From positions 1 through 41,428 of the forward strand of contig JAGGXI010000098.1 in NCBI GenBank assembly GCA_021163155.1: a stretch of DNA of 41,428 bases, written 5' to 3'. Origin of the DNA: Candidatus Aerophobota bacterium (lineage in GTDB: Bacteria; Aerophobota; Aerophobia; Aerophobales; JAGGXI01). The translations under genes and the position numbers were made by a program. Under the pieces are notes generated by a model. That model saw only the letters and a list, made by a program, of their open reading frames with translations, did not search any database and was not told the origin of the DNA. Shown here piece after piece: positions 1-41,428 of this stretch (its first letter is position 1; each line of letters opens with the position of its first letter).

Positions 1-1434
1 GCTAATTATTCTCCTTCTATACATATAAGAGAAAAGACTCTTCCTTCTATCCAATATGAGGGGGAAAAAGAGTTAATTCTCTCTCCTATAATTTCTCCTT
101 TAGGAAAGAGAAGCTATCTTGCTTTAAAGAAGTCCTCTCTTCCTTATCTTCACTTTTTTACATCTGTAGATGAAAATAGTGGCTTTGCCTACCGATTAAA
201 TTATGGAAGAGAAGAGAAGGGCACTGCCCATTTTCTAAATTTGGAAAGGACTTTCTATGACCAGTGGGTTAAATACAAAGAAGAGATTAATTTAGGTAAG
301 GAGATAGATAAGGGAGATGTAGATATCATCTGGAATTCCTCAAAAAAAAGGAAGATGCTTGTTAGTTTGAAAGGGGAGAAAGAAAGAATCGATTTACCCA
401 ACGAAGAAAAAAGGGAAAAGACTAAAATTGGTCTAAAAGGAGATTGGAGTTTAAAGGGTAAGAGTAATACCTTTAGCATCAAAGGTTTAGTGGAAAAAGC
501 AACTTTAAATGACCCTGAGGAAAACTATGATAATAATCTTCTGGGAGTTCAGATGGGACTAAAGATGAAGAAAAGTCCTTTAACTATAGGAGCAGGAGCT
601 AATTGGGAGGATTTTACGGAAAAAAGTGAAACATATCTAGGGGCAAAGGGGGTAGTTACTCTCCTGAGCGAAAAAGAGAAAAGACTGAGCCTGGATATAG
701 GAGGAAAAGTTAAATGGATGGAGAAGAAAGGAGGAGAATTTTTACCCTCTCTTAAAGCTTTCTATCAGACATCTCCTATGTTAAGCTTCCAGATAATAGG
801 AGAAAAGGAGGCTTTTCTCCCTCGATTTGCTGATTTATATCTTCCTTATGATTATATTAAAATAAATGAAGATATCTCTCCTGTAAGAGTCTGGAATTAT
901 GAAATAAATGTAAAATATAGCCCTTCCAAAGAGACAGACTTTCTACTAAGAGGCTTCCATAGAAAAGGGGAAGATGTTATCTGGAATGGCGAAGATAGTG
1001 GGTTTACTAAACCGATTATTAGAGATATTCTTCTTCAAGGAGGAGAGATAAGTATTTTACATAGATTTAGCGAAGCATTTGAGCAGGAGTTTGTATATAC
1101 TTATCAAGGTATCAAAAATACTGAAGATAAAGATAAGGTTATTCCCTATTATCCTGAAAATTCAGGGGCACTTTGGTTTAGATGGAACCAGGCAGGTTGG
1201 CGGATTGAAATAGGAGGGGAAATGATAGGAAAAAGATGGACAAATGAGCTGGATAAGGAAAATAACGAAGAGAAACTTTCTACCTGTTATAAAGAGAGAT
1301 TAACTATTGCTAAAAAGATAGGAAGAGATGTAGAAGGATTTATCCAATGGGAACGAAATGATTTTAAGCTTTGGAAGGATTACTCTTTCCCTCATCCTCT
1401 GCTTTCTCTGGGAATTGAAGCACGACTTTTTTAA
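1..1434 (+). CDS. TonB-dependent receptor-like outer-membrane barrel, C-terminal part
   Basis: The frame is open from the first base, so this is the 3' 477 codons of a gene cut by the window edge; the TTG at 241 is only an internal codon. The protein alternates polar and hydrophobic residues, as in beta strands, and ends in Leu-Phe, typical of outer-membrane barrels. The stretch LPRFADLYLPYD followed by VRVWNYEINVKYSP resembles the late-barrel signature of BtuB/FepA-type receptors, where a 'DLY' loop precedes 'WNYEIG'. The plug domain and signal peptide lie outside the window. Such receptors import chelated metals, cobalamin or other ligands through TonB; the substrate cannot be told here. 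It might instead be another large barrel of similar pattern. Confidence 0.68.
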   Translation, partial: ANYSPSIHIREKTLPSIQYEGEKELILSPIISPLGKRSYLALKKSSLPYLHFFTSVDENSGFAYRLNYGREEKGTAHFLNLERTFYDQWVKYKEEINLGKEIDKGDVDIIWNSSKKRKMLVSLKGEKERIDLPNEEKREKTKIGLKGDWSLKGKSNTFSIKGLVEKATLNDPEENYDNNLLGVQMGLKMKKSPLTIGAGANWEDFTEKSETYLGAKGVVTLLSEKEKRLSLDIGGKVKWMEKKGGEFLPSLKAFYQTSPMLSFQIIGEKEAFLPRFADLYLPYDYIKINEDISPVRVWNYEINVKYSPSKETDFLLRGFHRKGEDVIWNGEDSGFTKPIIRDILLQGGEISILHRFSEAFEQEFVYTYQGIKNTEDKDKVIPYYPENSGALWFRWNQAGWRIEIGGEMIGKRWTNELDKENNEEKLSTCYKERLTIAKKIGRDVEGFIQWERNDFKLWKDYSFPHPLLSLGIEARLF

Positions 1435-1437
1435 CCT

Positions 1438-1558
1438 TGGGTAGATGGGTTGATGAGTGAATGAGTAGATGAGGAAAAGAGTAGATGCTAACGCATAAAG
1501 ATAATGAGAAGAATTGCCCTCCTCCACTCATTTACCCATTTTCTCATCATCCCATTCA
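1438..1558. repeat. R4 inverted-repeat element, copy 1
   Basis: The left arm has repeated TAGATGGG / GATGAGTGAATGAG words, and the right arm has the complementary words (CCACTCATTTACCCATT, CTCATCATCCCATTCAC). The arms flank a short AT-rich centre. The same arrangement occurs at 33974-34088, and the left arm here matches the reverse complement of that copy's right arm. It fills the gap between two convergent genes. Confidence 0.6.
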
Positions 1559-2293
1559 CTTGTTGATTAAGTGTAAAGTTAAAGTTCCCAGAGATATTTT
1601 TGTCTGAAGTTTTAAAGGAAGATGCTCATCGGTAGTGGAAAACCAGATATCTCTATTTTTTGCCTTATTATTTGAATCTATTTCTGAACATAAAATAGCA
1701 GAATATGTATCTTCCAAAATGCTGATTTTTTCTTCTTTTATTACTTTAATTTTTATTTTTCTTACTTTGCTTCCTTCAATTAAAGAGAAAGAAAAAACTT
1801 TACCTACTTCTAATTTTTGTAATCTAAGCCAGTAAATTAAAGATACTGTATCAAAAAGAGGAAGCGAAAATTCTTTTTTCCATTTTCTTTTCTTCCCTTC
1901 TTTTTCCTCAGTTAAAGCTGTTCCTTTCTCTAAATCTATATCTACAACGATTTTGTTCTTCCTGAGATATCCTTCCTGGTAATAAATTATTAATTGGTGT
2001 GAGTAGAGAGTTTCAACGTCGGCAAAGCTTTCCATTCTATCATCAAGAGGATAAAGTAGAGAGACAAAGTCTGAGCTTTTTGTTTCGGAGATAAAATGAT
2101 AGACAGACTTTCCCTTTATTTGGGTTATCTGTTTTATTTGAAGTAATCCTTTCCCTATATAAAAACCTCCTAAAGTTGCCCTATAGATTAATTTTTCTCC
2201 TACTTTAATAGAATAAGCATTTCCTTTTCCTACTATTATGAATAGTAAAAAGAAGAGGAAGATTTGAATAAAGATGGGTATTCTTCTTTTCAT
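1556..2293 (-). CDS. DUF3108 family exported protein
   Basis: A 245-residue protein. Residues 1-27 form a typical signal peptide (MKRR, a long Leu/Ile/Phe core, then GNAYS), so it is exported to the periplasm or cell envelope. The mature part matches the DUF3108 pattern: it opens with VGEKLIYRATLGGFYIGKG, continues with TKSSDFVSLLYPLDDRMES near residue 95, and ends with strand-rich sequence. Family function is not established; members are often annotated as outer-membrane-associated. The ATG at 2293 is supported by GGGAG six bases upstream. A promoter read into this gene starts inside the R2 element (2314-2342). The 3' end runs into the edge of R4 copy 1. Confidence 0.78.
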   Translation of the reverse strand: MKRRIPIFIQIFLFFLLFIIVGKGNAYSIKVGEKLIYRATLGGFYIGKGLLQIKQITQIKGKSVYHFISETKSSDFVSLLYPLDDRMESFADVETLYSHQLIIYYQEGYLRKNKIVVDIDLEKGTALTEEKEGKKRKWKKEFSLPLFDTVSLIYWLRLQKLEVGKVFSFSLIEGSKVRKIKIKVIKEEKISILEDTYSAILCSEIDSNNKAKNRDIWFSTTDEHLPLKLQTKISLGTLTLHLINK

Positions 2294-2313
2294 TTTTTCT
2301 CCCGCTTTTCTTG

Positions 2314-2342
2314 ATAATAGAGAAACAAAGTTCTCTTGTCAA
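2314..2342 (-). promoter_or_regulatory. sigma70-type promoter of the DUF3108 gene, with -35 inside an R2 terminus
   Basis: On the minus strand, TTGACA (2337-2342) is followed after 17 bases by TATTAT (2314-2319), one mismatch from consensus. The expected start site lies about 14 bases before the ATG. The -35 hexamer is part of the R2 terminal inverted repeat. Confidence 0.55.
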
Positions 2343-2564
2343 CCAATTTTTGCACAAAATAATGGTAGCCGCAGGCTCAGAGCCTGCGCAAAACAGCGCA
2401 ACTTAAAAGTTGCGGTTACCGTCCTTTGTAGCGCAAACTCAGATGCTGCAAAGGTAACCATATCCTAAATGTGGAATCTGTGATTTTGAAATTAATCTTT
2501 CTCTTATTACATAGATCGTTATTAATGCAAATATTACGGATTTCAAGCAAAAGTTGGTTGACAA
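2336..2564. mobile_element. R2 MITE-like element, copy a
   Basis: 229 bp bounded by 18-bp inverted termini, TTGTCAACCAATTTTTGC (2336-2353) and the complement at 2547-2564, with one mismatch. Inside lie palindromic cassettes, GCAGGCTCAGAGCCTGC and GCAACTTAAAAGTTGC, introduced by GGTAGCCGC. The right half (from about 2470) is a conserved segment shared with 35998-36243 and, inverted, with 23233-23457. It lacks about 30 bp near its right end that the other copies have. There is no transposase. It fills nearly all of the gap between DUF3108 and ruvA. Confidence 0.7.
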
Positions 2565-2639
2565 ACTACTAAAGTATTATACCATCTAAATATCTCTTAA
2601 ATTGCTCCACATCGTTTTACCGAAATAAAGGGAAAGAAT

Positions 2640-3215
2640 ATGTTTTATTATCTTAAAGGAGTTCTCCAACATAAATCTCCCGGTCTTGTTCTCGTAGAAG
2701 TAAGAGGAGTGGGATACAAAGTCAACTTACCCCTGTCCAGCTATGAAACCCTTCCCGAAGAAGGAAAAGAGGTTAAAATCTATACTTATGTCCATTTGTA
2801 TGAGGATAAGATATCATTATATGGTTTTCTTAATGAAGAAGAGAGAGATTTTTTTCTTCTTCTTATTTCCGTTTCTAAGATTGGTCCTAAAACAGCTCTT
2901 CGAATTTTATCCAAAAATTCTCTTTTTGAATTTAAAAAAGCAATAAAAGAGGGAAGCCTATCTACTTTAACTAATGTCTCTGGCATCGGGAAAAAGACAG
3001 CCCAAAGGCTAATTTTAGAACTCAGTGGAAAAATAGTATTAGAAGAGAAAGTAAAATCAGTTGAAGAAACATTAATGGAAGATGCCTTATCGGGTCTTAT
3101 ATCATTAGGATATACTCATAAAGAAGCCCGAGGAGCGGTAGAACAGGCTTTATCCTCTTGTAAAGATAAAACCGATTTAGCTCAATTAATAAAAGAAGCC
3201 TTGAGGTATATATAA
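2640..3215 (+). CDS. ruvA: Holliday junction branch migration protein RuvA
   Basis: 191 residues, the usual RuvA length. The N-terminal OB fold (about 1-62) starts MFYYLKGVL and contains VEVRGVGYKVNLPL. Two helix-hairpin-helix DNA-binding motifs follow: SKIGPKTALRIL near residues 79-90 and SGIGKKTAQRLILEL near 114-128. A C-terminal helical domain (about 145-191) binds RuvB. RuvA tetramers hold the four-way junction for the RuvB motors during recombinational repair. ruvB follows seven bases after the stop, so the two form an operon. The ATG at 2640 has a purine-rich, modest ribosome site (AAAGGGAAAG). ruvC is not in the window. Confidence 0.96.
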   Translation: MFYYLKGVLQHKSPGLVLVEVRGVGYKVNLPLSSYETLPEEGKEVKIYTYVHLYEDKISLYGFLNEEERDFFLLLISVSKIGPKTALRILSKNSLFEFKKAIKEGSLSTLTNVSGIGKKTAQRLILELSGKIVLEEKVKSVEETLMEDALSGLISLGYTHKEARGAVEQALSSCKDKTDLAQLIKEALRYI

Positions 3216-3222
3216 GAAAACA

Positions 3223-4248
3223 ATGATAAAAGATATTACTACACCCAATTTACAGGAAGAGGATAGTAAAGTTGAACTTACTCTTCGACCTCAAAAGATG
3301 CAAGAATTTATAGGGCAGAATAAAGTTAAAGAAAATCTAAATATTTTTATCCAGGCAGCTAAAAAACGGAACGAGAGCCTGGATCATACTCTTCTTTATG
3401 GACCACCAGGATTAGGAAAGACAACTTTAGCTCATATTATTGCCAACGAGATAGGAAGTAGAATCCAATCAACCAGTGGTTCAGCGATTAACAAACCAGG
3501 AGAATTAGCCAAGATTCTTACCAATGCAGAATTTCAGAATAAAGATGTGCTCTTTATAGATGAAATCCATCGTCTCCCTTCTCAAGCAGAGGAAGTGCTT
3601 TACTCAGCAATGGAAGATTTTGAGATAGATATAATTTTAGGAAAAGGCATCCATGCTCATTCTTTGAAATTACCCCTGGCACATTTTACTTTAATAGGCG
3701 CTACTACGCGAGCTGGACTTCTTACCTCTCCCTTACGAAGCAGATTTGGAGTAGTAAGTAGATTGGATTTTTATGAAGAAGAGGATTTGTATCATATTGT
3801 TCTTCGCTCCAGTAATATTTTAAAGATAAAAATTGATGAGGAAGGGGCATGGGAAATTGCCCGACGTTCTCGAGAAACTCCCAGAATAGCTAACAGACTC
3901 CTTAGAAGAATTAGAGATTACGCTCAGGTAAAAGGTGAAGGAACTATAACAAAAAAAACTGTAAACCTTGCATTAAATATGCTGGAAGTGGATAATAAAG
4001 GATTGGACAGTATGGATAGAAAAATCTTGCATACAATTCTTTATAAATTCAATGGAGGACCTGTAGGACTTAAGACAATAGCTATGGTTGTTAATGAGGA
4101 GCCGGAAACTATAGAAGAGGTGTATGAACCTTATTTAGTTAGAGAAGGATTAATTGAGAGAACGTCTCAAGGAAGAAAAGCTACCCATCTTCTCTACAAA
4201 TATATGGGGGGGAAAGAAGACTATAAGCAAGAGGAACTACCCCTTTAA
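3223..4248 (+). CDS. ruvB: Holliday junction branch migration ATPase RuvB
   Basis: 341 residues, full length. An AAA+ domain carries Walker A GPPGLGKT (60-67), Walker B FIDEIHRL (about 111-118), sensor 1 GATTRAG (159-165) and the arginine-finger segment LRSRFG (171-176). A C-terminal winged-helix domain (about 265-335) contains GGPVGLKTIA and the terminal RTSQGRKAT stretch characteristic of RuvB. It is the hexameric motor that drives branch migration with RuvA. It is translated just after ruvA and converges on the DUF2062 gene, with 10 bases between the stops. Confidence 0.97.
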   Translation: MIKDITTPNLQEEDSKVELTLRPQKMQEFIGQNKVKENLNIFIQAAKKRNESLDHTLLYGPPGLGKTTLAHIIANEIGSRIQSTSGSAINKPGELAKILTNAEFQNKDVLFIDEIHRLPSQAEEVLYSAMEDFEIDIILGKGIHAHSLKLPLAHFTLIGATTRAGLLTSPLRSRFGVVSRLDFYEEEDLYHIVLRSSNILKIKIDEEGAWEIARRSRETPRIANRLLRRIRDYAQVKGEGTITKKTVNLALNMLEVDNKGLDSMDRKILHTILYKFNGGPVGLKTIAMVVNEEPETIEEVYEPYLVREGLIERTSQGRKATHLLYKYMGGKEDYKQEELPL

Positions 4249-4258
4249 AATATTCTTA

Positions 4259-4753
4259 TCACAGCCCAGATTGTTTAGAAGCCTTTTTGCTTTTATATTT
4301 AGTAATTATAACTAGAACTAACCCATAAGTACCCAGGGCTATAATAATAGCTAAAACAAAATCTCCTATTAAAAGAGATTTACCAACATTTAATAAATTC
4401 TCAGCCTTTGTAAGAAATTCCCAGGAAAACGAAAAGTAAGTATGCCCGAGGATCAACTGACCAATCTTATAACCAAAAGCATAAAAAAAGGGAGCAGTCA
4501 AAGGATTAGCAACAAAGGTGGCTAAGATAGCAGCGGTTCTATTCGCTTTTAGAAGTAGAGCTGTCGGTAAAGAAAAAAGTATAGCAGACCCAAAGGTAGG
4601 CATAATCCCCCAGAAGATTCCAATGGCAACTCCCAGAGCAATCTTTTTGGGAGAGTCATTAATCCATAAAATTTTTCTTATAAATGATTTTATATTTTTC
4701 CATGTTGGTTTCTTCCCATTTTTTCTTTTGGCAGAGGTTAATCTTTTCCGCAT
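4259..4753 (-). CDS. DUF2062 domain membrane protein
   Basis: 164 residues from the ATG at 4753, preceded by GAAGGGAG at good spacing; an ATG 15 bases further upstream lacks a ribosome site. After a basic N terminus, SPKKIALGVAIGIFWGIMPT and LLLKANRTAAILATFVANP are the DUF2062 signature, with NPLTAP in the loop. Three or four hydrophobic segments predict an inner-membrane protein, and the C terminus is basic. The family's biochemical role is unknown; relatives occur fused to glycosyltransferases. It is a single gene convergent with ruvB, with R1 copy A upstream. Confidence 0.83.
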   Translation of the reverse strand: MRKRLTSAKRKNGKKPTWKNIKSFIRKILWINDSPKKIALGVAIGIFWGIMPTFGSAILFSLPTALLLKANRTAAILATFVANPLTAPFFYAFGYKIGQLILGHTYFSFSWEFLTKAENLLNVGKSLLIGDFVLAIIIALGTYGLVLVIITKYKSKKASKQSGL

Positions 4754-4821
4754 TTTTGCTCCCTTCAAGGTGTTTCTCTTATTATATATACCATAAAATT
4801 ACAAAAAATCAAAGATTGTTT

Positions 4822-5047
4822 AACCCAGATTCGGCAAACTGTTAGAGTACCTGGCCTGGGTAGGGGAGGCTTTAGCCTCCCAACAGACTTTAGCTCTTGT
4901 TTTGCAAAGGGCGACTGAAGTTGCCCCTACCCAAAAAAGAAAAATATTTTTTGCTCCTAAAAAAATTTAATTTTCATGAAGATTAGACTCAGAACAATAT
5001 TTTAGGATAAATTTAATGGTCATTATTCAAATTGCCGAATACGGGTT
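4822..5047. mobile_element. R1 MITE-like element, copy A
   Basis: 226 bp with 16-bp inverted termini: AACCCAGATTCGGCAA on the left, and the right end reads AACCCGTATTCGGCAA in reverse. Inside is a paired structure, GGGTAGGGG with CCCCTACCC, enclosing the hairpins GGGAGGCTTTAGCCTCCC and GGGCGACTGAAGTTGCCC. An AT-rich tail follows (AATTTAATTTTCATGAAGATTAG and on). There is no ORF. The right end touches the stop codon of the release-factor-like gene, so the element sits directly at its 3' end. Confidence 0.72.
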
Positions 5048-5469
5048 TAAATCTCCTTATCTGTATCTGGTTTTATCCGAAGTTCTTTCTTGCGGGATTG
5101 AAGTCTCTTTTGTTCGAGTATTCTCTTCTTAGCTCTCCTTGAGCGCCTTCGCTTTTTTCTTCGAATCTTCTCTCGGCATTTCTCTTCCTCGCTTTGCTTT
5201 CCAAGTACATAATTTTCAATTTTACGTACCAACTCCTGTCTGGCTAAAAAACGATTTAAAGCCTGAGAACGAGTCTTTTGCATCTTAACCTCAAAGCCTG
5301 TAGGAAGGTGTTTTAAATAAACACAGGTAGCCACCTTGTTGACATTCTGTCCTCCTGGCCCTCTTGCATGAATGAACTTCTCAATTATGTCTTCTTTACG
5401 CACGTCAAACTTTTGCATCTTCTCTTTCAAAGTTCTCTGTTTTTCCTCACTAACTCCAAAATCAAGCAT
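5047..5469 (-). CDS. RF-1 domain peptidyl-tRNA hydrolase (ArfB/PrfH-like)
   Basis: 140 residues, far shorter than RF1/RF2. It has only the catalytic release-factor domain: HARGPGGQNVNKVATCVYLKH (34-54) contains the GGQ motif whose glutamine promotes ester-bond hydrolysis on the ribosome. A strongly basic tail (about 95-135, RRKKRRRSRRAKKR) resembles the ArfB tail that enters the empty mRNA channel. The likely role is rescue of stalled ribosomes or a related stop-independent release. Stop-codon recognition motifs (PxT or SPF) are absent. The stop codon lies at the right edge of R1 copy A, so the last codons may have been altered by insertion. Confidence 0.8.
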   Translation of the reverse strand: MLDFGVSEEKQRTLKEKMQKFDVRKEDIIEKFIHARGPGGQNVNKVATCVYLKHLPTGFEVKMQKTRSQALNRFLARQELVRKIENYVLGKQSEEEKCREKIRRKKRRRSRRAKKRILEQKRLQSRKKELRIKPDTDKEI

Positions 5470-5545
5470 TTTATTTACACCTACTAAATTTTTATTTCAC
5501 CTCTAATCCTCTAATCCTGGTTTTCCCTTTGCCTCTTACGTCTCA

Positions 5546-6100
5546 CTATTTTCCCTTTAATCCTCTACTCCTGCTTTCCCTTGACATACTATAGATACAA
5601 CCGCAGTAGTTCTGTTGATAAAGATGCCATTGCTTAGCTAATTGGATAGCTATTTTAAATCCTTCTCTTTTCTTAAAATTTCTCACCAAAAATCTATCTC
5701 TACCAATCTCCCGACCTATTTTATTAATTACCTCTGCCCTTTTGTAAGGACTTATAGTTAAAGTGGTAGTAAAAGCGTCCAATCCGGAATTAATCATATA
5801 ATGATAGGTATTTTTTAGCCTAATTTTAAAACAGACCTCGCATCTCTTTCCTCCTTCAGGTTCTTGTTTAAAATGCTCAGTCTCCTTAAACCACTCTTTT
5901 GAATCATAAATACCTATTTCTAATGGGAAATGCAATTCATGAGCTACTTTATAAGTAGCTTTTAGCCTTTTTTGATACTCTTCTTCAGGATAAATATTGG
6001 GATTATAGAAAAACCCGAAAACCTGGTGCCCTTCCTCTTTTAATTTTTTCACTGCTCCTGCCGCACAGACTCCACAACATATATGAAGCGCAATCTTCAT
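5546..6100 (-). CDS. queH: epoxyqueuosine reductase QueH
   Basis: 184 residues of the QueH (formerly DUF208) family. Motifs seen: HICCGVCAAG (6-15), the conserved YNPNIYPEEEYQKR, GGKRCEVCFKIRL near 85-97, TTTLTISPYK near 111-120 and QNYCGCIYS near 164-172. The paired cysteines bind a [4Fe-4S] cluster and a second metal. The enzyme reduces epoxyqueuosine to queuosine in tRNA wobble positions, replacing the cobalamin enzyme QueG. queF, earlier in the same pathway, is at 33545-33976, so the two genes are in the window but not linked. The ATG at 6100 is preceded by AGGAGATAAGG on the minus strand. Confidence 0.93.
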   Translation of the reverse strand: MKIALHICCGVCAAGAVKKLKEEGHQVFGFFYNPNIYPEEEYQKRLKATYKVAHELHFPLEIGIYDSKEWFKETEHFKQEPEGGKRCEVCFKIRLKNTYHYMINSGLDAFTTTLTISPYKRAEVINKIGREIGRDRFLVRNFKKREGFKIAIQLAKQWHLYQQNYCGCIYSMSRESRSRGLKGK

Positions 6101-6126
6101 CCTTATCTCCTGATATATTATTCAGT

Positions 6127-6222
6127 AGAAACCTTTGAAAAACCTGCATGGTTTCTTGATTACGCAGATTCTTAAAGATGATTACACTGATTTTCAGAGA
6201 TTTCTGACTTTTTCAGAAATCG
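6127..6222. repeat. R3 hairpin repeat, copy a
   Basis: It starts with an imperfect hairpin (AGAAACCTTTG...). A middle segment, GATTACGCAGATTCTTAAAG, follows, and the element ends in GATTTCTGACTTTTTCAGAAATC. The stop codon of apbE on the minus strand falls inside the last hairpin. Related copies: 7608-7682, 8740-8811 and 13856-13978. Confidence 0.6.
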
Positions 6223-7235
6223 CTAGCCTGAAATTGCATCCATCCTCGAGAGGTGACTATTTCCATTCCTTCACTTGTCTCACTGATAATCATCCCCTCT
6301 ATATTGGAAAGAGAATTTATTAAATCCATTCCCTTGTAGGGGCCCAATACAAAAACTCCTGTAGCTAAGGCATCGGCAGTGGTAGTATCAGAAGCAATAA
6401 TAGTTACACTCATAGGTATATTTTCTACAGTCATTCCTGTATGAGGATTAACAATATGAGAATGTCTTTGCCCATTAATTAAAAAATATCTCTCATAATC
6501 TCCTGAAGTAGCTACAGCTTTATCCTCCACTTTTATAATTCTTACTATTTTTCCTTTATGTCTGGGGTCCTGTATACCTATCCGCCATTTTTTATCTTGC
6601 GGGCCTCTCCCTAAAGCATACAAATCTCCTCCTGCATTGACAAGAGCTTTATTTATTCCCTCTTTTCTTAAAATTTCTATAGCTTTATCCACAGCATATC
6701 CCTTAGCAATTCCCCCTAAATCAATTCCCATCCCCTTTTTCTTAAACTTGATTAAATTATCTTCTAAAATTATATTCTTATAGTTAACCAGAAACAGAGC
6801 TTCTTTTATCTCTTGTGGTGAAGGGAGCCTCTTTTCTTTTCCTGCTCTTCTCCATAAATCAACCAAAGGTTTGCAGGTAATATCAAAGGCTCCCCCAGTT
6901 AATTTAGAAAAATTTATTGCTTTTTTAACAACTTCTAATGTAAAGGGAGAAACTCTATTCTCTCCTTGACGATTAAGAATATAAACTTCACTATCTCTTT
7001 TGTAGTCATCCATTAAATTATTTGTCTCTTTAATTACATTAAAAGCCTCCCTAACTGCTTTTTCATCAAAAGGAATAGTAGTAATCTCTACTGTTGTATC
7101 CATAATTATTTCAGTATGTTTGGATAGATTAGCTCTCTGCCCTTCATTTACTTTTAAGATTAACGGAACAAAAATAATTAAAAAAATGACTAAAATTAAG
7201 AGAACTAAAAGAATAAATTTTTTTCTTGAAAACAA
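6213..7235 (-). CDS. apbE: FAD:protein FMN transferase ApbE
   Basis: 340 residues from the TTG at 7235, chosen because AAAGGAG lies six bases before it. The frame continues upstream only into the R1 copy B terminus. One hydrophobic helix (about residues 8-28) anchors it at the membrane with the enzyme outside. Family motifs in order: HTEIIMDTTVEI, GGAFDITCKPLVDLW, GIDLGGIAKGYAVDKA, NAGGDLYALG, ATSGDYERYF, HIVNPHTG and TTADALATGVFVLGP. ApbE uses FAD to attach FMN to Thr/Ser of redox-pump subunits such as NqrC or RnfG. No such partner is in the window. The last residues (QASDF) and the stop come partly from R3 copy a, so the C-terminal tail looks replaced. Confidence 0.93.
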   Translation of the reverse strand: MFSRKKFILLVLLILVIFLIIFVPLILKVNEGQRANLSKHTEIIMDTTVEITTIPFDEKAVREAFNVIKETNNLMDDYKRDSEVYILNRQGENRVSPFTLEVVKKAINFSKLTGGAFDITCKPLVDLWRRAGKEKRLPSPQEIKEALFLVNYKNIILEDNLIKFKKKGMGIDLGGIAKGYAVDKAIEILRKEGINKALVNAGGDLYALGRGPQDKKWRIGIQDPRHKGKIVRIIKVEDKAVATSGDYERYFLINGQRHSHIVNPHTGMTVENIPMSVTIIASDTTTADALATGVFVLGPYKGMDLINSLSNIEGMIISETSEGMEIVTSRGWMQFQASDF

Positions 7236-7252
7236 CGTTTTCTCCTTTGCTA

Positions 7253-7487
7253 AACCCGGATTCGGCAAACTGTGAGAGTGCTTGGCCTGGGTAGGGGAGG
7301 CTTTAGCCTCCCGATAGACTTTAGCTCTTGTTTTGCAAAGGGCGACTGAAGTCGCTCCTACCCAAAAAAGGAAAGCATTTTTTATTACTAAAAAGCTTTA
7401 AAAAATTTAATTTTCATAAAAATTAGACTCAGAAGAATATTTTAGGATAAACTTAATGGTTATTATTCAAATTGCCGAATCCGGGTT
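7253..7487. mobile_element. R1 MITE-like element, copy B (perfect termini)
   Basis: 235 bp with perfect 16-bp inverted termini, AACCCGGATTCGGCAA at 7253-7268 and its complement at 7472-7487. It has the same internal cassettes as copy A (GGGAGGCTTTAGCCTCCC, then GGGCGACTGAAGTCGC). It lies between the apparent apbE promoter (7510-7537) and the apbE ribosome site, so apbE mRNA would carry the whole element in its leader. Confidence 0.75.
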
Positions 7488-7509
7488 AAAGATTATTAGG
7501 TATTCTATC

Positions 7510-7537
7510 AAGATAGAGGGAAAACGCTAAATGTCAA
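7510..7537 (-). promoter_or_regulatory. candidate promoter reading towards apbE
   Basis: On the minus strand, TTGACA (7532-7537) is followed after 16 bases by TATCTT (7510-7515). It is the only good sigma70 match upstream of apbE. It is separated from the gene by R1 copy B. Confidence 0.35.
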
Positions 7538-7607
7538 CTAAAATAAATAGACAGAAAAGTAGAAATAGTGTAGGATAAATAAAATTAAAAAGTAATAAAA
7601 TTCAAGT

Positions 7608-7682
7608 AGAGACCTCTGAAAGACCTCCAGAGGCCTCTGATTACACAGATTTATAGAGATTTCTGACTTTTTCAGAAATCTC
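7608..7682. repeat. R3 hairpin repeat, copy b
   Basis: A first hairpin pairs CCTCTG with CAGAGG. A middle segment, GATTACACAGATTT, follows. The element ends in a perfect 11-bp hairpin, GAGATTTCTGA with TCAGAAATCTC around a 5-base loop. It ends 24 bases before the tsaD start and leaves the tsaD ribosome site outside. Confidence 0.62.
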
Positions 7683-7706
7683 AAGTAGTATCTTATGAGG
7701 ATATGA

Positions 7707-8717
7707 ATGCTTATTCTTGGAATAGAGACATCTTGCGATGAGACATCGGCAGCTATAGTAAAGGATGGGGAAAAGATTCTTTCCAATGTAGTCTCCTCTC
7801 AAGTAGAGATACATAAAAAGTTTGGAGGAATAGTTCCGGAAATAGCTTCGAGAAAACATATAGAAATGATAATTCCCGTCATAAAAGAATCTTTAAAAAA
7901 AGCTAATATAGGATTACAAGATATAGATGCTATTGCAGCAACTTTTGGGCCCGGTCTTTTAGGCTCACTTTTAGTAGGATTAAATGTAGCTAAGGGAATA
8001 TCCTATGCTCGGGGGCTACCATTTATAGGCATTAATCACTTAGAGGCACATCTTTATGCTAATTTTCTCTGTTATCCTTCTCTTTCGCCTCCCTTAATAG
8101 GATTAGTTATTTCTGGCGGTCATACAGAACTGGTTTACCTATCCAAAAAGAGAAAATATGAAACATTAGGTACAACAAGAGATGATGCTATAGGAGAAGC
8201 TTTTGACAAGGTAGCCAAGATTCTCGAATTAGGATATCCAGGAGGGCCTATAATAGAAAAGGCAGCTAAAAAAGGAGACCCTGAAGCTATAAATCTACCC
8301 TCAGTTCATTTTAAAAGTAATACCCTTGACTTCAGTTTTAGTGGAATAAAGACAGCCATATTATATTATGTGAAAGAGATAAAAAAAAGAGGAGGCCTTG
8401 TGCCTAAAGAAGACATTGCTGCAAGCTTTCAGATGAAGGCAGCTCAGATACTCACTGAAAGAGTATTAAAGGCAATTTCCCTTAAAGGTACAAAAAAAGT
8501 AATCTTGGGGGGAGGAGTTTCCTCAAATCTTTTCCTTCGCTCATTTTTGAGGAATAAAATTCCCTCTGATGTAGAGATATTCTTTCCTTCTTTAGAACTT
8601 TGCACCGATAATGCAGCTATGGTGGCTGCCTGTGCCTGGCAAAAAATCAAAGAAGGAAAATTTTCTTCTCTCTTCTTAAATGCTCAGCCCAACTTAAAGT
8701 TGGTTGTTGAAGAATAG
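7707..8717 (+). CDS. tsaD: tRNA N6-adenosine threonylcarbamoyltransferase TsaD
   Basis: 336 residues, full length. An ASKHA-fold protein starting LGIETSCDETSAA (4-16). The metal-binding motif HLEAH is at 111-115, followed by LVISGGHTEL, the GEAFDKVAK segment, DFSFSGIKTA, GGGVSSN and a late CTDNAAMVA. TsaD transfers the threonylcarbamoyl group from the TsaC/Sua5 product to A37 of ANN-decoding tRNAs, with TsaB and TsaE; none of these partners is in the window. TrmO at 29580, which methylates the same base, is. The ATG has GAGG seven bases upstream. R3 copies b and c bracket the gene. Confidence 0.97.
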   Translation: MLILGIETSCDETSAAIVKDGEKILSNVVSSQVEIHKKFGGIVPEIASRKHIEMIIPVIKESLKKANIGLQDIDAIAATFGPGLLGSLLVGLNVAKGISYARGLPFIGINHLEAHLYANFLCYPSLSPPLIGLVISGGHTELVYLSKKRKYETLGTTRDDAIGEAFDKVAKILELGYPGGPIIEKAAKKGDPEAINLPSVHFKSNTLDFSFSGIKTAILYYVKEIKKRGGLVPKEDIAASFQMKAAQILTERVLKAISLKGTKKVILGGGVSSNLFLRSFLRNKIPSDVEIFFPSLELCTDNAAMVAACAWQKIKEGKFSSLFLNAQPNLKLVVEE

Positions 8718-8739
8718 AATTCTGCTATTATAAAACATT

Positions 8740-8811
8740 AGAGACCTCTGGAAAACCTCCAGAGTCCTCTAAACTGTGTAATCAGAGATTTCTGACCTTT
8801 TCAGAAATCTC
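8740..8811. repeat. R3 hairpin repeat, copy c
   Basis: The outer hairpins are those of copy b, but the middle segment is inverted: it reads AAACTGTGTAATC where copy b reads GATTACACAGATTT. It lies between tsaD and gpsA and ends 16 bases before gpsA, just ahead of the AGGAGGAAC ribosome site. Confidence 0.6.
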
Positions 8812-8827
8812 AGCTTAGGAGGAACAG

Positions 8828-9826
8828 ATGCGAATTAGTGTATTAGTGGGAGGAAGCTGGGGGACTGCCCTTGCTATCTTATTAGCAGAGAACGGCTATA
8901 AGGTTTCCCTATGGCAATTTGATTCCCATTTGACAGAAACAATGATTAGCACAAGAGAGAATCCCGGATTTCTTCCCGGTATTCATATTCCCGAGAATAT
9001 TTTAATTTCCTCATCTTTAAAGGAAATCTTAGTCAAGACAGAGATAATAATCTTCGCCATACCATCACATTTCTTAAGAGAAACAGCACGCAAGGTAGCT
9101 ACTATTATATCTAAGCCTAAATTAATTGTTAGCTGTACTAAAGGGATTGAGACTGGCTCCCTTAAAAGAATGTCGGAGATATTAAAAGAAGAGTTATCCT
9201 TATCGTCTGAACAAATTGTGGTTCTCTCCGGTCCTAGCCATGCAGAGGAAGTTAGTCGAAAGATTCCTACCACTGTTGTAGCAGCCTCTGATAGTTTGGC
9301 AGCTGCCAAAAAAGTTCAGCAAATTTTTATGTCTCCAACATTTCGCGTATACACAAACAATGATCTTATTGGCGTAGAGCTTGGTGGGGCACTTAAAAAT
9401 GTTATAGCTTTAGCAGCTGGTATTTGTGATGGATTAGGCTTTGGAGACAATACAAAAGGTGCTCTTATGACAAGGGGACTTGCAGAAATCACACGATTAG
9501 GAAAAGCTATGGGGGCTAATCCCACTACCTTTTCAGGTCTATCGGGCATAGGAGACCTTATTACTACATGTATCAGTCGGCACAGTCGCAATAGATATGT
9601 AGGAGAACAGCTTGGCAAAGGAAAAAAACTTAAAGAGATCTTAAAAGAGATGCTCCAGGTAGCCGAAGGTGTCAAGACTACTCGGTCAGCATTCACGCTT
9701 GCGCAAAAGCTTGGTATAGAAATGCCTATTACAACACAGGTTTATGAGGTACTCTTTAAAGGAAAAAATCCTAAAAAAGCTACGTTTGATTTGATGATGC
9801 GGAAGGCAAAACCAGAGATGTGGTAG
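8828..9826 (+). CDS. gpsA: glycerol-3-phosphate dehydrogenase [NAD(P)+]
   Basis: 332 residues, normal length, with a strong AGGAGGA site. It reduces dihydroxyacetone phosphate to sn-glycerol-3-phosphate for phospholipid synthesis. Seen: an N-terminal Rossmann fold; FAIPSHFLR; SCTKGIE; LSGPSHAEEV; the catalytic-domain stretch GVELGGALKNVIALAAGICDG, whose Lys is catalytic; and SGIGDLITTC followed by SRNRYVGEQL. Odd: the nucleotide-binding loop usually reads GAGSWG, but here residues 7-12 read VGGSWG, so the first glycine of GxGxxG is valine. plsY, a frequent neighbour, is absent. The rest of the enzyme looks intact. Confidence 0.95.
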   Translation: MRISVLVGGSWGTALAILLAENGYKVSLWQFDSHLTETMISTRENPGFLPGIHIPENILISSSLKEILVKTEIIIFAIPSHFLRETARKVATIISKPKLIVSCTKGIETGSLKRMSEILKEELSLSSEQIVVLSGPSHAEEVSRKIPTTVVAASDSLAAAKKVQQIFMSPTFRVYTNNDLIGVELGGALKNVIALAAGICDGLGFGDNTKGALMTRGLAEITRLGKAMGANPTTFSGLSGIGDLITTCISRHSRNRYVGEQLGKGKKLKEILKEMLQVAEGVKTTRSAFTLAQKLGIEMPITTQVYEVLFKGKNPKKATFDLMMRKAKPEMW

Positions 9827-9830
9827 AAGC

Positions 9831-9926
9831 AACCAGGATTAAGAATTAAGGAGCCAGAATAAAAAAACTGGCTAGCTAATAGAGGCATTATAATATTATT
9901 TCTATTCTGGCTTCTGACTACTGGTT
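9831..9926. repeat. long imperfect palindrome after gpsA
   Basis: AACCAG (9831) pairs with CTGGTT (9921), and a perfect 10-bp arm AGCCAGAATA (9852-9861) pairs with TATTCTGGCT (9903-9912). The loop is AT-rich. It may act as a transcription stop for gpsA, though no T-run follows the stem. The gap to 10195 is otherwise filled by R1 copy C. Confidence 0.4.
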
Positions 9927-9945
9927 TCTACCCAAAGAGAGCTTT

Positions 9946-10172
9946 AATCCCAGATTAGGCAAATTGTGAGAGTGCCTGGCCTGGGTAGGGGGAGGCTTTA
10001 GCCTCCCAATAGACTTTAGCTCTTATTTTGCAAAGGGCGACTGAAGTTGCCCCTACCCAAAAAAGAAAAATATTTTTTGCTCCTAAAAAATTTAATTTTC
10101 ATAAAGATTAGACTCAGAACAATATTCCAGCATAAACTTAATGGTCATTATTCAAATTACCGGATCCGGACT
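9946..10172. mobile_element. R1 MITE-like element, copy C
   Basis: About 227 bp with degraded termini (AATCCCAGATTAGGCAA on the left, TTACCGGATCCGGACT on the right). The internal cassettes and AT-rich tail are intact and nearly identical to copy A. The terminal decay suggests an older, immobile copy. It lies between gpsA and the convergent inositol-phosphate synthase gene. Confidence 0.68.
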
Positions 10173-10195
10173 AATAGTTGTCGAACATAGGTTGA

Positions 10196-11299
10196 TTAAT
10201 CTTTCCTTTTCCCTGAAATGAAATCCTCTACCATTTGATAAGCTTCGCTATCAGTAAACTGTTTTGGAGGATGCTTCATAAAATAAGCAGATGGTGAATA
10301 GAGAACACCACCATATCTTCTCTCAAGAGCAAGTTTACAGCATCTTATAGCATCAATTACTACACCTGCTGAGTTTGGAGAATCCTCAACTGAAAGCCTC
10401 AATTCTAAATTCATGGGAACATTACCAAAAAGTTTTCCTTCCATTCTTATAAAACAGACTTTGTTGTCCTTTTGCCAGGGCACATGATCGCTGGGTCCCA
10501 CATAGATATTTTCGTCGTCCAATTTTTTGCCAAGGATAGATTGCACTGCTTCTGTTTTAGATATCTTTTTGCTTATCAGTCTATCTCTATTAACCATATT
10601 TAAAAAATCAGTATTCCCACCTGTGTTAAGCTGGTATGTTCTTTCTAATTTTACACCTCTTTTTTTAAAAAGATTTGCAAGTGTTCTATGAGTAATGGTA
10701 GCACCAAGCTGTGATTTTATATCATCTCCTATTATAGGAATATTTCTTTCCTTAAATTTTTTAGACCATTCCTGATTGCTGGCAATAAAAACAGGAATAT
10801 TATTTATCATAGCTACTCCTGCTTCAAGCGCACATTCTGCATAAAACTTGACACCTTCCTCAGAACCTACAGGAAGATAATTGAGGAGTATCTCAGCCTC
10901 TGATTCTTTCAATATTCTTACGATGCCCTCTTTTGTAGCTTCTCTTTTATCAGATAAAACAAAAGTATACTTCTCATCATATTTTCTCATATGTTCAGAA
11001 ATACCATCCAATATTTTACCCATAGAGACTTTAATCCCTTTTTTAGGTATATCTTTACAGAATATCTTTGTGCAATTTGGCAATTCAAAAATAGCCTCAG
11101 AAACATCTTTACCAACTTTTCTTTTGTCAACATCAAATGCAGCTACAACCTCAATGTCTGAAGGCTTATAACCACCAATATCCCAATGCATTAATCCAAT
11201 ACCATCATCTTTATTCTTATTTTTATAGTATTCAATCCCCTGGATTAATGCACTTGTACAATTACCAATTCCTGCAATAGCAATTTTAATTTTGTCCAT
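10196..11299 (-). CDS. ino1: inositol-3-phosphate synthase
   Basis: 367 residues from the ATG at 11299, which has AAAGGAGA ten bases upstream; the frame extends about 35 codons further up with no supported start. It converts glucose-6-phosphate to myo-inositol-1-phosphate with bound NAD. Seen: the N-terminal dinucleotide motif IAIAGIGNCTSALIQGI; YLPVGSEEG; NNIPVFIASN; GDDIKSQLGATITHR, the family hallmark with its active-site Lys; QLNTGGNTDFLNM; SDHVPW; and LRLSVEDSPNSAGVVIDAIR. Length and motifs fit the short bacterial/archaeal type. The product could serve inositol phospholipids or compatible solutes; no downstream inositol gene is present. Confidence 0.93.
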   Translation of the reverse strand: MDKIKIAIAGIGNCTSALIQGIEYYKNKNKDDGIGLMHWDIGGYKPSDIEVVAAFDVDKRKVGKDVSEAIFELPNCTKIFCKDIPKKGIKVSMGKILDGISEHMRKYDEKYTFVLSDKREATKEGIVRILKESEAEILLNYLPVGSEEGVKFYAECALEAGVAMINNIPVFIASNQEWSKKFKERNIPIIGDDIKSQLGATITHRTLANLFKKRGVKLERTYQLNTGGNTDFLNMVNRDRLISKKISKTEAVQSILGKKLDDENIYVGPSDHVPWQKDNKVCFIRMEGKLFGNVPMNLELRLSVEDSPNSAGVVIDAIRCCKLALERRYGGVLYSPSAYFMKHPPKQFTDSEAYQMVEDFISGKRKD

Positions 11300-11470
11300 T
11301 ATTACATCTTCTCCTTTCCTTTGCTTTAAAACCTTATCTGCAGTTTTATTTAAATTTTTATATTTATTTATGAATTTTAGGCTTGCTTTAGATTGGCTGC
11401 CCAAACTTTATTTGTTGAATAGGATAAAATTTTAGAATAGTTAACCCCCTTTATGTCGGGTCCAATGTGT

Positions 11471-12502
11471 TCATTTAAAAAATACTTTAGCTAAATTCCA
11501 CCACCTCTCATTTACAATCTTAAGTTTAGCTACCGCTTCATCTAAAGAAATGTCTATAATCTCATTACCTCTTAGGGCCACCATCCGGCCAAATTTTTCC
11601 TGAGCAACCAAATCTGCGGCTTTAACCCCGCATCTTGTGCCTAAAATTCGGTCAAAAAGCGTAGGTGGTCCTCCTCTCTGCATATGGCCAATAACAGCAG
11701 AGCGAGTCTCAATTCCAGTTTTCTCATTAATTAATTGAGCAAGATTTTCTCCTACCTTTCTTTTTCTTAAAATCATATGACCAAATTGGTCTAACTCTTC
11801 CTTTCCTATTTTCATCTCAGGTGTCTCTATACCTTCAGCGGTAACTACCAGAGCATATTTTTTTCTTTTATACACATTTAGTAAATGTTGATACATCTTG
11901 CTAAAATTGGTTTCAACTTCTGGAATAAGTATCCAATCCGCCCCCGAAGAAATTCCTGTGAATAAAGCCACCCATCCAGCATGTCTTCCCATCACTTCTA
12001 AAACCATTATCCGGCGATGAGAGCGTCCTGTATCCTTTAGGCTTTTCATAGCATCCATAGCTCGGGTTACTGAGCTATCAAAACCGAAAGTATAATCTGT
12101 ACCTGAAATATCATTATCCATAGTCTTAGGAACGCCTACTATATTTACCCCCACCTCTTTGGAAAGCTTATTAGCCATTCCCAGGGTATCTTCTCCTCCC
12201 ATTGCTATCAAAGCATCTAATTTATGCTCTTTTATATTAGCTAATACTTTTTCTATGCCTCCATCTACTTTATAAGGATTAACTCGAGAAGCACCAAGAA
12301 CAGTTCCCCCACAGTCGATAATGTCCTCTACATCGCCCAATCTTAAGGGTAGAATATTTCCTTCTATTAGTCCTCTCCATCCCTCTTGAATTCCAAAAGT
12401 CTTAAAATCATAGTCTATAGCTTTAAACACCACTCCTCTGATAGCAGGATTTAATCCTGGACAATCACCCCCACCGGTTAAGATACCAATCTTTTTCGAC
12501 AT
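11471..12502 (-). CDS. 6-phosphofructokinase, residues predict pyrophosphate use
   Basis: 343 residues from the ATG at 12502, preceded by AAAGGAGGT. It is a PfkA-fold enzyme: GILTGGGDCPGLNPAIRG (6-23), SRVNP, GGEDTLG (102-108), GVPKTMDNDISGTDYTFGFD (123-142), GRHAGW and GHMQRGG. In ATP-dependent PfkA the two donor-site positions are both Gly (104 and 124, E. coli numbering). Here they are Asp105 and Lys126, the pair typical of PPi-dependent enzymes, which work reversibly. The gene starts 20 bases after the aldolase stop, so fba and pfp form one transcript covering consecutive steps of glycolysis and gluconeogenesis. PPi use is an inference from residues. Confidence 0.9.
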   Translation of the reverse strand: MSKKIGILTGGGDCPGLNPAIRGVVFKAIDYDFKTFGIQEGWRGLIEGNILPLRLGDVEDIIDCGGTVLGASRVNPYKVDGGIEKVLANIKEHKLDALIAMGGEDTLGMANKLSKEVGVNIVGVPKTMDNDISGTDYTFGFDSSVTRAMDAMKSLKDTGRSHRRIMVLEVMGRHAGWVALFTGISSGADWILIPEVETNFSKMYQHLLNVYKRKKYALVVTAEGIETPEMKIGKEELDQFGHMILRKRKVGENLAQLINEKTGIETRSAVIGHMQRGGPPTLFDRILGTRCGVKAADLVAQEKFGRMVALRGNEIIDISLDEAVAKLKIVNERWWNLAKVFFK

Positions 12503-12522
12503 AGCTCCACCTCCTTTACTTA

Positions 12523-13389
12523 TTAAGCTTTGCCAGAGCAACCACAAACTCTCATTCTATCCCGGATAATTTCTTTAGCTGCTTCCTTAGCCGGCTTTAA
12601 TACCTTCCTGGGATCTATCTCATTGGGATGAAGCGGTAAAAACTCTCTTATCTTTTTTACAAAAGCAATTCGGATACGGGTATCTATATTTACTTTAGAT
12701 ATTCCAGCAGCTATTCCTTTTTTAACTTCTTCGTCGTTAGCTCCGGACGCTCCATGAAGAACTAAAGGGACTCCAGTTAAATCGCGAATTTTCTCAATTC
12801 TTGGTATATCAAGCTTAGCAAAAGGAGTTCTACATCCATGAATTGTCCCTACTGCCGCAGCTAAAGAATCTATTTCTGTCTGTTTCACAAATTCAGCTGC
12901 TTCCTCAGGATCAGCCATAGTCTCTTTTACTCTTTCTAAAGCCACCCCTGGCTCATCACTTGTTCCCATCTTTCCAATTTGACCAATCTCTGCTTCTACA
13001 GGAATATTACATGCATGAGCCATTTCTGTTACTTTTTTAGTATTAACTACATTCTCTGCAAAAGGAAGTTTAGAACCGTCGTACATAAGAGAAGTGAATC
13101 CTGCTCTTAAACATTTAATATTCTGATAATAATCAGTGCCATGGTCAAGATGGAGAGCAACAGGCACACTTGCTACCTCAGCCGCTACTCTCACCATAGC
13201 TACTATATAATCTAAACCTGCATACTTTATTGCTCCCTGGGAAGCCTGTAAAATAACAGGGGCCCCCTCTTCTTCCGCAGTTTCAATGATTGCTTGAATA
13301 ATTTCCATATTATTTGCATTAAACGCTCCTACAGCATATCCTTCCTTTTGAGCTTTACGTAACATCTCTTTTGTAGTTACTAACGCCAT
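12523..13389 (-). CDS. fba: class II fructose-1,6-bisphosphate aldolase
   Basis: 288 residues from the ATG at 13389, with GGAGG five bases upstream; a TTG 12 bases earlier overlaps that site and is rejected. It catalyses reversible cleavage of fructose-1,6-bisphosphate to two triose phosphates. It is a metal-dependent TIM barrel: GAFNANN, ALHLDHGTDY (a metal-ligand His), EAEIGQIGK, AAAVGTIHGCR, LVLHGASG (another ligand His) and SKVNIDTRIR for phosphate binding. It ends in CGCSGKA. It is first gene of the fba-pfp operon. A good promoter lies 406 bases upstream (13795-13823), so the leader is long and crosses R1 copy D. Confidence 0.94.
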   Translation of the reverse strand: MALVTTKEMLRKAQKEGYAVGAFNANNMEIIQAIIETAEEEGAPVILQASQGAIKYAGLDYIVAMVRVAAEVASVPVALHLDHGTDYYQNIKCLRAGFTSLMYDGSKLPFAENVVNTKKVTEMAHACNIPVEAEIGQIGKMGTSDEPGVALERVKETMADPEEAAEFVKQTEIDSLAAAVGTIHGCRTPFAKLDIPRIEKIRDLTGVPLVLHGASGANDEEVKKGIAAGISKVNIDTRIRIAFVKKIREFLPLHPNEIDPRKVLKPAKEAAKEIIRDRMRVCGCSGKA

Positions 13390-13446
13390 TTTATCCTCCA
13401 AAGTTATCTTTATTAGTAACTATCCAGGCACCCTGTAATAATTTTA

Positions 13447-13581
13447 GCCCAGAGTTCGACAATCTATTAAATCTCTCTACAGGGTAGGGGAGGCTTTAGC
13501 CTCCCAATTATCTCTACCTCTTGTTTTACAAAGGGCGATTAGCCTTACCCCTACACACTAAGTATCCAATTAGCCCCAGGT
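13447..13581. mobile_element. R1-related short element, copy D
   Basis: About 135 bp. The left end is AGCCCAGAGTTCGACAA, then GGGTAGGGGAGGCTTTAGCC, a second short stem, and a right end resembling CAATTAGCCCCAGGTTT. It lacks the roughly 90-bp AT-rich tail of copies A-C. Its left flank, CACCCTGTAATAATTTTAG, matches the left flank of copy E (CACCCTGTACTAGCTTTAG), and the inner CTACAGGGT can pair with ACCCTGTA. D and E therefore form a subfamily. Confidence 0.6.
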
Positions 13582-13794
13582 TTATTTGTATTACTATAAT
13601 TGAACAGGCTGAATAGTTACCTTCACTATAGAATTAGTTCTTTTCCTTGAAAAGCTAATACGAGAAGAACGCAAGAATTAAAAAAAAGAAAAAACCTAAC
13701 TTACATTTTTCGTGCGTTTATTTGTATTCACTAAATCATACCTAAAAAGAATTTTAATAGTTTGCTAACTATGATTAATATATCCTCCTATATA
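13582..13794. other. AT-rich leader region of fba-pfp, no gene seen
   Basis: About 210 bp with no supported ORF on either strand. On the minus strand, just after the predicted start site, lies TATAGGAGGATATATTAATC: a strong ribosome-site sequence that is not followed by ATG, GTG or TTG at usual spacing. It may be a lost leader peptide or coincidence. Confidence 0.35.
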
Positions 13795-13823
13795 AATATA
13801 GGAAATTTTAATCTATTTGTCAA
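13795..13823 (-). promoter_or_regulatory. promoter of the fba-pfp operon
   Basis: On the minus strand, TTGACA (13818-13823) is followed after exactly 17 bases by TATATT (13795-13800): 6/6 and 5/6 matches to the sigma70 consensus. It reads left towards fba, and no other gene lies between. Confidence 0.55.
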
Positions 13824-13855
13824 CTTTTCGCAAGTAATTTATAATTACAAGATTT

Positions 13856-13978
13856 ATCGATTCTTAGAGATTATTAATTGAGATTTCTGGAAAAGCCAGA
13901 AATCTCTGCAAATCAGTGAAATCATCTTTAAGAATCTACATAATTAGGGGCCGTCTATGTTTTTAGAGGTCTCTAATT
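13856..13978. repeat. R3 hairpin repeat, copy d (inverted orientation)
   Basis: It is the reverse complement of the R3 layout at 6127-6222: the GAGATTTCTGG...CCAGAAATCTC hairpin first, then AATCAGTGAAATCATCTTTA, then AGAATCTACATAATTAG, ending in the GAGGTCTCT arm. Confidence 0.6.
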
Positions 13979-14030
13979 ATTGAATTAATAGCCCTGCGTA
14001 GGTAAGACATTGTTAAAATTGTTAATTTCT

Positions 14031-14280
14031 CCCTGTGGATAATGTGGATAACTCTGTTAGTAACTATCTTTAAAGAGGTTGAGAGACTGTCCTGCATATT
14101 GGCTAAAGATAGGGATTATAAAGATTCTCTAATGAAAAAATAACTACCTATAACACTTCTTGCCTGTGGATATTTAAACTCTTCTAATTTTTTAATGCGA
14201 TAACTTTACAAATTGTGGTAAATATAGTAATATATAATAGTTATGGTAAATTAAAAACTTATATTTTAAAGGCAAGGGAT
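14031..14280. other. DnaA-box cluster with AT-rich tract, candidate oriC or DnaA-controlled leader
   Basis: Two perfect DnaA boxes abut head to tail: TGTGGATAA at 14034-14042 and 14043-14051. A third, TGTGGATAT with one mismatch, is at 14165-14173 in the same orientation. From about 14180 to 14275 the sequence is very AT-rich, as a duplex unwinding element would be. The site is intergenic and divergent (fba to the left, ctpA to the right). gyrB and gyrA start 3.5 kb away, a common oriC neighbourhood. Against it: dnaA, dnaN and recF are absent, and three boxes are few. Confidence 0.35.
14233..14238 (+). promoter_or_regulatory. possible -10 element for ctpA
   Basis: A consensus TATAAT about 46 bases before the ctpA ATG. 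The only -35-like hexamer nearby, TTTACA (14205-14210), is 22 bases away, which is too far. It is 17 bases from an overlapping TAATAT (14228-14233). The assignment is weak. Confidence 0.25.
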
Positions 14281-14284
14281 AAAG

Positions 14285-15640
14285 ATGAACAAAAAGAGAA
14301 TCTCTTTAGTTTTAGTAATAATTACGGGCTTAATTATAGGGGGAATATTTTTTACCAGGAGCCAGGCAGGGGGAGACCTTTTCTCGGAAATGAGCCCTCT
14401 ACTAAAAGTCTATCAGATCATTAGAACTCAATATATAGAAGAAATTAAACCATCCAAATTAATTGAAGGAGCCATTGAAGGAATGGTAAATTCCCTGGAA
14501 GACCCCCATTCTCGATGGATAGACCCGGCCTCCTATAAAGAGATGGAGATGCAGAGAGAAGGAGAGTTCGGAGGATTGGGAATTACAATTTTAAACAAAG
14601 AGAATTTTCCTACTGTGGTTTCAGTTATAAAAGGGACTCCTGCAGCTAAAGCAGGGCTTGAACCAAGAGATAAAATCATAAAAATAAATGGGGAATCAAC
14701 AGAAAAAATTACCCTTCAAGAAGCAGCAGAAAAAATGAGAGGTAAACCGGGAACTCATGTAAGTATAACCATTGGAAGAGAAGGAGAAGAAAATCCCTTA
14801 GAGTTTACTATCACCAGAGCTATCATTGAAATACCAAATGTTGAAGAGCAAATAGTAGATAAGGATATTGGCTATCTCAAAATTGTTGGATTTACCAATA
14901 AGGATACAGACAAAGATGTGAAGAAAGCTTTAAAAGACCTTGCGAAAAAAGATATTAGTGGACTTATTCTTGATTTAAGAAATAATCCCGGAGGGTTGCT
15001 TGAAGAGGCAATAAAAGTGAGCGATGAGTTCCTCTCTTCAGGGGAAATTGTCTCTGTAAAGGAACGGGACTCTTCTCAAGATAAGACTTATTTTGCCCAT
15101 CCAGAAGGAGAGGCAAAGGAGATACCTCTGGTAATTTTGATTAATGAGTTAAGTGCCAGTGCCTCAGAGATTGTAGCAGGAGCAATTAAAGACCAAAAGC
15201 GGGGAGTATTATTAGGAGAGAAAAGCTTTGGGAAAGGGACAGTGCAATCGGTAATAACTTTAGGAAAAGATGGAGCTGTAGCCTTAACCATAGCTAAATA
15301 TTATACTCCTTCAGGGATATGCATTGAAGGAAAAGGAATTGAACCCAATATGGAAGTAGAACTTTTCATCCCTACCCCTGAGGAAAAGATTATTCTGGAT
15401 AAAATGAGAAAATCAAAGTATGTAAAGGATTTTCTTAGTAAGTATCCTCACTGGGGGAAAGAGGATTTAACTACTCTTCTTGACCAATTAAGAGAGGAAG
15501 GGATTGAAGTAAGGGAAGACCTTCTGAGAAGAGTCCTCATAGAAAAAGACAAGGATGAAGAGAACGACATCTTAAACGATAGACAGCTTATGCGAGCTAT
15601 AGATTTATTAAAATGCCTCCCTATTCTTAAAGGAAGCTAA
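14285..15640 (+). CDS. ctpA: C-terminal processing peptidase (S41 family, CtpA type)
   Basis: 451 residues. An N-terminal hydrophobic segment (about 6-23) acts as a signal anchor, so the protease works in the periplasm. A substrate-gating PDZ domain follows (about 88-175, EFGGLGITI to the GREGEENP loop). The catalytic core contains GYLKIVGF, LILDLRNNPGGLL, the nucleophile segment NELSASASEIVAGA (287-300) and the general-base Lys in KSFGKGTVQS (Lys317). Such proteases trim or degrade envelope proteins and, in other bacteria, act on peptidoglycan hydrolases. The C-terminal 90 residues are charged and helical. It is first of a plus-strand run, 14 bases ahead of the deacetylase gene. Confidence 0.94.
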   Translation: MNKKRISLVLVIITGLIIGGIFFTRSQAGGDLFSEMSPLLKVYQIIRTQYIEEIKPSKLIEGAIEGMVNSLEDPHSRWIDPASYKEMEMQREGEFGGLGITILNKENFPTVVSVIKGTPAAKAGLEPRDKIIKINGESTEKITLQEAAEKMRGKPGTHVSITIGREGEENPLEFTITRAIIEIPNVEEQIVDKDIGYLKIVGFTNKDTDKDVKKALKDLAKKDISGLILDLRNNPGGLLEEAIKVSDEFLSSGEIVSVKERDSSQDKTYFAHPEGEAKEIPLVILINELSASASEIVAGAIKDQKRGVLLGEKSFGKGTVQSVITLGKDGAVALTIAKYYTPSGICIEGKGIEPNMEVELFIPTPEEKIILDKMRKSKYVKDFLSKYPHWGKEDLTTLLDQLREEGIEVREDLLRRVLIEKDKDEENDILNDRQLMRAIDLLKCLPILKGS

Positions 15641-15654
15641 ATAATCGACAAAAT

Positions 15655-16737
15655 ATGGGCAAAAAATCTCATAAATTTATCTATGTGTTTATAGGCATAT
15701 TTATAGGAATTATTATTTGTCTTGCGGGAGAAAAAGCATGGATTAAGTTTAAAGACTTTTCTTACGAAAAGAATTTTTCCTATGTAGACTCCGGCGTAGA
15801 AAAGGGATTAAAGGCATTAAATATACCTGTTATAAAGAAAGAGATTAAAAGAGAAGGCTTTCTCTTTCAACATAAAAAAGTGGAAGAAGTATTAAAAATT
15901 CCTCTTGACTATCCTTTAGATAAGCTTCCCTCTCAAATAAATAAGGAATTATCACAGAACGGAATAGAAGTATATAAAATCAATGAAAACAATTTAAAAG
16001 ACGAATATCAAATCTTAGTTAATTTAGGTTTTAAGGGGAAAATAACACATATCTTAAGATTTATCCTTAAAAAAGCTAAGATTGCTTTAATTATTGACGA
16101 CTTTGGATATTCTCAAGGAAGCACTGTAGATTCCTTTTTAAAGGATATAAAGGCTCCCTTCACTATCGCCATTATCCCGGGGACTCCTTATGTAAATCCG
16201 ATAGCCAAAGAAGCTCATAAAAAAGGAAAAGAGGTTATGGTTCATCTTCCGATGCAGCCAAAGGGGAAATTTAAAAACAGTTACAAATGGATAATCCTGG
16301 AGAAAATGGAAGATAAAGAAATTGAAGATATAGTGAATAAAGCTATAGAAGATGTGCCCTATGCAGTAGGGTTAAACAATCATATGGGCTCTCTCATCAC
16401 TACTCAGAAAAAACCAATGGGAGCTATATTAAAGGTAGTTAAAAGAAAAAGCCTATATTTCTTAGATAGTAAAACAGATACTCACTCTATAGCTTTAGCT
16501 TTAGCTAAAGAGATGGGGGTAAAATCTACAAAAAGAGAGATTTTTTTAGATAATGAAAAGGATAAAGATTATATTAAAAAGCAGATCGAAAAGCTTATCT
16601 TTATAGCTGAAAAAAAGGGGGAGGCGGTTGGAACCGCTCATATTAATCCTGTTACATCTCAAGCAATAAAAGAGAGTTTATCTAAATTAAATAATAAAAA
16701 GACACAATTAGTATATGCATCAGAGGTAGCGAATTAA
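15655..16737 (+). CDS. divergent polysaccharide deacetylase (YibQ-type) family protein
   Basis: 360 residues. One N-terminal membrane helix (about 7-23) is followed by a linker of about 120 residues and a NodB-like domain of the divergent deacetylase family. Motifs: KIALIIDDFGYSQGS (139-153) with the Asp pair, APFTIAIIPGTPY, EVMVHLPMQP, GLNNHMGS, and FLDSKT followed by GTAHINP near the end. Family members are periplasmic and often encoded just after S41 peptidases and murein hydrolase activators, as here after ctpA. Activity on a real polysaccharide is unproven. accA begins two bases after its stop, so the genes are probably co-transcribed. Confidence 0.85.
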   Translation: MGKKSHKFIYVFIGIFIGIIICLAGEKAWIKFKDFSYEKNFSYVDSGVEKGLKALNIPVIKKEIKREGFLFQHKKVEEVLKIPLDYPLDKLPSQINKELSQNGIEVYKINENNLKDEYQILVNLGFKGKITHILRFILKKAKIALIIDDFGYSQGSTVDSFLKDIKAPFTIAIIPGTPYVNPIAKEAHKKGKEVMVHLPMQPKGKFKNSYKWIILEKMEDKEIEDIVNKAIEDVPYAVGLNNHMGSLITTQKKPMGAILKVVKRKSLYFLDSKTDTHSIALALAKEMGVKSTKREIFLDNEKDKDYIKKQIEKLIFIAEKKGEAVGTAHINPVTSQAIKESLSKLNNKKTQLVYASEVAN

Positions 16738-16739
16738 AA

Positions 16740-17726
16740 ATGGCACAAAGGCAAAATAGATATAGTTTAGATTTTGAGAAGCCGATCGTAGCATTAGAGC
16801 ATAAAATTAAAGAATTGAAAGAATTGACTGTTAGAGAAGGTATTGACTTTGAAAACGAAATAAAAAGCCTTCAATTCCGCTTAAGAAAACTTCAAGATGA
16901 TACATTTATTAATCTCACTCCCTGGCAAAGAGTTCAATTAGCTCGTCATCCTAATCGTCCCAAATTCTTGGACTTAGCTAAGTTAATCTTTAACAATTTT
17001 TTATCCCTTCATGGAGACAGATTATACGCTGATGACCAGGCTATTGTAGGAGGGTTAGCTAAGATGGATAATGAAAAGATGTTAATTATAGGGCATCAAA
17101 AGGGAGAATCGGTTAAAGAAAATTTATTTAGAAATTTTGGTATGGCTCACCCGGAAGGATACAGAAAAGCACAAAGGTTAATGAATTTAGCAGAAAAATT
17201 TCATAGGCCTATAATTACATTTGTTGACACACCAGGGGCTTATCCTGGAGTTGAAGCAGAACAGAGAGGACAGGCGCAAGCTATTGCTGAGAACCTGGAG
17301 AGAATGGCTCAATTAAAGGTCCCCTTTTTAACTATTATTATTGGCGAAGGTGGAAGTGGAGGTGCTCTGGGAATAGGAATGGGAGATAAGGTATTAATGT
17401 TAGAAAATGCTATATATTCGGTAATTTCCCCTGAAGGCTGTGCTGCTATCTTATGGAAGGACCAAACAAGGGTAAAAGAAGCGGCTGAAGTTTTACATCT
17501 TACTTCCCGGGAATTATTAAAATTAAAGTTAATAGATGGTACTATTCCGGAACCTAGGGGAGGAGCTCATAAAAATATCGAAGAGACAGCTATAAATATT
17601 AAGCAGGCAATAATTAATTATTTGCAGGAAGTAAAAGGGTTGTCAGGAGAAGAGTTAATCCAAAAAAGATATGAAAGATATAGAAAGATAGGAAAATTTA
17701 AGAATAAAACTAACGAAAAACAATGA
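16740..17726 (+). CDS. accA: acetyl-CoA carboxylase carboxyltransferase subunit alpha
   Basis: 328 residues, standard length. It forms the carboxyltransferase with AccD, moving carboxyl from biotin to acetyl-CoA to make malonyl-CoA. Seen: an N-terminal coiled region; LTPWQRVQLARHPNRP (59-74); FLSLHGDRLYADD; the crotonase-fold core GMAHPEGYRKAQRLM; ITFVDTPGAYPGVEAEQRGQ; GEGGSGGALGIGMGD; and YSVISPEGCAAILW. accD, biotin carboxylase and carrier protein are not in the window. The next enzyme that uses malonyl-CoA, FabD, is encoded downstream of gyrA, so the transcript mixes fatty-acid and gyrase genes. Confidence 0.97.
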   Translation: MAQRQNRYSLDFEKPIVALEHKIKELKELTVREGIDFENEIKSLQFRLRKLQDDTFINLTPWQRVQLARHPNRPKFLDLAKLIFNNFLSLHGDRLYADDQAIVGGLAKMDNEKMLIIGHQKGESVKENLFRNFGMAHPEGYRKAQRLMNLAEKFHRPIITFVDTPGAYPGVEAEQRGQAQAIAENLERMAQLKVPFLTIIIGEGGSGGALGIGMGDKVLMLENAIYSVISPEGCAAILWKDQTRVKEAAEVLHLTSRELLKLKLIDGTIPEPRGGAHKNIEETAINIKQAIINYLQEVKGLSGEELIQKRYERYRKIGKFKNKTNEKQ

Positions 17727-17734
17727 GGATATAA

Positions 17735-19624
<1,890 letters not shown>

Positions 19625-19635
19625 GAGATAAGATT

Positions 19636-22044
19636 ATGTCTATAAAAGGAAAAATAGAACCAATTTTTTTAGAGAAGGAGATGAAAACCTCCTATCTTAG
19701 CTATGCTATGAGTGTAATTATAGGCAGAGCCTTGCCTGATGCTCGAGACGGGTTGAAGCCTGTACAGCGAAGAATACTTTATGCTATGCAAGAGTTAGGT
19801 CTTTCCTCTAACAAATCTTATAAAAAATCGGCTCGTTTGGTGGGAGAAGTTTTAGGAAAATATCATCCTCACGGCGATATAGCTATTTATGATGCCGCAG
19901 TAAGAATGGCACAGGATTTTTCTCTCCGTTATCCCTTAATTGATGGGCAGGGAAACTTTGGTTCTATAGATGGAGACCCTCCTGCCGCTATGCGTTATAC
20001 TGAAGTAAAACTCGCTTCTATAGCAGAAGAGATGCTTCAAGATATGGATAAAGAGACAGTAAATTTCCTCCCAAATTTTGATAATAGTTTAAAGGAACCT
20101 TCTATACTTCCAGCAAAAATTCCCAATCTATTATTAAATGGTGCTTCAGGGATAGCCGTAGGTATGGCTACAAATATTCCCCCTCATAATTTAAATGAGT
20201 TAATAGACGCTTGCATCGAAATGATTAAAAATCCAGAGATTTCTTCCGAAGACCTTCTAAAAATAGTCAAAGGACCGGATTTCCCTACAGGGGGAATAAT
20301 TTTAGGGGAAAAAGGAATTAAAAAAGCATACACAGAAGGAAAAGGGAAAATTGTTCTTAGAGGAAAAGCAGAGATAAATCAGGAAAACAAGAAAGAGAAT
20401 ATCATTATCACCGAGATTCCTTATCAAGTCAACAAAGCCAAATTAGTAGAGAGAATAGCTGAGTTATCTCAGGAGAACAAAATAAGGGGAATTAAAAGCC
20501 TGAGGGATGAGTCCGACAGAAAAGGCATAAGGGTTGTTTTAGAGCTTCTTCGAGGAGATAATGCTCAAGTTGTATTAAATCAACTTTATAAATATACTCC
20601 TCTTCAAACTACTTTTGGGATTAATTTTTTAGCCTTAGTAGACGAAAAACCTCAACTCTTAAATCTATCCCAGGGAATCAGCTGCTATCTTAACCACAGG
20701 AAAGAAGTAATTACACGAAAGGCAAAATTTGAGCTAACAAAAGAAAAAAAGAGAGCCCATATATTAGAAGGGTTAAGAAAAGCATTAGAGAGACTAAATG
20801 AAGTGATACAGATTATAAAATCTTCATCTACTGTAAAAGATGCAAAAGAAGGGCTAATTAATCTATTGGAAATAACTCCTATTCAGGCTGAAGCTATTTT
20901 AGAAATGCGGTTGCAGCGATTGACTGGGCTACAGAGAAAAAAATTAGAAGAAGATTATCTTGAATCACTAAAAAAGATTAAAGACTTTGAAGAGATGCTA
21001 AACAACGAAGAAAAAATCTGGGGAACTATCAAAGAAGAACTTCTTCAAATTAAGGAGAAATACGGAGATGAGCGGCGTACTTTAATAGAAGAAAGAGAGC
21101 AACCATTAATTCTCCAACCAAAGGACCTTATTAAAAAAGAGGATATAATTATTACTCTTACCTTAAAAGGTTATATAAAATCTACTCCCTTAAAAGATTA
21201 CAAAAGACAAGGACGGGGAGGTAAGGGAGCTAGCGGGATAATTTTAGGGAAAAGAGATTTCGTGAAAAACTTAATTTTAGCTAATACACATTCCACTCTT
21301 TTATTTTTCACTAATTTAGGGAAGGTCCATTGGACAATGGCTTACAATATTCCTCAAGGGAAAAAATCAAGCAAAGGAAGAGCTGTAGTCAACTTTTTAT
21401 CTCTGGAAGAAAAAGAAGAGGTGGTTACTGTTATTGGTATAGACAATTTTAATAAGGAAGAGTTTCTATTGATGGTGACAAAAGGAGGGATGATTAAAAA
21501 AACTTATCTTTCCGCTTATTCTCATCCTCAAAAGAGAGGAATAATTGCCTTTCGGTTAAAAAATGAGGATGAACTAATTAAGGTTATCGTCTCCTCAGGC
21601 GAGGAGGAGGTACTTTTATCTACAAAAAAGGGCAAGGCTATCCTCTTTTCCGAAAAGGATATTCGCCCTACAGGTAGAGCTTGCTCAGGAGTGAAGGGAA
21701 TTTCCTTAAAAGAAGATGACGAAGTAAAAGGTGCTGTTATTGTAGAGAAGGATAAAGCTCTCTTTACTATTACCTCTAAGGGTTATGGGAAAAGAACCCC
21801 TTTAAATAAATATAGAAAAACGAGAAGAGGTGGTAAAGGAATCATTAATATGCGTCTTGTTCCTTCAAAGGGAGAAATAGCAGAGATTAAAAAAGTAGGG
21901 GAAGAAGAGGAAATAATGGTAATTACCCGTAAAGGAAAAGATATACTCTTAAGAGTTAAAGATGTTCCTCTTATAGGAAGAAGGACAGTTGGAGCACGCA
22001 TAATTAGATTAGATAAAAATGATGAGGTGATTGCTATAACATGA
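19636..22044 (+). CDS. gyrA: DNA gyrase subunit A
   Basis: 802 residues. The breakage-reunion domain carries [20 protein letters not shown] (23-42), [15 protein letters not shown] (67-81) and the catalytic tyrosine in [10 protein letters not shown] (Tyr121). The C-terminal beta-pinwheel begins with the GyrA box QGRGGKG, required for DNA wrapping, which separates it from ParC. A second RRGGKG-like blade motif lies near the end. Odd: the residue aligned to E. coli Ser83 is Ile82 ([10 protein letters not shown]), a position where bulky hydrophobic residues give quinolone resistance; Asp86 is kept. Its stop overlaps the fabD start as ATGA. Confidence 0.97.
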
Positions 22045-22970
22045 GAAAAATTGCTTTTTTATTTCCAGGCCAAGGTTCTCAATATGTAGGTATGGGAAAA
22101 GAATCTTACGAGGTTTATCAGGAATCTAAAGAGGTTTTTCAGCAAGCAAATGAAATTTTAGGCTTTGATATTGAAAGGTTATGCTTTGAAGGACCTGAAG
22201 AAGAGTTAAAAAAAACTATTAACACTCAGCCTGCTATTCTCATAGTAAGCTGGATAATAACCGAAATTTTGAGAGAAAAAGGCGTAAGAGCAACGGTGGT
22301 AGCTGGACACAGCTTAGGAGAATACAATGCAGTGCTTGCTTCAGGAGTTCTTGATTTTCCTTCTGTTTTAAAGTTGGTTCACCGCCGAGCACAGCTAATG
22401 GAAGAAGTTTCAAATAAAGTAGATGGGGGAATGGCTGCTGTAATTGGTTTAAAGAGGGGAAAAGTTATCTCTATATGTGAAAATATCAAAGAGATAGTAG
22501 AAACAGTAAATTTTAACTCACCCTCTCAAATCGTTATTTCCGGAGAAAAAAGGGGAATAGAAAAAGCTGCAAAACAGCTGATGAAAGAGGGAGCAAAGAG
22601 AGTGATTCCCTTGCCTGTAAGTGGTCCTTTTCACACATCTTTAATGGAAGAGGCAGCAGATAAATTTTCTTATGAACTAAATAAACTTAATTTTTCTATT
22701 CCTCAATGTAAGGTAATTACCAATGTATTTGCCAGTTATGCCTCTACTCCTGAAGAAGTTAAGAGAGCTTTAAAACAGCAGATAAACCATCCTGTGCTCT
22801 GGGAAGATTCTATGAAAAAGCTCATCCTGGATGGAATTGACTTATTTATAGAGGTAGGACCAGGCAAAGTTCTTCAAAATCTCCTCCGTCGTATAGACAG
22901 AAAAGCAGAAATTTTGGGAGTCGAAACCCCCTCCGATATAGATAAATTAGAAAAGTTATTAAAAGTTTAG
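22041..22970 (+). CDS. fabD: malonyl-CoA:ACP transacylase FabD
   Basis: 309 residues, normal length. It loads malonyl groups onto acyl carrier protein. [16 protein letters not shown] (7-22), the nucleophile GHSLGEYNA (Ser91), the catalytic His in [10 protein letters not shown] (His198) and the late [14 protein letters not shown] are all present. Its start codon overlaps the gyrA stop by four bases, implying translational coupling. Other fab genes are not adjacent. It converges on the DUF6504-like gene, and the two 3' ends overlap by four bases. Confidence 0.96.
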
Positions 22971-23188
22971 TTCTCTTTATTTAGAAGACTCCATCTGTCT
23001 TCTTTTTCGTTATAAGAGATAGTATATTTTTCTCCTTCCTCAACCTCTACTATAAAAAACTCACCCTGCTCTTCTCGCCATCTTTTGAGAATGTTTTTTA
23101 TCCTGTATCTTTTCCCCTTCCAAACAAATGCTTCTGGCCTATCAGCATACTTATACCCTGAGTAACATTCTACATAAATGTTTTCCAT
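22967..23188 (-). CDS. small DUF6504-like protein
   Basis: 73 residues if translation starts at MENIYVECYSG (ATG 23188); a longer frame only adds codons from the promoter and the R2 element. The protein has a compact beta-rich layout: ENIYVECYSGYKYADRPEAF, then WKGKRYRIKNILKRWREE, then FFIVEVEEGEKYTISYNEKED. It resembles the small DUF6504 family (YSGY..RP.aF.W.G..Y.V..I...W). Function is unknown. The ribosome site is poor. A promoter read from the R2c terminus (23212-23239) would start the mRNA about 17 bases before the ATG. Confidence 0.6.
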   Translation of the reverse strand: MENIYVECYSGYKYADRPEAFVWKGKRYRIKNILKRWREEQGEFFIVEVEEGEKYTISYNEKEDRWSLLNKEN

Positions 23189-23211
23189 CTTCACTGACCC
23201 TTTTATGAGAT

Positions 23212-23239
23212 AAGATAATCTCTTTATCTTTGTTGTCAA
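23212..23239 (-). promoter_or_regulatory. promoter of the DUF6504-like gene from the left R2c terminus
   Basis: On the minus strand, TTGACA (23234-23239, inside the R2 terminus) is followed after 16 bases by TATCTT (23212-23217). It faces away from the fur promoter at the other end of the same element. Confidence 0.42.
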
Positions 23240-23457
23240 CCAACTTTTGTAGAAAACTCATCTTATTAGATTTTTAGAATATCTTGAAATCCGTAATATT
23301 TGCATTAATAACAATCTATGTAAGAAGAGAAAGATTAATTTCAAAGTCACAGATTCCATATTTATTGAGGTAGGGAACGGTCGCGACCGTTCCCTACTTT
23401 ATAAAAGGATTTTCCTGAAAAAACTAGCTGTCATGTGGTTGAATTGGGGGTTGACAA
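23233..23457. mobile_element. R2 MITE-like element, copy c (inverted), between DUF6504 and fur
   Basis: 225 bp. The left terminus TTGTCAACCAACTTTTGT (23233-23250) leads into the conserved R2 segment in inverted orientation, including CCGTAATATTTGCATTAATA. The remainder differs from copies a and b. Instead of the GGTAGCCGC cassettes it carries one perfect 28-bp palindrome at 23370-23397, GTAGGGAACGGTCG plus its complement. The right end GGTTGACAA is a shortened terminus. Both ends supply outward TTGACA hexamers. Confidence 0.62.
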
Positions 23458-23478
23458 TTTTTAAAAATAGATTATAAT
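23451..23478 (+). promoter_or_regulatory. fur promoter
   Basis: TTGACA (23451-23456), a 16-base spacer and TATAAT (23473-23478), both perfect hexamers. The -35 falls in the right terminus of R2 copy c. The start site is predicted near 23485, inside the Fur box. Confidence 0.75.
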
Positions 23479-23497
23479 GAAAATGAAAATCATTATC
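23479..23497 (+). promoter_or_regulatory. Fur box (autoregulatory operator)
   Basis: GAAAATGAAAATCATTATC matches the 19-bp consensus GATAATGATAATCATTATC at 17 of 19 positions. It directly abuts the -10 and covers the expected transcription start, so Fur with bound metal should block its own gene and any downstream genes on the transcript. Confidence 0.75.
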
Positions 23498-23517
23498 AGT
23501 TAATAGAGGAAATCATT

Positions 23518-23961
23518 ATGCATGGAGCTGGTTGGTGTTATAGGAGATTTAAGGACGAAGGGTTTAGATTAACCATACCCCGACAAGCAATTTTAGATGT
23601 CTTTAATCAGAACTCTAAACACTTAAGTGCAGAAGAGATATTTTTGTTGGTTCACAGAAATTATCCGGGAGTTGGTTTAGCCACAGTATATCGCACCTTA
23701 GATTTATTAACTCAAATGGGCATTATTTTCAAGTCTGATTTTGGAGACGGATGCAGTCGCTATGAATTAGCTGATGAGGCTACTAAAGGGCATCATCATC
23801 TGATTTGCACCCGCTGTGGTCGGATAATTGACTATAGTGATTTTATAGAGAAGGAAGAGAAATTTACTAAAGAGTTGGAAACAGAGTTATCCCAAAAATA
23901 CAAATTTAAAATAAATTCTCATCAAATCCATTTTTATGGATTATGTGATAAATGTCAATAA
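23518..23961 (+). CDS. fur: Fur family metal-responsive repressor
   Basis: 147 residues. An N-terminal winged helix (about 10-85) contains LTIPRQAILDVF, HLSAEEIF and GLATVYRTLDLL, the DNA-reading helix. The dimerisation and metal domain has GHHHLICTRCG (91-101) with His92-94 and a zinc pair Cys97/Cys100, and a second pair Cys143/Cys146 in CDKC at the end. Motifs fit Fur itself, though PerR or Zur cannot be excluded by eye. The near-consensus iron box over its own promoter supports Fur. The ATG at 23518 follows AGAGGA. It opens the plus-strand metal and redox run, with the next gene 23 bases away. Confidence 0.9.
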   Translation: MHGAGWCYRRFKDEGFRLTIPRQAILDVFNQNSKHLSAEEIFLLVHRNYPGVGLATVYRTLDLLTQMGIIFKSDFGDGCSRYELADEATKGHHHLICTRCGRIIDYSDFIEKEEKFTKELETELSQKYKFKINSHQIHFYGLCDKCQ

Positions 23962-23984
23962 TTTTTTATAAAAGGAGGTAAATT

Positions 23985-24260
23985 ATGCCACGAGGAGATG
24001 GAACTGGACCAATGGGAATGGGTCCTATGACAGGTAGAGCTGCAGGGTACTGTGCAGGATTTCCTACTCCTGGGTTTATAAATCCTATAGGAGGTAGGTT
24101 AGGTCTTGGACTTGGTAGAGGTCGAGGGTTTCGATCACGTGCTTATTATGGTTGGGGAAGAACCCCACTTTATTACAATCCCCAAGTTTATCCTGGATAT
24201 GGAGTACCTTACAGAGGCTTTGCTCAACCTTACGGATATTATCCACCCAGAGCTTGGTAA
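23985..24260 (+). CDS. small Gly/Tyr-rich DUF5320-type protein
   Basis: 91 residues, with a very strong AAAGGAGGT site. The head MPRGDGTGPMGMGPMTGRAA is the signature of DUF5320-type proteins found beside NifX-like and ferredoxin-ATPase genes in anaerobes. A single Cys (23) follows in GYCAGF. The remainder is Gly/Arg/Tyr/Pro-rich and looks disordered, ending YGYYPPRAW. It lacks the coiled-coil tail seen in neighbours. Its head is shared almost exactly with the protein at 25794. Function is unknown; position suggests a metal or Fe-S handling role. Confidence 0.8.
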   Translation: MPRGDGTGPMGMGPMTGRAAGYCAGFPTPGFINPIGGRLGLGLGRGRGFRSRAYYGWGRTPLYYNPQVYPGYGVPYRGFAQPYGYYPPRAW

Positions 24261-24262
24261 AC

Positions 24263-24291
24263 CCCATTAGATGCAAAACTATCTAACGGGG
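24263..24291 (+). terminator. hairpin after the first DUF5320-type gene
   Basis: CCCCATTAGAT pairs with ATCTAACGGGG around an 8-base loop, an 11-bp stem with one mismatch, starting two bases after the stop codon. No T-run follows, so it may be a processing or attenuation hairpin rather than a full terminator. Confidence 0.35.
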
Positions 24292-24428
24292 TAAACCCTG
24301 TTAGAAAATTTGGAAGAAGCTTTAAAATAGGTTATTCCAGTAGAAAATTCTGTTTTTATTTATACAGAATGAGCAAGGAAAATATTATTTAATCAAAATT
24401 TTATAAAAAAATGACGGAGGTGATTATA

Positions 24429-24797
24429 ATGGGAGGATATGGTAATCGATATATGTATTATCTTACGGGTTTGCCTGGTTGGATGAGATTTGGTTTTTCT
24501 CCTGGTTGGATAGGGAGAAGTCCTACAGGATTAGGACCGGCTGCAAGTTATATGATGACAGGTCAATGGCCTACTCCTCAAGCTCAGGCTTATTGGCAGA
24601 GTATGCAAGCAGGTCGAGCACCTTATCCATATTTTAGTGGATATGGAGCAGCACCTACAGGAGCTCCTTTTATACCTCAAGCAAACCCAGAGCAAGAGTT
24701 AAGCTTTTTAAAAAATCAGGCTGATAGTTTAAAAAATCAAATGGAACAGATTAACTCCCGAATCAAAGAAATAGAAAAAGCAAAGAAGCAAGAATAA
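24429..24797 (+). CDS. DUF5320-type protein with C-terminal coiled coil
   Basis: 122 residues from the ATG at 24429; GGAGGTG sits seven bases before it, while an ATG 18 bases earlier precedes that site and is rejected. The first 80 residues are aromatic, Gly- and Pro-rich (MGGYGNRYMYYLTGLPGWMR, GFSPGWIGRSPTGLGP) and look unstructured or membrane-peripheral. Residues 82-122 are a clear heptad coiled coil: NPEQELSFLKNQADSLKNQ, then MEQINSRIKEIEKAKKQE. The tail is nearly the same as that of the NifX-like protein at 25111, so the two may pair. There are no Cys. Confidence 0.75.
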   Translation: MGGYGNRYMYYLTGLPGWMRFGFSPGWIGRSPTGLGPAASYMMTGQWPTPQAQAYWQSMQAGRAPYPYFSGYGAAPTGAPFIPQANPEQELSFLKNQADSLKNQMEQINSRIKEIEKAKKQE

Positions 24798-25110
24798 AAA
24801 ATAAGATTTTACTTGCAAAAAAAATATAATAGCAAATAAAAATTGGTAATGTCAAAATTTGCATGAAGGAATGACGGGATAACATTATAGATAAAGAGAA
24901 AAAGGATTATATAGGGAGGAGGAGATTATCCTAAACGAAAAATGGTAGCCGCAACTTTTAAGTTGCGCAAAACAATGCAGGTGGTAGCCGCAACTTTTAA
25001 GTTGCGAAAGAAATATTATTAGATAAGAACGCAGGCTCTGAGCCTTGCGGCTACCAATTACAGAAAATAGATTATTTTGACAATACTTAAAAAGGTAGAG
25101 GGAGATTAAC
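24798..25110. other. intergenic gap with palindromic cassettes
   Basis: 313 bp. No ORF is supported. It holds the cassette block at 24943-25056. A strong but orphan ribosome-site sequence, GGGAGGAGGAG, is at about 24914-24924 with no start codon at usual distance. It may be the former site of the downstream gene displaced by the repeat. Confidence 0.4.
24943..25056. repeat. block of GGTAGCCGC palindromic cassettes
   Basis: Two copies of GGTAGCCGCAACTTTTAAGT plus TGCG lie in direct order. An inverted unit, CGCAGGCTCTGAGCC then TTGCGGCTACC, closes the block, so it begins with TGGTAGCC and ends with GGCTACCA. The same words occur inside R2 copies a and b, but here without R2 termini. Confidence 0.6.
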
Positions 25111-25767
25111 ATGAAAATAGCGGTATCATCTACAGGTACTGATTTAAATGCTCAGGTAGATCCAAGATTAGGGCGCTGTCAATATCTTATTATTGTGGAC
25201 CCAGAAACAATGGAGTTTGAGGCAATTCAAAATACCAGCGTAGGAGCAATGCATGGAGCTGGTATTCAAACTGCCCAAATGATAGCTAATAAAGGCGTCT
25301 CAGTGGTTCTTACTGGTAACAGTGGCCCTAATGCTTTTCAAACTCTGTCAGCGGCAGGAATTCAAGTAATAGTAGGAGTTAACGGACAGGTTAAACAGGC
25401 TATCGAAAGGTATAAAAGGGGAGAATTTAAGTCCACTACTCAAGCAAGTGTTTCTTCTCATTTCGGCACAGGTGCTGGTTCCACCCCCACTCCAGGGACG
25501 ACTCCTGGCGCAGGAACATTCCCCGGAATGGGTATGGGTCAAGGCAGAGGCATGGGAATGGGTGGAGGCAGAGGTATGGGTAGAGGCATGGGAATGGGCC
25601 AAGGTATGATGGGAGGAGGTTTTCAAGGAATGCCTTACGGAGCAGGAACTACTCCCCCACAAATGCCAAAAGACCAGGAGCTACAGTTTTTAAAAAATCA
25701 AATTCAAAATTTAAGCCAGCAGTTAGAAGAGATTAACAAACGAATCAAAGAGATAGAAAAAAAGTAA
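25111..25767 (+). CDS. NifX-like cofactor-binding protein with Gly/Met-rich linker and coiled-coil tail
   Basis: 218 residues in three parts. Residues 1-112 are a dinitrogenase iron-molybdenum cofactor (NifX/NifB C-terminal) fold: MKIAVSSTGTDLNAQVDPRL, YLIIVDPETME, GAGIQTAQMIANKGVSVVLTG, and GVNGQVKQAIERYKRGEFK. Residues about 120-185 are Gly/Met-rich (repeated GMGMG/GRGMG words), possibly metal-binding. Residues about 184-218 are a coiled coil, PKDQELQFLKNQIQNLSQQL then EEINKRIKEIEKK, matching the tail of the 24429 protein. Family members bind Fe-S or Fe-Mo precursors; no nitrogenase genes are present, so another cluster is likely handled. Confidence 0.82.
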   Translation: MKIAVSSTGTDLNAQVDPRLGRCQYLIIVDPETMEFEAIQNTSVGAMHGAGIQTAQMIANKGVSVVLTGNSGPNAFQTLSAAGIQVIVGVNGQVKQAIERYKRGEFKSTTQASVSSHFGTGAGSTPTPGTTPGAGTFPGMGMGQGRGMGMGGGRGMGRGMGMGQGMMGGGFQGMPYGAGTTPPQMPKDQELQFLKNQIQNLSQQLEEINKRIKEIEKK

Positions 25768-25793
25768 TTAATAATAAATAAAGGAGGTAAAAA

Positions 25794-25985
25794 ATGCCTA
25801 GAGGAGATGGAACAGGACCTCCCAATGGTGGAGGTCGTGGTAGAATGGGTGGTAACCGTCCCGGTGCCGGACCCACAGGGAAATGTGTATGCCCAAATTG
25901 CGGGGAAACTATCTCTCATCAAAGAGGAGTCCCCTGTTATCAAGTAAGTTGTCCTAAATGTGGAACTAAAATGGTAAGAGGATAA
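25794..25985 (+). CDS. small zinc-ribbon protein with MPRGDGTGP head
   Basis: 63 residues with a strong AAAGGAGGT site. The head MPRGDGTGP is identical to that of the protein at 23985. A Gly/Arg linker (10-29) leads to a double-knuckle metal site: CVCPNCGE (Cys31, 33, 36) and CPKCGTKM (Cys53, 56), with Cys48 between. This fits a zinc-ribbon or rubredoxin-like knot. It starts 26 bases after the NifX-like gene and ends nine bases before the first ferredoxin-ATPase, so it is in the same operon. Function is unknown. Confidence 0.75.
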   Translation: MPRGDGTGPPNGGGRGRMGGNRPGAGPTGKCVCPNCGETISHQRGVPCYQVSCPKCGTKMVRG

Positions 25986-25994
25986 GGTTAATTA

Positions 25995-26849
25995 ATGGAG
26001 GGGAAAATAGTTATTTCTGTAGCCAGTGGAAAAGGGGGGACTGGGAAAACTACTGTAGCGGTAAATTTAGCATTATCCCTGGATAATAAAAGGATTCAAT
26101 TTTTAGATTGCGATGTGGAAGAACCGAATGCTCATATTTTTCTAAAGCCTAAAATTGTGCATGCTCAATCTATAGGTATTCCTGTTCCCCAGGTTAACGA
26201 AGAAAAATGCACCTTTTGTGGAAGATGTGCTCAAGTTTGCCTCTACAATGCTATTGCTGTAGTTAAAAAAAAGGTCTTAATTTTTCCTGAACTTTGTCAT
26301 GGTTGTGGTGGATGCAGTCTTCTCTGCCCAGAAAAAGCAATTAAAGAGGTGAATAAACCAATAGGAGTTCTTGAAGAGGGAAAAACTGACTCAATTCAAC
26401 TTATTCAGGGAAAACTTAATATAGGAGAAATGATGGCTCCTCCTTTAATTAGAGCTGTAAAAAAAGCAGCGAATAATAACTTAATTACTATTATTGATGT
26501 CTCTCCGGGAACTTCCTGTCCGGTGATTGAGGCAGTAAAAGATAGCGATTTTTGTATCTTAGTGACAGAACCTACTCCTTTTGGCTTAAATGACTTGATT
26601 TTGGCAGTGGAGGTATTAAGAAAGATAAAAATACCTTTTGGAGTAGTGATTAATCGTGCTGATGTGGGAGATAAAAAAGTTGAAAAGTATTGTAAAAAAG
26701 AGAGAATCCCTATTTTAATGCGTATTCCTATGGATAGAGAAATCGCTATATCCTATTCTAATGGAATCCCTATAGTTGAAGGAAAACCAGATTATAAAGA
26801 AAAATTTAAGGAACTCTATAAAGAAATTAAAACAATGGTTCTAAAATAG
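25995..26849 (+). CDS. MinD-superfamily P-loop ATPase with inserted ferredoxin domain (1)
   Basis: 284 residues. A deviant Walker A, SGKGGTGKTT (11-20), places it in the Mrp/MinD/NifH group, which act as dimers. Inserted at about 66-115 is a two-cluster ferredoxin: CTFCGRCAQVC (Cys72, 75, 78, 82) and CHGCGGCSLLC (Cys101, 104, 107, 111). IIDVSPGTSCPVI near 165-177 is the switch and Walker B region. Such genes occur in tandem pairs with NifX-like and DUF5320 genes in anaerobes. Proposed roles are Fe-S cluster assembly or electron-coupled metal delivery; none is proven. A close paralogue follows 15 bases later. Confidence 0.88.
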   Translation: MEGKIVISVASGKGGTGKTTVAVNLALSLDNKRIQFLDCDVEEPNAHIFLKPKIVHAQSIGIPVPQVNEEKCTFCGRCAQVCLYNAIAVVKKKVLIFPELCHGCGGCSLLCPEKAIKEVNKPIGVLEEGKTDSIQLIQGKLNIGEMMAPPLIRAVKKAANNNLITIIDVSPGTSCPVIEAVKDSDFCILVTEPTPFGLNDLILAVEVLRKIKIPFGVVINRADVGDKKVEKYCKKERIPILMRIPMDREIAISYSNGIPIVEGKPDYKEKFKELYKEIKTMVLK

Positions 26850-26864
26850 CTGCTGAGGAGATAT

Positions 26865-27719
26865 ATGAAACAGATTGTAGTTATTAGCGGTAAAGGGGGA
26901 ACAGGAAAGACAACTATTGCTGCTTCTCTTGCCAGTTTAGCTAAAAATAAAGTAATGGCAGATTGTGATGTGGATGCAGCAGATTTATATCTTTTACTTC
27001 ATCCTACTATTAAAGAGACCTATGAGTTTAAAGGAGGGAAAGTAGCGGAAATAGACCAGGAGAATTGTAATCAATGTGGAAAATGTCAACAGGTCTGTCG
27101 ATTTGAAGCAATAGATAATAATTTTGTAGTTGACTCTATCTCTTGCGAAGGATGTGGAGTATGTTTTTATATTTGCCCTCCAGAAGCAATTAAAATGGTG
27201 GAGAGACTTTCAGGAAAATGGTTTATATCTGAAACTAAATATGGTCCTTTAGTTTATGCAAAATTAGAAGTTGCCCAGGAAAACTCAGGGAAATTAGTAA
27301 CCTTAGTCAGGGAAAGAGCTAAATTAATTGCTGAAAAAGAAAAAAAAGATTTTGTTATTATAGATGGCCCGCCAGGAATTGGTTGCCCAGTTATTGCTTC
27401 TTTAGCAGGAGTGGATATCGCTTTAATTGTTACTGAACCCACTCTCTCTGGTATTCATGATTTGGAACGCATTGTAGGATTAGCTCGCCATTTTGGTATC
27501 AAAAGTTTGGTTTGCATTAATAAATATGACTTAAATCTTAAAAATACACAGAATATAGAAAAATTTTGCCAGGTTTACAATATTGAATTAGTTGGTAAAA
27601 TACCCTTTGATATAATGGTCACTAAAGCCTTAATTGCAGGTAAACCGATAGTGGAATACTCAGATAATCATACTTCAGGCCAAATAAGAAGCCTATGGGG
27701 AAAAATTATGAAAGTATAA
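26865..27719 (+). CDS. MinD-superfamily P-loop ATPase with inserted ferredoxin domain (2)
   Basis: 284 residues, the same length and layout as the preceding gene but clearly diverged. Walker A SGKGGTGKTT is at 8-17, then ADCDVDAADLYLLL. The ferredoxin insert has CNQCGKCQQVC (Cys68, 71, 74, 78) and CEGCGVCFYIC (Cys94, 97, 100, 104). IIDGPPGIGCPVIASLAGVD is the switch region. The tandem arrangement suggests a heterodimer with the first ATPase. The start ATG at 26865 has a GAGGAG site. It is the last gene before the structured 27741-27867 element, and a terminator ends the unit at 27978-28010. Confidence 0.88.
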   Translation: MKQIVVISGKGGTGKTTIAASLASLAKNKVMADCDVDAADLYLLLHPTIKETYEFKGGKVAEIDQENCNQCGKCQQVCRFEAIDNNFVVDSISCEGCGVCFYICPPEAIKMVERLSGKWFISETKYGPLVYAKLEVAQENSGKLVTLVRERAKLIAEKEKKDFVIIDGPPGIGCPVIASLAGVDIALIVTEPTLSGIHDLERIVGLARHFGIKSLVCINKYDLNLKNTQNIEKFCQVYNIELVGKIPFDIMVTKALIAGKPIVEYSDNHTSGQIRSLWGKIMKV

Positions 27720-27740
27720 TAAAACTTTATCATAACTATT

Positions 27741-27867
27741 GACAAATATAACCATTTATAGCCTACCGTGTAGGCTAATTTAAGCCCTACACCTCAAAAT
27801 ATTGAGGTTGACTCGTGTAAACTCAGGAGGTTATTGGTCCCTGAGGTAGGCAAAAGTAATATTTGTC
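27741..27867 (+). ncRNA. candidate structured RNA or palindromic element with four-way-junction potential
   Basis: 127 nt with nested complementarity. An outer 9-bp stem pairs GACAAATAT (27741-27749) with ATATTTGTC (27859-27867). A 7-bp stem pairs GCCTACC (27761-27767) with GGTAGGC (27845-27851). Inside it are three hairpins: GTGTAGG/CCTACAC (27768-27774 with 27786-27792), CTCAA/TTGAG (27793-27806) and CTCAGG/CCTGAG (27822-27845). The 5' GCCTAC could instead pair with the nearer GTAGGC (27770-27775), giving a mutually exclusive fold. It may be a cis-regulatory RNA, a small RNA, or another MITE; no second copy was seen in the window. Confidence 0.35.
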
Positions 27868-27912
27868 TATAAATATTACAACTATAGTCTAATATGCTTT
27901 GAGATATTAATG

Positions 27913-27939
27913 CATAGTAGCCGCAACCTTCAGGCTATG
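27913..27939. repeat. solitary GTAGCCGC cassette
   Basis: CATAGTAGCCGCAACCTTCA then GGCTATG is a degenerate hairpin related to the GGTAGCCGC cassettes at 2370, 24943 and 36027. It lies between the structured element and the terminator at 27978. Confidence 0.4.
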
Positions 27940-27977
27940 TAGGATGAATTCTGTAACTATCAATTTATTGGAATGCT

Positions 27978-28010
27978 AAAAAGCCAATATAATTATAAAT
28001 TGGCTTTTTT
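27978..28010 (+). terminator. rho-independent terminator
   Basis: The stem AAAAAGCCAAT pairs with ATTGGCTTTTT around a 10-base AT loop and is followed by a T-run. It ends the fur-to-ATPase transcript or the candidate RNA. The A/T tracts would also let it work on the other strand, but no gene points that way. Confidence 0.7.
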
Positions 28011-28045
28011 ATTAAATTTATATATTTAAAAGGAGAAAGGGAAAA

Positions 28046-28909
28046 ATGGAACAGACAAGTGCATCTCCCCAACAAAATAAGCAACAAGAACAATTTAATA
28101 AGCAACAAAAACAGATTGAAAGAAGAATGAATATAATTAAGCATAAGTTAACTATCGTAAGTGGTAAGGGAGGAGTAGGTAAAAGCACAGTTGCAGTTAA
28201 TTTAGCTTATAGCCTGCTTTCCCAAAATAGAGAAGTGGGTATTCTTGATGTAGACATTCATGGGCCCAGTTTAGCCAAAATGATAGGTATTGAGAATCTT
28301 CGCCTGGGCGCTTCTCAAGAAAATAATGTAGAACCTATTGCCGTTACTCCTCATTTAAAAGCAGTTACTATTGCTTCTTTACTTGAGAGCAGCGATACCC
28401 CTGTCGTTTGGCGTGGTCCCTTAAAGATGAAGCTAATAGCTCAGTTTTTAGGTAATGTCAATTGGGGTAATCTTGATTATTTAATTATTGATTCTCCCCC
28501 CGGAACTGGGGATGAGCCCTTAAGTGTAGCTCAGCTCATTCCTAATATGGATGGGATGGTAATTGTAACTACTCCTCAGGATGTGGCCCTTTTGGACTCT
28601 CGAAAATCGATTGGCTTTGCTAAAACTCTTAAAGTGCCAGTTATTGGGATAATAGAAAATATGAGTGGATTAATCTGTCCTCACTGTGGAGGGAAAATCG
28701 ACCTCTTTAAAACGGGAGGAGGGGAAAAGGCAGCGAAAGATTTTAAAATTCCTTTTTTAGGTAGGATTCCTATTGAGCCAAGTATAGTAGATTCTACTGA
28801 TAAAGGTAAACCATTTATTCAAACTTACAGAGGAACAGAAACAGCAAAATTGATGAATGAAATTGCTATGAAAATTATGGAGATAGTGGAAAATAAAAAT
28901 CAGCAATGA
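28046..28909 (+). CDS. mrp: Mrp/NBP35-type Fe-S cluster carrier ATPase
   Basis: 287 residues. A Gln-rich, charged N-terminal tail (1-28) precedes the P-loop [10 protein letters not shown] (39-48). [23 protein letters not shown] and [18 protein letters not shown] (148-165) follow, then [12 protein letters not shown] (205-216), whose CxxC pair (Cys211, Cys214) binds a bridging [4Fe-4S] cluster across the dimer. It delivers clusters to apoproteins. The N-terminal MIP18-like domain of enteric Mrp is absent, so it is the short type. AAAGGAG lies before the ATG. It follows the terminator, so it starts a new unit, and is 55 bases from def. Confidence 0.92.
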
Positions 28910-28964
28910 TGATAGATTAGAAGAAAGAGGTTGTAAAAAGGAGACAGAGAAAGGAGAAAGTAAA

Positions 28965-29504
28965 ATGGATAACTTAAAACTGCACAAATATGGGGACCCT
29001 ATTTTGAGAAAACAAGCAGAATTGGTTAAAAAAATAAATCCCGAAGAGAAGGAACTTTTGTCTAATATGGCTAAGATAATGTATAAAAACGAAGGAATAG
29101 GTTTAGCAGCTCCTCAAGTAGGTATAAATAAGAGGATTATTATTGTCCATACAGATAATGGACTTTTAAAGTTAATCAATCCCCAAATTTTAGAGAAAGA
29201 AGGAGAGGACTCTCTTTCGGAAGGATGTCTAAGCCTTCCCGAGATTTTTGTGCAGGTAAATAGAGCAAAAAGAATCAAAGTCGAAGGATTAAACGAGGAG
29301 GGGAAATTAATAAAACTAAGAGCTGAAGATTTTCTTGCCCGGGTTATTCAACATGAAATTGACCATCTTAATGGAGTACTTATCATTGATTATGCAACAG
29401 AGACGAGAAAAGAGAAGATAAGGGGCAATTTAGAAAAAATAGCTAATCATACCAAAATGATTTTTGAAGTAAAAAATAGGAGAAAAGCAAAAATGGTACT
29501 GTAA
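28965..29504 (+). CDS. def: peptide deformylase
   Basis: 179 residues. It removes the N-formyl group from nascent proteins. All three family motifs are present: GIGLAAPQVG (44-53), EGCLSLP (86-92) with metal ligand Cys88, and QHEIDHLNG (129-137) with ligands His130 and His134 and catalytic Glu131. The ATG has an AAAGGAG site. The usual partner, methionyl-tRNA formyltransferase, is not nearby; trmO follows instead after 75 bases. Confidence 0.96.
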   Translation: MDNLKLHKYGDPILRKQAELVKKINPEEKELLSNMAKIMYKNEGIGLAAPQVGINKRIIIVHTDNGLLKLINPQILEKEGEDSLSEGCLSLPEIFVQVNRAKRIKVEGLNEEGKLIKLRAEDFLARVIQHEIDHLNGVLIIDYATETRKEKIRGNLEKIANHTKMIFEVKNRRKAKMVL

Positions 29505-29579
29505 TCAGTGAATAATAAAAAGTAGTTAAACTTTACTATAAAAAACAACTTTGGCTGCAAAAAATGGGAAAAACTTGAA

Positions 29580-29942
29580 TTGAAGATAGAGATTCATCCT
29601 ATAGGAGTGGTAAAAAATAACCTTCAAGATTATCAAAGGATAGAAATTTATGAAGATTTTTTAGAAGCTCTTAAAGGAATTGAAAATTTTAAATATTTAT
29701 GGGTTCTATTTTGGTTACATAAAGTATCCGAAGAGGATAGAAAGACCCTCCAGGTTCATGCTATGGGGAATTTTAGCGTTCCCAAAAGGGGAGTTTTTAC
29801 TACCAGGTCCCCAAGAAGACCTAATCCTATCGGTCTTACAAAGGTAAAATTTTTAAAGAGAGAAAAAAATATAATTCTTGTCCAGGGCCTGGATGCCTTT
29901 GAAGGAAGTCCTGTCCTGGATATTAAGATAGTCTGGGAATAA
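29580..29942 (+). CDS. trmO: tRNA t6A37 methyltransferase TrmO (TsaA/UPF0066 family)
   Basis: 120 residues, a single beta-barrel domain. It starts IHPIGVVKNN; FKYLWVLFWLHKV is typical for the strand that follows. The AdoMet site is GVFTTRSPRRPNPIGLT (71-87), the family hallmark, and the LDAFEGSPVLDIK motif (103-115) is near the C terminus. It methylates N6 of t6A37 in tRNA-Thr, a base made by TsaD (7707-8717). The start is TTG at 29580, the only initiation codon near the conserved N terminus; its ribosome site is weak (GGGAAAAAC). The C-terminal extension of enteric TrmO is absent. Confidence 0.85.
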   Translation: MKIEIHPIGVVKNNLQDYQRIEIYEDFLEALKGIENFKYLWVLFWLHKVSEEDRKTLQVHAMGNFSVPKRGVFTTRSPRRPNPIGLTKVKFLKREKNIILVQGLDAFEGSPVLDIKIVWE

Positions 29943-29973
29943 ACCTTATAAAATAAAAGGAAAGAAGATAAAA

Positions 29974-30243
29974 ATGTTTCAAGTGAAAGAAGAGCTATGT
30001 GTAGGATGTGGGTTATGTATAAAATTCTGTCCAACAGGAGCAATAAGTCTTATTTATAACAAAGCAAATATTGATAAAGAAAGGTGCATCCAGTGCTCTC
30101 GTTGTAAAGCAATTTGTCCTCAAGAAGCAATTGTTGAATTAGCTGAGATTGTTTCATTAAAAGAATTAAAGGATACTTTTCAGGATTTAGAAAAACAATT
30201 AAATGAGATTTTTAAAAAAATAGAAAGGCTTGAAAAACATTGA
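29974..30243 (+). CDS. two-cluster ferredoxin with coiled-coil tail
   Basis: 89 residues. Two [4Fe-4S] motifs: CVGCGLCIKFCPTGAI (Cys9, 12, 15, 19) and CIQCSRCKAICPQEAI (Cys38, 41, 44, 48). Both match the inserted ferredoxin of the two ATPases at 25995 and 26865. Residues 60-89 form a charged coiled coil (LKELKDTFQDLEKQLNEIFK, then KIERLEKH), unusual for a plain ferredoxin and reminiscent of the tails at 24429 and 25111. It could be an electron or cluster donor for the ATPases. The gene follows trmO by 31 bases and ends just before R1 copy E. Confidence 0.85.
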   Translation: MFQVKEELCVGCGLCIKFCPTGAISLIYNKANIDKERCIQCSRCKAICPQEAIVELAEIVSLKELKDTFQDLEKQLNEIFKKIERLEKH

Positions 30244-30280
30244 AATAAACGTAACTATTCAGACACCCTGTACTAGCTTT

Positions 30281-30505
30281 AGCCCAGGATTCGACAATCT
30301 ATTAAAGCTCTCTACAGGGTAGGGGAGGCTTTAGCCTCCCAATTACCTCTAACTCTTGTTTTAAGGGCAATTAGCTTCGCCCCTACCCATCAAAAGGGGT
30401 GTTTTTGCTTATAGAAAAGTTTTTTGAAAAATGTGGAAAGTAGACCTAATGTTATGCTTCGGAATTAACCTTGGCTAATATTATTCAAATTGCCGAATCC
30501 AGGTT
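30281..30505. mobile_element. R1-related element, copy E
   Basis: 225 bp with left end AGCCCAGGATTCGACAA and right end TTGCCGAATCCAGGTT. The core has GGGTAGGGGAGGCTTTAGCC and a second stem, GGGCAATTAGCTTCGCCCC. Its 3' third (GTTTTTGCTTATAGAAAAG and on) differs from the AT-rich tail of copies A-C. It belongs with copy D by its CACCCTGTA left flank. It separates the ferredoxin gene from the TauE gene. Confidence 0.62.
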
Positions 30506-30627
30506 GAAATAAATTAGTATGAAAATAAAGAAAATATGTCATTGTTGGTGGGACGGAGATTAATATCCTTCTTATGGCTTAATATGTTTATTTTAAATTT
30601 TAATTATAGACTATAAGGAGGATAAAA
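30506..30627. other. leader of the TauE-type gene
   Basis: About 120 AT-rich bases. No convincing promoter was found. It ends with a strong ribosome site, AAGGAGG (30615-30621). Confidence 0.35.
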
Positions 30628-31365
30628 ATAATAACCAAAATTATAATCTGCATTTGCATCGGTTTTCTTGCCGGTTTTATGAGTGGTATGTTTGGAATCG
30701 GTGGAGGGACAGTGAGAATACCTTTGCTTTATCTTGCCGGTTTGCCCCTATTGAGTGCTTTTGGGATTAATTTTTTTGTTATCCCTTTTGCATCCTTTGT
30801 AGGTGCAGTAAGTCAAAGAAAAAACATTGCAAAAGAGATAGTTGTCTATGCAATTGCTGGAGGTGTTTTAGGAGAAATAATTGGAGCATATTTTGTAGGG
30901 TTTATTCCAACATTGATATTGACAATTATTTATGTTATCCTTTGCATTGTAGTAACATTGGGCATCTTTTCAGATAAAATTATGCCAAGCCTTGCCAGGA
31001 AGATTAAACTTACTAATAAAAATGTCTTTAGCTCCTCATTTTTTGTAAGTTTTATAACAGGTTTAAGAGGCGGCAGTGGAGGCCAGGTCTTCCCAGCTCT
31101 TTTTAAAAGCCTTGGTCTTAATACTCATAAAGCAATTGCCACTTCATTAACTGTATCAATTTTTACGGCTTTTGGCGCTGTACCAATATATTGGCACCGT
31201 GGAAACATAATCTGGTTACCAGCATTGTGCGTTTTGTCAGGGTCAATGGTAGGAGCAAGAGTAGGAAGTAAAATTTCATTAAAAACAAAATCTACCTGGT
31301 TGGAGATCGGACTTGCAGTGCTTGTTATAGCGCTTGCTTTTAGTGTAATATATAAAGCATTATGA
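30628..31365 (+). CDS. TauE/SafE family membrane exporter, possibly with an AUA start
   Basis: About 245 residues if read from 30628. The family is built of two repeats of membrane helices with GIGGG-type motifs: here GFMSGMFGIGGGTVRIPLLY near the start and ITGLRGGSGGQVFPALFKSL in the middle, with seven to eight hydrophobic segments. Members move sulfite, sulfonates or other small anions. The first usual start codon is ATG 30679, but it falls inside the first motif and would remove half of helix 1. The in-frame codons upstream (ITKIIICICIGFLAGF) restore that helix. The AAGGAGG site is six bases before an ATA at 30628 and far from 30679. Either a rare AUA start or a damaged ATG is likely. The next gene overlaps or follows directly. 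Confidence 0.8.
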   Translation: MITKIIICICIGFLAGFMSGMFGIGGGTVRIPLLYLAGLPLLSAFGINFFVIPFASFVGAVSQRKNIAKEIVVYAIAGGVLGEIIGAYFVGFIPTLILTIIYVILCIVVTLGIFSDKIMPSLARKIKLTNKNVFSSSFFVSFITGLRGGSGGQVFPALFKSLGLNTHKAIATSLTVSIFTAFGAVPIYWHRGNIIWLPALCVLSGSMVGARVGSKISLKTKSTWLEIGLAVLVIALAFSVIYKAL

Positions 31366-31376
31366 GAGGAGGTAAA

Positions 31377-31793
31377 ATGAAAAAGATAAGAATTGCTCTT
31401 GGCTCAAACGATAGAGAAAACATTTCTCCAGGTCATATGGGTATGGCAGAAGACTTTTATGTATACGACCTTTTTGAAGATGGAAACTCAAATTTTATAG
31501 AGAAGAGGAAGAATACATCGCCAAATGAAAAAGGTAAACATGGTCTTCCCGAAAAGATGAAGGCAATTATGGAGATACTTAAGGATGCCAATGTTATTAT
31601 AGGTAGAAAAATGAGCCCAAATTTTGTAAAAATAGCTGCTAATACTAAGTTTCAACCTGTAATGATAAAGATAGATAAAATTTCGGAAATTATGAAAGAA
31701 GTGACGAAATCTTTTGATAAAATTTATAATCTTGTTGAGCAGAGAAAAAAAGGTGATAGACCAAAAGAGATACCTAAATTAGGGAAGGAGTAA
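31377..31793 (+). CDS. NifX-like (dinitrogenase Fe-Mo cofactor) domain protein
   Basis: 138 residues from ATG 31377, which follows GAGGAGGT; an ATG at 31362 overlapping the TauE stop would add five residues. It opens KKIRIALGSNDRENISPGHM and continues AEDFYVYDLFEDG, with a second half GLPEKMKAIMEILKDANVII then GRKMSPNFVKIAANTKFQPV, which fits the NifX-like alpha/beta fold although strongly diverged. The C-terminal tail is basic. No Cys are present, so clusters would be held by His or Met. It is probably translated with the TauE gene. It is one of three NifX-like proteins in the window. Confidence 0.65.
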   Translation: MKKIRIALGSNDRENISPGHMGMAEDFYVYDLFEDGNSNFIEKRKNTSPNEKGKHGLPEKMKAIMEILKDANVIIGRKMSPNFVKIAANTKFQPVMIKIDKISEIMKEVTKSFDKIYNLVEQRKKGDRPKEIPKLGKE

Positions 31794-31914
31794 TTACCAT
31801 AAAAATAGCTTAGACATAAACCAGATTTGGCAGCTATTAATGAATTTTTCTTAAAGATGAAATAATTTCGGTAAATAGGGATATTTATGGAATTGCCCTT
31901 AAAGAAGGAGAGAA

Positions 31915-33531
31915 ATGAAACATAAAATATATTTCCCACAATTTGGTAAAGAGACAGAAATTTCTAAAGGGAGGACCGTTTTAGCTTATGCTAAGGAGTT
32001 AGGAATACCCATAAATTCCAGTTGTGGAGGGTTAGGAATGTGTAAAGAGTGTAGAATTTCTGTTGAAAAGGGATGCGAAGCTTTAAACAAAAGAACAGAA
32101 CTCGAAAGAGATTTAAACGATAATGAGAGACTTGCCTGTCAAACTATTATTGAAGATTCTTCTGTCGATGTATATGTAAAGGTCTTACATTATGGCTATC
32201 TTCAAATCCTCGCAAAAGGGAAGGGCAAAAGGATAGAATTAAACCCGCTAACCAGAAGAGTAGGCAATAAGGTTATATTTGAAAATAAAGAGATTGATAA
32301 CTATAGGGGCCATATTTATGGAATAGCAGCAGATATAGGCACTACAACTATTGCTTTATATTTAATGGATTTAGAAAATGGGGACTGTATCTGCACAGAT
32401 GCTTTTGAAAATCCTCAAAGAATAATTGATGGCAATAATGTCATAAGCAGAATAATGTATGATAGAAAAAATCCTGGCAAGCTTCATAAAAATTTAATTT
32501 CCTGTATTAACAAAAAAATAAGAGAGATGCCTTGCGATGAACAGGAAATTTATGAAATGGTCGTCGTTGGTAATAGTACTATGAGAGACATCTTTTTTGA
32601 CTTAGATGTACAAACTCTTGGAGTTACTCCCTTTAAATCAGTAACAGAGCTAAGTAAAGGGCCTGCTTTTTTAAATAAAAAAGCAGATGAGCTTTCTTTA
32701 AATATTCATAAAAACGCAAATATTTATGGTGCGCCGTTGATAGGCTCACATGTAGGGGCGGATACAACAGCTGTTTGTTTATCTTCAGGATTATTTAATA
32801 CATCTAATGAGATAGCTATGGCTATAGATATAGGAACGAATGGGGAAATAGCTTTAAAGTCTTCCAATGGTAAAATAATAGTAACTTCTTGTGCCGCAGG
32901 ATCGGCATTAGAACCAATGCCTGCTTTAAAGGGAACAATTCAAAAAATGAGCTTAAATAATGAGAAAATAGAATGGAAGACCATAGGGGATATAGAGCCT
33001 ATAGGAATCTGTGGTTCTGGCATAATTGACTTACTGGGAGAATTGATTAAAAATAAAAAGATGAATGAGTATGGTTATCTTACCGATGGGAAAATATTTA
33101 AGATAACAGATAAAATCCGGATAACTCAAAAAGAGATTAAAGGAGAGAATGGTTTAATGTGGAGTAAAGCCGCTATCTCTTTAGGAATAAAAGCCTTACT
33201 GGAAAAAGCAGGAATGGGCACTAATGACTTAGACAGGGTTTACCTTGCAGGCTCTTTTGGTACCTATATTAATAAAGAAAACGCAAGAAGAATAGGGTTG
33301 GTGCCTGCGGTTCCTTTAAATAAAATAATACAGGTGGGTAATGCTGCTGCCGAGGGAGCGAAAGAAATGCTATTATCTAGAAAGAGAAGGAAACTCGCTG
33401 AAAAATCGGTAGAAAAAGCACAACATATTGATCTTGCTTTAATCCCCAATTATGGAAGAAGGCTTATGCTTGATGAACAAAATTTTAAAGAATTAAAATT
33501 TAAATGGAGTAAATCGCAACCTGGTAATTAA
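31915..33531 (+). CDS. RACo-like ferredoxin-ASKHA ATPase (corrinoid-protein activator family)
   Basis: 538 residues. An N-terminal [2Fe-2S] ferredoxin (1-90) has Cys37, 43, 46 and 75 (SSCGGLGMCKECRISV and ERLACQ). After a linker, the DUF4445/RACo ASKHA domain shows GIAADIGTTTIALYLMD (about 136-152), VVVGNSTMRDIFF, AMAIDIGTNGEIAL (about 303-316), CAAGSALE, GICGSGIIDLLGEL and YLAGSFGTYI. Family members use ATP to re-reduce cob(II)alamin in methyltransferase corrinoid proteins. No corrinoid protein, methyltransferase (mtrH type) or B12 gene is in the window, so the partner is unknown. It has an AAGGAGAG site and stands 14 bases ahead of queF. Confidence 0.88.
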   Translation: MKHKIYFPQFGKETEISKGRTVLAYAKELGIPINSSCGGLGMCKECRISVEKGCEALNKRTELERDLNDNERLACQTIIEDSSVDVYVKVLHYGYLQILAKGKGKRIELNPLTRRVGNKVIFENKEIDNYRGHIYGIAADIGTTTIALYLMDLENGDCICTDAFENPQRIIDGNNVISRIMYDRKNPGKLHKNLISCINKKIREMPCDEQEIYEMVVVGNSTMRDIFFDLDVQTLGVTPFKSVTELSKGPAFLNKKADELSLNIHKNANIYGAPLIGSHVGADTTAVCLSSGLFNTSNEIAMAIDIGTNGEIALKSSNGKIIVTSCAAGSALEPMPALKGTIQKMSLNNEKIEWKTIGDIEPIGICGSGIIDLLGELIKNKKMNEYGYLTDGKIFKITDKIRITQKEIKGENGLMWSKAAISLGIKALLEKAGMGTNDLDRVYLAGSFGTYINKENARRIGLVPAVPLNKIIQVGNAAAEGAKEMLLSRKRRKLAEKSVEKAQHIDLALIPNYGRRLMLDEQNFKELKFKWSKSQPGN

Positions 33532-33544
33532 GGAGGATTTTAAA

Positions 33545-33976
33545 ATGTTATATGAAAACCGAGTTCCACCTGAAGAAGAGCTAAAGGCAAAAAAGACCAT
33601 AGGGAAAAGCTTTGAGTCCTCAGCTATTGACTGCTCTATTCTTAAAACTTTTCCTTACGAATATTCTTATCGGCCTATTCAAATGGAGCATACTACAGAT
33701 GAATTCACCTGTATCTGTCCTTTCTCTGAACTACCTGACCAGGCTACTATCACTATTAAATATATACCCAACAAATTATGTATAGAGCTTAGGTCGTTAA
33801 AATACTATCTTTATTCTTTTAGACAAGTGAAGATATTTCATGAACATGTAGTAAATAAAATTTTAGAAGATTTAACATCTATTTTAGACCCTTTAGAAAT
33901 GATCATAGTGGGAAAATTTGCCGTAAGAGGAGGTATAGTTACTATGGCTACAGCCTCTTATAAAAAAGAAAAGTAA
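33545..33976 (+). CDS. queF: NADPH-dependent preQ0 reductase QueF (short, type I)
   Basis: 143 residues, the length of the unimodular QueF. It reduces 7-cyano-7-deazaguanine (preQ0) to preQ1 for queuosine synthesis. The catalytic Cys is in FTCICPFSELPD (Cys58) and the proton-donating Asp is Asp65. The QueF motif follows as ELRSLKYYLYSFRQ (76-89), then FHEHVVNKILEDL and GKFAVRGGIVT. With QueH at 5546 it shows the cell makes queuosine, although the other pathway genes are outside. AAGGAGG lies before the ATG. R4 copy 2 begins at its stop. Confidence 0.93.
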   Translation: MLYENRVPPEEELKAKKTIGKSFESSAIDCSILKTFPYEYSYRPIQMEHTTDEFTCICPFSELPDQATITIKYIPNKLCIELRSLKYYLYSFRQVKIFHEHVVNKILEDLTSILDPLEMIIVGKFAVRGGIVTMATASYKKEK

Positions 33977-34088
33977 ATGGGTGAATGAGATAATGAGTAA
34001 ATGAGTTGATTGCACAAACACTTTGACACTATTTCTTGCAACTCCTTCACCTCCCTCGTCTACCCATTCACTCATCCACCCATCTACC
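33974..34088. repeat. R4 inverted-repeat element, copy 2
   Basis: The left arm AATGGGTGAATGAGATAATG (and on) is mirrored by the right arm CTACCCATTCACTCATCCAC then CCATCTACC, around a 50-bp centre. The right arm is nearly the reverse complement of the left arm of copy 1 at 1438. It overlaps the queF stop codon. Confidence 0.6.
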
Positions 34089-34143
34089 AGAGTTATGACC
34101 GCTCAATAGAGAAATTTATCAAAACTTTTAAGGAGAGAGGACG

Positions 34144-34590
34144 ATGGTGGTAGTAAAAAGTAAACAATTTATTTACAAAAATGAATTAAGTTGGAAAAGT
34201 GAAAAAAAGGGATTGCTTGCTTCTAAGGATAAGCCTCCTTTAGAGGTAGCTTGTCCACCTGAGTTTGGAGGACATCCTGGAATCTGGTCACCGGAAGATT
34301 TGTTAGTTGCCTCAGTTAATATTTGCATAATGACTACGTTTTTGTATTACGCTAAAAATTGGGAACTTAAATTTTCAAGTTACCAAAGTTATGCTGAAGG
34401 AGTTGCAGAGATAGTAGAAAAAAAACTTGTGTTTTCTACTATAGAGATTAGACCTAAAATTTTAGTAACCTCTGATAGGGATATAAAAGAAGCAGAAAAA
34501 GTTTTAAGATTTTCTGAAAGAAATTGTCTTGTATCTAATTCCATAAAGTCTAAAATTATTTTAAAGCCAGAGATAAGAGTGAATTCCTAA
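34144..34590 (+). CDS. OsmC/Ohr family protein
   Basis: 148 residues. The OsmC-fold landmarks are HPGIWSPEDLLVASVNICIM (44-63), with the first reactive Cys (61), and SERNCLVSNSIK (124-135), with the second (Cys128). Helix and strand order fits the family, which dimerises and reduces organic or other peroxides through the Cys pair. PPEFGGHPG near 38-46 is the usual Gly-rich loop. It could serve oxygen or sulfur-stress defence; substrate is not predictable. GGAGAGAGG precedes the ATG. A NifX-like gene follows after 29 bases. Confidence 0.87.
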   Translation: MVVVKSKQFIYKNELSWKSEKKGLLASKDKPPLEVACPPEFGGHPGIWSPEDLLVASVNICIMTTFLYYAKNWELKFSSYQSYAEGVAEIVEKKLVFSTIEIRPKILVTSDRDIKEAEKVLRFSERNCLVSNSIKSKIILKPEIRVNS

Positions 34591-34619
34591 GAAAATAATA
34601 ATTAAAGGAGAAAAATAGA

Positions 34620-34994
34620 ATGAAAATAGCTATTTCAACTGATGGAGATTTTGTTTCAGCGCATTTTGGAAGATGTCCAGCCTTTACTCTCGTAGAAATT
34701 GAGGGAGATAAAGTAGTAAATAAAGAGGCAATCGCTAACCCTGGTCATCATCCTGGATTTTTACCCAACTTCTTAGCGGAAAGAGGGGTAGAGTATATTA
34801 TCTGTGGTGGTATGGGGCAGAGAGCTCAAGGTATGTTTGAGGAAAAACAGATTAAACCAATAGTGGGAGTACAGGGAAGAGTAGATGAGACTATCGATAA
34901 ACTGATTAGGGGTGAGCTTAAAGGCGGAGAGAGTCTGTGCCAGCCAGGAAGAGGCAAAGGATACGGTATTCCCAAGACTGAGATAGACGAATGA
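34620..34994 (+). CDS. small NifX-like (Fe-Mo cofactor biosynthesis domain) protein
   Basis: 124 residues, essentially only the NifX-like domain: MKIAISTDGDFVSAHFGRCP with the characteristic HFGR-CP metal-binding segment, ANPGHHPGFLPNFLAERGVE, YIICGGMGQRAQ, and GVQGRVDETIDKLIRGEL. Relatives bind Fe-S or Fe-Mo cluster precursors. It ends in a short Gly/Lys tail. It is closest in layout to the first domain of the 25111 protein but lacks the Gly/Met linker and coiled coil. An AAAGGAG site precedes it. Confidence 0.85.
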   Translation: MKIAISTDGDFVSAHFGRCPAFTLVEIEGDKVVNKEAIANPGHHPGFLPNFLAERGVEYIICGGMGQRAQGMFEEKQIKPIVGVQGRVDETIDKLIRGELKGGESLCQPGRGKGYGIPKTEIDE

Positions 34995-35048
34995 AATTAC
35001 TCTTTCCAATAACTATAGATAAACTCTGTGAATAGATGGGAAATATAA

Positions 35049-35342
35049 ATGGATTTCTCACAAATTAACAAAGCAAGAAAGCTTTTAGGTCTTTTGGAAG
35101 AGGCTACCTTAAAGGAGATAAAGCAAGCCTATAGAGAGATGGCTAAAAAATATCATCCTGATGGATATCCAGAATCAAGAAGAGAAGAGTGTAAAAATAT
35201 AATGATTCGGATAAACCAGGCTTATAAAACTCTTTTAGATTATATCAACTGTTACAAAATCTCTTTTAAAAGAGAAGAAGTAGAAAGAAATGACCCCGAA
35301 ATGGGGATAAAAAGATTTCGAGGCGATTGGCTAGGAAGATAA
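35049..35342 (+). CDS. J-domain co-chaperone, small
   Basis: 97 residues. The first 65 are a J domain: ARKLLGLLEEATLKEIKQAY, then REMAKKYHPD with the HPD motif at 36-38 that stimulates DnaK ATPase, then IRINQAYKTLLDYI. The Gly/Phe and zinc-finger regions of DnaJ are absent. By analogy with HscB, a stand-alone J protein near Fe-S scaffold genes may help cluster transfer, but HscB-type helices are not seen. A methyltransferase gene follows after 15 bases. Confidence 0.82.
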   Translation: MDFSQINKARKLLGLLEEATLKEIKQAYREMAKKYHPDGYPESRREECKNIMIRINQAYKTLLDYINCYKISFKREEVERNDPEMGIKRFRGDWLGR

Positions 35343-35357
35343 GAAGAGCAAAAAACT

Positions 35358-35984
35358 ATGAGTTTTAATCCAAATTTTTGGGAGAATGAAAAAATTGCCC
35401 AGAATTATGATAAGTGGTATGAGAGAGGAAAAGGAAAATATGCAGATAATATGGAAAAAGACTTATTTTTAAAACTAATTAATCCTTATAAAGGGCAAAC
35501 TCTTCTAGAGATAGGAAGCGGTACAGGCCATTTCTCTTTCTGGTTTCATAGTTTAAGGCTAAAAGTAGTTGGGGTAGATAGCTCTTCTGCTATGTTAAGA
35601 GTAGCCAAAGAGAAAACAAAAGATAACAAGATAAATTTTATCAAAGCAGAGGCTGAAGAATTACCTTTCTCCTCCAGGTCCTTTGATTTAGTAGCTTTAG
35701 TAGCTACTCTGGAGTTTGTAAACTCGCCCGAAAAAATCTTAAAAGAAGCATTCAGAGTAGCTAAGAAAAAAATATTTTTAGGGGTTTTGGCTAAATGGAG
35801 CTTTTTAGCTTTTAAACGCAAGATAAAAGCTTTATTTAAAAGTAGCGTTTATAAAGAAGCTAAATTCTATTCAGTGAAAGAACTCATTAAACTGGTAAAA
35901 AGGTACGCTCCTGAAAAGGCAAAAATTCAATATAAGAAGACCTTAAAAGGAGCTTTTATTGGACTGGCAGTTAATCTTAAATAA
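35358..35984 (+). CDS. class I SAM-dependent methyltransferase
   Basis: 208 residues. Motif I is LLEIGSGTGHFSFWF (49-63), with VVGVDSSSAMLRVA for the acidic ribose-binding end of strand 2, AEAEELPFSSRSFDLVALVA for motif II/III, and ATLEFVNSPEKILKEAFRVA. Ubiquinone/menaquinone-type or small-molecule methyltransferases share this layout. The substrate is unknown. The C-terminal 60 residues are Lys-rich and may bind an anionic partner. It ends 13 bases before R2 copy b. Confidence 0.85.
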   Translation: MSFNPNFWENEKIAQNYDKWYERGKGKYADNMEKDLFLKLINPYKGQTLLEIGSGTGHFSFWFHSLRLKVVGVDSSSAMLRVAKEKTKDNKINFIKAEAEELPFSSRSFDLVALVATLEFVNSPEKILKEAFRVAKKKIFLGVLAKWSFLAFKRKIKALFKSSVYKEAKFYSVKELIKLVKRYAPEKAKIQYKKTLKGAFIGLAVNLK

Positions 35985-35997
35985 GATAGAAATCATT

Positions 35998-36243
35998 TTG
36001 TAAGCTAACTTTTGCACAAAAAAATGGTAGCCGCGAGGCTCAGAGCCTGCGTAAAACAGCGCAACCTTACTTTACCGATCAATCTTGATATTGTAAGGAT
36101 AACTACAGCTTAAATGTGATATTTGTGATTTTGAAATTGATCTTTCCATTCTTTACATAGATCGTTGTTAATGCAAACATTACGGATTCCAAGATATTCT
36201 AAAAATCTAATAAGATGAGTTTCCTGCAAAAATTGATTGTAAA
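35998..36243. mobile_element. R2 MITE-like element, copy b
   Basis: 246 bp with degraded termini: the left TTGTAAGCTAACTTTTGC matches 15 of 18 to the R2 end, and the right is GCAAAAATTGATTGTAAA. Contents follow copy a: GGTAGCCGC, a GAGGCTCAGAGCCTGCG palindrome, a damaged second cassette, then the conserved segment with ACATAGATCGTTGTTAATGC. It keeps the GATATTCTAAAAATCTAATA stretch missing in copy a. The outward TTGACA is lost at both ends. It ends 21 bases before the NifU-like gene. Confidence 0.65.
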
Positions 36244-36264
36244 GAATATTAGGAGCAGAAAAAA

Positions 36265-36711
36265 ATGACGAATAATATAGATGAATTTGTTAATGAACTA
36301 CAAGAGAAAATTATAGAAGAAGCAAAAAAAGAGTATACGGATACAGTAATCGAGCACTGGACGAATCCAAAAAATCTCGGAAAGATAGAAAATGCAGATG
36401 CCTATGGAAGGGTAACTGGGCCTTGTGGAGATACTCTGGAGATATACCTTAAAATAAAAAGAGGAAAAATTATTGCTGCTAATTTTCTTACCGATGGATG
36501 CGGGCCATCCATCGCTTGCGGAAGTATGACTACAGAATTAGTTATAGGAAAATCCCTTGAAGAGGCACAAAAAATTACTCAAGAAGTTATCTTACAACAT
36601 TTAGGTAGTCTTCCAGAAGAGAGTCGTCATTGTGCTCTTTTAGCAGCAAATACCCTGCAGGAGGCATTAAAGAATCACAAAAAAATTAAAAAAAATGCAA
36701 AAGTTGATTAA
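36265..36711 (+). CDS. NifU/IscU-like Fe-S cluster scaffold
   Basis: 148 residues. The NifU N-terminal domain shows VIEHWTNPKNLGKIENADAY, GRVTGPCGDTLEIYLKI with Cys54, FLTDGCGPSIACGSMTTELV with Cys79 and Cys85, and HCALLAANTLQEAL with Cys123. IscU and NifU scaffolds assemble clusters on three Cys plus Asp; here TGPCGD, GCGPSIACGS and HC supply them. There is no cysteine desulfurase next to it. The C terminus is Lys-rich. It starts 21 bases after R2 copy b and converges on the DUF364 gene. Confidence 0.87.
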   Translation: MTNNIDEFVNELQEKIIEEAKKEYTDTVIEHWTNPKNLGKIENADAYGRVTGPCGDTLEIYLKIKRGKIIAANFLTDGCGPSIACGSMTTELVIGKSLEEAQKITQEVILQHLGSLPEESRHCALLAANTLQEALKNHKKIKKNAKVD

Positions 36712-36718
36712 CCTAAGT

Positions 36719-37447
36719 TTAAGTTGATAAAGGGCAAAACTGATTTAAATCTAATAATCCAGCTACTCCGGCAATAGTTACTCCATAAAAAATCACCGGT
36801 TTAGAGATTAAAAAATTTTCGATGCTACTATTTACCACGGTTGTTCCTGTTACTAAGGCTAAATCACACCACTTAAGATTTTCTTCTGTCTTATTGATAT
36901 CATCAATATGAACCCCAAACTTCTCCTTACCTATATTATCAGAATCTAAATCTGTTACCCTTACCTTAAAACTCTTTCCTAATGCTTCAACCATTCTTGG
37001 TTGAAACCCTACTATAGCTATCTTATGAAGATTACTAAACTTTTCTCTAATATATACAACTAACTTTTCACTGCATTCTCGTGGTTCCTGATTTTTACAG
37101 TGGACAGTCTTATCAGTTAATTTTAAATATCTCATCACTGCATTTAAAGTAGAGATAAATATCGCTCGTCTGAAGTTATTTTTAAGTTCCATTTTTACGA
37201 TATCGGTCAATTTTCCTTTGTAATTACCATACATATCCGTAAATGCCTGGCCAAAGGAATTTTTAAACTCTGCCTGCATAAGCCGCTCTTTTCCTTTAAC
37301 AAGAGGATAATCATCCTCTTCAGGATTTCCAATAGCTTCCTGAGAAGTAAGAGGTTTCGCCTTAACTATTACCTCTTCTTCTTCAAGACCATGCTCCTTT
37401 ATAATTTGTATAAATTTTTCCCTTATTTTAGAGTACATTTTAACCAT
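36719..37447 (-). CDS. DUF364 domain protein (putative heavy-metal chelation family)
   Basis: 242 residues. An N-terminal helical part precedes a DUF364 core: TDMYGNYKGKLTDIV, then the Rossmann-like KIAIVGFQPRMVEALGKSF, RVTDLDSDNIG, LKWCDLALVTGTTVVNSSIE and FLISKPVIFYGVTIAGVAGL. The family has been proposed to bind metals from structure and genomic context; no activity is established. A second Met (37438) is an alternative start; neither has a strong ribosome site. It converges on the NifU-like gene, eight bases apart. It lies downstream of the toxin-antitoxin pair. Confidence 0.78.
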   Translation of the reverse strand: MVKMYSKIREKFIQIIKEHGLEEEEVIVKAKPLTSQEAIGNPEEDDYPLVKGKERLMQAEFKNSFGQAFTDMYGNYKGKLTDIVKMELKNNFRRAIFISTLNAVMRYLKLTDKTVHCKNQEPRECSEKLVVYIREKFSNLHKIAIVGFQPRMVEALGKSFKVRVTDLDSDNIGKEKFGVHIDDINKTEENLKWCDLALVTGTTVVNSSIENFLISKPVIFYGVTIAGVAGLLDLNQFCPLST

Positions 37448-37468
37448 CCATCGCTTAATCTTTGGTTT

Positions 37469-37816
37469 TTAAAATTTCACCAGCCCCAAGGTGATTTGAA
37501 GAACTGTATTAAGAGCTTGTACTGTTTCTTTAGAAAGCTCTCCGAGTTTTTTCACCAGTCTTCTTTTGTCAATAGAGCGAATCTGGTTTGGTTGGATAAC
37601 TGAAGGTTTAGCAAGTCCTCCTTCTGGAGGCTTTATCAAAACTTCATCAAACTTAGGTTCAGCTCGACCAGTAATAGCGGCTACAATTACAATAGGGCTA
37701 TATTGATTAGCTACATCGTTAGAGATAATTACTGCCGGTCGGGCCTTTTTAATCTCTACTCCAATAGTAGGATCGAAACTAACTAAATATACTGGACCAC
37801 GTTTAGGATAGGCCAT
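37469..37816 (-). CDS. MazF/PemK-type endoribonuclease toxin
   Basis: 115 residues. MazF-fold signs: KRGPVYLVSFDPTIGVEIKK then ARPAVIISND (the conserved R-P-x-x-x-S-x-D), YSPIVIVAAITGR for the active-site strand with Thr and Arg, KPPEGGLAKPSVIQPNQIRS then IDKRRLVKKLG. Such toxins cut mRNA at short sequence motifs and stop translation. It is 50 bases downstream of the antitoxin gene and presumably shares its promoter. The ribosome site is weak, which would keep toxin below antitoxin. The antitoxin is RHH type rather than AbrB type. Confidence 0.9.
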   Translation of the reverse strand: MAYPKRGPVYLVSFDPTIGVEIKKARPAVIISNDVANQYSPIVIVAAITGRAEPKFDEVLIKPPEGGLAKPSVIQPNQIRSIDKRRLVKKLGELSKETVQALNTVLQITLGLVKF

Positions 37817-37866
37817 AATTATTAATAAAGAGAGCAGTTTCCCAAAAGCTCTGCCTTATAGAGAGT

Positions 37867-38130
37867 TTAAAATCTCTCTTCCTTTCCCAGTTTTTCCCAG
37901 AGTTCTCGCTCAATAGGTTCCCATTCTTGGGCAATAGTTAAGTCTTCCTTCGCCCGCTCTAAATAAGCCTGCTTCAACTTCTGCTTTAATCTTGTTCGCT
38001 CTAACCTACTAGCGTAGAGCTTTACTGCTTTGTTGATAAATTCGCTTCTACTATCTTTACTTACCCGGTTAATGAGCTCCAAAGTCTTCGGGGGAAGGGT
38101 AATATTGACTCTTTTTCGAGTTTTGTTCAT
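37867..38130 (-). CDS. ribbon-helix-helix antitoxin for the MazF-like toxin
   Basis: 87 residues. Residues 5-45 form a ribbon-helix-helix: RKRVNITLPPKTLELINRVS then SRSEFINKAVKLY. This domain binds DNA as a dimer and represses the operon. Residues 46-87 are charged and helical (QAYLERAKEDLTIAQEWEPI), the part that would wrap and block the toxin. GAGGAAG precedes the ATG. The promoter is at 38163-38191. Confidence 0.85.
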   Translation of the reverse strand: MNKTRKRVNITLPPKTLELINRVSKDSRSEFINKAVKLYASRLERTRLKQKLKQAYLERAKEDLTIAQEWEPIERELWEKLGKEERF

Positions 38131-38162
38131 GTTTTATCTTCCTCACTTTTTAAACTACTCTC

Positions 38163-38191
38163 ATTATACACACCGGCTATACATATGTCAA
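38163..38191 (-). promoter_or_regulatory. toxin-antitoxin promoter with possible RHH operator
   Basis: On the minus strand, TTGACA (38186-38191), exactly 17 bases, then TATAAT (38163-38168), a perfect consensus promoter. The start site is expected about 25 bases before the antitoxin ATG. The spacer holds repeated GTATA words 13 bases apart (TATAC at 38165 and 38178 on the plus strand), plausible binding sites for the RHH antitoxin. Confidence 0.7.
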
Positions 38192-38269
38192 CCCCTCTCC
38201 CTAAACGAGCATAGATGGAAGTCAACTACGCTTAGTTTATAAAATGATTCCCATTAATATCCCTTGCTT

Positions 38270-38395
38270 TTAAAATCTCATTCTTAAAGAAATTCTGTGT
38301 GCATTCCCCAGATCACCATAAGGAACATAAGCATAGTCAAGCTGAACCTTGCCTGTCTTAAAACTAGGTTGAAAACGAATTTGATTCAACTTTGC
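38270..38395 (-). pseudogene. relic of a PorV/UPF0164-like outer-membrane barrel, C-terminal end
   Basis: A 41-codon open fragment after an in-frame stop. It reads AKLNQIRFQPSFKTGKVQLD, then YAYVPYGDLGNAHRISLRMR ending in Phe. The DYAYVPYGDLGNAHRISL motif is typical of the last two beta strands of PorV/PorQ and UPF0164-type barrels. The rest of the gene (about 300 codons) is missing; the DUF3160 gene lies where it should be. Deletion or replacement is likely. Confidence 0.6.
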
Positions 38396-38424
38396 TCATG
38401 ATTTGATAAAGCAAAACCACCTAA

Positions 38425-40545
38425 CTATTCTCCTATAAAACTTGCCATCCAGCTTGGCTGAAGAGGACGTTCTTTTTTCTTTTGCATCTCCTGCCATTTT
38501 TCATCTGTCAGGCGGTCTTTCATGGGATGCTTGAATTCATAGTATGAAAAAACAGTACCACGGCATAATCTTTTGCCTTTACTATCCTCAACTATTACAT
38601 AGATATTAAAAGGGGAACCAACGCCTTCCTCAAGAACCTGTTTGGTATTAGGGTCGGTATGGACGTCGGCTATCAGATCTATCTTTTCATCAGTGCCAGA
38701 GGTTATCTTTTTCATAATTTCTGAGGGAAATTTCTTCATTGAAGCAAGATTAGCCCCGATATTCCAGATAAGCTTATACTCTTTGTTCGTTAATGTTTTT
38801 CCCATAAGCTCTTTTTCTGATATCCTCTTTAGTTTAGCTAAAAGATTTTCAAAGGCTCTTATTTTTTCTGATATCCCTTCAGGGGTAATACCGAGTACCT
38901 TAAGATTATTCCTGAGGTCTCCCATCATCTCTTCTATTCTCTCATAAACCTCGGGATATGGTTCAACATAACCATAGGTAAATTTTGGTTTTTGAGGCAT
39001 TCCTTTTACCATCATAGTGTAACTCTGCTTTGCATAAAGTATGGTATCATGCCTCAATTCAGTCCAGGAGCCAAGAGTAGTTTGGAGCTCTTTATCCATC
39101 CAGGCAATATTCTGCATAAATTCTGGTAGATTTTTGCTTTTACTCTCTTCAAGAAGTGGAAGCAGATTATAAAGCCAGTGCCAGTAAAGATTCTGTTTCC
39201 ATTCCTCCTCAGTTTTTGATGCAAATTCTTCCCTTAATTTATTTAGTTGTTCATAGTAGTATTCATACTGCGTATCTCCCTCTTTCTCAAGGATATCAAG
39301 AGCTCTTTTTGACTTAAGAGTAGCCATTATATCTAATCCACGAGGAAAAGCTCTCGCCGGTCCCACATTGGGAATAAACTCCATAGTGAAGGGTTTACCT
39401 TTTCCTTTATATTTTAGAATCTCTTTTTTCCCTTTTACTCCATAGACAAGTTCTTGAAACATATAGGAATCAGGAATAAATCTTTGATCAATGAATCTAA
39501 AACCCTTAGTTGAGGTACTAAACTCACCATCCTCAATAAATGCTGCACCAGAGAGAATTTTTGGCGGACGTAATTGCATCGCTTTTTGAATAAAATCTGT
39601 TAATTTAATTTTATCATTGTATTTATCAACGGTTCCTTCAGCTGGGAAAACCTCTTTAATGAGTTTAATGTAATCATCAACACATAAATCATCTGTTTTG
39701 CCCACAAAGTATACCGTTGGCTCATATAATTTTTTCCACAACCTGTAAGCTTCCTCATCTTTTAAAAGAGCATCTGTCATCAGGAGAGCCTGAAGGGTCA
39801 TTTTCCTACCATAGACTATAGCAGGCTCCTTTTTTCCTGGTTTTAGTTTGAAGTCAATCCGCCCATACCACATCAAAGCCTTAAAATATCTCTTAAACTT
39901 TTCATTCCGGGTGTAATGCCCTCTGGGAACATACTGGCTGTAATCCTCGTATACATAAGGAGTACTCATAAGATTCGGGTTTTCTACATAGGTTAAGAGT
40001 TCTCTAAATTTTAATCCTGTGTGAGCTTTTATATTGTTAATCTCTTTTCTTACTATATCTTCTAAATCAAAGTTAACTTCATATTCAGGATTGAACTCTT
40101 TTTTGGCTACCGCAAAAAAACCGATGTTTAATCTGGCCGCCTCCTTAACATCAGTGTCTTTAGCCTTATTGTACTGCTTAATAGATAAATCAAGCATTCT
40201 ATCGGTAAGCTTAACCGCTGTCCCATAAAGATTTTCTATCTCAAGAATCCGCAGAAGATAATCAAAGAATATATGAGATGTATGGAGAACAGCGTCTGTA
40301 GTAACGAATATTGGTTGGCTACTCTCTTTACATTCAGCATAGACATCGTTCATCTCATCTTTGTACCCAGGCGTAACCGCAAAACCGTTTTCTCTTAAAA
40401 GTTCTTTTGCCTCCTCTGAGAGATAAACACCTCCCAATCCTTCAAGAGAAAACTTTTCTCTTTCATTCGTTGCCGCATATCCTATAGAAATAATTTGGAA
40501 AAAAACAAATAAAGAAATACTTACGCATACGATAATCTTTTTCAT
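38425..40545 (-). CDS. DUF3160 family exported protein
   Basis: 706 residues. Residues 1-25 are a signal peptide (MKKIIVCVSISLFVFFQIIS, then GYAAT). The mature protein is alpha-helical and rich in Trp/Tyr/Asp. Recognisable family features are NGFAVTPGYKDEMNDVYAEC, the FVTTDAVLHTSHIFFDYLLR segment (79-98), AALNIGFFAVA-like helices, LVYGVKGKKEIL and YPEVYERIEEMM. Near the C terminus, IADVHTDPNTKQVLEEGVGS resembles the C-terminal DUF3160 strand, followed by RLCRGTVFSYYEF. Function is unknown; homologues are secreted. There is no Cys lipobox. The ATG at 40545 has a modest AAGAGG site. Confidence 0.82.
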   Translation of the reverse strand: MKKIIVCVSISLFVFFQIISIGYAATNEREKFSLEGLGGVYLSEEAKELLRENGFAVTPGYKDEMNDVYAECKESSQPIFVTTDAVLHTSHIFFDYLLRILEIENLYGTAVKLTDRMLDLSIKQYNKAKDTDVKEAARLNIGFFAVAKKEFNPEYEVNFDLEDIVRKEINNIKAHTGLKFRELLTYVENPNLMSTPYVYEDYSQYVPRGHYTRNEKFKRYFKALMWYGRIDFKLKPGKKEPAIVYGRKMTLQALLMTDALLKDEEAYRLWKKLYEPTVYFVGKTDDLCVDDYIKLIKEVFPAEGTVDKYNDKIKLTDFIQKAMQLRPPKILSGAAFIEDGEFSTSTKGFRFIDQRFIPDSYMFQELVYGVKGKKEILKYKGKGKPFTMEFIPNVGPARAFPRGLDIMATLKSKRALDILEKEGDTQYEYYYEQLNKLREEFASKTEEEWKQNLYWHWLYNLLPLLEESKSKNLPEFMQNIAWMDKELQTTLGSWTELRHDTILYAKQSYTMMVKGMPQKPKFTYGYVEPYPEVYERIEEMMGDLRNNLKVLGITPEGISEKIRAFENLLAKLKRISEKELMGKTLTNKEYKLIWNIGANLASMKKFPSEIMKKITSGTDEKIDLIADVHTDPNTKQVLEEGVGSPFNIYVIVEDSKGKRLCRGTVFSYYEFKHPMKDRLTDEKWQEMQKKKERPLQPSWMASFIGE

Positions 40546-40591
40546 TTTTTGGCCTCTTACACTTTTATATTTTTAAAGGAATATGATTATT

Positions 40592-40608
40592 TATCCCAGA
40601 TTCGGCAA
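40592..40608. repeat. solo R1 terminus
   Basis: TATCCCAGATTCGGCAA matches the left end of R1 copies A-C without the rest of the element. It is a likely deletion remnant 46 bases upstream of the DUF3160 gene. Confidence 0.45.
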
Positions 40609-40911
40609 ATTATCCCACTTTTTTTGCTCTTCTGGCTTACGTTAAACTCGGAGATAATATCCTTAAAGCATTTTATGTCTGGAAAATGTACAGGAAAATT
40701 CACAGGAAAGGTTTGGTTTTCCAAGTTTCCTGATAGCATTTTCTGATTTATATTGAAAGACTTCATCTGGTTCGTAGATAAAATAGCATGAAGAAGGATA
40801 GCATTCTAAATTTTTTGGTTCTCCGATCGTACATCCATATAAGATATTGCAGAACATCAACTTCGTTCTTTAGTTTGAAGGAAGAATATTATCATTTTCA
40901 GTATGTCTCCG

Positions 40912-41073
40912 TTACTCTACTCCGTTTTCTAAGAGGTGAGTAGCGAAATTGTGCCTTCGGGTATATATAAAGTTATGGATTTCGTGTACTAGTAAAACAC
41001 GACTATCGGTCATCTGCAACAAGTGTTCAGGGTATGTCAGGAAGGTGAGAAGCTCACGGTAGACTTCTTCTTT
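40912..41073 (-). pseudogene. scrap with tyrosine-recombinase-like motif
   Basis: A 53-codon open frame ends RRHNFATHLLENGVE. RHxFATHLLENG is the box II region (with catalytic Arg-His) of many tyrosine recombinases, but the preceding residues (YPEHLLQMTDSRVLLVHEIH) do not fit the fold and box III with the Tyr is missing. Chance resemblance is possible. Confidence 0.25.
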
Positions 41074-41152
41074 TCATAGCATTTGCAAGATTTGCTAATG
41101 TTCTTTCTATATTTTCTTTTTCTGCCTCGATTTGCCTGGATAAATTAGCCAT
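41054..41152 (-). pseudogene. truncated HEPN-type partner gene start
   Basis: 32 codons, MANLSRQIEAEKENIERTLA then NLANAMKRRS, ending in a stop. The sequence resembles the first helix of HEPN proteins paired with MNT nucleotidyltransferases; the family is about 130-150 residues, so most is lost. Its ATG overlaps the end of the upstream MNT fragment by eight bases, as in intact MNT-HEPN operons. Confidence 0.45.
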
Positions 41153-41428
41153 AGATTTTCACACCGTTTTCTTCCACAAGCTCATTAAACAATGATTTTT
41201 GGGATAAATCAACAAGATCAACATTTTTTGTTGGCTTATCTACAATAGACTTAATCTTAAACGTCTCGCGTTAGCCCAAATATTAAAAAGTCTTCTCAAT
41301 ATCAAATGTTGAGACCTGACCCCTCTCAACTTCAAAATTAGGCTTATTCCATCCTCAAATTCTGGGAAATAATTTTTACCTCTTAATACCCAACAATCGA
41401 TTAATTTTTGGCTTATCGAAGCCAACTA
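41145..41428 (-). pseudogene. interrupted MNT-type nucleotidyltransferase
   Basis: Two pieces in different frames. At the window edge VGFDKPKINRLLGIKR (41376-41426) looks like the part just after the SDIDL catalytic motif of MNT proteins (LLVxFDKP). It is stopped, then about 105 bases of unrelated DNA follow. The C-terminal piece (41145-41270) is KPTKNVDLVDLSQKSLFNEL then VEENGVKIYG and a stop, the usual MNT ending. The catalytic part lies beyond the edge. The inserted DNA contains GGGGTCAGGTCTCAACATTT (41307-41326). Confidence 0.45.

Follow-up and report, generated by a model that had tools for sequence, protein, structure and literature searches.

Clusters of the ORP (orange protein) type, on which Fievet et al. 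2011 is reportedly a source, are widespread in anaerobic bacteria and archaea, and their role is debated, with cell division set against Fe-S maturation. Strict anaerobes rely heavily on Fe-S proteins, and little is known of how these organisms traffic Fe-S clusters. MrpORP passes Fe-S clusters to Orp3 and Orp4 and carries a 3Fe-4S cluster in its NifX domain; it is polar in Desulfovibrio, and a putative role in cell division has been reported for ORP (PMC6345978). The ORP gene cluster of Desulfovibrio is also covered in PMC4641369. IssA of Pyrococcus furiosus combines a NifX-type domain with an unstructured cationic Gly-rich tail (pI 10.7), stores thioferrate and is induced by sulfide under sufficient iron (PMC5524996). 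In excerpts from PMC3949148, AF2378-AF2380 of Archaeoglobus fulgidus are described as highly expressed NifX-domain and CbiA-family genes, which the authors link to D. vulgaris genes.

We analysed a stretch of 41,428 nucleotides (the window) from a draft genome of a Candidatus Aerophobota bacterium (1.83 Mb, 119 contigs, 93% complete). The first-pass annotation had placed a Fur gene with a near-consensus box, followed on the same strand by genes for metal and Fe-S proteins, at positions 23479-30243. ORF and domain annotation recovered all of these parts on the + strand, in the order given in Table 1, along with two genes between Mrp and the ferredoxin that had been overlooked, def and trmO. Gaps of 150 bp before DUF5320b, 313 bp before the NifX fusion and 326 bp before Mrp separate the genes, and those of the window are not a single tight operon. 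In the relative with locus L007 the part from NifX to the ferredoxin is compact (gaps of at most 39 bp) and no gap downstream of fur exceeds 186 bp, which makes a single transcript plausible there. Besides the fusion, separate NifX genes are found at 31362 and 34620.

Table 1. Predicted features of the Fur-linked gene cluster in the window.
Feature	Coordinates	Strand	Basis or remarks
Sigma-70 promoter	23451..23478	+	TTGACA-16-TATAAT, 12/12 consensus
Fur box GAAAATGAAAATCATTATC	23479..23497	+	17/19 vs consensus, abutting -10 hexamer
Fur-family repressor, cluster-linked subfamily	23518..23961	+	PF01475 111.5 bits
DUF5320a: MPRGDGTGP head, Gly/aromatic/Arg-rich, pI 10.2	23985..24260	+	PF17253 61.4 bits
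DUF5320b: aromatic/Gly N-terminal part and C-terminal coiled coil	24411..24797	+	PF17253 25.2 bits
NifX fusion: ORP/NifX domain, Gly/Met/Arg tail and DUF5320-type coil	25111..25767	+	PF02579 83.4 bits, PF17253 38 bits
Zinc-ribbon protein, MPRGDGTGP head, 63 aa, 6 Cys	25794..25985	+	
ATP1: MinD/ParA-like ATPase, two CxxCxxCxxxC ferredoxin motifs, Orp3/Orp4 type	25995..26849	+	
ATP2: second MinD-like ATPase, two 4Fe-4S motifs	26865..27719	+	
Mrp/NBP35 Fe-S carrier ATPase, CPHC motif	28046..28909	+	PF10609 314.7 bits
Peptide deformylase (def)	28965..29504	+	PF01327; syntenic in L006 and L007
TrmO-like tRNA methyltransferase (trmO)	29580..29942	+	TIGR00104 above cut-off
2x[4Fe-4S] ferredoxin with C-terminal coiled coil	29974..30243	+	PF00037 59.7 bits

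The top PDB match of the NifX domain is the D. gigas ORP (2wfb, E 2.4e-20), with MTH1175 also among the closest, and the fusion has no match to the NifX and NifB models of NCBIfam. The domain had been called NifX-like, but ORP/IssA-like is the better description; a NifX-domain tree as a means of choosing between ORP and IssA was set aside, the alignment having too few columns. PF00148, which marks nifDK-type genes, is absent from the window genome, 16 order-mates and 4 other genomes, which bears out the earlier statement that no nitrogenase is present and, with the NCBIfam result, rules out NifX proper and a link to nitrogenase. Across 15 sequences, ATP1 keeps its Walker A motif and all eight cysteines of the insert unchanged. 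Its predicted structure is a MinD-type fold (pLDDT 84) that matches MinD, FlhG/FleN, Cfd1 and ApbC with modest TM-scores of about 0.5, probably because the ferredoxin insert is without counterpart in the matched structures. ATP1 and ATP2 are joined as one protein in two distant genomes, which points to a heterodimer, and the pair with its four predicted [4Fe-4S] sites probably acts as one. The Mrp scores 361.7 bits against the MrpORP model NF041136 over residues 29-286 (cut-off 450) and ends after the P-loop domain, lacking the C-terminal NifX domain of MrpORP.

At locus L067, a homologue 55% identical to D. gigas ORP adjoins the equivalent ATPase pair, and in other phyla true MrpORP genes (>450 bits) are found in clusters with this pair (L021, L045, L054, L079 and L088), in L054 together with DUF5320 and the zinc ribbon. 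Since the window combines an ORP-like NifX domain with the same ATPase pair that stands beside MrpORP genes in other phyla, we conclude from gene content that it represents an ORP/MrpORP-type cluster, whose core is already known from Desulfovibrio. The earlier claim that the parts do not all occur together in any described pathway is therefore not upheld, as tandem 4Fe-4S MinD ATPases with ORP/NifX and Mrp are the Desulfovibrio ORP cluster (PMC6345978).

The run of fur, DUF5320, NifX fusion, zinc ribbon, ATP1, ATP2, Mrp, def and ferredoxin is common to three genomes of the order, that of the window included, and the zinc-ribbon protein is 85-94% identical to its L006 and L007 counterparts (BLAST). 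DUF5320b is kept in 7 relatives, and a ferredoxin-coil gene lies close to the cluster in L006, L007, L015 and L016. At 51 named bacterial and archaeal loci, which reach at least 3 kb to each side and were chosen for holding ATP1, so that the figures describe the ATP1 neighbourhood and not a frequency, ATP2 is adjacent to ATP1 in 46, and within 9.5 kb of ATP1 there is a NifX-type gene in 48 and Mrp in 30. Random co-variation of the neighbours, named beforehand as the outcome that would speak against the proposal, was thus not seen. Among 61 genomes, NifX is present in 24/26 genomes with the ATPase pair and 10/35 without it (p 4e-7) and DUF5320 in 20/26 and 1/35 (p 7e-10), p values that ignore kinship among the genomes; outside the order of the window the corresponding values are 6e-6 and 1e-5. 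The pair is present in 20 of the 21 genomes with DUF5320. The earlier view of a conserved set of putative Fe-S proteins, linked to Fur and lacking nitrogenase, is to that extent supported.

The Fur box was scored against the classical 19-base consensus GATAATGATAATCATTATC. It is the best match in the 1.83 Mb genome and the only site with 2 mismatches, and a control pattern scanned across the same genome gave no match. Three other genomic sites have 3 mismatches and lie near non-iron genes (an aminotransferase gene, amino-acid transporter/aminotransferase genes and a cation-antiporter operon); these we take as chance. The first base of the box directly follows the last base of the promoter. The Fur protein has the Fur domain and the conserved His-rich HHHLxCxxCG region, and with its own box shows the features of the family. 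By family knowledge, the cluster-linked Fur would be an iron-dependent repressor, and regulation would run in the direction of repression at high iron.

Cluster-linked Fur genes form one clade (n=18, UFBoot 94 / SH-aLRT 95), most members of which lie on contig stretches with cluster genes, with one more beside DUF5320 at a contig end. Upstream of 14/18 of them, including loci of WOR-3, Omnitrophota, Atribacterota and Clostridia, the box lies no more than 6 bases from the end of a promoter that matches the consensus at 11 or 12 of its 12 positions; as promoters were looked for upstream of the box, their presence is less surprising than their quality and spacing. Shuffling of the upstream sequences gave p <=0.003 for 15/18 boxes of the clade versus 3/24 for other Fur genes. 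A predicted Fur box at the transcription start site of a consensus promoter suggests a dedicated regulator placed where the metal-loaded repressor would block initiation. In the window's genome, another Fur paralog stands ahead of the feoA-feoA-feoB run. Two features appear to be new: a Fur box that adjoins a sigma-70 promoter of perfect consensus, an arrangement kept in different phyla, and a distinct Fur subfamily that is tied to the cluster across several phyla, with feoAB preceded by another Fur.

Fur presence in general was rejected as a predictor of the cluster, since Fur as such shows no association with the ATPase pair among 61 genomes (p 0.73). This, together with the finding of a linked Fur at only 6/51 named loci, suggests that Fur is an add-on outside the core. 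Fur control, claimed earlier for the whole set, has good support for the first transcript only; in the window it may or may not reach the downstream genes, and the three gaps noted above could cut NifX, the ATPases and Mrp off from the Fur promoter.

DUF5320a and the NifX fusion exceed the PF17253 (DUF5320) cut-off of 27 bits, and DUF5320b falls just below it. In the AlphaFold model of the fusion, residues 1-110 are ordered, about 119-184 disordered and 187-217 form a helical coil. Its tail has a pI of 11.7, is rich in Gly, Met and Arg and poor in aromatics, and lies at a composition distance of 0.42 from the IssA tail. DUF5320a and the IssA tail are closely similar in composition, which is not homology (G.24/.21, P.14/.16, K+R.11/.10, aromatic.19/.20), and the best matches to the IssA-tail composition among 89,082 windows of 70 residues are nearly all Gly-rich, mostly DUF5320-type cluster proteins. 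Judging by sequence, DUF5320b, the NifX fusion and the ferredoxin have similar coils, through which they may be joined. In the literature, we found mentions of DUF5320 on unrelated topics only. That DUF5320 proteins nearly always occur with the ATPase pair and match the thioferrate-binding tail of IssA in composition appears to be new, and their link with ORP/NifX and the tandem ATPases offers a testable role for a family of unknown function.

Our preferred reading, held with about even confidence, is that the cluster encodes a Fur-repressed ORP-type module of an anaerobe for the assembly and delivery of Fe-S clusters or iron sulfide, switched on when iron is short. With ample iron, Fe-loaded Fur would occupy the box, which covers the point where transcription from the very strong fur promoter begins, and block fur and the co-directional DUF5320 gene, or the entire operon in compact relatives; as iron falls, the gene set would be expressed. 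The ORP/NifX domain, with its cationic Gly-rich tail in cis, would gather an anionic iron-sulfide or Fe-S precursor, and the coil of the fusion would join DUF5320 proteins that supply similar tails in trans. ATP1/ATP2 and Mrp would then use ATP to load clusters and hand them to client proteins, for which the cluster ferredoxin is one candidate. The metals bound by the cluster proteins, the contacts among these proteins and their clients we infer.

The locus could instead encode an IssA-like store, in which the NifX fusion, together with the DUF5320 proteins, envelops thioferrate or some other polymer of iron sulfide, and from which clusters are withdrawn by the ATPases and Mrp. The shared architecture of a NifX-type domain with a disordered cationic tail and the IssA-like make-up of DUF5320a agree with this, but composition is no proof of homology, the fusion's own tail departs from that of IssA as described above, and stores are expected at plentiful iron, when the Fur promoter should be off. 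Repression at high iron thus speaks for assembly and delivery when iron is short rather than for storage, and we consider a store rather unlikely. Assembly and storage predict opposite responses to iron. Storage cannot be argued from a missing ferritin, as ferritin-fold proteins are encoded in the genome, and a protein of this type itself counts against a store; given these and an IscU/NifU-type scaffold, the cell's main iron store or Fe-S system may lie outside the cluster.

Another reading, the one first put forward for the ORP complex, is a MinD-type module for positioning or cell division, with Fe-S clusters serving as redox switches; the resemblance of ATP1 to MinD and FlhG/FleN, the putative division role reported for ORP and the polar location of MrpORP would suit it. 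The same fold matches include the Fe-S carriers Cfd1 and ApbC, however, the neighbours are Fe-S and iron genes with no division genes among them, and scores are far under the MinD cut-offs, which makes this very doubtful. Maturation of a special heterometal cluster, such as the Mo-Cu-S cluster of D. gigas ORP, or of a single client such as the RACo-type protein encoded nearby is quite improbable: the domain is of ORP type and a RACo-type gene lies near the ATPase pair in L006, L009, L016 and L017, but RACo was undetected near the pair at the named loci, the genes annotated nearby showed none for Mo or Cu, and the Fur box points to iron. The presence of def and trmO and the gaps in the window could be taken as signs of a chance run of unrelated housekeeping Fe-S genes, a reading that is next to impossible and for the core is already refuted by an order conserved across families and phyla and by co-occurrence p values of 1e-7 to 1e-10.

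The Fur-repressed assembly and delivery module can be extended into a bolder proposal, which we think unlikely in full: that a dedicated Fur subfamily, found in several phyla and mostly in uncultured anaerobes, controls an iron-sulfide scaffold supplied both in cis and in trans, where DUF5320 proteins would act as wrapping peptides resembling the IssA tail and associate by way of their coiled coils with the ORP/NifX domain, while a heterodimer of the two 4Fe-4S MinD ATPases would load and unload them with the help of Mrp. Such an iron-regulated particle for Fe-S assembly or storage would, if real, be without a published description, and DUF5320 would gain a function. The conserved Fur box at the transcription start site of a consensus promoter ties one ORP branch to iron, and its role becomes testable. 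We found no description of dedicated Fur regulation and Gly-rich accessory proteins of this ORP-type variant in the literature searched.

Among the described systems, AF2378-AF2380 share NifX-domain and CbiA-family genes with the window, and Fur and DUF5320 are not mentioned for them in the excerpts from PMC3949148. The window resembles IssA in its NifX-type domain with an unstructured cationic Gly-rich tail and in the composition of DUF5320a, but differs in a coiled-coil end, a Met-rich and aromatic-poor tail, partner ATPases and predicted Fur control. With MrpORP (NF041136) it shares the Mrp P-loop domain with CxxC, whereas NifX is separate and the score is below the cut-off. The ORP cluster is the closest counterpart in content: both have two MinD-like ATPases (Orp3, Orp4), each with two 4Fe-4S motifs, an ORP/NifX-domain protein (Orp8-like), an Mrp/NBP35 carrier and anaerobic hosts. 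DUF5320 proteins, the zinc ribbon and the coil-bearing ferredoxin of the window are not in the ORP protein list of PMC6345978, and no sigma54 activator of the DVU2106 type is present among the genes annotated between 19.6 and 37.4 kb. In the window the Orp8-like domain is fused to a tail and coil, and Mrp has no NifX domain, in contrast to the fused MrpORP; its genes are co-directional rather than arranged in two divergent operons, and the predicted control is by Fur, with a promoter-abutting box and sigma-70, where the ORP cluster uses sigma54 and DVU2106.

The tandem MinD-like ATPases of the cluster, ATP1 and ATP2, were found as single-protein fusions in two distant genomes, and a RACo-type gene lies close to the ATPase pair in the loci of relatives L006, L009, L016 and L017. 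In the window itself, further iron/sulfur genes follow downstream of the cluster at 30679-36711 with the strand unchanged (+).

Features outside the cluster (L130 and L139, other stretches of the window's own genome; L133 and L134, distant genomes)
Feature	Location	Strand	Remark
ATP1-ATP2 single-protein fusion	L133:115-1974	+	~600 residues
ATP1-ATP2 single-protein fusion	L134:102-1913	-	~600 residues
TauE exporter	within window 30679-36711	+	
NifX-domain protein	window 31362	+	additional to cluster's NifX gene
RACo-type 2Fe-2S/ASKHA protein	window 31915	+	
QueF-like	window 33545	+	
OsmC	window 34144	+	
NifX-domain protein	window 34620	+	second additional one
NifU/IscU-type scaffold	window 36265	+	
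DUF364 protein (putative heavy-metal chelation)	window 36719-37447	-	faces IscU-type gene
DUF5320 protein, full-length	L130:2865-3167	-	away from cluster
Second Fur paralog, then feoA, feoA, feoB	L139:920-7322		Fur immediately 5' of first feoA

The DUF5320 gene on L130 has an ArsR-like regulator and secDF as neighbours, and an additional FeoB is encoded 3' of the feoA-feoA-feoB run on L139. Two direct copies of ggtagccgcaacttttaagttgcg occupy window 24944-25007, within the gap 5' of the NifX gene. With a related sequence near 27918, they have the look of a dispersed repeat, one that makes the gaps longer.
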